This document shows positions 1 to 64,000 of a stretch of DNA of 64,000 nt, in pieces. The stretch's first letter is position 1. Each line of letters starts with the position of its first letter. This DNA comes from Phoenix dactylifera (Eukaryota; Streptophyta; Magnoliopsida; Arecales; Arecaceae), in contig NC_052394.1 of assembly GCF_009389715.1 (NCBI RefSeq), positions 20,648,899 to 20,712,898 on the forward strand, read 5' to 3'. The translations under genes were made by a program, and so were the position numbers. The notes beneath the pieces were generated by a model. The model was not told the origin of the DNA and made no database searches. It saw nothing but the letters and a program-made list of their open reading frames with translations.

Positions 1-1619
1 TTTCAATGAATTTCTACGTGCCTCCATTGTGTTCCTAACATATGCCATGCATGCACATGCCAAATGATTTTAATTTAAATTGGATATCTTCAAAAATATT
101 ATTATTCACATGCACGTAATATAACAGTGAATACATGCAACTTAAGTTAGCGGATAATATGTTGGTTAATAATATGGCACTTTAAACTGCTCGCGTAAAT
201 AGTTTTCTTTCATGATCTAGGGAACCGCGCGCCCGAGTTTTAGCCAGTGTTTCGCCCATGCATGGGGCGAATGTGCAGCTACCACTGCATCCAAAGCTGT
301 CGATTTGCCTCTACACAGTCAATACGAGATATCTACTGATATCACCTTTGCCTTTTCCTTTCCGTAGTTCGCTTTCTTTCACCCATTTGTCAAAGCAAAT
401 CTCCAAGCACTATCCTTTCTTTTGCTGTTTTCATTATCGCTGGTCAAGAAAAGATGTGCACTTCCGCTTAAGATACTTTTAATTAATCAAGCTGGAATTA
501 GAAAGACAAGACAAGTACCGGCTTTAATTAATCTGGCTGCATATGTATTCTCTAGCCGCCTTAACGCTTTTCCATGCAGCTAAATCGACAAGGAAAACAA
601 TAGCATTCGCACGTGCAAGGAGAGAGCAACAGGACTCGCACAGATTTGCTGGAATATTATACGTCGGAGAAACTACGGTATGTAGATCTTGGGCATGCAT
701 GCAATTCGTAGAAGCCCCCTCTATGTTTTCCAACTTGAATAAGTTCAAAAACTGCTCTCTTCTTTCTTATTAATATTTTTCTTTTGGTTGATGGCAATGT
801 AGACGCTTATTGACATGAATAGTGGATAAAGTTCTACCTCGAAAAGATAATGGCGGATAAAACTTTTTCTTTATCTGGGATGGGTGTCGGCTGGCCGGAG
901 TTGCATTCATGCGCTACCTACGAGGCATAGAGCTCGAGCGTCAGGTTCTCGGTCATGTCCGAAATCCCCACACTAGGTTTCAAACGCCTGGTCTCATCAA
1001 AAGAGTTCAGATTGCCTTTCCTTGTTGCTTTTCCTTCTTATCTATATAAAAAACAATGGTATGACCGCAGGAGTGCTGCTATCCTTTTCCTAAGTTGAAC
1101 TTAAAATATCTCTCTTGCACAAACATGAACTCCTACCAAGCGCATGCTTCGATCCAAAGATTTCATGTGCCTTATGTGTAAGAGTTAAATAGACAGAGAG
1201 AGAGAGACAGTATGGAAAAGAAATAGAATTCATTTATTTGAAAAAAAAATAGAATGCCTCAATGTGCGTTATGCGTTAGGCTTTTTTATTTTATATAGAG
1301 AAAATTCTTGATTATGAAATATGTCAAAGGACCATTGATATGAATATCAGTTTTTTAATTAAATGTCATATAATTGGGTTTTGATATTTAAAATTAGTGA
1401 ATGATGCATATTCTAGTTAAGACATAGATGACTCTATTGAATTTAACCCCTTTTTTTTCTATAAATCCTTAAATAGAATTATGGAAACAGAGTTCGTCAT
1501 GGATTATGAAATTCAACAATATGGCATTCATGCATGGATGAAGTTAATTTATTTTCTTTTCTCTATTATCTATTTTATATATATGGAGACTCAACTTGTG
1601 CAAATCTCTTAATTCACCA
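1..1619. other. AT-rich intergenic DNA
   Basis: No open frame here looks like a protein, and no RNA gene or element end was recognised. The longest open frames (about 75 codons) have no domain-like composition. A short GA-rich run lies near 1194-1208. Confidence 0.6.
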
Positions 1620-2265
1620 TATAGGTACCTATATTAATAATACTAGAATTAATATGCTTGATCAACATTAAAATTTATTTCTTAATATGCAACAAATATT
1701 AATGGCATTAATGTGCTCGAGCATCATTAAAGCATATTACCTAATATGCAATAGAAATTTAGTAATTGAAGCATTCTACTTATTATAATTTGTTATATTG
1801 TTAAATGGGATTCCAAAAATAATTGGAAAAGGGAAAAAATACAATCCGCAAGATTGGTATTATTGATGGAAATTTCTGCATGAAAGACCTTGTACAAAGT
1901 TCTTCGTATTATTGATGAGAGTTTCTATTCGGCCATCATTAAAGTTTCTTACTTAACATGCAATAAAAATTTAGCTATTGAAACATGCTACTTATTATAA
2001 TTTATTATATTATTAGATTGCATTTTAAGAATAGTTGGAAAAAAAGAAAAAAAAGTTGTACTCTATCTGCAATACCAATATTAATTACACCAAAATTAAT
2101 GATAGAAGTTTTTATTTGACCAACATTAAAATTTATTGCTTAGTATGCCAAAGAAATTTGAAAAACCTTCTATTTATTATAATTTATTATATTATTATGT
2201 ATTTCGGAACAATTAGAAAAAAGATGAAAAAAACTATATCACACGCAGGTTATATACTAGTTTGT
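1620..2265. repeat. Diverged AT-rich tandem repeat, unit about 190-210 bp
   Basis: A block recurs at about 1719-1880, 1932-2091 and 2118-2263, with a partial copy from about 1660. Each copy starts with a CATCATTAAAG- or CAACATTAAAA-like motif, continues through a segment like CTTATTATAATTTATTATAT, and ends in an A-rich GGAAAAA-type stretch. Copies differ by many substitutions and small indels, so the array is old. No coding potential was seen. Confidence 0.6.
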
Positions 2266-2399
2266 AAATAATAACCAAAACTAATTTGCTAATTCCATCA
2301 ATTAATTAACAATGTCAAGCCATGCATTTTGGTCAAACTATTCTATTTTTTTTTCTTTTCACTTGTAGCATGTTTGAGGAGTTATTGAGAAATATAATA

Positions 2400-2690
2400 G
2401 AAGTGCCACCACCAAGGAGCGTTAACTTATATTAGATAGTATTATCCTCTCATATCAGAGGCTAGAGATTTGATTCTGAGTAGCATCGGTCCTCATATCA
2501 GACTCCTTCACCTCCACTTAAAAATTCTTGTTCTCTGATAAGGTTCTTTTTGCGCTGGCTTCTCTTCTTCAAAAAAATTGACAGGAGTGAATGCCCCCCA
2601 CTGGGGTTAGAATCAACCGGATCACTCTCAAATAAAAAGAGATGCAACCAACTAACCATACCTAAGCAATTGAATATTTGTGCCATATAA
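2400..2690 (-). mobile_element. tRNA-derived SINE-like element
   Basis: Read on the minus strand, an RNA polymerase III A-box-like motif (GGTTAGTTGGTTGCAT, about 2642-2658) is followed about 25 bp later by a B-box-like motif (GGTTGATTCTAACC, about 2605-2618). This is the internal promoter layout of tRNA-derived SINEs. No intact tRNA cloverleaf can be drawn. Both ends are uncertain. Confidence 0.4.
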
Positions 2691-5600
2691 AACTATTTCT
2701 TCAATGTTTAATTGTCTGCTATAATTTTTCGTGATTGATTTTCCTGACTACGACCGAATGCTCTTCTATTTTTTATTGGGCTCAAAGCAATTAAAGAGTA
2801 CTCATTTCGTCAGGGTATGGCAATTCTTATTTCTTTACTAAAACCTTGTAGGAATATATTTGACGTCATTTTCACCTTAATCTAGGCATCCAAATGAAGA
2901 GTGCAAAGCCATAAAAAATGGCCTTCACTCGCATGTATTTTGACTTGCTGCATGAAAGAAATATATAGGCTGCTACTTTTTCTCCAATCTCAACTATTCG
3001 AATCGTTGGCAGTCTCCAAGGTCGAATGAGCACCGATTGGCTCAAAAAATCAATCCGGAAGGAGTCAAATTAATATACAGCCAAGAAACGGCCAGTACAT
3101 AAAAATCTACTAAGTATAAGTTTGCATGCAATTCTTTTTACAATGTGAACGCGTACACTGTGAAGTTTGTAGATAATTCATTCACTGGTACAGAAGATTC
3201 AAATTTATTATAGAGACATGGATCATTTGGTCTGCTTCATGGACCACATGCATGGCATGCACTTAACTTCTTTTCTGCTTAACAAAAGTTGTAGTTCTCC
3301 TAAAATAAATATAAATCATGAAAATAATGATAAAAAATAGAAAACCTGTAGGAGATATATCCCAAGCCCTATATCAAATTTTGTCTTCAACTCTAGCTGC
3401 TATTTTTGAAAAATAAAGTTTTTACTTTGACTAACCCATGTTATGGTCCAATTAAAGGAATTTGCCTTGGGTCGCTATGCGGGTCAAACCACTTAAAGTT
3501 GATATAGTATCGTAGGTCTTGAAAAGCTACCAGCAATTAAAAAAATAAGATGGCTCAAATTTTGAACAAACAAGTTATGGTCTTTGGAGTTTTTATATGT
3601 AATTTAATTTTAATGCGACAAATCTTGCTTTTGGATTCTGTTTAGATCTATTTGTAGTAGTCAAGCTAATTTATATCAAGTATGGTTATTCTCTTGGACC
3701 AAATCCTAAACTTTTATATAAAACCCCCTTAATCAACATTAAATTAAAAAAAAAAAAACAAAAGCACCATTTTCAAAAGAAAATCAGTAAAAATGACCAA
3801 TACTAGTATCTTAAAGTGAAATTTGAAACTTTGCATTTAATGCATGAAAGAAAGAAATGATCAATATTTCTAATGCAATGTTCTTGTGTCATACAAAAGA
3901 TTGAGAAATTTAAAAAAAAAAAAATCTTTGCATTTTGGTTTTATTGTTAGAAGTAGCAAGCATCTAAGGTTATTTTAATCTTCCATATTTGTTTGCCTTC
4001 CTATCTGTTATGGTGGACTGCGAAATGGCTCGGCTCTAAGTTTACTGAAATTAATCATGGTATGGAACATAACCGACGATGTGCGAGCCTTATATAAAAC
4101 CTCAGAATACAAGTGGACCCTAGATGTACATCCAATCCAAAAGTAGAACCTGCTTGATAGGCTTTTAGCATGAAGAAATCTCAAAAACGTTATCTCCAAT
4201 ATGTGAAATTAAAACATGGCTTGATTAATATTTCATTAATTAGATTATTGATTATTGCTTTTGTTTGTATCTCTATTTGTTAGTTTGTTGAAGCCTTGAA
4301 GGTCCATAGAGGATATTTTAGCCAAACCAAAACTAAACCCCAGTCACAGGGTTTCTGCCAACTTCAGCTAGTTTCAGCTCGAACTATTTGATCTTAGTCC
4401 AGTTTTACTGGTTTCGGCCGAAACTACCCAAATCAACTTAAATATTTTTTAAGTATAATTTTGATATTTATAATATATAAAGGTTATTTTTATTCTTCCA
4501 AATGTATAGTCTACATAATATTGATTTTAATGATTTTCTCTTTTTTGAGTTAAATGATGGGGTAGAAAATGATGTAACCTTGATGGGACGAGGAATCCAA
4601 AAAAAAAGGGGAAAATTCTATTACAACATATTTCAAAGACTAATTTGAAAAACAAAATACAAGACAATTTAAAGGTATTTAATATTTTTAATATCTGCAT
4701 ATAAATAATCAAAAAATGGCCATTTAACTTCAAAATATAAGAAATCAATGTATTTGTGTTATAGTAGAAAATAAGAAAATATTTGAATGCACTGGGCTGG
4801 TGGTACTAAGAAGTTTTTAAATTGATAAATAAAAGGAACTTTCTAGTTAACATCTTAAATTCAAGAAAAAATTGTTATTTTATATATAATATGTTCACAA
4901 TAAAAAGTAGCAATATATTTTCACTTGTATTGCATGAAATACTAGCACGGGTCTAATATGTTGAAACCACATAAATAAAAGAGGCTATACAACATTAACA
5001 AAAATCCAAAAATATTATTTAATAACTTCTCTAGCTTTTTTTGTCTTTTTTTTCCAAATTTTTAGATTTTTTTCACAGCTCCGAAACTTGAGGCACGACT
5101 TCGAAATTTCTGAAACGACCGGAATAGAAATTTTACAGCACTAGCCAAAACCGAAACCAAAGTTAGATTTTTCAAACCTCTGGTTCAACATTTAGAGCGC
5201 AAAACCATTTTATTTTGAACCAGTGCATGCCAATTAATTTGTTAATGAGTGATAGACAATTAATTCCAAATTTTCATCCAAAAGAATGAGAACATTAAAA
5301 ATCAACACGAAATCAGATGAATAACCTTGAAAAAAAAATGAAGATTAAGGTTGCTTGAGTTTTGGTCCCTCTAAGCAAAAATTTTGGTAACTGATCCTGT
5401 TTTTTTAGGATTGTTATTTGGACTAACAAGGGTTAGTTATGGTATATTTAGTTGCTTGAAAAAGGTTTCAGAAAATTAAGAATTTTGATAAAAATATTTT
5501 TTATTATTTACCCGCATGATGTAAAGGAAGTTTTCAAGTTTAACTAAATCTTTTTATTTCTATATTTTTTTATATGATATTTTGATTTACCATATATGAC

Positions 5601-7740
5601 TCGTTTGGCTCGTGGAAAGAATTTTTTCTTATCAGAATTTTTTTTAGAAAGCTAATTCCTAAGAATATGATGTCTAAGAAAAATGATTTTAGCACATTTA
5701 GTCGACAATAAAAAAAGTGGCACATTGCAGAGTTACTTATGTTTGGTTGACTATTTACTTTTTTAAGAAAGTTGTGTGAAATATTTATTATATTCTTAAT
5801 AAAAAAATAATTCATAAATTTGATGGCTTAAAATAATTTTGAAAAAAATCTCAATTCTCATGAGAAGTAGCTTTTTTTAAGTTTTTGTTTTTATAAAATA
5901 TGAAAAACTTATTTCTATAAGTATACTAGTTTTGACTTAACTTTAACCAAATTTTATATATATATATATATATATTTGTTAGCCAACAAAACCCGTCCGT
6001 GTTTCTTCTAGCATTGCTTGCCGCAGAAAACTTGTATGTACATGTGTGTGTGAGAGAGGGAGATTAAGATCTTGTTTGGAGGAGCTATTGGCAGTAGAGC
6101 TTTTGGAAGTAGAGTTTTCTGAAGGAGAGTTTTTATAAAAAACTGAAAGCTATTTGTTGTTTAGTAACTACATTTTTAACATATTATGATATTTTAATAA
6201 ATAAATTAAAAAATATTTTTAGAGAGATAAAAAATATTTTTTTAGTCCTCCCAAAGCTCTTTTGGAGCCTAAATAATACAATAGAAGATTGAAGCATCTT
6301 TTTGATGGCATAGGCAAGACCCTTCACCATCCTAATTTAATATGCTTTTAAGATCAGAATGATAGCCCCCTAAGAATTGGTAATGGTGGTGACATCGTAC
6401 GATGCATGAAATAATTTATTATTATATAGTATCATTCGCTAGGGTACCCAATGATATTTTATTTTTTATTTTTTATCAGAAAGAGACAAACGAACCCAAA
6501 GCAAGCACCCCACTTACGGCTGCCAAATAATTCCTTCCGACCTCATAAAACTCGAAAGAGAAATATTAATCTCCATTGCTTTAAGCCAAACTTTTCTTAT
6601 TTTCCTTTCTTTTAATATTTTATATTTTAAAGGCAGCCGGCCCTACCATAATCGTTTGTTTTCAATCATTCAAGGTGTCAAACTAGCAATCAAAGGTTTG
6701 GCCAGACAGCGAGTTTCCATTGGCTGGTCATCGAGCCAACTTTTTTTTAATAAATTATAGGAATCATGATGAAATTTATATTTATTAAACTTACATCCAA
6801 AAACTTATAAAATTTATACTTACATTCAATTACAGAAACTTATAAAACCATTTACATCCCATGCCGGCCGCGGTAAAATTATTTATCTCATATAAAGTTT
6901 AAAATTATTTTTGAGTAAGAATACAAGATGCACATATTTTTTTATATTTTTAATAATTACTATATCATTTAAAATTATTTTAATTACTTTTGATTTTCTT
7001 AAATATACTATCTAGTTTTTATTTAAAATTAATGATTTAACAAACATTTTATTAAGTTATAGATTGCAGTGTTGAATAAAAATAAATTTTATGAGATAAA
7101 TATAGTTTTTTCAAATTATTAAATATTAATATAATTTATTTTTAATTTTAAAAATGATTTTTGTAGTTTGCTCATAAAAGATAAATAAATAGATAGATAA
7201 ATGAAGAGCGGGAAGTGATCCAATAGGACATCACAAATATCATATTCAGAATCATATTATTCTTTTGTCAATTCTAGAATTTTAAGTCACCTTGAGCACC
7301 TTCTTAGGAGGGAATCGAGTGGAGATTAGGATCTGTCAAACAAAAGAAACAAAGGAACCTTAGCGCCCTTCCATTTCGATCAAAAAAATTGTTATTTTCT
7401 ATCTAAAATTATACATAAACTAATATAGTTGCATAATAATACAATAAATTTTAATTATGAAATTAAGATATAATTGGAATAATTATCTTACGGTGGAAAT
7501 GAAATCTTTTTTTTTTTCGCTTCAAACACATGAAGTGACTTTGGTCCGGTGAGAACAAAGGTCACTTAGATAAAGTGAGCTGCATCTCGGCCCACTTACA
7601 ATAAGCAAAACAAGACGTACTTTTCTTCAGTAATAAGAATCAAATTAAGACTTGTTTGCATAAAAATACAAGTCTTAAGAAATCCCGGCCGCTCGCCAAA
7701 ACCGTGTGAACAGTGAACTCAAGTTTTGTCGAAATTAAAT
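2691..7740. other. AT-rich intergenic DNA
   Basis: No protein or RNA gene was recognised. A perfect (TA)n run lies at about 5957-5976. Around 4310-5220 there is repeat-like DNA rich in CCAAAACCGAAACC and GGTTTCGGCCGAAAC motifs, probably an old non-autonomous element, but no ends could be defined. Confidence 0.5.
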
Positions 7741-8531
7741 GTACTAACGGAAGCCCACCATGATTTTGACGTTAGCCGAAAGCTTGAGCTATGGACAAGG
7801 GTTGTATCTTTCATGCGAAAGAAAGAAAGATTCTTCTTTCTTCGCACGGATCCACCATTGGATCGTGCCATGGTCGCTTCAAGATCTATGCAGATGGATG
7901 AATGAAGAAGTTGGAAGTGCTTTGAGAGCTGTGCAGGATGGGGTCCGACGGCAGAAGGAGATCGATCAAGTTGGGCTTTTTCCCCCTTGAATGAGAAGAG
8001 GGAAGTGGGGCTGTCCTTTGCGGTCATGCCATGTCCCAACCCAAATTATGGACTCACGGGCCACCACTGGGCCTGGGGCCACAAAGGCATCTCCGATCAG
8101 CATCGGACGGTTGCGACCTGGACCCCTCGATGGTTCGTCCCAACTGCTCTTGAAGCCCTTTTCAGTGGCCGCGCTTGGGAATGGGCGTTAAACCAACTCA
8201 AAGGGAGGGAGGAGGGCCCTGAATTCGAAATCCAAAGCCTACTCACTTGCACATCCCAGAGATTTCCTTTGAAAGCACTCCTCAGTCCTTGCACTTTCTA
8301 CGGTCGCCTCACCCAAGATGGCTCACAATGTCCAGATAAAGCAGTACACTGATGCACCGAGGGGATCTTTGACTCTTTGTTGGAGAGCAAGGATCATCGT
8401 ACGTGGACAAGACCTTGTGGCTCTAATGTGCGCTTGCACGATACTTGCCTCCTTTGATGGGGCGGGCGTGGTGGATCCCATGCAATAATAGTAAATTGGA
8501 GCTGCCAAGGGACAGACCATGAGGATTTGAA
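7741..8531. other. GC-rich island, unidentified
   Basis: This block is clearly more GC-rich than its AT-rich surroundings and has overlapping open frames of up to about 120 codons on both strands. None resembles a known protein. The composition and position next to a foldback repeat suggest a transposable-element fragment, but no terminal repeats or domains were identified. Confidence 0.3.
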
Positions 8532-8668
8532 GGCACCACGTAGCCGTGCACACAACCAATAACTAACCGGTTTCAGAGGCCTCATTCATCGGGCATGCAT
8601 CTTGGCGTGCCATGATGAAAACCAGCGGCTGTGATTAGCTACATGCATAGCTATGCTGGTACATGCAG
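8532..8668. repeat. Foldback (inverted) repeat, diverged copy 1
   Basis: The left arm starts GGCACCACGTAGCCGTGCAC at 8532. The right arm around 8628-8668 (TGTGATTAGCTACATGCATA onward) is its diverged inverse, and the spacer contains CTCATTCATCGGGCATGC. Layout and motifs match the better preserved copy at 13179-13363. Many mismatches are transitions, as expected from deamination of methylated cytosine. Confidence 0.5.
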
Positions 8669-9840
8669 TTGAAGCAGGTCGGATATTTTCGCATTTGATC
8701 TAGTTATCTTAGATTTTCCCGCATTGATCCATAAAAAAAAAAAAAAAAAAACAAGTGCAAATTTCGTATTGAGGTTAGCCAGTTAGCCTAGGGATAAGCC
8801 GGCTCTCTTAGAATGTCTTGATCTTAATTTTACCAAATTTGTTGGTATAGGCGTGTGAGGAGAGAGAGATTTTTTTTACCGTCCTTTAATTTTTGTTTAG
8901 ACATTGAAGAACATCATTTTACCACAAGCTGTTTATCAAGATCAATGCCCCCATTATCCTGCATCTGAATATTGAATACAGGATAATTACAGAGGTTATG
9001 ACTGATTGGTTCTTTAATTATATGTCTAGGGCTCCAACATGTTCTATCTTATACTAAATTCAATGCAGAAACATATATAATCCTATGCAGAACGAACCCG
9101 GACTGCTTAAAAGAATTTCTATCATTTATTTTTCGAGATTCTTCCAAAGTTCTTTCTTGTTGAAGCTTCCTTTGTTGTTACATTGAAGGACGTTTTGGAA
9201 GAAGATAATTTCTCACAAAGTAACAAGACAAGATGAAAAGAGGAATAATTCAGTTACACATACATGTCACTTTTAGTATGTTGTTCCTCGTAATCATTAA
9301 GGTCTACTTGAGATATATAGCCGCCTTGTAGATGACAAACATAGGATTCGCTTGCATTCTTTTAACCAAAGGGCAGAGTAAATAATATTGCATCTATTGA
9401 TCTTTAGGCTTTTATTTATTGGCCTTCCTTTTGTTAGCTATTGTTTTAAGGTAGACACTCCAATAATTTTATTGAAAGAAGTTCTGTTTATATTTTAATC
9501 TAAAGTAGCTCAATCATGAATACAAAGTCAACTGCACTTCGTCCTTTAAAAATATTTTATATATGAACTGTGCGAAGGTCTCAATTCCTTAGGTTGGGGT
9601 GTCTGCCTAAAAATTGGATTGGGATACCAAAGCAACATGGCATGGTTTTCACCACTGCCGCTGAACATGGGAAGTCCAGGAGACATATAACCCTCCCGTT
9701 GATGCTTGAGAAACGGGAGGGTGTGTGATCCACATAAATTTCATTAAGATGATGAAATCAAGGAAGTACAAGATATTAGAAAAGAAAGAAATGCAAAGAG
9801 AGGGTAAGTTAAATGTACCAGATACTAGAAACAAGTAAAG
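8669..9840. other. Intergenic DNA with a perfect hairpin
   Basis: No gene was recognised. A perfect 11-bp inverted repeat (ACCCTCCCGTT / AACGGGAGGGT) lies at 9690-9700 and 9712-9722 around an 11-nt loop. No T-run follows it and no function is evident. Confidence 0.5.
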
Positions 9841-10149
9841 CTAGAGGAGAGATTCAAGTAAAGAAACTACTTCAGCCATTTTGCCATCGATGTTGTTGGT
9901 GCATGGCTGAAACAGCTGAATTTGTGTGCTCAAGACATCCATAGAGCTGGTGACTGTTATCAAAATAAGGCCGCTCTGTTCTTCCCAATTGCCATATGAT
10001 GCAGAATTCAAGCGAACACAGATCAAGTGGATAGCCAGGAATAAATCCCCAGGTGATCAGAGAGAGAAATATCTCTCACAATTATGATCTACCACGACCT
10101 AGATATTGGAGCTATCTGAACCTTTCTTTCACCATCGACTTGAATCTAC

Positions 10150-10260
10150 CACCATTTGTGTATTGGTAACCTGAGCTCCAATACCATATTAACTTACTGC
10201 TAAATATTAAAAGCTCAAGCTGATAGGAAAAAAAATCAACAATGTATATAAAGCTTAACG
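10150..10260 (-). mobile_element. Relic of a Ty1/copia LTR-PBS junction
   Basis: On the minus strand, 10192-10165 reads close to the plant copia signature: an LTR tail ending in TTAA, then ATGGTATTGGAGCTCAGG, similar to the initiator-Met tRNA primer-binding site TGGTATCAGAGC. The preceding CAGCTTGAGCTTTTAA is also typical of copia LTR tails. No gag or pol coding was recognised nearby, so this is a decayed fragment. Confidence 0.4.
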
Positions 10261-13178
10261 AATCCACCTAGACTTAGAGTGTCCCCCATTTCAATTCCCT
10301 CATTCCCCTAGCCTTCTCCTTTCATTATATTCAAATCAAACCACCTGGTTACATGCACTGGTACGTACTCAAGCCTTCTCTGAATCCATGTTCTTCAATA
10401 ACAACAGTCCAACTACCAACGCTACCTTTTTCCCCACCATTCTGAGAAGTCCTCAAAACGGCTCCACTGTACTCCCTCATGTTCCCCGCCACTTTGTTGT
10501 AGGTTCATGGATCACCATCGCATCAAAAGTGGCAGGTCAATTCAATCACCCTAACCACCGCTCTTCATTCTATTCTGGTCTTGTTTGAACTCCGCATTTT
10601 TCTGTTTTGGAAACACTTTTGTTATCTGTTGTCACCTCAAACTTCTGTTTAACAAAGTAAAGTTCTGTAGATCAAATGCAGAAAAACATAATGAGAAACA
10701 TTGCCATGTTTTTTATACAGAACTTAGTTTTCATATAGTCACACTGCATTACGACAATTATTTTATGGAAAATGTTATAGATCACCTGTTGCCGACCGCT
10801 GCTCAGTTTACAGGAAGACATGGAAGCTGGTGATTGGTTGCATGCAGGTGAGGCCCGACTCATCAACCCCTCCATGTTAGACACCAGTCCGAGACAGCCA
10901 CATCCTGGGTGAATCAAACAGTGATCAGATTGTTAGCAAGTAATCAATATCATAACTCTTTATCTTATAAATACATGGTATATTAAAACATGAAACTCAT
11001 GCAGGAAAAATAAGTTATGTTTTTTTCCAAAAAAGTAAAGCAGGGAGTTTAGATATGTACTGTGAAATTACACATTTTCACTCCCTTTACTTTCTGATGT
11101 CCATTAGCAGCCAGATGTCAAAACTTCTTAAGCAGCTAAATTCCTCTACCCAAAGGCTCCAAAGGCTCTTAACCAAAAAAAAAAAAAAGGCAACATTAAT
11201 ATCACCAGCAACTTCCAAAATTAATGCAAGATGAACCAGAAAAACACAAAAAAAAAAAGACCAATTTGAGGAGACTAGACAGTTAGCCAACATAAGGCCA
11301 TTACATTTGTGGTGGCTTGCCACCATTTTGCCAAAAAAAAAAAAAAAAAGCAAGCAAGCAAGCAACCAGAGGATAATAACATTTCTCAATCTACTCTAGT
11401 TCCTGATAGTTGCTGCTCAACCCTACTTGAGGAACTTACTGATCATCCAACTTAAGCATAAATTTTTCTAAAATTTTCATTGCCTACAACTTAGGCCACT
11501 CCAGCATTTATTGTGCATTGGCCTCTCAATTTGGCATTGACGCTAAATTTCCTGAGAAGCCCCTACCGCAAACACTTTCATATAGCTACTGCAAAACGAC
11601 TGGGAAATCACCGAGAGTCATTCTTTCATAGTGCATCCCCCTTTCAATTTTACTCCAAAGAATGCGGAAAAAGGTTTAGCATTGCCACTGAGTATTTAAA
11701 AGCAATCAAAGCTTGAAGAAGGTAACAAATGTTTGCTAAAAAAAGGAAGGTAAGAAGTCACAAACTTTGAAAGGTTCATCATTCTGAAATAAAATATATA
11801 CATCAAAATATGGACATCAAAGCAACAAAATAACAGCATGATCAGATAGCATCACCCAGCTTACAGAACAATTGGTAGGCTGGCTCCATTTTGAACAACT
11901 TTGTGCGTGTGAATGGTCCGTCTTGCCCCACCAGCTGGCCAATGTCTTCATCGGTAAGCTGTAGATGGAACTACTTTCATTAGGCAACAGGCAACCATTC
12001 AGCAGATCTTTTTTTCTGAACCATTCAACCATTCACCCTTACAAACTAATGGGTGTAAACAAATAGCGCGCCCCTCCACTAAAATGGGTTGGCTGTAACA
12101 TTCTAATATTGTAATAATCAACCTAAAACCTATAGTCGTACCCAAAAAAAAGGGGAAAAAACAGTATGTTACATTCATACCCAAAAAAAAGGGGGGGGGG
12201 GGACAGTATGTTCCCGTCCAGCTCATGAGTTGAGCAGTTATGATCTATTTGATTGACCAATCATCTTCCAGGGTGGCCAGGAAATTTTCTGCAGCTCAGT
12301 TAATAATGCAAGACAATACCTCAAGGGAAGTTCCTTGATGCTCAGCTGCCCTCTAGATTGGTACAGATGTTTCCAAGCTTCTGTAGTCCCACAGTGACTC
12401 CACATAAATTATGTGTTCCCATCCACTCTCAAGTCCTTAACTGGCAAAAAACAATCTCCAGAATACTGTTTGCAACAGTTAAATGATGACTATGAGAGCT
12501 GCCATGCTAGCAACAATAAGTTGTTATTAATATTGTTAACTAGATGGTTTTAATGACAGCCAAGAAGCTCATATGGAACTTCTCGGCAATCTAGAATAAC
12601 CAGTATGACACTGACCCAGATCATGATCTGTCACCTGGTTAGCTTGTGGCTCCCAAACCTGTCCATTTCAGCTTCTCTGGCTTAAGATACCACAGGTTTT
12701 GCAATAACAGTCACCAGTTTCATTTAAGGTTGCAGCAAGGCCATCAATTGCAATAGTTGCTCCTAGCCAAGCCAACAGAATGTTTGATGCTCCACAAGTA
12801 TTGATTTGAACTTTCAAATTTATATACAGGTTAATGTTATAAATTCTTTGTGATGCTTCACATCCACAACCAGATCATATGTCAAAGCAAGACTTTCAAA
12901 ATCCTTCACATTGATCCAAAAGGATCACTGAACTCGATGTGGACCACTTCGGCCACTATGGGTAAGGCTAGACAGGGTCTAGGAGCGAGATCCACCATAT
13001 TAGAAAGCCAAATCGTATGCCAAATTTTTGGAGGTTATAACTTGGTCGTACGATGCCAGATTGAGATGATCTTTTTTTAAAAATTTGGTAATATTTCGAG
13101 ATCTACGATGTGGCGCTGCCCCTTAAAGGGGACCGTGCACTTAGTGATCAGGCCCAAATTCCATTGGGCCCTGAATTA

Positions 13179-13363
13179 GGAGAACTTATATCCTACACCG
13201 CAAGCACCACGTGGCTGTGCACTACGCCAATCACCGCGTCTCCTTCCTATAGACCCCATTCATCATACGCTCGTCTTAATGATTGGCCCACAAGAAAGAG
13301 ATGCGGTGATTAGCGTGGTGCACGGCCACATTGGTGCACACAGTGTAAGATATAATTTGCTCC
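13179..13363. repeat. Foldback repeat, copy 2 (68/70-bp arms)
   Basis: The left arm 13179-13246 and right arm 13294-13363 are imperfect inverted copies around a 47-bp spacer. Paired motifs include CACCACGTGGCTGTGCAC against GTGCACGGCCACATTGGTG, and CCAATCACCGC against GCGGTGATTAG. The layout is like a MITE or foldback transposon. A small palindrome, GGCCCAA-6-TTGGGCC, lies just outside at 13151-13170. Confidence 0.65.
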
Positions 13364-13761
13364 AAAACAGGCAAATCAGATTGAATTTTTTTTCAGGAAA
13401 GGCTTTGACCGAAAGTATCTTCCAAGTCCAGAAGAATCAAGTAAAGCGACAGAAAGCAGTTAATGTAGAAGGTTGAGATCCACCTCCAGTAAAATTTTAG
13501 CTTTTTCGAGTTTATTTCTACTAATCATGTCTAATTTAGGAAAGTGGGTTCTATTAAAACTACGAGAAAAATCCAACTGAAATTGTGCAAGGATAGAACT
13601 CATCATTATAAATAGAGGCCATGTACCACAATTTTATCTTCATCAATGAAAGAAAGAGGACGAACACCCAACTTTCGTCATTTTTTTTGCCTTTTAATTT
13701 TTTTTGAGAGATTTGAGTTGAGCAGATTGAGGAAACTCTTCTTTCTCTCCGATCAGATTAC

Positions 13762-14240
13762 ACATTGACCTTCCTCTAACGGTCATGCAGAAAACTGCAA
13801 ATGGCATTGCTATGACAAGAGTTGCAAATTGAGGAAAATGGCCAAAGAAAACCCAAGAATACCTAGAACATTGCTGTAGGAAAAGCTAAAAGAAAATATG
13901 AATAATGGTGTATCCCATAAAAGAAATGATAAATTCAATCAAAAATAACAGGTGGGGGCAGATTGGCATAAAATAATTTCTTATAGTTCTGAATTCTTTA
14001 ACATTGATCGTCCTTTGATGGTCATGCACGAAATTGGAGATGGCTTTGTTATGGCAAGGGTCATGGAGTAAGCAAGAAGACCAAAGGAAGCCCAAAAATA
14101 TCCAGATGCATTGCATGTGAGAGAGGTAAAGAAGAAACTTTGCCTAATAGTTTATCACGCAAAGGAATGATAGAGTCAACCACAAATAACAAGATGGGAC
14201 AGATTGGCCACTAGTTCATTATAGTTCCATGCATCCTAAC
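13762..14240. repeat. Tandem duplication, about 239-bp unit, two copies
   Basis: Copy 1 starts at 13762 with ACATTGACCTTCCTCTAACG and copy 2 at 14001 with ACATTGATCGTCCTTTGATG. Colinear similarity continues through ATGGCATTGCTATGACAAGA / ATGGCTTTGTTATGGCAAGG to GGGGGCAGATTGGC / GGGACAGATTGGCC. The copies are clearly diverged. No function was recognised. Confidence 0.65.
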
Positions 14241-16799
14241 AATTACAACAGTATCAGTCCTTCCACAAGTCTCATGCTCTCACTAGATAAAACGATAAAC
14301 AATCCTCTGGTAACACATCAGTTTAATCCATCACTTAATTTTAATGAGAATGTGTGCCCTGACTTTTTTTTGCTAACTTAAATAGTAAATCTAGGCAAAC
14401 AGCATCAATTACTCCATAGTCTCTCATGGCACCAAACTGTGACTAGAGCCTCATTTCCACTAAACTTGCATTTTATACTTTTATCAGTTGGCGTAATGCT
14501 CAAAAAATTTTCCTTTTACAACATTACATGATTCTTAGATTATCAGCACAGATTCCCTCAGTCTTCTATATGATTATCAGAAGTCAATAAATGTGGCCCT
14601 ATGCATGGGACTCTTGCACTCACCTGAGCTGTTTCTTTGTAATTAGTGCTCCTATATGTATGTCTTTTATGTTCATAGAATCATTGGACCCACTCTCCCC
14701 TTGACACCAACAAGTTACCAATAAGGATAATTTATTGTTTTTTTCTCTCCAAGTTCATTTCCAAGTGACACCAAACCTGTAGTATAGTCTTGATGCTTGG
14801 CCTTCTTTAGCATAAAAGGGAGAAGAGCTGATCACTTAATATCCATGCCATCAATAAATTGATATCAGATATTTTTCTGATATTCTAAAATTTCGTGATT
14901 TCATAAAATCATTTGGTAATCTAGTTTTATACAGACCAAAACACTCCCATAGCTTTCCAATAATTCTTCTATGTTACCATCAGATATTGGTATATCTATA
15001 CTTCTGCAACATTTGCAAAGTTTTTATTGTTTCCACTATCTTTATTAAGTGTGGTTTTCCTTGTCCTGGTTTAACAACTATTGGAGGTATTGTTCAACTC
15101 ACAAAGCTCAGCTTCTCTTGATAGAACCTACAAATCTTTTTTTTTTGGCCATTTATCAGTTGCTCTATGCATTAATCCTGATATCATGTGTCATTTCTTC
15201 ATTGTTGTTTTGATGCAAGTCTATGTCCAGTGACCATCTTTCAAGCCTTGAGATTCCACCTCTGATTTTCCTTAGATGCATGCTGCATGAATTCAGAACT
15301 CTCCAGAAACATTTTTTAGCCACTCAACATACCGAGAAAAATCCAAGCTTTGTTAAATAACTGTGAAAGTTAGGTGACTTGGTGATAACCGCAGATTATC
15401 TTTTATAAGCTGTGAAAATTTAATATATTTAATTTTGTTCATGATAATTTAAATGGATCTTATGAATTGCATTTAGATTTGTCATAATAGAAGTTCCTTT
15501 CAGTTGTTAGCTTCCTCAATAGTTGAAGGGGGGGTACTTTGACCTGTTTCAAACCCAAGAAAATTGATGTAACTATCAGCTTGCAGAAGACACTGGTACC
15601 CACAGCATTGGTTCTCCTGTCATGGTCCTAGATAGTGCTCCATCACTAAATTAAATTATTCAGGCAAAAAGAGTTAATAAAATAGCATACAACAAAAAGA
15701 CTTAGTATTAAGGCTAACGGATGCTTTCACCAAAAAACAGCTGTAGCTACTCTGGGTATTTAAATGACACAAATTTACATACAATTAGCAACTATTCAGC
15801 CCTAAGTGAAATCTTAGAAGCTTTCTGCATGTGAGGGAATGAAAGAGAATGAAGGAACAAAAAACAAAAATTTGCGTCCATAGTTCATAGTAGCACAAGG
15901 AACTGGATAGGGCACAAGAAAAGAGAGAGATTAAGTCCAATAAACATTCTTTTCTAAGAAAGTAATATAGAATTGTATATTGAGAGTCAGGGATATCATG
16001 CTATATATGCCATTCTCCAACATGCAATATAAGAGACTAATATTAGATTAAAAAACCATATCACACTAATAGGTTATTGCAACATCAAGTCATTCTGATC
16101 TAATTCCATCCATTTATTAGAATATTCAGATGTTACAAAAACATTAGTATGTAGGACACCTTTGCCTATCCGCTGCCACCACCACCACCCCCTGCCCGCA
16201 GCGGCAGCAAAACAACCAACACATGCATGCACATATACACATATCTTCTTTATCAATTCGGTGTGATACTTGTTTCAGTCGGTTATATAAGTCTTCAAAT
16301 AAGCCCTCAAGCACTGATTGTTGGGCTGCGTTATATCTCACATGTCACACATATGACAGATTCTAACATATGCACTTCAACCGAGCGGCAGTACACCCCA
16401 GACCTCATGGTTTATGTCGATATTCTTCCTTAGCAATATTATATATTCATGGCTAATTAGAACAAATAAACATGAGACCTACCATCAGTGTATGTCAAGT
16501 GCTATATGGCACTAATTATGAGCCACACTAACCACTATGTATCTTATGCAATGAGCTAATGAACCAAAAATAAAGAGATCAATTGCAAAGAATTATTCAT
16601 GCTATCCAATGCTGTGAGTCGATGGTGTTACTTGGAAGAAGTTTCACATCCTAAATTTACAAAGAAACTAAGCGGGGTAAAGTATATGCCAGTTATGCTC
16701 TTGCCCCCAAGGTAAATCCAACCAGATGATAAGCCTATTGGTGAGGCAAATGCTTAGGTTTCTTATTCCAAATTAGATCAAGAAGATGTACTTGCCAGA

Positions 16800-16960
16800 G
16801 GGAACGTGCAAAATGGTTGAGTTGGTAAATTCACCAGGAGTTGGACACCAGTGACTCAAGTTCAAATCCCGCTTTCAACCCAATTGAGTCCCAGTTTCCT
16901 ACTAGCTCCCCCCCCCCCCCCCCAAAAAAAAAAGAGCTAAGGCTAGAGGCAGGCAGGGGT
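16800..16960 (+). mobile_element. tRNA-derived SINE-like element
   Basis: An A-box-like TGGTTGAGTTGGT (16814-16826) is followed by a B-box-like GTTCAAATCCC (16860-16870) at Pol III spacing, then a C-run and A-run (about 16909-16932). This resembles the 2400-2690 unit in its promoter boxes. Ends and any target-site duplication could not be defined. Confidence 0.4.
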
Positions 16961-18049
16961 ATGGGAACAAATTTGTGACCGTACTGTAGAATCAGTCCAG
17001 GAAAAGCTCTTTTTGCACAAGTCATGTCTCTGAAAACAGAATTGGCATTAGAACACATCCTGCAAATCCAATCAATATCTCTATCGACTAGAATACTTAC
17101 CCCACACTTATATTAAGAATCCCCCTCTTCGTTCCCCAATCTCTCAAAGTCATTCCCCCAATGAAGCCCTGTTATGAAAATTTAAACTCATTGTCCCCCG
17201 GCACATCCTTTTCAAGCCTCCGCACTCTACTCAGTTGACAAGTTGCAGTCAAGCATCGTCCCACTAGCCTTTACCACTCCATTTGGAACACTCCTCCATA
17301 TATTAAAACTCATTTTTGGAATCTTGAGATGGAAACGTTGCCTACTAAAAGATAAGCAAGGAGTTTGACGCATCCTTCACCTAAGGAGGTCAAGTTCACC
17401 AGCTTACTCTTCCAATTGGTGGTTTCTCTTCCCAAAATCTCAATCAAGATTTCTATATTAGCCCTCCAATAATAACATCTCTAAAATGTTCCAAACAGGC
17501 CTTCAGAGCATTCTAAATCAACTCATACGATACCAGGGTATCCTTATTCACTTGCCTTCAATATAATTATAGTACATATGATGTCAGGGAAGAAGCATAT
17601 GGCGGAGATATATAATTTTTAAGAGCAGAAATGTATAAGGAAAAATGCTTTTTTTTTGGGGCCTAGGGCCCTGCAGAAGCTCTCAAAATCAAATAACAAT
17701 CAATTTTTCGAGATGGAAATCTTGTTTCTAGAACTACCTCAAAAAAGAAAACAATTGGATTGACAAAGCCCAGAAGGAAGGTCGTAACTTTTACACTTGA
17801 ACTACCGAAAATGTTGTTGCTATTCACCGAAATAATGCTAAAAATTAAGCTTTTTATGACATTAAATCCTGGATTTTTTTTCTAAAAATTCAAGAAAAGA
17901 AGATAAAAATCAAGCCCTAAATTTACTTATAGCACCGATCAAATTAGTTTACTTAGTTTGGATGATATTGAACCCTAAATCGAAGAAAATACCAACCATA
18001 CGCATTATAAAGAAAAGGAGGAAAAATAGATTCCAAACTCAGAGAGATC

Positions 18050-18334
18050 AGCAAGAGAGACAAATATAATCAGGCAAAGAGATGCCTGCGAGAAGCCCTT
18101 CTTCCAGGGTTGCCTATGCGGATCTGCGAGAAGAGCCTTTATCTAGGGTTTAGAAGGAAACTCGTTTTACATCGTGGAAGCATCGAATGCGAACACGCGC
18201 ACCGGGGGGGAGGCGTGGAGAGAGAGAGAGATGGGGCGCTTTCAGGAAGCGTGGGGAAGGAGCGATTGTCGTAATCTTATGAACTCGTACGCGATATTTC
18301 TAGCGTCCAAGAGGTTATACGTAAATATAAAACC
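18050..18334 (-). promoter_or_regulatory. Candidate promoter and 5' leader, minus strand
   Basis: Read on minus, a TATA-like TTTTATATTTA (18321-18332) is followed at the right distance by a CT-rich leader with a TCTCTCTCTCTC run and AAACCCTAG, features common in plant 5' UTRs. A GTATGG motif further downstream could be a donor. No long ATG-initiated frame starts here, so the first exon would be mostly untranslated. Confidence 0.4.
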
Positions 18335-20325
18335 TGCATTACGTTGCCGACTTCATTTGGTAAATGGGTGCTTCAAAGAAACTTATTTCTAGCACCCTAT
18401 TTGAATAATAAATTACTTATTAGTCCGTAAGTCAGCAAGCTCCAAATCAAGCCACCAAGTGTTAGTTACTTATGAGCTGTTGAGTTACAACATAATTCGC
18501 TATATCAATATGCATCGAACGAATTCGATACTAACACTCGGTACGACGAAAAAATTTTGTATCATACCGATACATTATTAGTAAGATAGGGCGGTACATG
18601 TCCGATGCCAAGACGATGAATCTTAGCTATGAGCACCATATAAAACTAACAAGTTACTTTATTTGGATTATCTTGAGGAAAAATATTTTTAGGTTCTTGA
18701 CCATGCAAAAATTCATTTAGCAATCTCTTATAAACTTTACTTAAAAAGGAAAATTGACCCACTTTGTTTTTACATGGAGTGTTGGGGAAAATTATTTTTA
18801 GTTAGCAGGTTAAACGGCTAATTACCTAAAAATCTTCTATTTACATGTTTTCCATAAAGTTGGCACACCTGCTAACTCCATTTCATTATGTATACGTGTG
18901 TGTGAAGAAAAAAATTACTTATAGCTCCCTGGTTTAATAACTCATCACTTATGACTTTCTGACTTACAAGCATCGCATAAAGTTAACCAAATTAAACAAT
19001 ATGGACGAAGCAAGTGAATAATACATCTGATGCATGTGGTTGTACAGATAAATAGATAGGCATATGGAACTCACCGCCACACTCCCATTTGGAATTTTTT
19101 TTACCATCTATTGAATATTTAAATGCTAAATTACGAACAAATGCTTAACTTATAATTTTTATATGAAATTGAGAAAGCCTACCCACTTTCACTTGCACCG
19201 CTAAGGGCCTAGTGGCAAAATTGAGTTGCTTGAGGGATGGAGCCTGATGTGCATCCTCAGTCTTCGGTGTTAATTGGGGAAGGAAAAGCAATGGCTAATC
19301 AAACTTACATTTGTAAGTGCTCAATAAGTTGCCATTGTTTCAGCATCCAGTGTTGAGAAGGGTACAACCCGTGTAGTGGGTCAATCATCGGATACTACAC
19401 CAAGTTCATATCTGCTTTAACTCAGATCTAAATGAGAGAGACTTGCAACCATGATTGGGGGTGGAATGCTTAATCGTTTAACCTATTTAAATTATTTCAA
19501 CACACTGTGGATAAGATAGATGGCCTGTTTGACAAAATGGTAAGACTTGAATCTGAATTTTTAATATGTTTAATAAATATGTCGAGTTTCTGTTGACAAA
19601 TTTTTGATATATCGTATATCCAACCCAATTTGTATTTTGTTCGACTCGATCCGATTGCCACCCTCAAGGTTATGTTCTTCCATATTTGACATGATGAATA
19701 TCATTTTTCCAAACCAATATATCTATAGAGATGAAAAGCATGCCTATTATTCAAATCATGCCTATCTTTACAATGAGCAGGTTAACTGCCAATGGTAAAA
19801 ATAAAAAAAAAATAACACCATCACCAGCCGTTGTTAATGCGGTCCTCGATGTTTTTAGACCACATATCACATTTATCTGAGTCCTCACAGAAACCATTTG
19901 AAACTTCTTCCATAGTTGTCAATAATCCCTCGGTTCATGTCAAATGATTACAAGTTGTGCAGCGTATCAGCTATTATACGATGGTTGTTCTCATCAGAGG
20001 ACGCAAGGCTTGTAATCAACTAATAATTGTACGCGGTGCATGTGCCTACTATGTGCTCGTGTAAATTGCTAACTGAATAAAAGAACACGAATAAAATAAT
20101 ATAAATGATTGATCACTCTCTTTCTTCAATTCTTTCACTTGGATTCTGTTACCCGCTTCATAGTACAAATAGCCGGATGAAAGAGAACCGAAATGGCACT
20201 GAAGAATCCTATTCCTACCATTCTTTGTTCCTGCGTCAAAAAAGATAGAAAGCAGGGCAGAAATAAACATGATACACATTTAAACCCTCTCTGCAATACC
20301 AATCAACAGGTAATGCAATTCTTCC
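18335..20325. other. Intergenic DNA with relic repeats
   Basis: No gene was recognised. Around 19450-19665, read on minus, there is a GGGTGGCAATCGGATC-like end and TTAAATAGGTTAAAC-like motifs. These resemble the repeat at 60220-60610 and suggest one dispersed non-autonomous family. Confidence 0.4.
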
Positions 20326-20335
20326 CTATATATAC
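20326..20335 (+). promoter_or_regulatory. TATA box of PNGase A gene 1
   Basis: CTATATATAC lies about 80 bp upstream of the ATG at 20414, implying a short 5' UTR of roughly 50 nt. The two other PNGase A genes have similar TATA-like motifs upstream. Confidence 0.6.
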
Positions 20336-20413
20336 AACCCTCACAATGATCTGTCTCACAGCAACAAGCCATTATTCCCGTGTCAATATAGGTCCGAAAG
20401 GAAGGAATAAGAG

Positions 20414-22183
20414 ATGCATCTCAAACACAGGGAATTCTCAATCCCCTCCTTATTCCTCCCTCTGTTCCTCCTCTGTTCCTCTGTCCATGGAACCTTGGCC
20501 ACAGATGCTAGCCTCGAGTTCTTGGACCCGACACTCCCTCCGGCTCTCCCGAGCCAGACCCCGAAATGCTCTGTTCTCGTCCTTCAGCAGGATTTCACCG
20601 GCACGGTTGGCACCTCCCCCGTCACCACGAACTACACCCACCCCGTCGACTGCCCCGCCCCATGGACCCGCGTCGTGCTGGAGCTCTCCTTATCTGCCTC
20701 CGGCGTCCCCGTCCAGAAGGACCGCATCGCTGCTGTCTGGATCGACGGCGCTGAGATCCTCCGGACTAGTACTCCATTCACTATAAACCACAGCGCCTTT
20801 TGGAAGGTCCACAAGGACGTCACTCGCTACACCGCCCTCCTCCGCCGGCTCAGTGGCGGCGGCGGTACCGTCTCCATGATGCTTGGAAACTCCAATTCCA
20901 AACCCCCGGGCGTCTTCACCGCCAATGTCTCTCTCCACTTCTACCGTGGAGCACTGTCTGCTAAGTCCATCAACAATGGTCACCCAAGCGTTAAAGGTCT
21001 CTACCGCGAGCCCGCCGACCATGTCATCCCCATTTCGCAAGAGAAGGCGAGCAACGGCAGCAGCTTTTGGTTCCAGATCAGCGGCAACTCCGACATTTCA
21101 ACGGCCTCGGTCGTAATTCCCAGGAACACATACCGTGCAGTACTGGAGATCCTTGCGTCCTACCACGCCGACGACGAGTTCTGGTATGCCAACCCGCTCC
21201 AGACGGAGTACCTGCAGGGCGGCCTCGGCGAGACAAGGGCCAACGGCGGTTTACGCCAGCTGTACGCGACCATCGACGGAAAGTTCGTCGGTGGCCACAT
21301 ACCGTTCGCTGTCATATACCCAGGATCCATCAACCCCTATTTCTGGTCCCCGGTCGCCGCCATCGGAGCCTTCGACATGCCTACCTACGACCTCGAGGTG
21401 ACCCCATTCCTCGGGCTTGTGGTCGACGGCCAGCCACATGAAATCGGGCTCGGTGTCAAGCACAGCCAGTCCTACTGGCTCCTCACCGCCAACCTCCACC
21501 TGTGGGTCGACCGGTGGTCGGACGCCGTGGAGGCGATGCTGGTGGACTACCGAGCGCCGCCGCTGAGAGTGAACCCCCAAGCAGAGTGGAGGAACCAGGA
21601 TGGGAGCTCGGAGATCGACGCCGAGGGGCTGCTCAGGTTCGTTGGATGGGTAAGCTCGTCCAAAGGGAATGTCACCACCCTGGTGAGGCAGAAGGTGACG
21701 TTCAAGAGCCAAGTGGTGGTCCAGAACAGGGGAACAGTAAGACAAGTGGAGATGATAAACAAGGAGGCCATGACGGTGGGGGTGCACAGAGGAAAAAACC
21801 AGGTGGTGGGGCGGGTGCAGCTCTTCATGGACGCGCCGCTCCAGGTGCAGACGTCGACGGTGAATGCGGCCGGAGGGGCGGTGCTCCGGAACACGAGGCT
21901 GTACCACCAGCTGGAGGAAGTGCTGAAATTGAACGATAACATGGCGGTGAGCACGAGCATGCTGACGGACCGGCAAGACGCAGAGGGGACGGTGTTGATG
22001 CATGATGGCATGCCGGTGTGGGGTGGTGGGAGCACCAAGTCATCCTACAAGTACAGAGATGAGAACACTTGCTATCTCCGGACGGTGGACGCCGCCGGTG
22101 GTGCGGTCAAAAACGACGTCACAAGCGCGTCGTGCGCAGCGGCCTCCGCCGCGCAGGCCTGGGTTTGTCTGGGTCACTTTTGA
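20414..22183 (+). CDS. Peptide-N4-(N-acetyl-beta-glucosaminyl)asparagine amidase A (PNGase A), paralogue 1
   Basis: An intronless 589-residue protein of the plant PNGase A family. These acidic glycoamidases cleave the bond between asparagine and the first GlcNAc of N-glycans on secreted or vacuolar glycopeptides, including plant glycans with core alpha-1,3-fucose. Residues 1 to about 29 form a signal peptide (hydrophobic core LFLPLFLLCSSV). Family blocks follow in order: LEFLDPTLPP, CPAPWTRVVLELS, FWKVHKDVTRYT, ANVSLHFYRGA, VKGLYREPAD, SYHADDEFWYANPL, HIPFAVIYPGSINPYFWSPV, LHLWVDRWSD, LTDRQDAEG and YKYRDENTCYLRTV. Several N-X-S/T sequons fit a secreted glycoprotein. Length matches its paralogues. 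The start is supported by a TATA box 80 bp upstream and by the MHL N-terminus shared with paralogue 2. The C-terminus is odd: where paralogue 2 stops after a matching ASA, this frame runs 10 residues further (AQAWVCLGHF). Family assignment is firm; activity is inferred. Confidence 0.93.
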   Translation: MHLKHREFSIPSLFLPLFLLCSSVHGTLATDASLEFLDPTLPPALPSQTPKCSVLVLQQDFTGTVGTSPVTTNYTHPVDCPAPWTRVVLELSLSASGVPVQKDRIAAVWIDGAEILRTSTPFTINHSAFWKVHKDVTRYTALLRRLSGGGGTVSMMLGNSNSKPPGVFTANVSLHFYRGALSAKSINNGHPSVKGLYREPADHVIPISQEKASNGSSFWFQISGNSDISTASVVIPRNTYRAVLEILASYHADDEFWYANPLQTEYLQGGLGETRANGGLRQLYATIDGKFVGGHIPFAVIYPGSINPYFWSPVAAIGAFDMPTYDLEVTPFLGLVVDGQPHEIGLGVKHSQSYWLLTANLHLWVDRWSDAVEAMLVDYRAPPLRVNPQAEWRNQDGSSEIDAEGLLRFVGWVSSSKGNVTTLVRQKVTFKSQVVVQNRGTVRQVEMINKEAMTVGVHRGKNQVVGRVQLFMDAPLQVQTSTVNAAGGAVLRNTRLYHQLEEVLKLNDNMAVSTSMLTDRQDAEGTVLMHDGMPVWGGGSTKSSYKYRDENTCYLRTVDAAGGAVKNDVTSASCAAASAAQAWVCLGHF

Positions 22184-23067
22184 TGCCTCTTGCTATGGTC
22201 ATTTTCTTTCAGTCATCCAGCTTAAGATATAATCCTAAACTTCAATATTGTATTATTCTAAATTGAAGTAGAAATATTTATGTTCCTAAACATCAGCATA
22301 AAAAAAATTTATCCCACCTAAGGAGACAAGGTCAGATGAGGCCGAGAAATTAAACCTTGCACCACGTCGGTGGTGCACCACAGAAACAAATAGAGAACAA
22401 GAGGATAACAAGACAGGGAAAAGAACGAACTGGGTCATAGAGATCATATTATATATCTTGTATTATACCTTGAATTTGTTTTGGGCCAAATCTAGAACGC
22501 GCCTGGTACAAAGACTTAAGTCACTACGCCCCTGCCCAGCCGACCAAGGACCCGCCTGGGCATCACGCAGTATAACAGACCACGCAAGGTGAAAGGGCAT
22601 GAACCTTCAAAGAGAGGGGCCTTCAAACTCATATGCTCCACATTTCTGCTATTATTATTCAGATATGTTACCAAGATTAATTGTGCCTTGTGGTTGACAC
22701 GAATGATTGTTTCTCAACTAATGAGACTGTGAAGGTAATTATGATAAAAGAAAAGGATAAAAAGAAAAAACATTAGCAAGAAACGTGGGAGGATAATGTC
22801 CAGTGCTAAACCTACAAAAATGAATGCTGATGGTTTGTGCCTAGATACTGCACCCTTTTTAGTTACTGCAGCCTATGTATCAATTGGATTTGGCCAATTT
22901 TTAGAATGAGACCTTGTAACTTCACATTTTCTACATTTATAAACGGGTCAAACTTGGGTTCGATCCGTGGGATATCCACATCCAAACTTGATAAGAAAAA
23001 TAAATTTCAGATGCAAGTTCAGATCCATCAAAATAAGTAGGCTGCAAATCACTTTCAAACTCGATTA
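22184..23067. other. 3' flank of PNGase A gene 1
   Basis: Presumed 3' UTR followed by AT-rich spacer up to the retrotransposon. No gene was recognised. About 22940-23067 contains GGGTCAAACTTGGGTTCG and related motifs, suggesting the retrotransposon landed in older repeat-like DNA. Confidence 0.5.
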
Positions 23068-23072
23068 ATAAT
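23068..23072. repeat. Target-site duplication, left copy (ATAAT)
   Basis: ATAAT directly precedes the left LTR and is repeated directly after the right LTR at 34959-34963. This 5-bp duplication is the expected integrase signature of an LTR retrotransposon and fixes the element's ends. Confidence 0.92.
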
Positions 23073-23886
23073 TGTTGCTGGTGGTCCAAACCGAGAACGA
23101 TTGACACGACGGTGTGAACGGGGTTCCGCCTGAGTTGTCTTGGTTGGTGCTGGTTGCGCTCCACCTTCCGCCAAGGAACCTGCAAACAAGCCTTGCACCA
23201 CCACCAGGGTGGTGATGGCCCTCCGACGGTCAAGTCAGAGGAGATTGGAGGAGGAGAGATGATAATCACAAGTGGGAGAGAGTGCTCTGGGAGGTATTGC
23301 TTACCCCCCCCTTCTCCCCCCAGCCGCATATATACCTGGCTGGGAGGTCTCTCAGGGGGGTTTGTCGTCGTGGGGCACGATAGAATGGCCACTGACATGG
23401 CCGTTACGGGGCGTCGTGGAGCAGCGCTGGGTACGGTCATGGCAGGGCGTAGTGGAGCTCCGCTTTGTACGGTTGATACAGGAGATCGTGGGCAGCATCG
23501 GGTACAGCCGTTGCAGGGAGTAGTGGAGCAGGAGGCCGCGGCGTGCCTCTGGAGAATAGCCTGTCGTTATCAAAAGATCTCCGACTCGGGGTCGGAATGC
23601 TGGATCATAGGGCAGCCGACCCGGGGTCGGGCTGCGAAGCCGAGGAGGTCCGACTCGGGGTCGGAGTGCTGGATCATAGGGCAGCCGACCCGGGGTCGGG
23701 CTGCGGAGCCGAGGAGGTCCGACTCGGAGTCGGAGTGCTGGATCATAGGGCAGCCGACCCGGGGTCGGGCTGCGGAGCCGAGGAGGTCCGACTCGGGGTC
23801 GGAGTGCTGGATCATAGGGCAGCTGTAGCTTTCCTGGATACGCGTGCCGATCACGTGGGGCATGGCGGCTCAATTCCCCCATAACA
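23073..23886 (-). repeat. Left LTR (3' LTR of the element), 814 bp
   Basis: On plus it begins TGTTGCTGGTGG and ends CCCCCATAACA. Read side by side with the right LTR, the only difference seen is a run of 8 C at 23304-23311 against 7 C in the other copy. It contains a 69-bp tandem repeat (23581-23823) and the LTR TATA box on minus (23326-23336). Confidence 0.95.
23581..23823. repeat. 69-bp tandem repeat in the left LTR, about 3.5 copies
   Basis: Units start at 23581, 23650, 23719 and 23788; the last is partial. Each full unit contains two near-palindromes, CCGACTCGGGGTCGG and CCGACCCGGGGTCGG, and the hexamer GCCGAC, the core of the plant DRE/CRT element bound by DREB/CBF factors. In the element's orientation the array lies in U3, upstream of the TATA box, where LTR enhancers normally sit. 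Regulation by DREB/CBF is inference. Confidence 0.85.
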
Positions 23887-23900
23887 GTAGCCCCCCACTT
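23887..23900 (-). other. Polypurine tract
   Basis: Read on minus, AAGTGGGGGGCTAC directly precedes the 3' LTR terminus (TGTTATGG). A purine-rich run at this place primes plus-strand DNA synthesis during reverse transcription. Confidence 0.65.
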
Positions 23901-24152
23901 CCGAGCCTGGAACCAGAAGGGGAACAGGTGAAGGGAGTGATGTTTCGAGATTGCCGCCATCCTTCGGAGAGGCGCGCGCGCTTCAAGCTTCCCGCCTTCT
24001 TTATGGCGTATGGCGGTTGCTGCTGACCTGGCAACCTGAGGATTTCGGCGGACATCCTTCCTTAATGGTGTCGATTCGCCTTTGGGGTGCGAGCGACCCT
24101 TCGGCGGCCAGGCGTCTTCTGGCGTCATCGAGGTGTCACTTGCCCTCTCGCC

Positions 24153-24402
24153 TATTTAATCGGGGGCCCTCCCCCGTCCGTCTTCTTCTTTACGGACATT
24201 TTCGAGTTTCTCCTTTGCGCTACCATTGTTGCCGCCGAAACGTTCGCTTGCTTTTCCTTTGACGCTCTCGGAGCCGTTCTTCCTCCTCTTCAAGTGAGTT
24301 TCCCACTCTTCTACTTTGAGCTCTTCATACTTTTTCTTTTTGTACTAGTGCACCCCAGTCGTTCCGGCCTTTCCCTCCTTCTTGACCCCGTCCTGACCGT
24401 AG
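24153..24402 (+). promoter_or_regulatory. Candidate promoter and 5' UTR intron of the antisense gene
   Basis: A TATA-like TATTTAAT at 24153-24160 lies outside the LTR and upstream of the antisense gene. A strong donor GTGAGT at 24294 and a pyrimidine-preceded acceptor ending CCGTAG at 24402 could define a 109-bp 5' UTR intron just before the ATG at 24417. Both are predictions from sequence alone. Confidence 0.45.
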
Positions 24403-24416
24403 ATTGGCCATTAGGG

Positions 24417-26782
24417 ATGGGCGAAGTGGGAGCAGATAGCATCAAGTCAAAACTGGTCGCCGAGGACTTAGACGGATTTGTGGCTCGGTACCACCTTCCC
24501 GAGGCCTGCAATGTCACGCTCCCAGGGCCTGAGGAGAGGATGTCTCATCCTCCTCGAGGGAAGATCGCCATCAATGAGGGCATCCTCCAGGCCGGGTTCC
24601 GCTTTCCCCCTTCAGACCTAGTCTTACAGGTGCTCCGGGGTTTAGGAATGGCACCGACGCAACTGGTGCCGAACTCGTGGCGTGCTCTGACGGTCTTCCA
24701 GGTTCTCTGTCGCTTGCATGCGATTCCCGCCACCTTGAACGTTTTCTGGGAGCTCTACGGCCTGAGCGGCCACCCCCAGGACAAAGGGTGGTGGTGCTTC
24801 GCAGCGCGGCGAGGGTGCGGCCTTGTCAAGGAGGGTCCTACCTCCATTCACCACTGGAAGGAGCGCTTCTTTTTCGTTGATGCAGACCCCTCCTGGGAAA
24901 TCAGGGCAATCTGGGGGACGCCGGTGAAGTCCCCAATTGGCCTGTCGAAGTTGTCGAGGGAGGAATCCGAGGGCGTCGCCGCCTTGAAGGGGTTGGTCGC
25001 CGAGGGCCAGCTTCCCCCGGTGGGCCGCCTTATTTCTGAGGATACCTTGGTGAACGTCGGTTTGAGCTCGGTCCCCACCGACCGTGAGTCCGCCATCGTT
25101 TCTTTAGCTCTTTTCTTCTCTTTCGTTCCTTCTTCCTTTCGGTTTCTCAGTCCCTGACCATCCCGTCCTTCTTGCAGAGGTCGACGACGTCATGCGGTCG
25201 GTGAAGTCGAAGGCTGTTGGTAGGGCGTCCCTGCTGGAAGCAGTCCGGAGGAGGAAACGAGCTCTTCCGAGCGGGGCCCCACCGGCGAAGAAGTCCCGTA
25301 AGGAGATACCTCCGATGCCGACCGACGAGTCCGGGCCCACCGGTCAGGGAGATGTCGTGGGCACCGACCGGCAGCTGACGCTGTATCAGCCCTCCGGTGG
25401 TAAGGTTGCCGCTACTCCGGAGGTGCCACCTGAGCCTGCTCAAGACGGACGGGTCGGACGTGATCGGTCCCCGACCCGGCCTTCGACTCGGTCGGCTCCT
25501 GATGACTCGAGGAGGGGCGCGCCGAGGCCCCGGCCGAGCGGGACCCTATCAATTCCTGGGGCGACCCCCGCCCCGAGCGCGATCAGCCGGACTCTTCCCC
25601 AGGCGATGGATAAGGGTAAGGCTGCAGAACCACCATCCGGCTCCGGGGAGAAATCGGAGTCTGCCTTCACTACCGATGGCGCCCGAAATCTCATCGAAAC
25701 AGTGTTGCTGGAGAAGGACCGTCGGCGGGTCCGGGAGTTGGATGTCTCTGACGTTGGGGCCGCCAGCTGCGTCTGTCTCATGTCGGTGAGTGTTCTTCTG
25801 GCCGTCTTTCACCATTTATTGGCTCTGTTGTTCTCCGCCTGACTCCCTTATTTTTCCTATTTCTTAGCTCGCCCAGTACATGATCCGTCTGGAGGAGTGC
25901 TACAAGGAACAGGCGGGGCTTTTGGCGAAGGCCGAGGACCGGCTGAAAGCAATGGAAGAGGGAGGCCGGGCTGCGGCAGGCAGGACGACCGGGGACCTCG
26001 AGGCGAGGCTCCGGGAGGCCGAAGAGCGGGCACTCGGCTTCGCCGCCCTGGAGGAGCAACTGTCAGAGGCTCGGGAGCAACTCAAAGCCGCCTCGGGCCT
26101 CGAAAGCAGGGTCAAGAAGGCGGAGGAACGGGCTGAAAAGCAGTCCCGGAAGATCGCGGACTATCGAGAGCGGTGGGAGAAGGCCCAGCGGTCTGCCGAC
26201 AACGCCTGCGACCGAATCCGCTCTTTTGAAGCCAAACTAGGCGAACTGGAGTCGGCCCTGGAGAAGTCATGCACGGACGTCCAAGAGCTCCGTTCGCGCC
26301 TGAAGGAAGCCGAGGCCGCTCGGGTTGCTACCGAGGCGAAGCATAAAGAGGCTCAGGCTGATCTGCTGAGGGTCTCCTCTGAGGCCGAAGGCCGGATTGT
26401 GGCGAAGGTCTTGGAGGCCAAGGCTCAGATTATGGAGCGAGCTGAGGCGGAGCTGGCCGAGAAGAGGGCGGAAATCGGGCGTCAGGCGGTAGAGGCTTAT
26501 CGCCAGTCCGCCGAGTTCGCCCATGATATGTCGGAGGCAGTGCGGACCTATCGCCAGTCTGACGAGTTTGTCCATGACGCGTCGGACGCGGGGGCCGAAG
26601 CCTTCACCTTGGGCTTCGAGGAGGGCCTGGCAAGGGTGTCGGCTAAGTATCCCGAAGTTGACCTGAGCGAGATCTCCCTCCTGGACTCCTCTCCGGCGCC
26701 ATCGCCTGCTGGTTCTCCTGCTGCTTCCCTACCTCCCGCGGACGAGCCCGGCGTTCCCGACCCGGGAGTTCCTCCAAGCTGA
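24417..26782 (+). CDS. Antisense spliced gene inside the retrotransposon: Transposase_28-like / coiled-coil protein, 729 aa
   Basis: This gene lies opposite to gag-pol, between pol and the 3' LTR. Proposed exons are 24417-25083, 25178-25785 and 25868-26782. The introns (94 and 82 bp) have GTGAGT donors and CAG or TAG acceptors, and the joins keep frame, which argues against a chance open frame. Residues about 55-165 contain RFPPSDLVLQVLRGLGMAPT, QLVPNSWRALTVFQVLCR, GWWCFAARRG and HHWKERFFFV. They resemble the Pfam Transposase_28 ('putative gypsy type transposon') domain as I recall it. Residues 246-264 (RRRKR...KKSRK) look like a bipartite nuclear localisation signal. Residues 426 to about 620 are a long charged coiled coil. 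A short repeat, YRQSxEFxHDxS, occurs twice near residue 650, followed by a Pro/Ser-rich tail. Extra ORFs, some antisense, are known in Tat elements such as maize Grande. Function is unknown. Confidence 0.75.
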
Positions 26783-26955
26783 CCTCTTGTACCTTTTATT
26801 GTCTTTTTTATTTTGTATGTCGGCGTTTTGCCCAATTGTATGGGCCTCGGCCCTGAAAATTAATGCACGTTGAATATTTCTTCATCTCGCCCTCGTCCTC
26901 TTTTTTTTTTTTTTTTAGCTCTTGGTTGCTTCTTGCTGACTTTTGATTCCCGAAG
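26783..26955 (+). other. 3' UTR of the antisense gene
   Basis: A T-rich stretch after the TGA, followed by GAAAATTAATGCACGTTGAA near 26856-26876, looks like a plant 3' UTR with a near-upstream polyadenylation element. It ends where the tandem array begins. Confidence 0.4.
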
Positions 26956-27469
26956 TTCTTCCGGCGCTAGGCCAGGCATCCGAGGGTTAAACCTCAGGAA
27001 ACTCTTCCGGCGCTAAGCCAGGCATCCGAGGGTTAGGCCTCAGGAAATTCTTCCGGCGCTAAGCCAGGCATCCGAGGGTTAGGCCTCAGGAAATTCTTCC
27101 GGCGCTAAGCCAGGCATCCGAGGGTTAGGCCTCAGGAAACTCTTCCGGCGCTGAGCCAGGCATCCGAGGGTTAGGCCTCAGGAAACTCTTCCGGCGCTAG
27201 GCCAGGCATCCGAGGGTTAGGCCTAAGGAAACTCTTCCGGCGCTAAGCCAGGCATCCGAGGGTTAGGCCTCAGGAAATTCTTCCGGCGCTAAGCCAGGCA
27301 TCCGAGGGTTAGGCCTCAGGAAACTCTTCCGGCGCTGAGCCAGGCATCCGAGGGTTAGGCCTCAGGCAACTCTTCCGGCGCTAGGCCAGGCATCCGAGGG
27401 TTAGTCCTCAGGAAATTCTTCCGGCGCTAAGCCAGGCATCCGAGGGTTAGGCCTCAGGAAATTCTTCCG
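26956..27469. repeat. 46-bp tandem repeat array, about 11 copies
   Basis: The unit is built from TTCTTCCGGCGCTAAGCC, AGGCATCCGAGGGTTAGGCC and TCAGGAAA; 46 bp times about 11.2 copies. Copies differ at a few positions (CTAGG/CTAAG/CTGAG; AACTC/AATTC). The array lies between pol and the antisense gene, in the 3' region of Tat elements where satellite-like repeats are known to arise. Confidence 0.9.
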
Positions 27470-28348
27470 CTCGCTGGTCGGCCAAGGCTGGCGCAAGCCG
27501 AAGCGACCGGTCGGGGCTTCCGGCTAGTCTGCTCCCGGGATGATCATCGGGTTAGCCAGGCATCTGAGGGTTGTCAAGCCTCAAGGAAATTCCGCTCGTT
27601 GGTCGGCCAAGGCTGGCGCAAGCCGAGGCGACCGGTCGGGGCTTCCGGCTAGTCTGCTCCCGGGATGATCATCGGGTTAGCCAGGCATCCGAGGGCCGAG
27701 CCTCGGGAGATTCCACTCGTTGGTCGGCCTAGGCTGGCGCAAGCCGAGGCGACCGGTCGGGGCTTCCGGCTAGTCTGCTCCCGGGATGATCATCGGGTTA
27801 GCCAGGCATCTGAGGGTTGTCAAGCCTCAGGGAAATTCCGCTCGTTGGTCGGCCAAGGCTGGCGCAAGCCGAGGCGACCGGTCGGGGCTTCCGGCTAGTC
27901 TGCTCCCGGGATGATCATCGGGTTAGCCAGGCATCCGAGGGCCGAGCCTCGGGAGATTCCACTCGTTGGTCGGCCTAGGCTGGCGCAAGCCGAGGCGACC
28001 GGTCGGGGCTTCCGGCTAGTCTGCTCCCGGGATGATCATCGGGTTAGCCAGGCATCTGAGGGTTGTCAAGCCTCAGGAAAATTCCGCTCGTTGGTCGGCC
28101 AAGGCTGGCGCAAGCCGAGGCGACCGGTCGGGGCTTCCGGCTAGTCTGCTCCCGGGATGATCATCGGGTTAGCCAGGCATCTGAGGGTTGTCAAGCCTCA
28201 GGGAAATTCCGCTCGTTGGTCGGCCAAGGCTGGCGCAAGCCGAGACGACCGGTCGGGGCTTCCGGCTAGTCTGCTCCCGGGATGATCATCGGGTTAGCCA
28301 GGCATCCGAGGGCCGAGCCTCGGGACATTCCACTCGTTGGTCGGCCAC
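27470..28348. repeat. 121/125-bp tandem repeat array with A/B subtypes, about 7 copies
   Basis: The landmark TGATCATC occurs at 27541, 27666, 27787, 27912, 28033, 28158 and 28283, giving spacings 125, 121, 125, 121, 125, 125. Subtype A has TCTGAGGGTTGTCAAGCCTC and subtype B has CCGAGGGCCGAGCCTCGGGA; order is A-B-A-B-A-A-B. The unit contains the 46-bp repeat's core (GCCAGGCATC-GAGGG-CCTC-GGAAATTC) plus about 75 bp of new sequence, so one array seems to have seeded the other. Confidence 0.9.
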
Positions 28349-28636
28349 TTGTCGCTCGCCGCCCATCGGGGTTTCTCTGTGCCCAGCCGCGACCGTGTTT
28401 CTCCTCTCCTCCAAGCGTTGCCTGGGGGGAACACGAGAAGGGTATTAAACGCTAATTAATGCGTTACCTGGGAAATCGGATCGCCAGTTGCTGCTGGTGA
28501 GGAGTGTTAGTTGAGCGGCCGCGATACGCGGGTTCTTCGAGGAGGATGCGGCCTGGGCGCGAGCGGAGACACGTGGACCTAGGGGTATACGTCACCCGGA
28601 TCGTCCTTTTTAAATTGTCTTTCTGGCCTTGTTGTT
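28349..28636. other. Spacer between tandem array and end of pol
   Basis: Non-coding 3' region of the element. It contains GC-rich unique sequence with no recognised motif apart from a short AT-rich stretch (ATTAAACGCTAATTAATGCG, about 28443-28462). Confidence 0.5.
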
Positions 28637-31600
28637 CTACTGGTAATACATCCGCAGGTTAGCGGAATTCCAGCCCCTTGGAATTTCTCGGCCATCTAGG
28701 GCTTCCAACTGGTAGGAGCCAGGTCGGTTTACCCAACGAACTTTATACGGGCCTTCCCAATTTGGCGCTAGCTTCCCACCTTCCGTAGGTTGAGATGCCT
28801 TAGCTCGCCTCAGCACCAGATCTCCAATTCTGAAAAGCTTCGGTCGGACTTTGGAGTTGTAATATCGGGCCACCCTCTGCTGATACATTGCCATCCGTAC
28901 CTGAGCCATTTCCCTTGCCTCTTCCAAGAGATCCAAGTTCCCTCGGAGTTGCTCTGAATTGGCCTCGGGTCGGTGCGCGGCCACCCGAGGCGAGGGGAGT
29001 CCGAGCTCCACGGGGGCAACGGCTTCCGTGCCATAGGTTAGGCTGAAAGGCGTCTCTCCAGTAGGAGTCCGTTGTGTGGTCCGATACGCCCAAAGGACAT
29101 TCTCGAGTTCCTCGACCCAAGCTTGCCCCGTCCGGCCGATCCGCGCTTTGATACCTTGGAGGATTGTCCGATTTGTGACCTCGGCCTCGCCGTTGGTTTG
29201 GGGATGCGACACGGATGTGAACCGATGCTCGATCCCGAATTCCTCGCAGAAGTCCCGGAAGTGCTTGTTATCAAACTGTCGACCGTTATCCGAGATGAGG
29301 ACCCGAGGTACTCCAAATCGGACAATGATGTTCTTCTTCACGAACTTCCGGACTTGTGCCTCCGTGATGGTGGCCAGTGGCTCTGCCTCCACCCACTTGG
29401 TGAAGTAGTCGATGGCGACAATCAAAAATTTTCGCTGGGCCGAAGCGACGGGGAATGGTCCGAGGATATCCATTTCCCACTGTGCGAAGGGCCAGGGCGC
29501 GGTGATTGGCGCCAAGGGGACAGAGGGGACTCTCTGGACGTTGGCGTGGCGCTGGCAGGCGTCGCATTTCCGCACGTGGTCCTTCGAGTCCTCCAACAAG
29601 GTCGGCCAATAGTAGCCTTGCCTCATGATCTTATGCGCCAAGGACCTAGCCCCCAAGTGCGATCCGCAGATGCCTTCGTGGACTTCGCCGAGGGCGTAGG
29701 CCGCTTCCGCGGGGCGGAGGCACCTTAAGAGGGGGGCGGTAAACGAGGTCCGATACAGCCTCCCTTCATAAAGTACGTAGTGGGCGGACTTCTTTACAAG
29801 CCGCCGGGCCTGATCTTCGTCTTCAGGGAGGATTCCTTCGGCGAGGTAGGCGACGAGCGGGTCCATCCAAGACGGCTCGGGATCAATTGCCATCACCGCT
29901 CCAGCCCCGTCAATGCTCGGGGCATCCAGGGTCTCCAGGTAGATTGCCCTCGACAAGTTGTGCGCGTCTGCGTCCACTAGGCGGGACAACCTGTCGGCCC
30001 TGGCATTTTCGCTCCTCGGGACCTGCTGAATGTCAACACTGCCGAGGTCGGGAATGAGTGTTTGCACCTTCCGGACGTAGCTCTGCATGGTCGGGCTCCG
30101 CGCCTCGAACTCCCCTCGAACCTGCCCGACCACCAGCTGGGAGTCGGTGAAGACTTTCAGACGCCGGATGCCGAGCTCCTTGGCGAGTTTGAGTCCCGCG
30201 ACTAGGGCCTCGTACTCCGCCTCATTGTTGGTCACTGGAAATCCGAACCTCAAGGCATACTCGGCTATCACTCCATCGGGATTGGTGAGGACCAGCCCAG
30301 CCCCTCCACCTTCAGGGTTCGACGACCCGTCAATGTGGAGCGTCCAGATCGGGAGATCGAGGCTGGGTGTCTCCGGCGGCTTAGGTTCCGCCTCCTGCAC
30401 AGTGCACTCAGCGAGAAAGTCCGCGAGCACCTGGGCCTTGATGGCTGGTCGGGGCTGGTAGCGGATGTCGAACTCACCAAGTTCTACTGCCCACTTCACC
30501 AGCCGTCCCGCATTCTCTGGATTGCTGAGAATCTGCCGCAGTGGTTGATCGGTCAAAAGGGTGACAGAATGAGCCTGGAAATAGGGGCGAAGCCTCCTGG
30601 TCGCAGTCAGCAGCGCGAAGGCGATCTTCTCAGCCTTCGTGTACCGCGTCTCGGCATCCCGGAGGACTCGGCTGATGTAGTATACAGGCTTCTGAAGTCT
30701 TGCCTCTTCCCGAACCAGTACTGCGCTGACTGCGGTTGGGAAGACCGCCAGGTAAAGGTAGAGCATCTCCCCCTCTTGCGGCTTGGACAGCAGGGGAGGA
30801 GACGCCATGTACTCCTTGAGCTGGTCGAACGCCGCATGACATTCGGCCGTCCAGAGGAAGTCTTTTGGGCGCTTCAACACCTTGAAGAATGGTTGGCAGC
30901 GTTCGGCCGACTTTGCCACAAATCGTCCGAGCGCGGCGACCCTTCCAGCGAGCTCCTGAACCTCCTTCACTTTGGTCGGAGGGGACATATCTTGGATGGC
31001 TTTGATCTTGTCCGGGTTGGCCTCGATCCCGCGCTGGTTGACAATGAAACCGAGGAACCTCCCGGCCGAAGCACCAAAAGCGCACTTCGCTGGGTTTAGC
31101 TTCATGCGAAACTTTCGCAAGGTGGTGAAAGTCTCCTCCAGATCTGCAATGTGCTGGTCTGCATGGCGGCTTTTTACCAGCATATCGTCCACGTACACCT
31201 CCATATTCCGGCCGATCTGCTCCTTGAAGATTTTATTGACGAGGCGCTGGTAAGTGGCGCCAGCGTTCTTCAGACCGAAGGGCATTACCTTGTAACAGTA
31301 CAGCCCCCGGTCTGTTATGAAGGCAGTTTTCTCCTCGTCCTGTGGAGCCATCATTATTTGGTTGTAGCCGGAGAAGGCGTCCATAAAAGACAGTAGCTGA
31401 TATCCGGAAGTCGCGTCGACCAGTTGGTCTATCCGTGGAAGCGGAAAGCTATCCTTGGGGCACGCCTTGTTCAGGTCGGTGTAGTCGACGCACATCCTCC
31501 ACTTCCCGCTCGCCTTCCGGACAAGTACGACGTTTGCCAGCCACTCGGGGTAGCTCACCTCTCTTATGAAACCTGCCTCCAAGAGTTTGTCTACCTCCTG

Positions 31601-34105
31601 GTCGACCACCCGGATCCGATCCGGGGCACAGTGTCTCTTCTTTTGCTTTACTGGTCGGTGGGTCGGGTCGACGTTGAGGGCGTGAGAAACGACCTCCGGG
31701 TCGATCCCAGGTACATCGGCCGCCGACCAGGCAAACACATCTGCATTGGCTCGGAGGAATTCCACTAACCGGAGCCGAGCTTCCAAGTCGAGGTTGGCAC
31801 CGACCCGGACCGTGCGGTCCGGGCGGCCTTCTTCGAGGGGAACTTCGATTACGCCCTCGGCCGGCTCCCCGTGCCGCAAGGCCACTTCGTCTCTGGCGTC
31901 AAGTGACTCGACGCTTAGGGCCTCCATGGGCTTCTTCCCTTTGAGAGTTGCTAGGAAACACTGCCGTGCGGTCGGCTGGTCACCTCGGACCTCTCCAATC
32001 CCAGCCGCTGTGGGGAACCGCATGAGCAAATGGTAGGTAGAAACCACCGCGCGAAGGGCGTTCAGTCCGGGTCGTCCGAGGATAGCGTTGTAGGCCGAGG
32101 GGACACGGACGACCAAGAACCCGAGCCGCACCGTGGCTTCTGCGGGTGCAATGCCCGCAGTCACAGGCAGCTTGATGACACCTTCGGCCGAGATAGCGTC
32201 TCCAGTGAATCCTATGAGGGGGGTGGATGTTTTGTGCAACAATTGTCGGGAAAAGCCCATCTTTTGGAAGGCCTCGTAATACAAAATATCAGCTGAGCTT
32301 CCACTATCCACAAGAACACGCCTTACATCATAGTCCGCCATAGTGAGAGAGATCACCATGGCGTCATCGTGGGGAGTCTGAACCCCCTTTACATCTTCAT
32401 CACAAAAAGTGATTACATTTCCGACCCGCTGCCTCTTCGCGACGGCCACTCCTGATACTTCCGCCGAGCCCCCTGCGTTCCTCACGGGCCGAGAGCAGCC
32501 CCCAGTGATGGTGTGGATCACTCCCGCAACGGGTCGATTCTGCTCCCGAGGCTCCTGAGGGGCCGGGTCGGCTGGACGCGGGTCTGCGGGGGGACGTCGG
32601 TCGTTTACATATCGACCGAGACGCCCTCGGCGAATGAGAGCCTCGATCTCGTCCCGAAGCTGGAAGCAGTCTTCGGTATCGTGGCCGTGGTCTCGGTGGT
32701 ACTCACAGTACGCCCGAGAAGGCTTCCTCCCAGGGATCTTCTTCATCTGCCTCGGGACCGGGAGGTCCTCCCGCCCCTTGACCTCCATGAGGATCTGGGC
32801 CCGGGGGGCCAGGAGTGGGGTGTACCGGTTGAAGCGTCGGTGCGGAGAACGAGGGCGTGTGGCGCCGTGGTTCCTTGCTGGTGACGGGCTTCTGCGCCGG
32901 CGTTGAGGCGTCGGGCTCCTCCTCTGGGGTGCCTCTTTTCGCCTTTTCTTCCCGGGCTTTAGAGGGGCCTCGGCGGCCTCCTTGTTCCGGTGGGAGGCTG
33001 CCTCCTCGGCGTCTGCATACTGGTTTGCCCGAGACAACAGCTCCGGAAAGCTCCGCGGCAGGCGTTTGTCCAGGGAGAAGGTGAGTCTGCCCTTCCGGAA
33101 GCCTCGCTTCAGGGCTGAGAGAGCCACCTCCTGGCTCAAATTCCGGACCTCCAGTGTTGCCTTGTTGAAGCGGGTGAGATAATCCCGCAGGCTCTCTCCC
33201 TCGTTCTGCCGGACATCGAAGAGGGAGTCGGAGACCAGTCTTCGCCGGCTACTGACGGCGAAATGGCTGATGAAGAGACGGGTGAACTGGTGGAAGGACT
33301 GGATGGAATTAGCCTCCAGGCCGGCGAACCACGCCCTTGCCGGGCCGCGGAGGGTCGCCGGGAAGGCCTTGCAGAGGAGAGGATCCGATGCTCCATGGAG
33401 GAGCATAAGAGTCCTGAAACTCTCCACGTGGTCCCGTGGGTCCGCCGCCCCGTCGTAGGGTTCGATCGCCGGCATTTTGAATCCCGGCGGGTTTAGGGTT
33501 CGCAGGATCCTTGAGGCAAGCGCCGGCTGGGAGGAGATTTCCAAGTCGGCGAAGGGATCTTTGGAGTGGCCCTTCAGGACCTGGAGCTGTCTGTGGAGAT
33601 CGTCCACCCGCCGGTCCAGGGAGCGCGACCGGTGGGTGGGAGACAAGGAGCGGCGCGAGGGGGACCGACTGGAGTGCGGGCCCCTCGAGGACTGGGGTGT
33701 CTGAGAACGCGCCCGGGTCCGCCTCTCGTACCCCGCGCAGCTCCGATGAGAAGGTCCTGGCAGAATGGACCGCACTCGAGAATCCTCCCCGCGCCGGCGC
33801 TCCTCTCCATGGGAGAGGAAGGAGCGCGGGTTGTGAGGAAGAGGCGAGTGCTCGGGGAGCAGCGGCTCCTGAGCCCGCTGCGGCACCCGAGAGATCACAC
33901 CCTGCAGATTCTGCACTGCCTCCGCGAGGGTGCGAACCTGCTGGGCTAGCTGGTCGAACTGAGCAGGTTCGACCGTCTGAATGGGAGGAGAAGCGGTGGA
34001 ATGCTGCTGAGAGTGTGTTGGGGACGCAGCAGCCTCCCGGCCAGAGGCGCGAGAGGCTCCGCGACCGGAAGCATTGGAAGCTCCGCGACCACCTCGCCGT
34101 GCCAT
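28637..34105 (-). CDS. Gag-Pol polyprotein of the Tat-lineage retrotransposon, 1822 aa
   Basis: A single uninterrupted frame with no internal frameshift or stop. Start chosen at the first Met downstream of the LTR and primer-binding site (34105, MARRGGRG); the frame stays open upstream into the LTR, but that part is LTR sequence. Domains by residue: Arg/Ser-rich Gag N-terminus 1-180; Gag capsid region about 210-375; zinc knuckle-like C467-H470-H475-C480; aspartic protease DSGSSADIL from 600; reverse transcriptase with YVDD at 971-974; a first RNase H about 1110-1235 that lacks the usual first catalytic Asp (LYLAVFPTAVSAVL); a second, plant/archaeal-type RNase H with D1259, E1297, D1321 and D1371; integrase zinc site H1476, H1483, C1514, C1517 and D1546, D1606, E1642; then a GDLVLRR C-terminal module. 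Function: copying and insertion of the element in virus-like particles. Confidence 0.95.
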   Translation of the reverse strand: MARRGGRGASNASGRGASRASGREAAASPTHSQQHSTASPPIQTVEPAQFDQLAQQVRTLAEAVQNLQGVISRVPQRAQEPLLPEHSPLPHNPRSFLSHGEERRRGEDSRVRSILPGPSHRSCAGYERRTRARSQTPQSSRGPHSSRSPSRRSLSPTHRSRSLDRRVDDLHRQLQVLKGHSKDPFADLEISSQPALASRILRTLNPPGFKMPAIEPYDGAADPRDHVESFRTLMLLHGASDPLLCKAFPATLRGPARAWFAGLEANSIQSFHQFTRLFISHFAVSSRRRLVSDSLFDVRQNEGESLRDYLTRFNKATLEVRNLSQEVALSALKRGFRKGRLTFSLDKRLPRSFPELLSRANQYADAEEAASHRNKEAAEAPLKPGKKRRKEAPQRRSPTPQRRRRSPSPARNHGATRPRSPHRRFNRYTPLLAPRAQILMEVKGREDLPVPRQMKKIPGRKPSRAYCEYHRDHGHDTEDCFQLRDEIEALIRRGRLGRYVNDRRPPADPRPADPAPQEPREQNRPVAGVIHTITGGCSRPVRNAGGSAEVSGVAVAKRQRVGNVITFCDEDVKGVQTPHDDAMVISLTMADYDVRRVLVDSGSSADILYYEAFQKMGFSRQLLHKTSTPLIGFTGDAISAEGVIKLPVTAGIAPAEATVRLGFLVVRVPSAYNAILGRPGLNALRAVVSTYHLLMRFPTAAGIGEVRGDQPTARQCFLATLKGKKPMEALSVESLDARDEVALRHGEPAEGVIEVPLEEGRPDRTVRVGANLDLEARLRLVEFLRANADVFAWSAADVPGIDPEVVSHALNVDPTHRPVKQKKRHCAPDRIRVVDQEVDKLLEAGFIREVSYPEWLANVVLVRKASGKWRMCVDYTDLNKACPKDSFPLPRIDQLVDATSGYQLLSFMDAFSGYNQIMMAPQDEEKTAFITDRGLYCYKVMPFGLKNAGATYQRLVNKIFKEQIGRNMEVYVDDMLVKSRHADQHIADLEETFTTLRKFRMKLNPAKCAFGASAGRFLGFIVNQRGIEANPDKIKAIQDMSPPTKVKEVQELAGRVAALGRFVAKSAERCQPFFKVLKRPKDFLWTAECHAAFDQLKEYMASPPLLSKPQEGEMLYLYLAVFPTAVSAVLVREEARLQKPVYYISRVLRDAETRYTKAEKIAFALLTATRRLRPYFQAHSVTLLTDQPLRQILSNPENAGRLVKWAVELGEFDIRYQPRPAIKAQVLADFLAECTVQEAEPKPPETPSLDLPIWTLHIDGSSNPEGGGAGLVLTNPDGVIAEYALRFGFPVTNNEAEYEALVAGLKLAKELGIRRLKVFTDSQLVVGQVRGEFEARSPTMQSYVRKVQTLIPDLGSVDIQQVPRSENARADRLSRLVDADAHNLSRAIYLETLDAPSIDGAGAVMAIDPEPSWMDPLVAYLAEGILPEDEDQARRLVKKSAHYVLYEGRLYRTSFTAPLLRCLRPAEAAYALGEVHEGICGSHLGARSLAHKIMRQGYYWPTLLEDSKDHVRKCDACQRHANVQRVPSVPLAPITAPWPFAQWEMDILGPFPVASAQRKFLIVAIDYFTKWVEAEPLATITEAQVRKFVKKNIIVRFGVPRVLISDNGRQFDNKHFRDFCEEFGIEHRFTSVSHPQTNGEAEVTNRTILQGIKARIGRTGQAWVEELENVLWAYRTTQRTPTGETPFSLTYGTEAVAPVELGLPSPRVAAHRPEANSEQLRGNLDLLEEAREMAQVRMAMYQQRVARYYNSKVRPKLFRIGDLVLRRAKASQPTEGGKLAPNWEGPYKVRWVNRPGSYQLEALDGREIPRGWNSANLRMYYQ

Positions 34106-34127
34106 TACGATCGTTCTGAGATTCGTC

Positions 34128-34145
34128 CCTTCCTCTAGCGCCAAC
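34128..34145 (-). other. Primer-binding site
   Basis: Directly after the 5' LTR, the minus strand reads GTTGGCGCTAGAGGAAGG. A TTGGCGC-type start at this place is common in Tat/Athila-lineage elements and pairs with the 3' end of a host tRNA. I cannot name the tRNA with certainty. Confidence 0.65.
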
Positions 34146-34397
34146 TGTTGCTGGTGGTCCAAACCGAGAACGATTGACACGACGGTGTGAACGGGGTTCC
34201 GCCTGAGTTGTCTTGGTTGGTGCTGGTTGCGCTCCACCTTCCGCCAAGGAACCTGCAAACAAGCCTTGCACCACCACCAGGGTGGTGATGGCCCTCCGAC
34301 GGTCAAGTCAGAGGAGATTGGAGGAGGAGAGATGATAATCACAAGTGGGAGAGAGTGCTCTGGGAGGTATTGCTTACCCCCCCTTCTCCCCCCAGCC

Positions 34398-34408
34398 GCA
34401 TATATACC
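34398..34408 (-). promoter_or_regulatory. LTR TATA box
   Basis: On minus the sequence reads GGTATATATGC, followed by G/C-rich DNA. This is the probable core promoter of the retroelement transcript, with start expected near 34370. The upstream U3 carries the GCCGAC-containing repeats and a CACGTG G-box at about 34925-34930. Confidence 0.6.
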
Positions 34409-34652
34409 TGGCTGGGAGGTCTCTCAGGGGGGTTTGTCGTCGTGGGGCACGATAGAATGGCCACTGACATGGCCGTTACGGGGCGTCGTGGAGCAGCGCT
34501 GGGTACGGTCATGGCAGGGCGTAGTGGAGCTCCGCTTTGTACGGTTGATACAGGAGATCGTGGGCAGCATCGGGTACAGCCGTTGCAGGGAGTAGTGGAG
34601 CAGGAGGCCGCGGCGTGCCTCTGGAGAATAGCCTGTCGTTATCAAAAGATCT

Positions 34653-34895
34653 CCGACTCGGGGTCGGAATGCTGGATCATAGGGCAGCCGACCCGGGGTC
34701 GGGCTGCGAAGCCGAGGAGGTCCGACTCGGGGTCGGAGTGCTGGATCATAGGGCAGCCGACCCGGGGTCGGGCTGCGGAGCCGAGGAGGTCCGACTCGGA
34801 GTCGGAGTGCTGGATCATAGGGCAGCCGACCCGGGGTCGGGCTGCGGAGCCGAGGAGGTCCGACTCGGGGTCGGAGTGCTGGATCATAGGGCAGC
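34653..34895. repeat. 69-bp tandem repeat in the right LTR, about 3.5 copies
   Basis: Same array as in the left LTR; units start at 34653, 34722, 34791 and 34860. It lies upstream of the TATA box in the transcribed orientation, so it probably acts in U3. Confidence 0.85.
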
Positions 34896-34958
34896 TGTAG
34901 CTTTCCTGGATACGCGTGCCGATCACGTGGGGCATGGCGGCTCAATTCCCCCATAACA

Positions 34959-34963
34959 ATAAT
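34959..34963. repeat. Target-site duplication, right copy (ATAAT)
   Basis: A perfect match to 23068-23072, immediately after the terminal CA of the right LTR. Confidence 0.92.
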
Positions 34964-35844
34964 CATTTTGAAGTCTGAATTCAAGTTTGAGATTCAATTT
35001 GGTGCATGATTTCAAGGATCACCGGGCTAGTCAAAGATTCACAATTTCCACAAATGAAAGGGCTCTTATTTACAATAGTCCATATATACTAAAAATATAG
35101 TCGATTGTGATGAAAAAGGTACACGATATGAAGAGTAAATGATTGATTTTTTTTAAAAAAAAAACAATACAAACAGATTTCAGAAACATTGCCCCTTCCC
35201 TTGTCTCATGTCGCGTGTTTAATTTGATTAAAATGTAACCAAAATCAAGTGCCAGCTAGGGTTGTGGAAATTAAATGGCAATCGACCAGAGTTAAAAAGA
35301 GAATGCATAAAATAAAAGCATAAATTCGAACACGAAGAAAAGGAATTAATCCCAGTCATGTAATTTGTCTCCTAGTTGAGTTGAGCTTGAACCAGCAGTT
35401 TATTTCATGAGTGAACAAATGAGCTAAGTTTCATTGCAATTAAGTTATACCCACTTACCTATGTACATGTGTAATCAATCGTACTTGTTTTGTAAGTTTC
35501 AAAAAAGAAGAAGAAGAAGAAGAAAAACAAGAAGAAGAAATAATTACGTAGGGACAATTATGACCCACAAGATAGTAACATCTTCATCACATGTAAGCAA
35601 CCCATGTTAGCTCTATGAGCATGACTCCAATTGATGCCCCACGGCAAAGGTGATAACCGTAGATTAATTGCTACAAAAAACAAAGCGTTTATTATTACAC
35701 AACTATAAGAACTCTTCTCAGCTACAGCAAATAGCATAGGTCAATCACTTATTATACCTCAAAGGCTGCTTACCAATCCTAACATAATGATATAATCGAG
35801 CTACCAGGGCAAGCTGGTGAATGGAACAGCTAGCGACCTAAATC
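34964..35844. other. Spacer between retrotransposon and PNGase A gene 2
   Basis: AT-rich DNA including the presumed 3' UTR of gene 2 at its right end. A GAA-rich microsatellite lies at about 35505-35540. No gene was recognised. Confidence 0.5.
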
Positions 35845-37632
35845 CTAAGCCGAGGCAACCGCAGAGCACTGAGGGCTGGCGACATCGAACTTCACCACGC
35901 CGCCGGCAGCATTTACCGTGCGGAGATAGCAAGTATTCTCATCCCTGTACTTGTACGACGACCTTGTGCTCCCGCTCCCCCAAACCGGCGCTCCGTCGTG
36001 CATCAGCACCGACCCCTCGGCGTCCTGCCGGTCGGTCAGCGAGCTCGTGCTCACCGCCATGTTCTCGTTCAAGTTCACAATCTCCTGCAGCTGGTGGTAC
36101 AGCCTCGTCTTCTCGAACACCGCCCCGCCGATGGCGTTCACGCTCGACGTCTGCACCTGGAGCGGCGCCTCGATGAAGACCTGCACCCTCCCCACTGTTT
36201 GGTGCCCCTTGGCCACCGCCACCGTCGTCCTCTCCTTGTTTGTCATCTCCACCTGTTTCACTGCCCCCCGGTTCTGGACCTCCACCTGGCTCTTGAACTT
36301 CACCTTCTGCCTCACCGTGGTGGTGATGTTTCCCTTCGACGAGCTCACCCACCCCGAGAACCGGATCAGCCCCTCGGCGTTCACCTCCGACTGCCCGTCT
36401 GGGTTCCGCCACTCGGCGTGCCGGTTAATTTGGAGCGGCGGTGATGAGTACTCCACCAGGCCGGCTTCCACTACGTCGGACCATGCATCCACCCATAAAT
36501 GGAGGTTTCCACTCAGCAACCAGTAAGGTTGGCTGTCCTTCACCCCGAGCCCGATTTCGTGTGGCTGCCCGTCCAACAATAGCCCCAAGAATGGCGTTAT
36601 ATCGAGGTCGTAAGATGGGATGTCGAAGGCGCCAATGGCGGTCACCGGGGACCAGAAGTAGGGGTTGATCGAGCCAGGGTATATAACGGCGAACGGAATG
36701 TGGCCGCCAACAAACTTTCCGTCAATGGTCGCGTATAACTGGCGGAAACCGCCATTGGCTCGGGACGTGCCGAGCTGCCCCTGGAATGAGGATCGAAGCG
36801 GGTTTGTGTACCAGAACTCATCGTCGGCGTGGTACGAGCTGAAGATCTCGATCACAGCGCGGTAGGTGTTTCTGGGAATGGTGACCGACGCCGCGGGCAC
36901 ATGGGAGTCGTTGTTGACCAGAAGCCAGAAACCGCCGCCCTCAGCGCCTTTTTCACAAGAAATGGGGATGATGAGGTCGGCCGGCTCGCGGTAAAGGCCT
37001 TTGACAGTCGGATGGGCGGTGCCGATGGTTGCCGGGCGGGCAACGGGGACGGCACCCCGGTAGAAGTGGAGGGAGACGTTGGCGGAGAAGACGCCGGGGA
37101 AGGAGGTGACGTTGGAGTTCTCCAGCCTCATGGTGACGGTGCCGGCGTCACCGAGGTGGCGGAGGAGCGAGGTGTAGCGGGTGACATCCTTGTGGACCTT
37201 CCAGAAAGCGCCGCCGGGGAAGGTGGGGACGGGTGTGGTGGTGCGGATGACCTCAGCGCCGTTGACCCATACGGCGGCGACGCGGTCCCTCTGGACGTCG
37301 GAGACGGAGAAGGAGAGCTCGAGGACGACACGGGTCCAGGGGGCGGGGCAGTCGGGAGGCTGGGTGTAGTTGGCGGTGGCGGGGGGAGAGCCAACTGTGT
37401 CAGCGAAGTCGCGCTGTAGGACGAGGACAGAGCACTTGGGGTTGGTCTCTCTGGGGATGGCCGGGGGGAGGGTAGGGTCCAAGAACTCCAGGCTGACGTT
37501 TGTGGCAGGAACTTGGTGCAGTTTGAATGAGGAGGTGAAGCATGACGCCCCGGAGAAACAGAGAGAAGTGAAGATAAAGAGTAGAATGAGTGGGGCCGCA
37601 GCAGAGCGGAGGTGGCTGTGGTTGAGATGCAT
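35845..37632 (-). CDS. PNGase A (peptide-N-glycosidase A), paralogue 2
   Basis: An intronless 595-residue protein very similar to paralogue 1 along its whole length. It should remove N-glycans from secreted glycopeptides. A signal peptide (hydrophobic APLILLFIFTSLCFSG) is followed by the family blocks LEFLDPTLPP, CPAPWTRVVLELS, FWKVHKDVTRYT, SANVSLHFYRGA, SYHADDEFWYTNPL, IPFAVIYPGSINPYFWSPV, LHLWVDAWSD, WVSSSKGN, LTDRQDAEG and YRDENTCYLRTV. Almond PNGase A, the classic member, matures into two chains; such processing here is assumed, not seen. The ATG at 37632 follows a TATA box by about 127 bp. It faces paralogue 1 tail to tail with the retrotransposon between them. The protein ends ...CSAVASA, which is probably the ancestral C-terminus. 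Confidence 0.93.
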   Translation of the reverse strand: MHLNHSHLRSAAAPLILLFIFTSLCFSGASCFTSSFKLHQVPATNVSLEFLDPTLPPAIPRETNPKCSVLVLQRDFADTVGSPPATANYTQPPDCPAPWTRVVLELSFSVSDVQRDRVAAVWVNGAEVIRTTTPVPTFPGGAFWKVHKDVTRYTSLLRHLGDAGTVTMRLENSNVTSFPGVFSANVSLHFYRGAVPVARPATIGTAHPTVKGLYREPADLIIPISCEKGAEGGGFWLLVNNDSHVPAASVTIPRNTYRAVIEIFSSYHADDEFWYTNPLRSSFQGQLGTSRANGGFRQLYATIDGKFVGGHIPFAVIYPGSINPYFWSPVTAIGAFDIPSYDLDITPFLGLLLDGQPHEIGLGVKDSQPYWLLSGNLHLWVDAWSDVVEAGLVEYSSPPLQINRHAEWRNPDGQSEVNAEGLIRFSGWVSSSKGNITTTVRQKVKFKSQVEVQNRGAVKQVEMTNKERTTVAVAKGHQTVGRVQVFIEAPLQVQTSSVNAIGGAVFEKTRLYHQLQEIVNLNENMAVSTSSLTDRQDAEGSVLMHDGAPVWGSGSTRSSYKYRDENTCYLRTVNAAGGVVKFDVASPQCSAVASA

Positions 37633-37758
37633 CTCTGATGCTTGACTCGGAGCTCTTGTGATTAAAGTGGAATAATGGAGATGGCCTTGGATAATAGTAG
37701 AAGAACCATGAGACGCGAAGGATTTCTTGTTGTGAGAGAGTGCAGTCTTTTACTTGGG

Positions 37759-37766
37759 TATATATA
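37759..37766 (-). promoter_or_regulatory. TATA box of PNGase A gene 2
   Basis: TATATATA lies about 127 bp upstream of the ATG on the minus strand, implying a 5' UTR near 100 nt. Confidence 0.6.
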
Positions 37767-38099
37767 GGCCAGAATTACACTGTTTTTTGGTTTAGAAGAA
37801 AGGAAAGGGAAGGGAAATGTGGAACATATTTATCCGTTTTCTTTGTTTGTGGATGAATTAGCCTGCACTTTTACGGCACTTGAGAACAGGGGAAGTGTGG
37901 AGGAGGAACTTTCGTGGTGGTTCGTATTTTTCTCTTGCGCTCCAGTTGTGGGTTCTCTTTCTGCTGCGTACGAATTTCATCGACTGGGGCGTCCGAAGGA
38001 ATCCAAGACCATCGATGGTGGAGCGAATGTATAACGTTTTTGGTTTTACAGGTGAACAGAAGATGATAAATGATAGGATTTATAATTTATTTCTTTTTT

Positions 38100-39001
38100 T
38101 GGGGCTCGTTTGAGATATATTATGAGATACGGAGGAGTCTACCTTCCATGTCTTTTTTAGCCGTTAGCGGACTGTTCGGAACTGGGAGTGCGCCTCAGCT
38201 TTCTCTGGTCTATTATAGAGATGGACGTCTATAGACGATTTTCTCATCCTTCTGAAAAATTTCTTCCGGAGGCTCAGCCTTGTGGAGGAAGGGATTAGGA
38301 CGACTTATCTGGCTTATTACTATTGACTAGATAGAAATGCCTAAGTCTTTGAGAACAGAAGAGCACATATGAGGCTGGTGGCGGATAGGGCCCTTCTTTA
38401 TATGGCGGAGGTCTTTGGCATCACTGCGTCGTCGTCCCTTGGGTTAGCTAAGAAAATCTAGGGCTCTCATTCCGCTCTTATAACGTCCAAAACTATGTTC
38501 GTCTCCTGAGAGCCCCCATGTTCCAGTTTCTCAAGGTAAACTTCGACGGTAATGTCGGTGAGAGAAGGGGTAGCGGCAGTGCCGGATTTGTTATCAGATA
38601 TCAGGAGGCCAGATTTGTGGCGGCGGAAGATCAGCGAATCTTTGATCAAACCGTGATCGGTGTCGAGGTCAGAGCCGCAAAGGAGGGTGTCTCCTATACG
38701 AGGCGAGTACTGGGCGCAGACCTATTGTCCTTGAGAGGGATTCAGCCATGGTGATCGAGTGGATCCAAGATACGGGCCGTGCTGCCGGTGGAATTCGGTT
38801 GATTCATGACATCCGCAGTCTTTTGGGTGAGTGCGCCTTCCATCGAGCTACTCATGTTTACAGAGAGTCAAACAATGCAACAGACTGGGTGGCATTCTTT
38901 ACGGCTCATCATTCTGGTAATTTTATTTGGGATAACCACATCTCGGTCCCGTCTCCTTTGCATTTGTTCCTCCTTTCTCTTGTTCTGAAAATGAGACAAT
39001 A
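38100..39001 (+). pseudogene. Decayed LINE 3' end (RVT zinc region and RNase H)
   Basis: Broken plus-strand frames match the end of plant L1-type LINE polyproteins. Early part: ESTFHVFF, WLDRNA and ADRALL pieces of the zinc-binding RVT region, with stops. From 38521: VNFDGNVGERRGSGSAGFVI and AKEGVSYTRRVLGADLL, the start of an RNase H domain. After a frameshift near 38735 it continues as DSAMVIEWIQDTGRAAGG, HVYRESNNATDWVA and HHSGNFIW. Stops and the frameshift show it is dead. No poly(A) tail or target-site duplication was identified. Confidence 0.7.
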
Positions 39002-40132
39002 GCAATCCCAAGAAACATATATTGAATATCAAACTATATGTATCATTCAGTAAATGTACATTTGGCCTTCACTAAATGTATATTTAACCATATCTAAATT
39101 TAAGGTCACTTTAGATTACTAATAGTCCTAGAGAGGAAAAAATGATAAACCCTTTCTTATAATATCAATGATGGAGTGGCTTTTTTCCTCTCTGTTTCCG
39201 TGGGAAGATGAAAGGCTTTCTCATGCGCTGACATGAAACATTACTTTGGCAATTGTCAAGCAGGCCATTAAATGAAATATGTGGATTTGATAGGAAATTA
39301 GTTTCCATGTCAGAACTGGATAACAAGAAGTGATATTCACTACAATAATATTGATCCGGACAACATGTTCTACGCGATCGACTTTTATAATACTTACTAG
39401 ATAAATGATCTATCAGACTCTATTAATATACTAGGTTGCTTCAACCATAAATATAGATACTTTACTAGTTTTGATAATCTAGTTATCATAAATTATCGAT
39501 TTGCTTCCATCTTTTGAATCTTGATCCCATACCGCGAAGGAATCATCGTTTGGAAGTAGTTGAGTTAGCTACAAAGGGACCTTAGTAGAGGGAAGTGCCA
39601 CTTCATATAGTGCAATGCCAGTACCCGAAGTAATCAATCGATGGCAGTACACCCTATTCGAATCTCTCAAAACAAAATTTGGCGACCACTAACATTAGGA
39701 TAGAGTATTCCCTTTTAAAGCTGATTTGACTTATTCATGCTCTTAAGTCTTATGAATCATAGCTTCTTATTTTAGTTAAATTCTATCTTGCTGTTCCACT
39801 ATTTCTACTCAACTCTTAATATTTTGGTCATAAACTGGATCTTAAAATAATTGCTAGCAAGAATAATGAAGGTTTCTGATAAGAAAATGAAATTACCCTA
39901 CCAAACAGTCAGAGGAATATATTTTACTAAAATACTAAACTCTGAATATGTTATTTAACCTGATTAGCTAAAACAGAGGATAAAATCCCACAATATGGTA
40001 CACGGACCGGATCACAAGCAAACATGGACCCAATACAACACCAGCCGAGGGACTTCAGCTGCGGAGGGCCGAGAAACCGATCCAACCCAAACCTCAGGAA
40101 CCCAACCATTTGTGGTTCGCAAGCTGGTTCGG
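39002..40132. other. Spacer and presumed 3' UTR of PNGase A gene 3
   Basis: AT-rich intergenic DNA. The GC-richer 39950-40132 is probably 3' UTR of the adjacent minus-strand gene. No other gene was recognised. Confidence 0.5.
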
Positions 40133-41980
40133 CTACGAGTCCAAAACCGACACACATGAAGCCGTCTCCGCGTCATCTCGAACCGTCCCGCCCACCATGA
40201 TCACCGTTCGGAGATGACAAGCCTTATCGTCCCTATACTTGTAAGTTGACTCGGTATCTCCGCTCCCCCACTTGGCCACCCGGTCCTCCATCAGCGCCGA
40301 GCCCTCCGAGTCCTGCCGGTCCGTCATCGTGCTGTAAGCCACCTCCTTCCCCACCGCCACGCTCGTTGTCTCCTGTAACTTATGGTACATCTTCGTCTTC
40401 TCGAACACGGACCCCCCGCCGCCGTTCGAACTCATCGTCTCCATCATCAGCGGTGCCTCGGTCTCCACTTGCACTCTTCCGATCACCTTGTGGTTCTTCT
40501 CCGTCCTTACGTTCGTTCTTGACTTTACCTCCATTGATGCTTGCTTTATAGATCCCTGACGATGAACTTCCACCCGGCTCTTGAACTTTAGCCGTTGCTT
40601 TACGCTCGTGGTAATGTTCCCTTTTGATGAGCTCACCCAGCCGGAGAACCGGATGATCACCTGCCCGTCGATCGAGGACTTGCCGTCTAGGTCTCTCCAG
40701 GCGGCCTGCCGGCTTAGCTTCAGTGGCGGGACCTTGTACCGGACCAATGCTCCCTCGACGCCGTCCGACCATGCATCGAGCCATAGGTGGAGGTTGGCTG
40801 ACACGAGCCAGTACGGCTGGCTGTCTCTGACGGTCAGCCCGAAATGGTGCTCGGGTCCGTCGAGCAATTTCCCCACAAATGGCGTGAGGTCAAGGTCGTA
40901 GGAAGGGTGGTCGTAGGCGCCGAGGGCGGCGACCGGCGCCCAGAAGAAGGGATTGATCGAGCCGGGGTATATGACGGGGAAGGGAACGACCGCGCCAGCG
41001 AAGCGCTTGTCGATTGTGACAACCACCTGGCGGAACCCGCCGTTCGCCTTGCTCGATGGCGACGTGAGGCCGCCGCGAGGACCGTTCGTGCGGAGCGGGT
41101 TGGCGTACCAGTACTCGTCGTCCCCGTGGTGGGAGACGTAGATCTCGAGCACTGCACGGTAGGTGTTGTTGGGGATTAGGACAGTGGTCAATTGCACGTC
41201 AGACTCATTGCGGATCTTGAACCAGGAACCGGGACCGCAGTCCCCGAGCTCATTGGAGATAGGAATGATTAAATCCGCCGGCTCTCTGTATAAACCTTTG
41301 ATGGTTGGGTGAGCTGAGAGCCGCCCACTCCCTAACTGTCCGTTCGCGTGCGCATTTGTTGGTAGTTTTAAGCTCGGGCTTCGGCCGGCGTCATCGGATA
41401 ATGCGCCGCGGTAGAAGTGGAGGGAGACGTTGACGGAGTAGACGCCAGGGAGGGTGGCGTTGGAGTTCTCGAGCATCATGGAGAAGGTGGTGGCGGAGCG
41501 GAGGACGGCGGTGTAGCGGGTGACATCCTTGCGGACGTGCCAGAAGACACCTGGGGCCATGGGGAGGGGGGTGCTGGTGCGGAGGATCTCGGCGCCATCG
41601 ACCCAGATGGCGGCGATGCGGTCCATCTGGACGTCGGAGGCAGTGGCAGAGAGCTCCAGGATGACACGAGACCATGGGGCGGGGCAGTCGGCGGGTGGGG
41701 CGTAGTCAACGGAGGCCGGTGGGAAGCCGAGGGTATCGGCGAAGTCTTCCCGGAGGACGACAGTGGAGCACTTGGGGTTCACGGTGGGGATGAGAGGGGG
41801 GAGAGTGGGGTCCATGTACTCGAGGGTCGTGTTCTGAGGGGCGGCGGGTGGTGGGGGGAAGGGGAAGCTTGTGGAGAGGGAAGGAGGAGAGGCGGTGGTT
41901 GAACAACCCATGAACAATAGAAAGAATAGCAGAGCGGGGAGTAAGGAGTTAGCTCTGAGGTGATGGTGGTTGGCACTCAT
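40133..41980 (-). CDS. PNGase A (peptide-N-glycosidase A), paralogue 3 (diverged)
   Basis: An intronless 615-residue member of the PNGase A family, more diverged than the first two. The signal peptide has core LLPALLFFLLFMGC, followed by a Pro/Ser-rich stretch. Shared blocks include LEYMDPTLPPLIP, CPAPWSRVILELS, VRKDVTRYTAVL, VNVSLHFYRGAL, IKGLYREPADLIIPIS, NTYRAVLEIYVSHHGDDEYW, YPGSINPFFWAPV, LHLWLDAWSDGVE, WVSSSKGNITT, MTDRQDSEGSAL and YKYRDDKACHLRTV. A longer linker, SLKLPTNAHANGQLGSGRLS, between the FYRGA and GLYREP blocks accounts for much of the extra length. The ATG at 41980 lies about 165 bp downstream of a TATA-like box. It is in tandem with paralogue 2, about 2.5 kb away. Divergence from the other two suggests an older duplicate, perhaps with altered substrate preference. 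Confidence 0.92.
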   Translation of the reverse strand: MSANHHHLRANSLLPALLFFLLFMGCSTTASPPSLSTSFPFPPPPAAPQNTTLEYMDPTLPPLIPTVNPKCSTVVLREDFADTLGFPPASVDYAPPADCPAPWSRVILELSATASDVQMDRIAAIWVDGAEILRTSTPLPMAPGVFWHVRKDVTRYTAVLRSATTFSMMLENSNATLPGVYSVNVSLHFYRGALSDDAGRSPSLKLPTNAHANGQLGSGRLSAHPTIKGLYREPADLIIPISNELGDCGPGSWFKIRNESDVQLTTVLIPNNTYRAVLEIYVSHHGDDEYWYANPLRTNGPRGGLTSPSSKANGGFRQVVVTIDKRFAGAVVPFPVIYPGSINPFFWAPVAALGAYDHPSYDLDLTPFVGKLLDGPEHHFGLTVRDSQPYWLVSANLHLWLDAWSDGVEGALVRYKVPPLKLSRQAAWRDLDGKSSIDGQVIIRFSGWVSSSKGNITTSVKQRLKFKSRVEVHRQGSIKQASMEVKSRTNVRTEKNHKVIGRVQVETEAPLMMETMSSNGGGGSVFEKTKMYHKLQETTSVAVGKEVAYSTMTDRQDSEGSALMEDRVAKWGSGDTESTYKYRDDKACHLRTVIMVGGTVRDDAETASCVSVLDS

Positions 41981-42144
41981 CGTTTTTGGTGGACTTTGAA
42001 TTTGGAATGGAGAAAGGGGAAAGGAGACTGGAGACTAATCTGGAGCTGTGTGGTATGGTTTTAATCTGGCCTAGTGGGAAGGGAGGTGAGATTTTACTTA
42101 TTGTGGGATTAATTCCATCTGGATGGTGGGATAGACGAGAGAAA

Positions 42145-42150
42145 TATATA
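42145..42150 (-). promoter_or_regulatory. TATA-like box of PNGase A gene 3
   Basis: On minus, CCTATATATTTC lies about 165 bp upstream of the ATG. It is weaker than the boxes of the other two genes. Confidence 0.45.
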
Positions 42151-42299
42151 GGCTGGTGAATAGCAGAGAAGTAATTGCCTTTGTCTCCTTGTGATGGTAA
42201 ATTTCGTCGAGGGGAGATGGAGAAGGTGCGAGTACGACCGTTTAAAACGTTTAACTGTTTAGTTTGGTACAGTTTTGATATTTTTACAATATGGGAAAA

Positions 42300-42727
42300 C
42301 AGCAGGAGATTGTTTCGATCCTTCGAGGATAATTCCTAGAGAAGGTATCAGGCGTAGCGCGCTTGCATCAATTGTCGTGCATCCGGTGAGACATTCTCTC
42401 GAACGGGTGGTGGGTATAGCTGATGGCGTACGAGGGGGCGGAGAAGCTGAAGGCTCCGATGGCTCAGGCGGAGGCGGTCCCTAGCCCGCGACTCCCAAGG
42501 TCGAAAGAGGGGAGTTCTTCTTGGGCATCCATGGCAAAGGACGCTCCGAAGCAGCATACATGGATTTCCCACCACATCTCAGAGCCTCAGAGGGCGAGGT
42601 GGCGAGACTCAAGAAACTCTTTCCGACGGTCGCGGAGGTGCCGCGTGGACCAGTTGAAGGAATCACGGTCAGTCTGGCTGAGGAGTTGAAAGTCGGACTG
42701 AGCTACAATGTAGATTGCCTCCCACTA
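42300..42727 (+). other. GC-richer stretch with short open frames, unidentified
   Basis: A plus-strand frame from 42521 encodes about 69 residues (DFPPHLRASEGEVARLKKLF, EELKVGLS) and ends in TAG. It looks protein-like but belongs to no family I recognise. It may be a decayed retroelement fragment. Confidence 0.25.
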
Positions 42728-45055
42728 TAGTTTCAAAAATATTTTTCATCTATTATGCCGCGTCACTATCCATATGCCACGTCCTCACCAATCGGCCTTA
42801 ATCACCTATATAAATATTTTCTGCTATGTAATCGGTCACGTAATCCCTGGTAAATATCAGCAAAGACTTCCAATGAGAGAAAGTGGTTGGAATCCTGAGG
42901 AATTAAAATAATTGAGAAACAATTAGGGACTAAATTTGAGATTTTTGAAGTTTATGAACTTATTAAAAATCTGATCTAAACTTTGAAGACAAAAAGCACG
43001 ATTAACCTTTTTTTCTTTAGACTTAACAACAATAAGGTTTGCGATCTCTTACTCTCTTATTCTCCAACTCTAGCACTTTGATGTAGTTAAGGGTTCCCAT
43101 ACCTACCAACTATTTAAATCAAAGATCCAATTGCCTAATAAGTGGACTCATGAGGAAAATCCATATGATGAAAGATCGTCAAAGGCAATTCAACATGTAT
43201 CGGTCCAAAAGAAACTTTCACGATGTTCGGGCTTTGCAATGCATCTTGAGTCACCCAAAACAGAGGTAGATGCAGAAGTTGTGAATAATTAATCGAAGAT
43301 TATCAATACAAACTTTTAGAAAATTGCAAAAATGCCATTTTATGGAACATAATTAATAGGACATTTTTTTTAAAATTTTTGTCCAGATTTCTATATTTCT
43401 TTCTTCTACAAACTCCTTTAGCTGAGTTGAAAATCTAGTAGGAGTTTAGAATCATTTTTTTTATATTTATTTAATATTTATCATTTTATTATTTTAGGAA
43501 ATTTGTATCCTAAAGGAATTAGGAAATTTCCTAAAGAAATTAGGGTAGTCTATTGACTTTATGAGATCTCACTTATAAAATAATTATAATTGTGCTTTTT
43601 TGAAATCAATTAATTATCAATAATTTTTTTATTTTTTGCTTGATGTTATTCCTTGCTCGCTATGGTGTAAGATGATGATCATATAAGAAGTGATTGATGC
43701 GAGGTCAAAAACTTTGAGCATTCCATTAATTATTCTATTTTTAGATTTATTTTTGTGGATCCCATCCATATATAGACTTTTCTGGCTTGTTTGCATCACA
43801 TCCTCACTCCATCTTAGAGCTGATTATGGGCTAAGCTTGGGCACAGAAAATATCAAATTTTACATGTACATAAATAGAGTTTAGGCCTGGGACCAACCCA
43901 TGACTAGCTCTACTCTATCTCCTCCCATACTCTTTTCTCTATCAATCTTGTCAGATCCAGCATGAACTTCCCAATCAAACCCTAAGGGTGTGTAGTGCCC
44001 CAAGTACATTCGGTCGGTCATTGACCTTTACACTTGATCAACCAATTAATGGATCAGTGGTATGATAAGAGATCTTTAGCATTTTCTTCAACTCATGCCA
44101 CTGAAATGAACTTAGCCTTGGAAAATGATGCAGCATATAGAGTCTTGCTACTTGTCAATATGTCATAAAAGAAGAAACAATTGAGTTCGGGATGTTGTGC
44201 TACCGGGCATTGGATTAGTCCTATCAAATAGCCAATTCTTTGAAATTATGATGATGTGCAAGGCTAAAGGATGAAATCATGGAGCCGTTCACCAATGGAG
44301 TTATTATGTCAAGGTATGATTGCAAAAATCTATCATGCACAATTAGTATGATGAGGTATGATTTTTGTGGAGGCATACCTTATAACAATCCCGGCACACC
44401 ATCATTTCACAACTCGACTCAACATAGCTCAACTAACTTGTAATCATGAACTAGTTTGATCAGCTACATAAATTTATTTACTCCATTCTGCTCAGCTTAA
44501 AACCATATTTTCTAAAATATTTTAAAATATCAAGTCTTTTCTTACTATTTTATCATATATGATTTTTGGTCTATTTCTACCATTTTTTATTCCTCCCATA
44601 CATACATACATACATACATACATACGTACGTACGTATCATGTAAGTCTTCAATTTGTCCTTAGTCGATGCTCTTTTCATTTTTTCACAAATAACTTTATT
44701 TCTTGTTACCATTCATCTATCTCAACATTCTAAATTCAGCTAAACTTACATGGTGCATATGCTTTTTTTTAATTATCTTACATTCTGTACGATAAAGTAT
44801 AGTTCATCATATGATTGTCCTATACAATTTTTCTTTCAACTTGGTAGATATTTTATATTCAACATAATATTTCAATTGCATTTTTCATTTTATTCAATAC
44901 CTTAATCTCACTAATAATATCCTCTTCATTCTCCCTTTTTTTTTGCTAAATAATCAACTTATAAATACCAAAAATGACTATTCTTAAGAACTTCATGATT
45001 TATACTAAAAATATATTTTATGCATTCTTTTTTTATTTTATCGATCTATTTTTTT
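42728..45055. other. AT-rich intergenic DNA
   Basis: No gene was recognised. A four-base microsatellite, (CATA)n continuing into (CGTA)n, lies at about 44600-44637. Confidence 0.55.
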
Positions 45056-45245
45056 TTTTTTTTGATTCAATACACTTTTCTATAATTTCAGTCAAATGCC
45101 AGGCGGCTCGCTCAAGCCCAAAGCGTTTCGTACAGATCCGAGCCTAGTTTTTAAGCCTGGCGGGATAGGCCGGGCCTGAAATTTGAGCCCATCCATTGAA
45201 TGGGCTGGGCTCGGCTTTGCATTAACCAGCCCAATCCCAATATTT

Positions 45246-45292
45246 GTATAATATATAATATATAATATATTATATATTATATAATATAGAAT
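45246..45292. repeat. AT-rich palindromic microsatellite
   Basis: A run of TATAATATATAATATAT-type sequence that can fold on itself, at the left edge of the inserted block upstream of UBA1. Confidence 0.6.
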
Positions 45293-45339
45293 ACCTTCTT
45301 CCTCACCTTTTTCGCCCACGGCCTGTCTCCTCTCTCCGC

Positions 45340-45660
45340 CCCGGCTCTAAATCCATCCCTTTGGTTGCTGCCCAGGGCATTGGATCCATCAAGGCCGATG
45401 ACATCGACAGCTATGGTGCGACCACAGTCACCCTGGGCGACGGTGAACTCCATGGCCGTGCTCTCCGCAAGGGTCCGAAAGCCCTCTGCCTTAATCGATA
45501 TGGTGAGCGAAGAGGTCCTCGCCGTCGTCATTTGGCACGATAAAGCCGAACTCCTATGCCCCGTTCCATTGTCCTCCTCGGTCGATCGCTCCTGTTCGCC
45601 ATTGGAAAGGAGGAGGCGGAGAAAAAACCATCGTGGATGAGGAAGCGGAGGTCCGAGATC
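45340..45660 (-). pseudogene. Cold-shock-domain protein pseudogene
   Basis: Two minus-strand frames together read like the cold-shock (OB-fold, RNA-binding) domain of plant CSP/GRP2 proteins. One frame gives EFGFIVPNDDGEDLFAHHID, covering the RNP1- and RNP2-like motifs. After a frameshift the other gives IKAEGFRTLAES, MEFTVAQGDCGRTIAVDVI and LDGSNALGS. The expected start (GTVKWFN region) is badly eroded and no glycine-rich zinc-knuckle tail follows. No intron is seen, so a retrocopy is likely. Dead gene. Confidence 0.6.
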
Positions 45661-46097
45661 TGGCCCAAAAGCTTGAAACCTGATATGTAGTGGGCTCAGG
45701 CCTAGGAAGGAGGTTGGATGTGGACTCAACTAAACGTCATGAGCTGGGCCAGAGCCGTCTGTTGAAATTAATTATTAGTTAAGGGTTTCACATCACATGA
45801 ACCGGCCAGTGTAAATGGAATGTTTTCTCTTTCCTGGTTTCTTTCCCCCTTCTACAAGGCACCCGATTAAAGTCGGAACCGAATTCCCTTCTGTCGCCGC
45901 CCCATGACTGAGCGCATTCCAGAACCTGCCATGGACAATGGTCGATTACCTTAGCTATATAATATCGTTCAAAAACAAAGCGTCGAAAATTGTAATGCGC
46001 GACAAGCCCATGTATTTTCCCCAACGCCTTCAATGAGCTTTATGACAACATCACAGGCCTTGTATGCTACCCTTCTATCCCATCCGTCGGCTCTCTC

Positions 46098-46105
46098 TAT
46101 AAATA
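46098..46105 (+). promoter_or_regulatory. UBA1: TATA box of the E1 gene
   Basis: TATAAATA follows a CT-rich stretch. Transcription would start near 46130, giving a leader of about 435 nt to the ATG at 46567, CT-rich in its proximal part, with a possible intron at 46348-46553 (donor GTACGT, acceptor GAGCAG). Confidence 0.65.
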
Positions 46106-46566
46106 TGGGAGGAGGGGTACAGATGCTAATCCAAGGGCCTCCGCGAAAGCCCAACCCCTCCCCCATCTCTCTTCCCCTCTCCCCTTCTCGCCTCCTCTCA
46201 AAATCGCTGAGCGCAGGAAGGAAAGCATAAAGTAAACGGAAAAAAAAGGAGATCAACCGTGCGACGGCGAAGAAGAGGAGAGCCCTCTGATTCCCCTTAT
46301 CTCCTCCTCCTCCGATATCGCTCTTGCCGCGCCGCAAGATCCCCTCGGTACGTTCTCCATCTCCTCCTCCTCCTCCTCCTCTCGCTCTCTTGATGGCGAT
46401 CGGGTTACGATTAGGGTTAGTGTTAGGGCTTTTGGTGCCGGTTCTGCTCGGGATCCTGTCGGTGGTTCTGGCGGCGGATCGCGATCTGTTGTTCTTTCGT
46501 CGTTTCTTGCTGTTTCTGATCCTTGGAGTGGGCTTTGTGGGGGTTTTGAGCAGCGCGCTGCTCTAT

Positions 46567-49500
46567 ATGCTTCCAAGAAAGAGAGTTGTGGAAGCCGAGG
46601 TTGAAGACCAGGTCGCCGACGCAAGCTTGCTGAAGAAGACGAGGACGGACTGCTTGATCTCTTCGGCTTCTACGGAAGCGGCAGCGGAGGAGAGCAACCA
46701 CAGCGAGCCAGCCAACGGCATGGACATGGAGTGCGACGCCAACGGGAGCAACCCTCCGGAGATCGACGAGGATCTCCACAGCAGGCAGCTCGCCGTGTAC
46801 GGCAGGGAGACGATGCGCCGGCTCTTCGCCTCCAACGTCCTCATCTCCGGGCTCAACGGCCTTGGAGCGGAGATTGGTAAATTTGTGGATCTCTTGATAT
46901 TTACTTCTTTCTTTTCTTTTCTTTCTTGGTATTGATCTGATTCGGGATGAAATTAGTGAACTTTGTTTTGCCTAGAGTCCGTTTCTTTATTCTAGTGATA
47001 AATATAACTGTCCGTCGATCTTCTCTATTTTAAGAACAACCTTCATTTCTTGGTTGTTAGCCTGACCGCAAAGCCTCTGATGTGGACGCTATCCTTACCC
47101 TTTTCTTTATTTCCGGGTTTTAGTTCAATATTTTCTTTGTTGGGATATTTCTTCTTGGGCTATTGCCAATTAGGGCTCCAATGATAACGGCATGATGTAT
47201 AACAGTGTGGTTGATCATTTCTTTTTTGTTGGAGGAATGTTAAGATTTGCTACTACATGATGCTGATTTGCATGAGTATAGGTTGAATCATGAGCGTTCC
47301 GTGCTCTCTAAGATTATTACTGACCTGGTCGATGATTTCTATATTATGGTATTTATCTTTCCATATGCACCATTTTTGCGTGGATATAGCTTCTTTAGAT
47401 GCTGCTTCTTTTCTGTTGGTTTTTGGGATGGGTGCTTACACCAAACCAATGGACCAGGGTCCGCTGTGCTGTTAGCGGGCTCGGTATACGAGTCGGTACG
47501 GGCCCGTGTCGTGCTCTGCCGGGCCTGTACCGACACAGGAGATTGTGGGAGAGAGAAAAAAAAAAGAGCGAGCGGGGGAGGGAGGGAGGCCGGTACGGCT
47601 CGGGATGTTCCTCTCCCTTTCCCTCTCACTCCTTCCCCTGTTCGCTCTCTCTTTTCTTCTCTTTCTCCTTCGGTGACGGCGTTTCGGTTTTTTTGCCGGA
47701 ACCGTCCCGGTAAGCCGCCGGTACGGCTCGGGATATTCCGAACCGGACGGTTCGGGATGGTTCCACCAACCTTGCAGCGGGCCTTTTCTTTAACTTTTCT
47801 GTAATTTTGATCTTGTTGAGGTATTCGATCAATGTTACTCTGGTTGATGATGATACTTATGGCAGCAAGGTGTATTTCATGTATTCTATGTTCGTTTTAC
47901 TTAATCTAAATTTTTTGGATCCAATACGCTTTTCCATAATTTCAACATATTATGAAATAAATTATTAGTTAAGGATTTCACATCAAAGAAACTGGCCATG
48001 GTAAATGGAATGTTTTCTTGTTCCTTTACTAAAGCTATATTTCATGTATTTTATGCTCGCATATTTCACTGATTTCTATATTATGGTTTTTCTCTTTCCA
48101 TAATATATTTTACTTAATGGAATGTTCATATATTTCACCAATTTATATAATATGGTATTTGTCTTTCCATATGTGCCATTTTTGCGTAGATGTAGCTTCT
48201 ATTAAAATGCTGCTTCTTTTTTGTTGGTTTTTGAGATGGATGCTTGCACCAAACCTGTGGAACTTTTCTTTATCTTTTCTGTAATTTGGATTTTGTAAAG
48301 ATAGCCAGATCATGATATCTATGGCAGCAAGGTATCAGTTGTGAAATTTGTGCCGGTTTGTGTCTAGATTTCTGTTGGTCAATGTTTAATGGGGTGACTT
48401 GGATTTCATCCAATATTATTTTTCTTCTGCAGCAAAGAATCTTGTTCTTGCTGGTGTGAAATCTGTGACCTTGCATGATGAAGGGAATGTAGAAATGTGG
48501 GATTTATCCAGCAACTTTTTCTTCTCTGAGGGCGATGTTGGTAAGAACCGTGCTCTTGCCTGTGTCCAGAAGCTGCAAGAGCTCAACAATGCTGTTATAA
48601 TTTCTACCCTAACTGAAACTTTGTCCAAAGAGCATCTCTCTAATTTCCAGGTTGGTCTCTTTCGCAATAAACAGCACTTTATATATTTTTAGCTGTGGTC
48701 CCTGTTATAACTTTATATTGGTGGCAAATTTCTACGAAACTGATACTTTGTGGTCTGCATTATCTTAGTGATCATTCTTGTTCACATACCCATGCTGCCA
48801 TCTTGCTTTTACTATATGGAACCTGTATTTGTTGCCTACATAAACTTCAGTGCCGCCTAAACATTCTCTCTAGAAATTTTAATGGATATAACAGAAGCAT
48901 CCTATGCAATTTTTTGAAGCCTGAGGTATGACAGAGATAGAAATGCTATTAGGTTATGACTGTATGTGTAGAAGTACTTACACATGATGTTTAGTTGAAT
49001 ATTTCTAAGGAACTGAACCTGAATTTTCAGAATGCGTCTGGTGACTTTTTTGATCTGTGCATCATGTGACATCCTTATCCAGGTTACAATTGTCGGTGCA
49101 AATAAATTAGGTCTCCAAAATAGCTGTTTATTATGGATTGGCATCGAAATATGGAATGACTCTTGATATGAAGCAATAGAACGTGTACTAGATTTTTATT
49201 ATAATAATATGATAGAATTACCTATTTTTGGAATTCAATCATGATGTTGGTGATATGCTAATTGTGTTTTAGTGATTACAACCATCTAGGTTGTCTTGAT
49301 GCTTATGGTGTTTGTGCATCTCCTGTTCATTTGCTGATAGATTCTGTAAAATTTACAATTTTGTGTATATTTGGCAATTGAGCTACAAGGTATTTCACTT
49401 AGTCTTTTTTTTTTTAGTCATGGACAAGTTAAAATTGTTATTTCAAAGTCTATTCAGGAGTTGCTTTTTTTCTAATAATATGCTTTCTAAAATCATTTGA

Positions 49501-52124
49501 TGGTTGGAGCAGTCTTCTTATGACTATAACATTTGACTCCACGGATTTTGAGAAATCAACAGGATTTCCATCTTTGATGTGATCGTCTAGTGTGGATACT
49601 CCTACCTGCTGGTGCTGCCGCCATTACTTGATGATTATTTAGAATATAGACCTAAATTGCTAAGAAGATTATCTGTTTGAGTTATTTATAGCCATTGGAA
49701 TTGAATTGATAAGATTTATTTAATTACCAACATTATATTATAATTATGACCATTCTTCTTACAAATGATAAATCATGGAGAAGGATCTGATATATAGGTT
49801 GTTATATTTCTTTTAATTTAGTTATATTTGGACTACTTATGGATTTCTAGCTGGCTCATAAGTTTTCCTTTTCTTTTGCTTTTTTGTAACATTTTTTCGT
49901 CATTTTATGTTTAACTTTTGATATAACATTAGAGATGTTCCTAAATAGGAATGCTTGGTGAATGAAGATTTGTAAAGTTGACCCTAAGTAGCTGGAATAG
50001 CATTGGATGTTAATGCTTAAGGCTATGAGAAAATTCCTTTTTTAACCCCTCAATCATCAAGTCCAAAATTGCTAGTCCTAATGCATAAATGATGTCATGA
50101 AGTGTATAAATGCTTTTTATTTTTCTTAAGTAATTCAATTTCCATTTTGAATTGTTGAAGAAAACAAGTTTTTACTTTCTAGTATCATTATAATTGTCAT
50201 ATTTGGCTTGTGAAACTATTGCCTTTGGCATATCATTGCCAAATCCATGATTAAAATATTGATGCTTCTTCCCATGTGCATAATATAAATTTTATTAGAA
50301 ATTTTGGCAGTATTAGTGAGGAAACAAGTAAACATGGTCAAGCTCAGTCAACCAGAATATAAAAATCCTAGAAGTTGACTTGAGTGTGGCCCCATTTGAA
50401 TCTAATTCAAAGTTGTGCTGTGAGCCTAATTTCATTGAGTCTTGAATCGAGGATCATTTAGCCTTTTGATGAGGGAGAGGGAGATGGCAGATGTTGAGAG
50501 ATTGAAGATTTTACACATGATTTCACAAGTAATGTTCGCACGAACAATTATGGTGCGAGTAGTAATTTGCCCAATTAAGAGGTTAATTTTTGATGTTAGG
50601 GGATCTTTAGATCAAATTTTGATTATTGATCGAGTCATCAATTGTCTTTCATTTTTTTTCTTTAGTTATATGTAATTCTGCTATTAGTACCAGATCAACC
50701 CGAACCGTCTAGTTCGAGGTGCACCAATCTAAATCGGTGTGGAATCGGGTCAGTTTGGCCTTGCGGTTTGAGAACCTGTGAACTTGTTTAAACTGCTAGG
50801 TGATGGTTTTGCTCGGTTTGGAATAGTTCGGGTCAGTTCATGCCATCCCGTGGCCAAAAAGAGGGAAGGCCACAAGACGCTACTCTCCTCTCTTTTCTTC
50901 AAGAGGGAAGAGTGGGTTTTGTGAGGAAAACATCATATATTTTACGTAAGATTAGGTTCGTAATAAATTTTTTAAATCTTTTCATTAATTTAAAGGCATC
51001 AAAAGTGAGATGCTCTTGATCAAAATCAGCAATTCTGTAGAGAATGACAAAAGCTAGGACATGTAGATTTTTACGGGGAAAAAGGATCTTGTTTGTTCAT
51101 CTAGAAGAGGGATGTTGAATACACACAACCACAAGATTTAATATTTGAACAAAAATCTTGCCAACCATTAATAACCTTTTTCATAAGCTATGTGATGCCC
51201 TTAAGTAAAATAATTCGTGTTGCGTAGTTGAACCATTAACAAATAAATTCACTTTTTGTAAACAGTGATTGGAGAAGGCAACCTCTCACATATTAGCATG
51301 AAGAACAAAATGCCCCTAAGCGGTAGCCTTTTGTCATTTAGGAACCTTGAGTTCTATATTGTTTTAACTCTTAATGAGAATAATGGTTGCATAAACAAAA
51401 TTAAAGCTTAAGAAAACTCTAGACTATTTGGTTAGACCAATGCCTCTCTAGTAGCTGCTAATTCTAAACCGGTCCGTGACAATTAGAGAGAGATACGGTT
51501 GGAGCAAGACAATAACTAGACCTTTGGGTATCATGTCCATTTATGTATCGAGATAATGTAGTCTATGTAAATATATGAAATGAAGGCAAAAAAGTAGAGT
51601 GAAAAGTAAGGGAAGGATGACTAAAGTCAAATGCAAGAGTTCAAGAAGAAGGCCACAATTGGAAGAAAGATATGGACAATGAAAACGAGGGCATACAACG
51701 ATATGCATTTGAATACCGAGTTATGTCTATATTTAGTTATTAGAATTGCATGTACTAAGCAGTCATACATTCTCCTGGGACCAATATAAAATAAAATAAT
51801 ATTAAATGCTCTTAAAACCATAATTTAAAAATCTATAAATCTTAAAAATCAAAAATTGAAAATAAAAAAATAGTGAATCATACCGAATGAGTATGCATCT
51901 GCTATTGCATGTTGATATGGTTGGGCTCGGAACCATATTGTAGCTGTACCTAACTGATATGGTCTTGTATACACACATTAAATTGATATGGTTGTGGATC
52001 TTTAATTCAGTTATTAGTTTTTGAGTAGAGGGGCATTTTAGTCATGAAAATTCATTAAAGTCCTATTTAATGTAGCTGGTGTCCTATGCTAAGACCAATG
52101 AAAAAAGGGCTGCTGCATAAGGGT

Positions 52125-52163
<39 letters not shown>

Positions 52164-55100
52164 CTCCTTCTATGATGGAATCCAGGTGCAAGACTCTCCA
52201 GATAGAGGCTGTGCGATCCTTTCTATCCTTCCTCTTGGCCTTTTCCTTTTCTGTTTTCAGTGCCCTTTCTTCCTTGCTGTTAGAGCCTTGTTTCCCTTCT
52301 CTGCTGGTTGGAAAACAATACCTGAGTCATTTCCTTGTTCCAAAGGTTGTTGTGATAACCATCCTAAAACCAGGGGCTGCTAAATATATCCATGGAAACA
52401 GCTGGCCTGTTAGACGGATCACAATTATCTGATCTGTTGCTAGACTCCATTCTTTCATTCCTTATCTGCATCTTATAAATTTCTTTTACTTTTGATTTTC
52501 TTTTCTTTCTTTTTTTTTGGTTCCTCGTGTTGATCCAAATCAATTCTATTGATATGTAAACATCCTGTTATCCAGTTATAGACCTCACAACTCAGATCAA
52601 TCATTCAAGAGCCCTTCAAATCCTTTTGTTTGCCTTTTAGATTTCTGTCCACTAGTTAAATGCTAGTGTCATATCTCCAGGTTCATCTTCGCATTTGTCA
52701 TCAGTTTTGTGGGTCATATCTCCTGGTTCAGTTTTGTGTTGAAATTCCAGCTTTCTTAGTTCAGATGTATGGAAAACTCATGTCTGAAATTGGATTTGCA
52801 GCAACCTATAGGTTGGTAGTTAGAGTTGGTTGAAATTTGATTTGTTTCATAAGTTGTATACTCCAATTGATTAGGTTAGGGTGACCTAGAACCCACCAAC
52901 CCTCTCACCCGCAATGTGCATCCCAAAGAAATTAACTCACACCAAAAAAAGAAAAGAAAAATGAGTCTGTGCTTGAATCGTTGACCCAAATTACTATCGG
53001 TCATACTTATTGACTTGATGTGCATGAGAAATACATTACTTTCAGATCATCACTAATATTTGGATGGGGTATTGTCGAGCCATATTATTTTTATAATATC
53101 TAACAAGTCAGTGAACCCTGTGATCCATAGTTCAAATTGTGAATGTGCTACTTGGTTTATATATACACATTACACACGTTTATTATCGATTCTATGTTCT
53201 ATATTACTGCAAATTTGTTAGAACAAGGGGCACCGTGTACTGTCATCATGGGGAGCATGCATGATAGAGACTAAGAAGGTGGTATACTTTGTTACCATGA
53301 GACTGAGTTTTATTGGAGCAGTAGTATTGGCAGGGACTTAGTCATGGTTAGACCCAGATTCATAGTACATGTGTTAGACGGGAAATAAATTGAAACCTAA
53401 TTTACAACCCTATATCTATACCTGGTAGTGGACTGAAAAATAATTGGGTATTGGTTCAAGTGTTGGGCGGTAATCAGGTTTCCCATATTTATTGATCTGT
53501 TCTTTGTTATATTTTTAAAAATATTTTGAAGTTTATAAATGCATGACAAATATGTCTCCTGAGCAATAAGAATCTTAATGCCATTTATCACCATTCTTTT
53601 ACATGGGGGTCTGATATTGTCGGTGGTGATTGAATGGGCATTACATATGCTCAGTCACACCAAATATTAGTTACTGCCAGCTTATGGGGCCTACATGTTG
53701 GAGGGCTCTATTGATGTGGTGCATATGAGCCAAATCATTATGCTGACTGTATGGTTGACTAATGAATTTAATTGTTTGGTTGAACCAACACATTGAGGTA
53801 ATAAAGTATATGCAAATAATGCTGCTCGCACTTCTGGTAGAAATATCTTTGTTTTGTCATCTTCAAACTGCTGGAAACCTAGGATCTTTTTTTTTTAAAA
53901 AAAAAACTTTCTTTTTTCATGTTGTTTTCAGATTACCTGAATAAGGTTATAGGCAATCATTGAGCTCAAAAATCGCATCCTAGTGCATCATGTAATTGAG
54001 TCAGTTCATAATTAGTCAGAGATTGACAATGTATGTACCTTGTAGCTAGGCTCCCTCATATCTAGTTTTCTGCTATGGAAATTGTGTATTTCATGAGTTT
54101 ACCTTGTGATATACTCAGTGATTTGGAAAAGTAATCATGTTTTGGCTTGGATATTTACTGCATTTTTTAAAATGTTTACTTTAATTTGAGGCTGCTGCTG
54201 TATAGTCTAGTGTTATATTTACATTCTGGGTAATATTTCATGCCTAAATAATCCATAGATTAAGTTCAGGAATTTCATACAGTGATCTGCCTTATGTTTT
54301 CCTCATCACTCTACCCTGTAGTTCTCATATAACATTCTTTCTTGCTTAATGTTATTTAACCTGGCTGCTAAATTGCCTTCTCTTTTGTATATTGGAGTGA
54401 TCCCTGAATGTACAATCATCACCAAAATTTTGTTGACAAACCTTTTTTTAGCTGCATTAGACCATCATCGATGGCCATTAGATCCACTTTTTAAGCGACG
54501 CGAAGTGTGAAGTCAGGACTTGTTACAGTTGTCCTAGTCCTGAGAATAGCTTCATTATCTTGCCCCCTGTTTCTCAAGTTCTGCATAGCACTTTTATATT
54601 TAACCTGTCAGTAGGTATCTGGTTCACTTTAGCAAACTGACCGAGCACACCAAGATTCTTCATGCTAGGCTTCTAGTGGCCAAATATTTGTTGCGATTAT
54701 CGAAAGATGGTGCTAGCTGGATCCTTGACATGCAGTCCTCATCCTTTTAATATGTTAAGAATTATTCTTCTCTTTCCTATGTTCTTAGAAAATGTTAGCA
54801 ACCATTGTTTTTCACAAGGTTAGTTATTTTGTTATTGAGTCATGGTGCTTTTTGGTGTCTTGATAAAAACATAATGCGTTAATTTTTGCCTTGTTTATAT
54901 CTTTCAGTATCAATGCCAGGAAATTTTTTGAGAAAGTATTTTCCACTTCAAACAACTATCTGATCCAGTTGGTATCCATTTCATTATTATTATTATTATT
55001 TTGGCCTCGTCATATCCTTTTTGTGACCACCTATATATGCTTAGGAACTCTGATCATTTGGTAGCATTTATAAATGAATGGTAATAATTAATATGACAGA

Positions 55101-58100
55101 TTACTTTCACCTTTAATATTTGGTTCTTGTGGAAGTAATTTTCTGGTCAACATGTTTAGGAAATTTGAATCGGTTTGGAGTTTGTGCTTAATACATTTGT
55201 TTCGTATCATTGTCCAAAATTTTATGCATATCCACAAGTTTGACGGTATCAAACATGAGACTTGGGGCTAGGTGGATTGCGCAGACACCACAAATGAACA
55301 CCATTATAGACTGCTAAGAAGATAGTTATAATCATCTTTTCAATATTTTGGAATAACTAACTAGATTGCTCAGACCACAAATGAACACCATTATAGGCTG
55401 CTAGCACTAAATAGTTATAATCATTTCTCATTATTTAAGAATAAATCTGTCAACTGGCTCTTGGTTACATTAACTGCAAATTGATGCAAATATGTTGCAT
55501 CTATCTTCATATTTATACCATATCCATCAGTTGTGCTTGATAATGTCATTGAAGTCCTTCCATCACTAAACTATTGTAATGATTATTCTGTCGTTCGGAA
55601 TTAAGGCATTCTATGGCCTTTTAAAAAAAAAGCAACCATGCCATCATTTTTTCAATTAGTATTGTTACTGAATTTTTGCATCAGAATTTATACTTCATGG
55701 ATAAATCACCCATGAGCTTGTTTTGCAGGCAGTGGTTTTCACTGATATTAGCTTGGAAAAAGCAATTGAGTATGATGATTACTGTCGCAGTCAGCTGCCT
55801 CCAATTGCCTTCATTAAATCTGAAGTACGAGGCCTTTTTGGGAGTGTATTTTGTGATTTTGGACCAGAGTTTACAGTGTTTGATGTTGATGGAGAGGAAC
55901 CACATACAGGTATTATTGCATCCATCAGCAATGACAATCCTGCACTTGTTTCATGTGTTGATGATGAGCGGCTCGAGTTCCAGGATGGGGATCTTGTTGT
56001 GTTTTCTGAGGTCCAGGGAATGACAGAGCTAAACGACGGAAAGCCTAGAAAAGTTAAGAATGCAAGACCATTTTCATTTACTCTCGAAGAAGACACGACA
56101 CAGTTTGGCGCTTATACTAAGGGGGGTATAGTTACACAAGTAAAGCAACCCAAGGTCCTCCAGTTCAAATCTTTAAGAGACACTCTCAGGGATCCAGGGG
56201 ATTTCCTTCTCAGTGATTTCTCCAAATTTGACCGCCCACCTTTACTGCACTTGGCTTTTCAAGCATTGGATAAGTTTAGGTGTGATTTGGGGCGATTTCC
56301 TGTTGCTGGATCTGAGGATGATGTTCAGAAGCTAATTGCTTTGGCTGTCCGTATCAATGAAAGCCCGGGTGATGGTAAGCTGGAACAGATTGATAAGAAG
56401 CTTCTGCACCATTTCTCCCATGGTTCAAGGGCCATTTTGAATCCTATGGCCGCAATGTTTGGTGGTATTGTTGGGCAAGAAGTTGTTAAAGCTTGCTCTG
56501 GGAAATTCCATCCACTTTTCCAGGTGAAATTTCAGGCATCTTATATCCTTTTGTTGTGCAAGTTCACCTGTATGCTATGCAATTTTTTGTTTTTTAATTA
56601 TTTCCTAACACATGCTATGCAAATCTTTGCAGTTCTTTTACTTCGATTCAGTCGAATCCCTCCCTACTGAACCTCTGGAGCCTGGTGACCTAAAGCCAAT
56701 GAACTGCCGCTATGATGCTCAAATCTCTGTGTTTGGATCGAAATTTCAAAAGAAACTTGAAGAGGCCAAAATATTCATGGTGGGTTCTGGTGCTCTCGGA
56801 TGTGAATTTCTGAAGAACCTAGCATTAATGGGAGTTTGTTGCAGCCAGAAAGGAAAGCTAACCATAACAGATGATGATGTCATTGAAAAGAGTAATCTCA
56901 GCCGTCAATTTCTCTTCCGTGATTGGAATATTGGGCAGGCTAAATCCACTGTAGCTGCTTCTGCTGCCATGGCAATCAACCCAGCTCTCCATATTGAGGC
57001 TCTTCAAAACAGAGCAAGCCCAGAGACAGAAAATGTGTTTGATGATGCGTTTTGGGAGAGCTTGGATGCTGTTATTAATGCATTGGACAATGTGACTGCA
57101 AGAATGTACATTGACTCTAGGTGCTTATATTTTCAAAAGCCACTTCTGGAATCTGGTACTCTAGGTGCCAAGTGTAACACACAGATGGTCATTCCTCACT
57201 TGACTGAGAATTATGGGGCCTCCAGAGATCCACCTGAGAAACAGGCTCCTATGTGCACAGTTCACTCTTTCCCTCATAACATTGATCACTGCCTAACGTG
57301 GGCCCGATCTGAGTTTGAGGGTTTGCTCGAGAAAACACCGAATGAAGTCAATACTTTCCTATCCAACCCAAGTGCATACGCTTCTGCCATGAAAAATGCA
57401 GGTGATGCCCAGGCGAGGGATCTACTTGAACGTGTTCTTGAATGCCTTGACAGTGATTGGTGTGAAACATTCCAAGATTGCATCACTTGGGCACGACTGA
57501 AGTAAGGCTCCTATTCTTTTCTAATGGAATGTTTTATCATATATTACAATCTTGCAATGAATGCCTTCGGACACAATTTTTCGTCTTTATATGATGATGT
57601 CAAACTGCAGATAATGTTTTTCTTCTTTATAAGAACCCACAAGTCTTTATGAAAATTTTGGCACTTAATGAGTTTTATTTCCTAAAGGCTTGATAACATG
57701 CATACCAGATTTGAGCCGTTAATTTATTTTTTTTAATTCTATTTTTTCTCTTTTTTTGGTTAAAAATGGCCGGTTCCTTGTTTACATTTTAGGTAGATCC
57801 CACTAACTCTCAGTGCCACAAGTTTTTCAAATCCCCATTATTCCTCATATTCAAGGCTTGCAACTTTTTCTTTTGCTTCATGTGTTTTTTTGTTTCTTTC
57901 ACGAAGTCTAGAATTTTTTAAAAAATTCTCAGGTTTGAAGATTACTTTTCTGATCGGGTGAAGCAGTTAACATTTACTTTCCCTGAGGACTCAGCCACCA
58001 GCACAGGTGCACCATTCTGGTCTGCTCCTAAACGTTTTCCGAGGCCACTGCAGTTCTCATCTAGCGACCCCAGCCACCTCCACTTCGTAGTGGCTGCTGC

Positions 58101-59613
58101 TATATTAAGAGCGGAGACATTTGGAATTCCCATTCCTGACTGGGCCAAGAACCCAAAGAAATTGGCTGATGCTGTAGATGCGGTTGTAGTCCCTGATTTT
58201 CAGCCCAAGATGGGAGTTAAAATTGTAACGGATGAGAAAGCCACTAGCCTGTCCACCGCCTCCATTGATGATGCTGCCGTCATCAATGATCTCATTGCAA
58301 AGTTGGAAGAGTGCGCTAAGAAGCTGCCCCCTGGATTCCGGATGAACCCAATTCAGTTTGAGAAGGTTGCTTTCTATTTTCACAAAGCTGCATGACATTT
58401 TTTTCTTGAAGCACGTCTCAAGAATCACACATATTTTGTAGTCAAAACTTGCAGAACTTGTTGAAACGCACATATAGTTGTCTCTCCAGCACTGGTTACT
58501 GCATTTTGAGTATCAGCTTTAAAATTTTCTCATTTTAATCGAATGCTTAGCTTTTCTAGACTGCCTCTAGTCTTTACTTTCATGATTAATGTTTTGTTGA
58601 TATTTTCATGTCTTTTAAATGATAAACCAGCTCCATCAAGTTACCTCGCCCTTTCAAACTTTTAGCTACAAAGTCTAGTTTTTCTTATTTGCATGCAATT
58701 TCTCCTTGCTTTCACGGTGCTACAAATGGTTATAGTTATAATCTTTTGTTTTAACTCGCAAATATGGGACTACTGGGTTTCTTTCTAGGTTTGGTCATTG
58801 CATCTCTATATGCTCTTTCCGTTACAATACTTTAACTTGTCCCCATCATTCATGAATTTTTAGTCATTTTCTGTAGATTCATATTTGTATTCTGGGAATG
58901 GTGTTGGATTTCCATGCACGATTTAGTTTCTTAAAACTGATACATTATTCTTTTATTTCACTTGGAAACTTCTTAATTGCAAAGTAAATGATTTTCTTAT
59001 TTACTGAATTTTTCAGGATGATGATACAAACTACCATATGGACTTCATAGCTGGTCTTGCTAACATGCGTGCACGGAACTATAGTATTCCTGAAGTTGAT
59101 AAGCTGAAGGCCAAGTTCATTGCTGGGAGGATTATCCCAGCCATTGCCACTTCCACGGCCATGGCAACTGGTCTTGTCTGCCTCGAGCTTTTCAAGGTTC
59201 TTGCTGGTGGGCATAAGCTGGAGGACTACCGAAACACTTTTGCTAACCTTGCTCTCCCTCTCTTCTCTATGGCCGAGCCAGTCCCACCCAAGACCATTAA
59301 ACATCGGGATATGAGCTGGACAGTCTGGGATCGCTGGATCATCAAAGGTGATCTTACACTCAGGGAGCTCCTTCAGTGGCTCGAAGACAAAGGTCTAAAT
59401 GCCTACAGCATCTCTTGTGGTACTTCTTTGCTTTACAATAGCATGTTTCCTAGGCACAAGGATCGGATGGACAAGAAGGTGGTTGATGTGGCAAAGGAGG
59501 TTGCCAGAGTGGAGGTGCCACCATACAGGCGCCATCTGGATGTCGTGGTGGCTTGTGAGGATGATGAGGATAATGACATTGATATTCCACTAATTTCCAT
59601 TTACTTCCGGTAA
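46567..59613 (+). CDS. UBA1: Ubiquitin-activating enzyme E1 (UBA1 type), six coding exons, 1073 aa
   Basis: E1 adenylates the C-terminal glycine of ubiquitin with ATP, holds it as a thioester and passes it to E2 enzymes; cytosol and nucleus. Exons: 46567-46876, 48433-48650, 55729-56523, 56633-57501, 57933-58365, 59017-59613. All five introns are GT-AG, all joins keep frame, and 1073 aa matches plant E1s (about 1080). Order: Lys-rich N-terminus, inactive adenylation half ([18 protein letters not shown], about 70-88), FCCH region, active adenylation half with ATP loop GSGALG (492-497), catalytic Cys649 in APMCTVHSF (codon 57254-57256), second catalytic half-domain, and C-terminal ubiquitin-fold domain ending IPLISIYFR. 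Start at 46567 (MLPRKR) is chosen because it aligns with plant E1 N-termini. The frame is open upstream with a hydrophobic stretch, which is probably leader or intron. Introns are 1556, 7078, 109, 431 and 651 bp. Confidence 0.95.
47327..48300. repeat. Segmental duplication within UBA1 intron 1
   Basis: About 47327-47453 plus 47782-47825 matches about 48070-48300: TTCTATATTATGG, CTTTCCATATG-GCCATTTTTGCG, GCTGCTTCTTTT-TGTTGGTTTTTG, CTTTTCTGTAATTT. The first copy is split by a GC-rich block (47454-47781) that is absent from the second. Confidence 0.7.
47454..47781. mobile_element. GC-rich insertion in UBA1 intron 1
   Basis: Present in the first intronic duplicate and missing in the second, so it was inserted or lost after the duplication. 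It contains the direct repeat GCCGGTACGGCTCGGGAT (about 47589 and 47719), the inverted repeat GGAACC-TCCCG, and a palindrome CCGAACCG/CGGTTCGG. No coding, clear terminal repeats or target-site duplication were seen. Probably a non-autonomous element of unknown class. Confidence 0.5.
48651..55728 (+). other. UBA1 intron 2 (7.1 kb): contents
   Basis: No internal gene was recognised on either strand. It holds a (CT)n microsatellite at 52123-52159, AT-rich DNA, and a GC-richer patch near 50690-50880 with CGGTTTGGAATAGTTCGG-like motifs, loosely like the insert in intron 1. Its donor is GTTGGT and its acceptor TTTTGCAG. Confidence 0.6.
52123..52159. repeat. (CT)n microsatellite in UBA1 intron 2
   Basis: About 18 uninterrupted CT units, likely polymorphic. 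Confidence 0.85.
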
Positions 59614-60219
59614 ATTCAGTCTTTCAGATCAAATGAAACCTGACATGTTAAAATCCTATTTTTCCTTAGTCTGTTTAGTGTAATGTACTTGGAGAAATGG
59701 AGGATGATTCTCATTATCTTTAAGACTTTCAGTTGTATCGAGAACAAGGCATGAGAACTTTATCTCTGCTATTCCCTGCAATCTTGTTTGCCTGAGTTAA
59801 TATATACTTTAAACATTGGAAGAGTAAACTTAGAATTGCTTTCCTGTTTCAAGTTGTATGTCTGCTTTTGTGGCTTGATGTTGCATATATCATGCAATCT
59901 TGTTGGATGAATATTTGTTGGTTTTGTTTTCAGCATGATATTTTTGTGTCCAAATGAGTTGCGTACATGCTTGCAAAATTGATTCTCATGATGGTAAGAC
60001 TATTTCACTTGCATTTGTTTCAGACTGGTCTTTACGAGGCTTGTGTGCTCTTCCTGAATGTATATTCTAACTATTTGAATGTTGTGCAATGTATGGGCGT
60101 AATATTTATGAGGAAGGATTTGAAATGTTCTCCTCATAAAGAAATGTAATCTGTTGAGCTTTATATTATTTCTGATCATCCAATCATGCGACTAGAGTTA
60201 AACCAGAGGCACCTGAAAT
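59614..60219. other. 3' flank of UBA1
   Basis: Presumed 3' UTR and downstream spacer, T-rich. No other gene was recognised. Confidence 0.5.
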
Positions 60220-60610
60220 TAGGGGCAGCACTTGGATTAGGGCGGGTCAGGGTAGATGTGGGTTGGGTCAAAAGTTCAAACCAACCTGTAGAACCTAATT
60301 TGTTTATTAATTAATTAATTTGATTCGTTCCCTATAACTTGTTTATTAACCAGATGAATCTAGGTTTAATAAGTTATAAGTGAGTTTTTAATGGGTTAAA
60401 TGGATTTAAATAAATTAAATAGGTTAAGCGACTCAGGTTAAATAGGATATAAATAGGTTAAGCAGATTTTAAATATATTAAATAAATTTTAAATAGGTAA
60501 AATGGATTAAACATGTAATTTGATTCAACTCAATCTAAATATTAAACTGGTTAAACGGGTCTGACTCCGATCTGAATGCCGAATAGGTTATACAGATTGA
60601 AAGGCTCGTT
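60220..60610. repeat. AT-rich dispersed repeat with GGGTCAAA/TTAAATAGGTTAA motifs
   Basis: It opens with GGGGCAGCACTTGGATTAGG and GGGTTGGGTCAAAAG, then has irregular repeats of TTAAATAGGTTAAGC and TTTAAATAAATTAAAT, and ends near GTTATACAGATTG. A similar arrangement on minus near 19450-19665 suggests a shared non-autonomous transposon family. Boundaries are approximate. Confidence 0.4.
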
Positions 60611-61328
60611 GAGATGTAGAGTTTTGTCTGAATCGGATGATGCAATGGTAGAAATGCTGTGGTTGGTGAATTGTGCCGAGAATCTGCTGATAAGTTGGCA
60701 ATTTAACGAATTTTACCAGGTAATGCATTCATAATCAATGTAAGGTGGGTGGCTGACTATGTACCGAGTCTGCAGTGATATGCTGTTGGTTTTATACATG
60801 AGAGTATGGAAGCGCCAGCTTGTCACGACGAGATTCTTGCACAATTGCTTGTAAATATGCTGCCGTGATTTCAGCTACATCGCGCTTGCGCCTGGACGCA
60901 AGCGATCCGAAGTTATGAGAGGACCCGCTTGGAGTTGCGATTTGTTTCATCTTCCAACACCCTTTTTCTTCCCAGTTACACGAAATTTTTAAATTTTCAG
61001 TTTATAATTTATATAAATTGAGCCTACAGGTTGTATAATTTCCTTGTCCACCCAGCCGGCAAATTCGCGTTAGTTCTGCCAACTTCCACTTGATTCTTGG
61101 TGCACAAATGGGAATCTGCTATTCTATGACCTGCCCGCAGGTCTTGGTGTAAGCTTCGGTAAGCGGACCCAAATAACTGGCTGGAATGGTGGAAAACAAG
61201 TTTAATCCTTTTGGAATGTACTCTACAAAAAACTAGCTAGAGAATCTTGTTTAGTTTGCAGGATGAACAAAAGAAATAAAAGCAAGCAAGAAAGAAAGAT
61301 TTGCTGGCCGTAGGATGACGTGCGTTAA
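60611..61328. other. Spacer between convergent UBA1 and VAPYRIN-like genes
   Basis: No gene was recognised. The right end is probably the 3' UTR of the minus-strand gene. Confidence 0.5.
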
Positions 61329-63761
61329 TTAATTGCGTGAGGTTGCTGAAGAAGATGATGATGCTATGCATGAGGAAGAGGTTGCTCCCCTACTCAGCAG
61401 CAGCTGTGACATGGCATCGTAGCCCATGGACGTTGCCATCAAGTAAGGCGTGGCCCCTCTCTTGGTCTTGGCATCGATGTTGGCTCCCATATCTATCAGC
61501 AGCTGCACAGTCTCCAGGTGGCCGCCCTCCACCGCTAGGTGGAGCGGCGTGTGCCCTTCGACGTCCTGGCACTCCATCTCCATGCCAAACTCGATGAGCA
61601 GCGACACGACGTCCCGGTGCCCCTTGATCGCAGCAGAGTGAAGTGCCGTCATCCCATACTGGTCATGCCCATGGACTCCGATGCGCTTCTTCAGCAAGGA
61701 TTCGAGGCGCCCGAGGTCTCCTCTCCTTGATGCTGTCATGACCATCTCCCCACGTTCCAGAATCTCCACCACCTCTAGCTGCGTTGAAGCATGAACTGCT
61801 GCGTCAGCAACTTCTAATACTGCTTCTTAGATGTAATTATGGGCACTTGTAGTACTAGAGACCGTACGTAAATTGAAGGCCTTGGTCAATTTAGACGTAC
61901 ATTCTCCACCCAATAATTTTCGAGTGGAATAGCTGCCGAAAGCCAGAAGAGAGCACCGCAGTGCTCTTCATTTCCGTTGGGATAACGGGTTGAACGGGAG
62001 AGAGAGAGAGAGAGAGAGAGATCTCGGACTCATCCGACACGCTACTGGTTCGATTTGCTTGTACGGATGCGGAGGAATAGTAAATGGGCTTCGCATACAA
62101 AACAAAACGAAAGGAAACAAAGGGAGGGAATTTTGAGAATAACTAATGCAGATATTAGTCCCACTTGAGATTCTCGGAGAGCTAATATGCCGAGTTTCCA
62201 ACCTCATCATAACAACTGGCGAAAAGGAGATCATTTTCTAGGATAAATTGTACATCCACTACAACTGCAACTTGCTGATATATAAATGATAAGTGAATTT
62301 TAAATTCATAGTTTGACACCACGAACATACAGATTTTTGTAAGCACCTTTAAATAGAGAATTCTACGGGGGCTGGGCACTGACAAAATATTTCTCGTGCC
62401 AGCGCAGAAAGATGAAATAATTGATGCCGTAGATATAAGAAATATAAAATGCACAGGGGGTTAAATGCATGTCCTTCCGTGGAAATTAGTTTGATTGACG
62501 GACAGATGGACAAATAACTGTGAAAAATCACGGTTAATACCTGTTGAAACGGTGAAAAGCTACATGCCGGGATGGCAAGCCCTCTATAAGCAGAAGTTTA
62601 TGGGCATTATATCCACCGATAAGGATTTATTGTTTCTTACGGTAAAACTACGTGGTTTGATGTGAAACATTTAGAACGTTTGGAAAGAAAGAAGTATCTA
62701 TCCATAACGTATAATGTTGGTATAATGTCGTTAAGAGGGCAGGCTAAGAGTGCTTGATTACTTTTTTACCATTTGGTAGACCGTTAACTTGTCGCACGAA
62801 AAAAATAACCGGTGTCAGGTGAAAGAGTCGTACTCACATGTCCCTTGTCTCGGGCGACGTCGAGCGGTGTCCGGCCCCGCGCGGTGGCGATGCTCGCGTC
62901 CGCCCGCATTTCCAGAAGCGCCGCCACCATCTCCGCGTCCCCGTTCACCGCCGCCCGGTACAACGCCGTCCGCCCGTCCCCGCTCCTCGCGTTCTTCTCG
63001 GCCCCCCTCTCCACCAGCGCCCTCGCGCATCTCACGTGCCCCCTCCCGGCCGCCGCATGCAGCGCCGTCCTCCCCTCCCCGTCCCTCGCGTCCACTCCCC
63101 ACTCTTCTATCGCCCTCAAGAGCTCCTCGTGCTCCCCTGCCGCGGCCGCCGCGTGCACTGCCGTCCACCCCCTCGGCGTCGACGCCGCCGCCTCGCCTTC
63201 CCCGTTGGGCTTCTCTTTAAGAGGCTTGGAGGAGGGGGAGGGGGGGAGGTGGAGGCCGGAGTCGAGGAGGAGGGGGCGAAGGGAGGGGTCGGCGGAGCGG
63301 AGGAGGGCCGCGGAGTCGGCGGGGGGGAGACGGGGGAGGAGGGAGGGCTGGCGGCGGAGGAGGTGGCGGACGGCGGCGGCGTCGCCGAGGGCGGCGGCGT
63401 GGCGGAGGAGGAAGGGCCCGACGTAGGCGACCTTGAGGCGGGTGTCGTGGGCGGCGTCGAAGGAGGCGGAGAGGGAGGCTTTGATGAGGAAGCGATCGGA
63501 GGGGGAGCGGGGGAAGGAGGGAGGGGGGAGGGGCTGGGGGCGAAGAATGACTTGTAGGACAGCGGAGGAGAGCGGGGGTAGGACGCCGTTGGGGGGGTTG
63601 ACGTGGAACTTGTGGGGGGCCGAGGTCTGCACCTTGAACGTCACGGCCGCCGTCGGGTGCAGCGACTGGAGGTGGAGGTCCGACCGGCACTTCACTCCCG
63701 TCTTGAACTCGATCACCACCTCCGTCTCCGCCACCTCCACCAGCTTCCCCACCGCCGCCAT
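61329..63761 (-). CDS. VAPYRIN-like protein (MSP domain plus ankyrin repeats), two exons, 457 aa
   Basis: Exons on minus: 63761-62838 (308 codons) and 61778-61329 (149 codons plus stop). The 1059-bp intron has donor GTGAGT and acceptor CGCAG, and the join (KGH/LEVVEILERGE) falls inside an ankyrin repeat, as expected. Residues about 7-115 are an MSP/VAP domain (VVIEFKTGVKCRSDLHLQ, PHKFHVNPPNGVLPPLS, DRFLIKASL), the fold that binds FFAT-type partners at membranes. A degenerate ankyrin-like helix pair at 118-140 and a low-complexity Pro/Ser/Leu-rich linker follow. From about 198 to the end there are roughly seven ankyrin repeats (GRTALHAAAGRGHVRCARAL, GMTALHSAAIKGHRDVVSLL, GHTPLHLAVEGGHLETVQLL). 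This architecture defines plant VAPYRIN and VAPYRIN-like proteins; VAPYRIN supports arbuscular mycorrhizal accommodation. It is shorter in ankyrin repeats than true VAPYRIN, so a VAPYRIN-like paralogue is more probable. Confidence 0.88.
61998..62022. repeat. (GA)n microsatellite in the VAPYRIN-like intron
   Basis: About 12 GA units within the intron, a short AG-rich repeat of no evident function. Confidence 0.8.
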
Positions 63762-64000
63762 TCATCCAAAACTAAAAACCCAACGCAAACCAGAGAGATT
63801 GAGAGAGGGTGAGAGATGGTGTTGGGAAAGGAATCGTGGGAGCAGAACCTCAAATCAAGTGTCAGGAATTTTTGTCGGGTTGTAGGAAAGAGAGTGGATC
63901 TGGAATTGGCATCGGAAAAGATTAGATGGGAGGCCGAAAAGAGAGGGAGGTAACAGGACAAGCGAGTGAAACGAATATATTCTGCGGTTAACTCCTCGGT
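63762..64000 (-). promoter_or_regulatory. 5' UTR and partial promoter of the VAPYRIN-like gene
   Basis: The region upstream of the ATG is AG-rich on plus. A TATA-like GAATATATTC at 63973-63982, about 210 bp upstream of the ATG, is a candidate core promoter. The rest of the promoter is outside the window. Confidence 0.4.

Follow-up and report, generated by a model that had tools for sequence, protein, structure and literature searches.

The window, that is, the whole stretch of 64,000 nucleotides of Phoenix dactylifera DNA that was analysed, carries an LTR retrotransposon on the minus strand (Table 1). The element was described as young in the preliminary description, and this was borne out by the two LTRs, which aligned with 813 matches, no mismatch and one gap, and by the TSD present at both ends. 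The single frame of gag-pol, read from the first ATG after the LTR, contained the Pfam domains Retrotrans_gag, RVT_1, RT_RNaseH, RVT_3, H2C2, and rve. Among these, RVT_3 (E 5.3e-19, gag-pol residues 1338-1454) is a second RNase H-like domain located after RT-RNaseH, which we take to be the archaeal-type RNase H (aRH) of the Tat branch. The region between pol and the 3' LTR (23887-28636, 4750 bp) carries an antisense ORF with PF04195 and tandem arrays. In Retand elements the corresponding region is reported to be 2,933-6,566 bp long with an antisense TRP28 ORF, and to include tandem arrays in about half of the elements (PMC11963269). Judged from its domain content and layout, the element is a young LTR retrotransposon of Retand type (Tat branch, Ty3/gypsy).

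Within each LTR a 69-bp unit is repeated in tandem (23580-23892 and 34652-34964), with CCGACTCGGGGTCGG-like palindromes. Three long ORFs with a PNGaseA domain flank the element on both sides (20414-22183 on the plus strand, 35845-37632 and 40133-41980 on the minus strand), so that the element is surrounded by clustered genes resembling peptide N-glycosidase A.

Table 1. Features of the retrotransposon and of its antisense gene (positions in the window)
Feature	Position	Strand	Remarks
TSD ATAAT, first copy	23068..23072		5 bp
LTR retrotransposon	23073-34958	-	
3' LTR	23073..23886	-	814 bp; TG..CA ends
Polypurine tract	23887..23900	-	purine-rich; adjoins 3' LTR; read directly
TATA-like box CTATTTAAT	24152..24160	+	counterpart of CTATATAAA in relatives, two mismatches; 265 bp before ATG
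Candidate 5' UTR intron	24294..24402	+	proper ends in the window
Exon 1	24417..25083	+	TRP28 domain, PF04195 at residues 55-116
Intron 1, phase 1	25084..25177	+	GT-AG, 94 nt (3n+1)
Exon 2	25178..25785	+	basic NLS-like stretch near start, Pro/Ser-rich after; last 40 codons alignable
Intron 2, phase 0	25786..25867	+	GT-AG, 82 nt (3n+1)
Exon 3	25868..26782	+	long proline-free helical stretch, then C-terminal EF..GFE....YP.DL-like motif
Two tandem-repeat arrays	26906..28346		46-bp unit and 121/125-bp unit; between antisense gene and pol
gag-pol, single frame	28637..34105	-	first post-LTR ATG at 34105, stop at 28637
5' LTR	34146..34958	-	813 bp
TSD ATAAT, second copy	34959-34963		5 bp

A gene of 729 codons with two frame-keeping GT-AG introns had been proposed opposite to gag-pol. 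Its antisense orientation was confirmed, but the gene does not overlap gag-pol and is located between the end of pol (28637) and the 3' LTR. The gene model itself stood: the frame is kept once both introns are removed, the joined exons make up 730 codons including the stop (729 amino acids), and the splice sites recur in distant relatives (see below). The longest open run obtained by chance was 367 codons in 2000 single-letter shuffles of the spliced coding sequence. Upon reading without splicing from the ATG, exon 1 enters intron 1 and a stop is met after 246 codons. The exons are 63% GC with 18% T, and the two coding introns 44-49% GC with 44-46% T. In seven other young copies, chosen for an exon-1 protein identical to that of the window, the number of bases differing from the window was 0-3 in exon 1, 2-5 in exon 2, 0-3 in part of exon 3, and 0-1 per intron; an ungapped comparison of these copies over 1500 upstream bases was meaningless because of indels. 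The candidate intron in the 5' UTR (24294-24402), also proposed previously, did not hold up among the relatives, since a GTRAG donor was absent from the matching place in the seven relatives read by eye.

The spliced protein, for which a search against Transposase_28 had been suggested, indeed matched this family (PF04195, TRP28) over the curated cut-off of 26.2, with E 1.2e-10 and 41.9 bits for the spliced protein and E 1.9e-11 and 44.4 bits for exon 1 alone. TRP28 was the sole Pfam family over its cut-off in the spliced protein, and all 10 members of sequence set A1 matched PF04195. In exon 3 the first proline appears at residue 262, and six residues (A, E, K, R, Q, and L) account for 70% of the first 225 residues. 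The best NCBIfam match of exon 3 was SMC_prok_B (E 1.2e-5, 23 bits vs. a cut-off of 567), which, as far as such a score can tell, is a likeness of coiled coils only. The C-terminal end of exon 3 matched the relatives (best E 3.6e-4). Searches against PDB gave one match for the exon-1 profile (E 1.2), which is no support, and one weak match for exon 3 (E 0.026, residues 76-201). The structure of exon 1 predicted without alignment had a mean pLDDT of 42, and no fold search was based on it.

Relatives of the gene were collected from the same genome. With exon 1 as query, the best 150 of 4444 candidates were scored, all at 99-100% identity, and only two of these 150 near-identical matches contained a stop within exon 1. 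With PF04195 as query, the best 150 of 3465 candidates were scored and all 150 exceeded the cut-off. In 14 control genomes no match to PF04195 was found, and no relative beyond this genome was confirmed in the collections of viral contigs, genome contigs, and plasmids. The loci studied were the 30 top-scoring PF04195 matches (L009-L038) and 10 more, altogether 36 distinct places, as L039-L042 repeat L009, L013, L016, and L019; L043-L047 were picked for long open frames, and the pairs L019/L020 and L027/L028 are apparently duplicates, as their values were identical. In nine aligned relatives, exon 1 was 34-38% identical to that of the window, with 38 invariant columns of 223 in the alignment of 10 sequences. 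The relatives are not independent, because all are from one genome and most apparently belong to one group of related families. Nine elements were fetched, and pol was antisense to the gene in all six in which pol was found. The homologues were seen as TRP28 matches alone, the element context being examined in a few of the 150 scored loci. At one place (G000:C1334:16514-17179), exon 1 lies within an open frame of 2027 amino acids that seemingly extends upstream of the gene; in the stretch fetched there, the frames of exons 1 and 3 have their usual form, and that of exon 1 meets no stop up to the upstream limit of the stretch.

Selection on the protein was estimated from dN/dS of exon 1 among the 19 of 31 loci without stops. 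The median dN/dS was 0.82 for the two pairs with dS below 0.1 and 0.35 for the 19 pairs with dS of 0.1-0.25, and then 0.21 (76 pairs, dS 0.25-0.5), 0.17 (29 pairs, dS 0.5-1), and 0.21 (45 pairs, dS 1-3). Pooled dN/dS was 0.30 for exon 2 (25 pairs; 11 of 26 loci usable) and 0.12 for exon 3 (35 pairs). Decayed old copies, with stops or frameshifts in 12 of 31 for exon 1 and 15 of 26 for exon 2, were left out of these estimates. In the same five elements the pooled dN/dS was 0.11 for pol and 0.21 for exon 1 (10 dependent pairs), with 1-7 stop codons skipped per pol and none in exon 1. The divergence K of the two introns was 0.20 and 0.27 vs. an exon-1 dS of about 0.41, indicating that the introns do not change faster than synonymous sites. 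The preliminary description had named random stops and dN/dS near 1 among the family copies as signs against the gene. With respect to dN/dS, measured on related families, the value in exon 1 is about 0.2 and not near 1; with respect to stops the outcome is divided, as stops interrupt exon 1 in 12 of 31 old copies, yet exon-1 dN/dS remains about 0.2. This level indicates that selection has maintained the protein, with about half the stringency seen for pol.

The same values bear on a different reading, in which the antisense RNA and not the protein matters, either regulating the sense RNA or feeding siRNA production, with the ORF as a passenger. Roles of antisense RNA are discussed for such elements (PMC7264820), and the arrangement of the gene, convergent with gag-pol, would suit them; however, dN/dS of about 0.2 together with 38 invariant columns of 223 among 10 sequences needs a translated product at some time, and we consider a role of the RNA alone to be very improbable.

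The splice sites were then counted in the relatives at 33 places, after omission of L010, L023, and L034, which lack the end of exon 1, from the 36; six sites were placed by hand. At the homologous codon and phase, donor 1 was GT in 31 of the 33 relatives and GTRAG in 29, and acceptor 1 was AG in 31. Donor 2 was GT in 29 of 31 relatives in which it was located, and acceptor 2 was AG in 27 of 29. All eight exceptions were single changes, seven from G to A and one from A to T. The recurrence of the splice sites in very distant relatives indicates that the gene is real and old, beyond what chance would give. The G-to-A losses were found in the old copies L013, L017, L029, L032, L035, and L046, and the A-to-T change in L031; G to A is the change expected from cytosine deamination on the opposite strand.

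The exon borders of the window were also compared with those of the relatives. A GLSS motif is followed by four codons plus one base and then by donor 1 in both, and where tblastn matches run as far as the exon-1 terminus, they break off at residues 213-222 of 222. When the final 40 residues of exon 2 were aligned with those of the window, offset 0 was best in seven of eight relatives, with 5-8 identities and a score reached by 0-51 of 5000 shuffles, and donor 2 is therefore in register with that of the window. At the start of exon 2 the best offset was 7-8 residues in all 10 relatives, so that either acceptor 1 has moved in the window or exon 2 of the window has gained residues. The length of intron 1 in the relatives varied between 72 and 128 nt, with remainders by three of 0, 1, and 2 in 13, 7, and 13 of the 33 loci (8, 7, and 12 of 27 loci without L043-L048). 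After splicing, the frame was open over the first 40 codons of exon 2 in 30 of 33 loci and over those of exon 3 in 24 of 29; without splicing, it stayed open through intron 1 and 40 codons beyond in six of 33, each of which has an intron of 3n length. The length of intron 1 is thus free of the frame while exon 2 is open after splicing, the behaviour of spliced introns. The length of intron 1 in L021 and L043-L047 is divisible by three and the intron is free of stops, so that both the spliced and unspliced forms could be read.

It might be argued that the exons are separate antisense ORFs translated from unspliced RNA and that the GT-AG pairs arose by chance. Separate ORFs are what the surveys list (PMC11963269), six relatives stay open through intron 1, and a methionine near the start of exon 2, common to the window and most relatives, could serve as a start. 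Against these points, GTRAG stands at the homologous base in 29 of 33 relatives, the intron lengths take all three remainders, exon 2 continues the frame of exon 1 only after splicing, and the homology of exons 1 and 2 to the relatives resumes just past the introns. Frame-keeping introns by chance were rejected on this conservation, and translation as separate ORFs is very improbable.

A TATA-like box of its own, outside the LTR, had been claimed for the gene. The claim was correct for the window insofar as TATTTAA is present at 24153 as described, but the box has two mismatches to that of the relatives and would fail the test of at most one mismatch applied to them. Upstream sequence was sufficient for the search in 25 of 31 loci, and in 24 of these 25 relatives CTATATAAA with at most one mismatch preceded the second codon by 250-286 bp (19 exact); letter-shuffled stretches gave the box in 0.4%. 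CACGTG, a G-box-like element, was present in 13 of the 25 loci, and it preceded the TATA box by 63 bp in each of the 12 loci having both (L015, L016, L018, L019, L021, L022, L024-L026, L030, L031, and L038); it was absent from the matching place in the window. As far as sequence alone can indicate, the antisense gene has a promoter-like sequence of its own. An antisense gene with several introns and a promoter-like sequence inside a young element, as originally described, is thus supported.

Spliced copies were searched for with up to three mismatches, using both junctions of the window family and the first junction of the distant families, and no place was found. The unspliced boundary 1 was detected at 578 places for the window family (289 per strand) and at 341 places for the distant families (176 and 165); the unspliced counts cover boundary 1 alone, and the distant-family probe reaches only near variants. 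The absence of spliced copies is expected if only the sense RNA is copied. The missing processed copies fit such copying, and splicing is neither proved nor disproved thereby; the earlier proposal that antisense introns survive reverse transcription agrees with the finding of no spliced against 578 unspliced places at boundary 1.

Taken altogether, these observations make it highly probable that the locus carries one three-exon antisense TRP28 accessory gene of a Retand-type element, not separate ORFs, with the promoter, splicing, and nuclear role proposed as follows. For transcription, splicing, nuclear site, and role of this antisense gene, we infer that RNA polymerase II would start at the TATA promoter lying inside the element, between 3' LTR and gene, and transcribe towards pol, and that the transcript would lose the two short introns and direct a single protein. 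From the N-terminus this protein would consist of the TRP28 domain, a basic stretch for nuclear entry, a flexible linker, a long coiled coil, and the conserved C-terminus. The element would be copied from the sense RNA only, in which the introns are backwards and unspliceable and therefore persist. The protein could be a self-associating nuclear accessory factor that aids the expression or handling of the element, a suggestion that we regard as rather doubtful.

HBZ of HTLV-1 has a spliced form, encodes a bZIP protein, and starts in the LTR. The present gene is likened to HBZ by mode, as coding for an antisense and presumably nuclear protein of a retroelement, and not by sequence. HBZ is named in the survey of Retand elements (PMC11963269), where antisense TRP28 ORFs are given for 97% of recently active Retand clusters (Vicient 2025). 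The ORFs described there share with the present gene the location between pol and the 3' LTR, the antisense direction, PF04195, the tandem repeats nearby, and the occurrence in young copies, but are treated as separate ORFs, in contrast to the one three-exon gene proposed here. gene23 of maize Grande is likewise described as antisense, with its own promoter and a nuclear product (Gomez-Orte 2013; PMC7264820); the promoter and nuclear site are known for gene23, whereas those of the present gene are predicted from sequence. The authors of PMC7264820 call for study of antisense and spliced transcripts. According to a review published in December 2025, introns are generally missing from plant LTR elements, Ogre and EVADE being notable exceptions (PMC12786077); these two share with the present element the presence of spliceosomal introns, but their introns are spliced from the RNA of the element itself (PMC12786077, PMC6317226), whereas the introns described here are antisense. 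The main text of the Retand survey (PMC11963269) has no word beginning with "intron", and introns in these antisense genes found no mention among the matches listed (titles and abstract openings). Antisense TRP28 ORFs are thus a published hallmark of Retand, and the shared introns have apparently gone unmentioned, though they may have been described earlier.

Recent capture of a host gene by the element, to which the gene-like anatomy with introns and a promoter-like box might point, was rejected as hardly credible, because the gene recurs in other element families at about 36% identity, with an antisense orientation to pol in six of six elements with pol found, and the spliced protein contains no Pfam family over cut-off besides TRP28. 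The term "host-like" of the preliminary description is accordingly not retained: TRP28 is reported to be without similarity outside transposable elements and to be described only from flowering plants (PMC11963269), and the age of the gene matches that of the divergence among the element families compared.

ORF-based surveys would cut one such gene into pieces. ORFs in the Retand survey were collected by ORF Finder at a length of at least 600 bp, shorter ones being kept if coding for TRP28 (PMC11963269), and the limit in another survey was 250 codons (PMC6317226); the exon-1 ORF of 246 codons falls just below the latter, and exon 3 taken alone is SMC-like, which would account for the splitting. 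Given the resemblance of exon 3 to SMC, the TRP28 and Smc-type ORFs that the surveys list separately are likely to be exons of one gene. A correct gene model makes the expression, selection, and function of the gene testable.

The literature has left the origin of the antisense ORFs unsettled, naming a transduced cellular sequence, a nested transposon, or an unknown virus (PMC11963269), and the shared introns bear on this question. Introns common to distant families argue that the gene was acquired as DNA rather than captured as a spliced message, though later gain of the introns may be an alternative to acquisition together with them. We put forward tentatively, at slightly less than even confidence, that all antisense TRP28 genes carried by the Retand elements of flowering plants represent a single old gene with spliceosomal introns. 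This gene would have entered as DNA rather than as spliced cDNA, and a retroelement would have preserved it only because it is antisense; the ORFs listed in the surveys as Smc, TolA, pol III tau, and the like would be its later exons.
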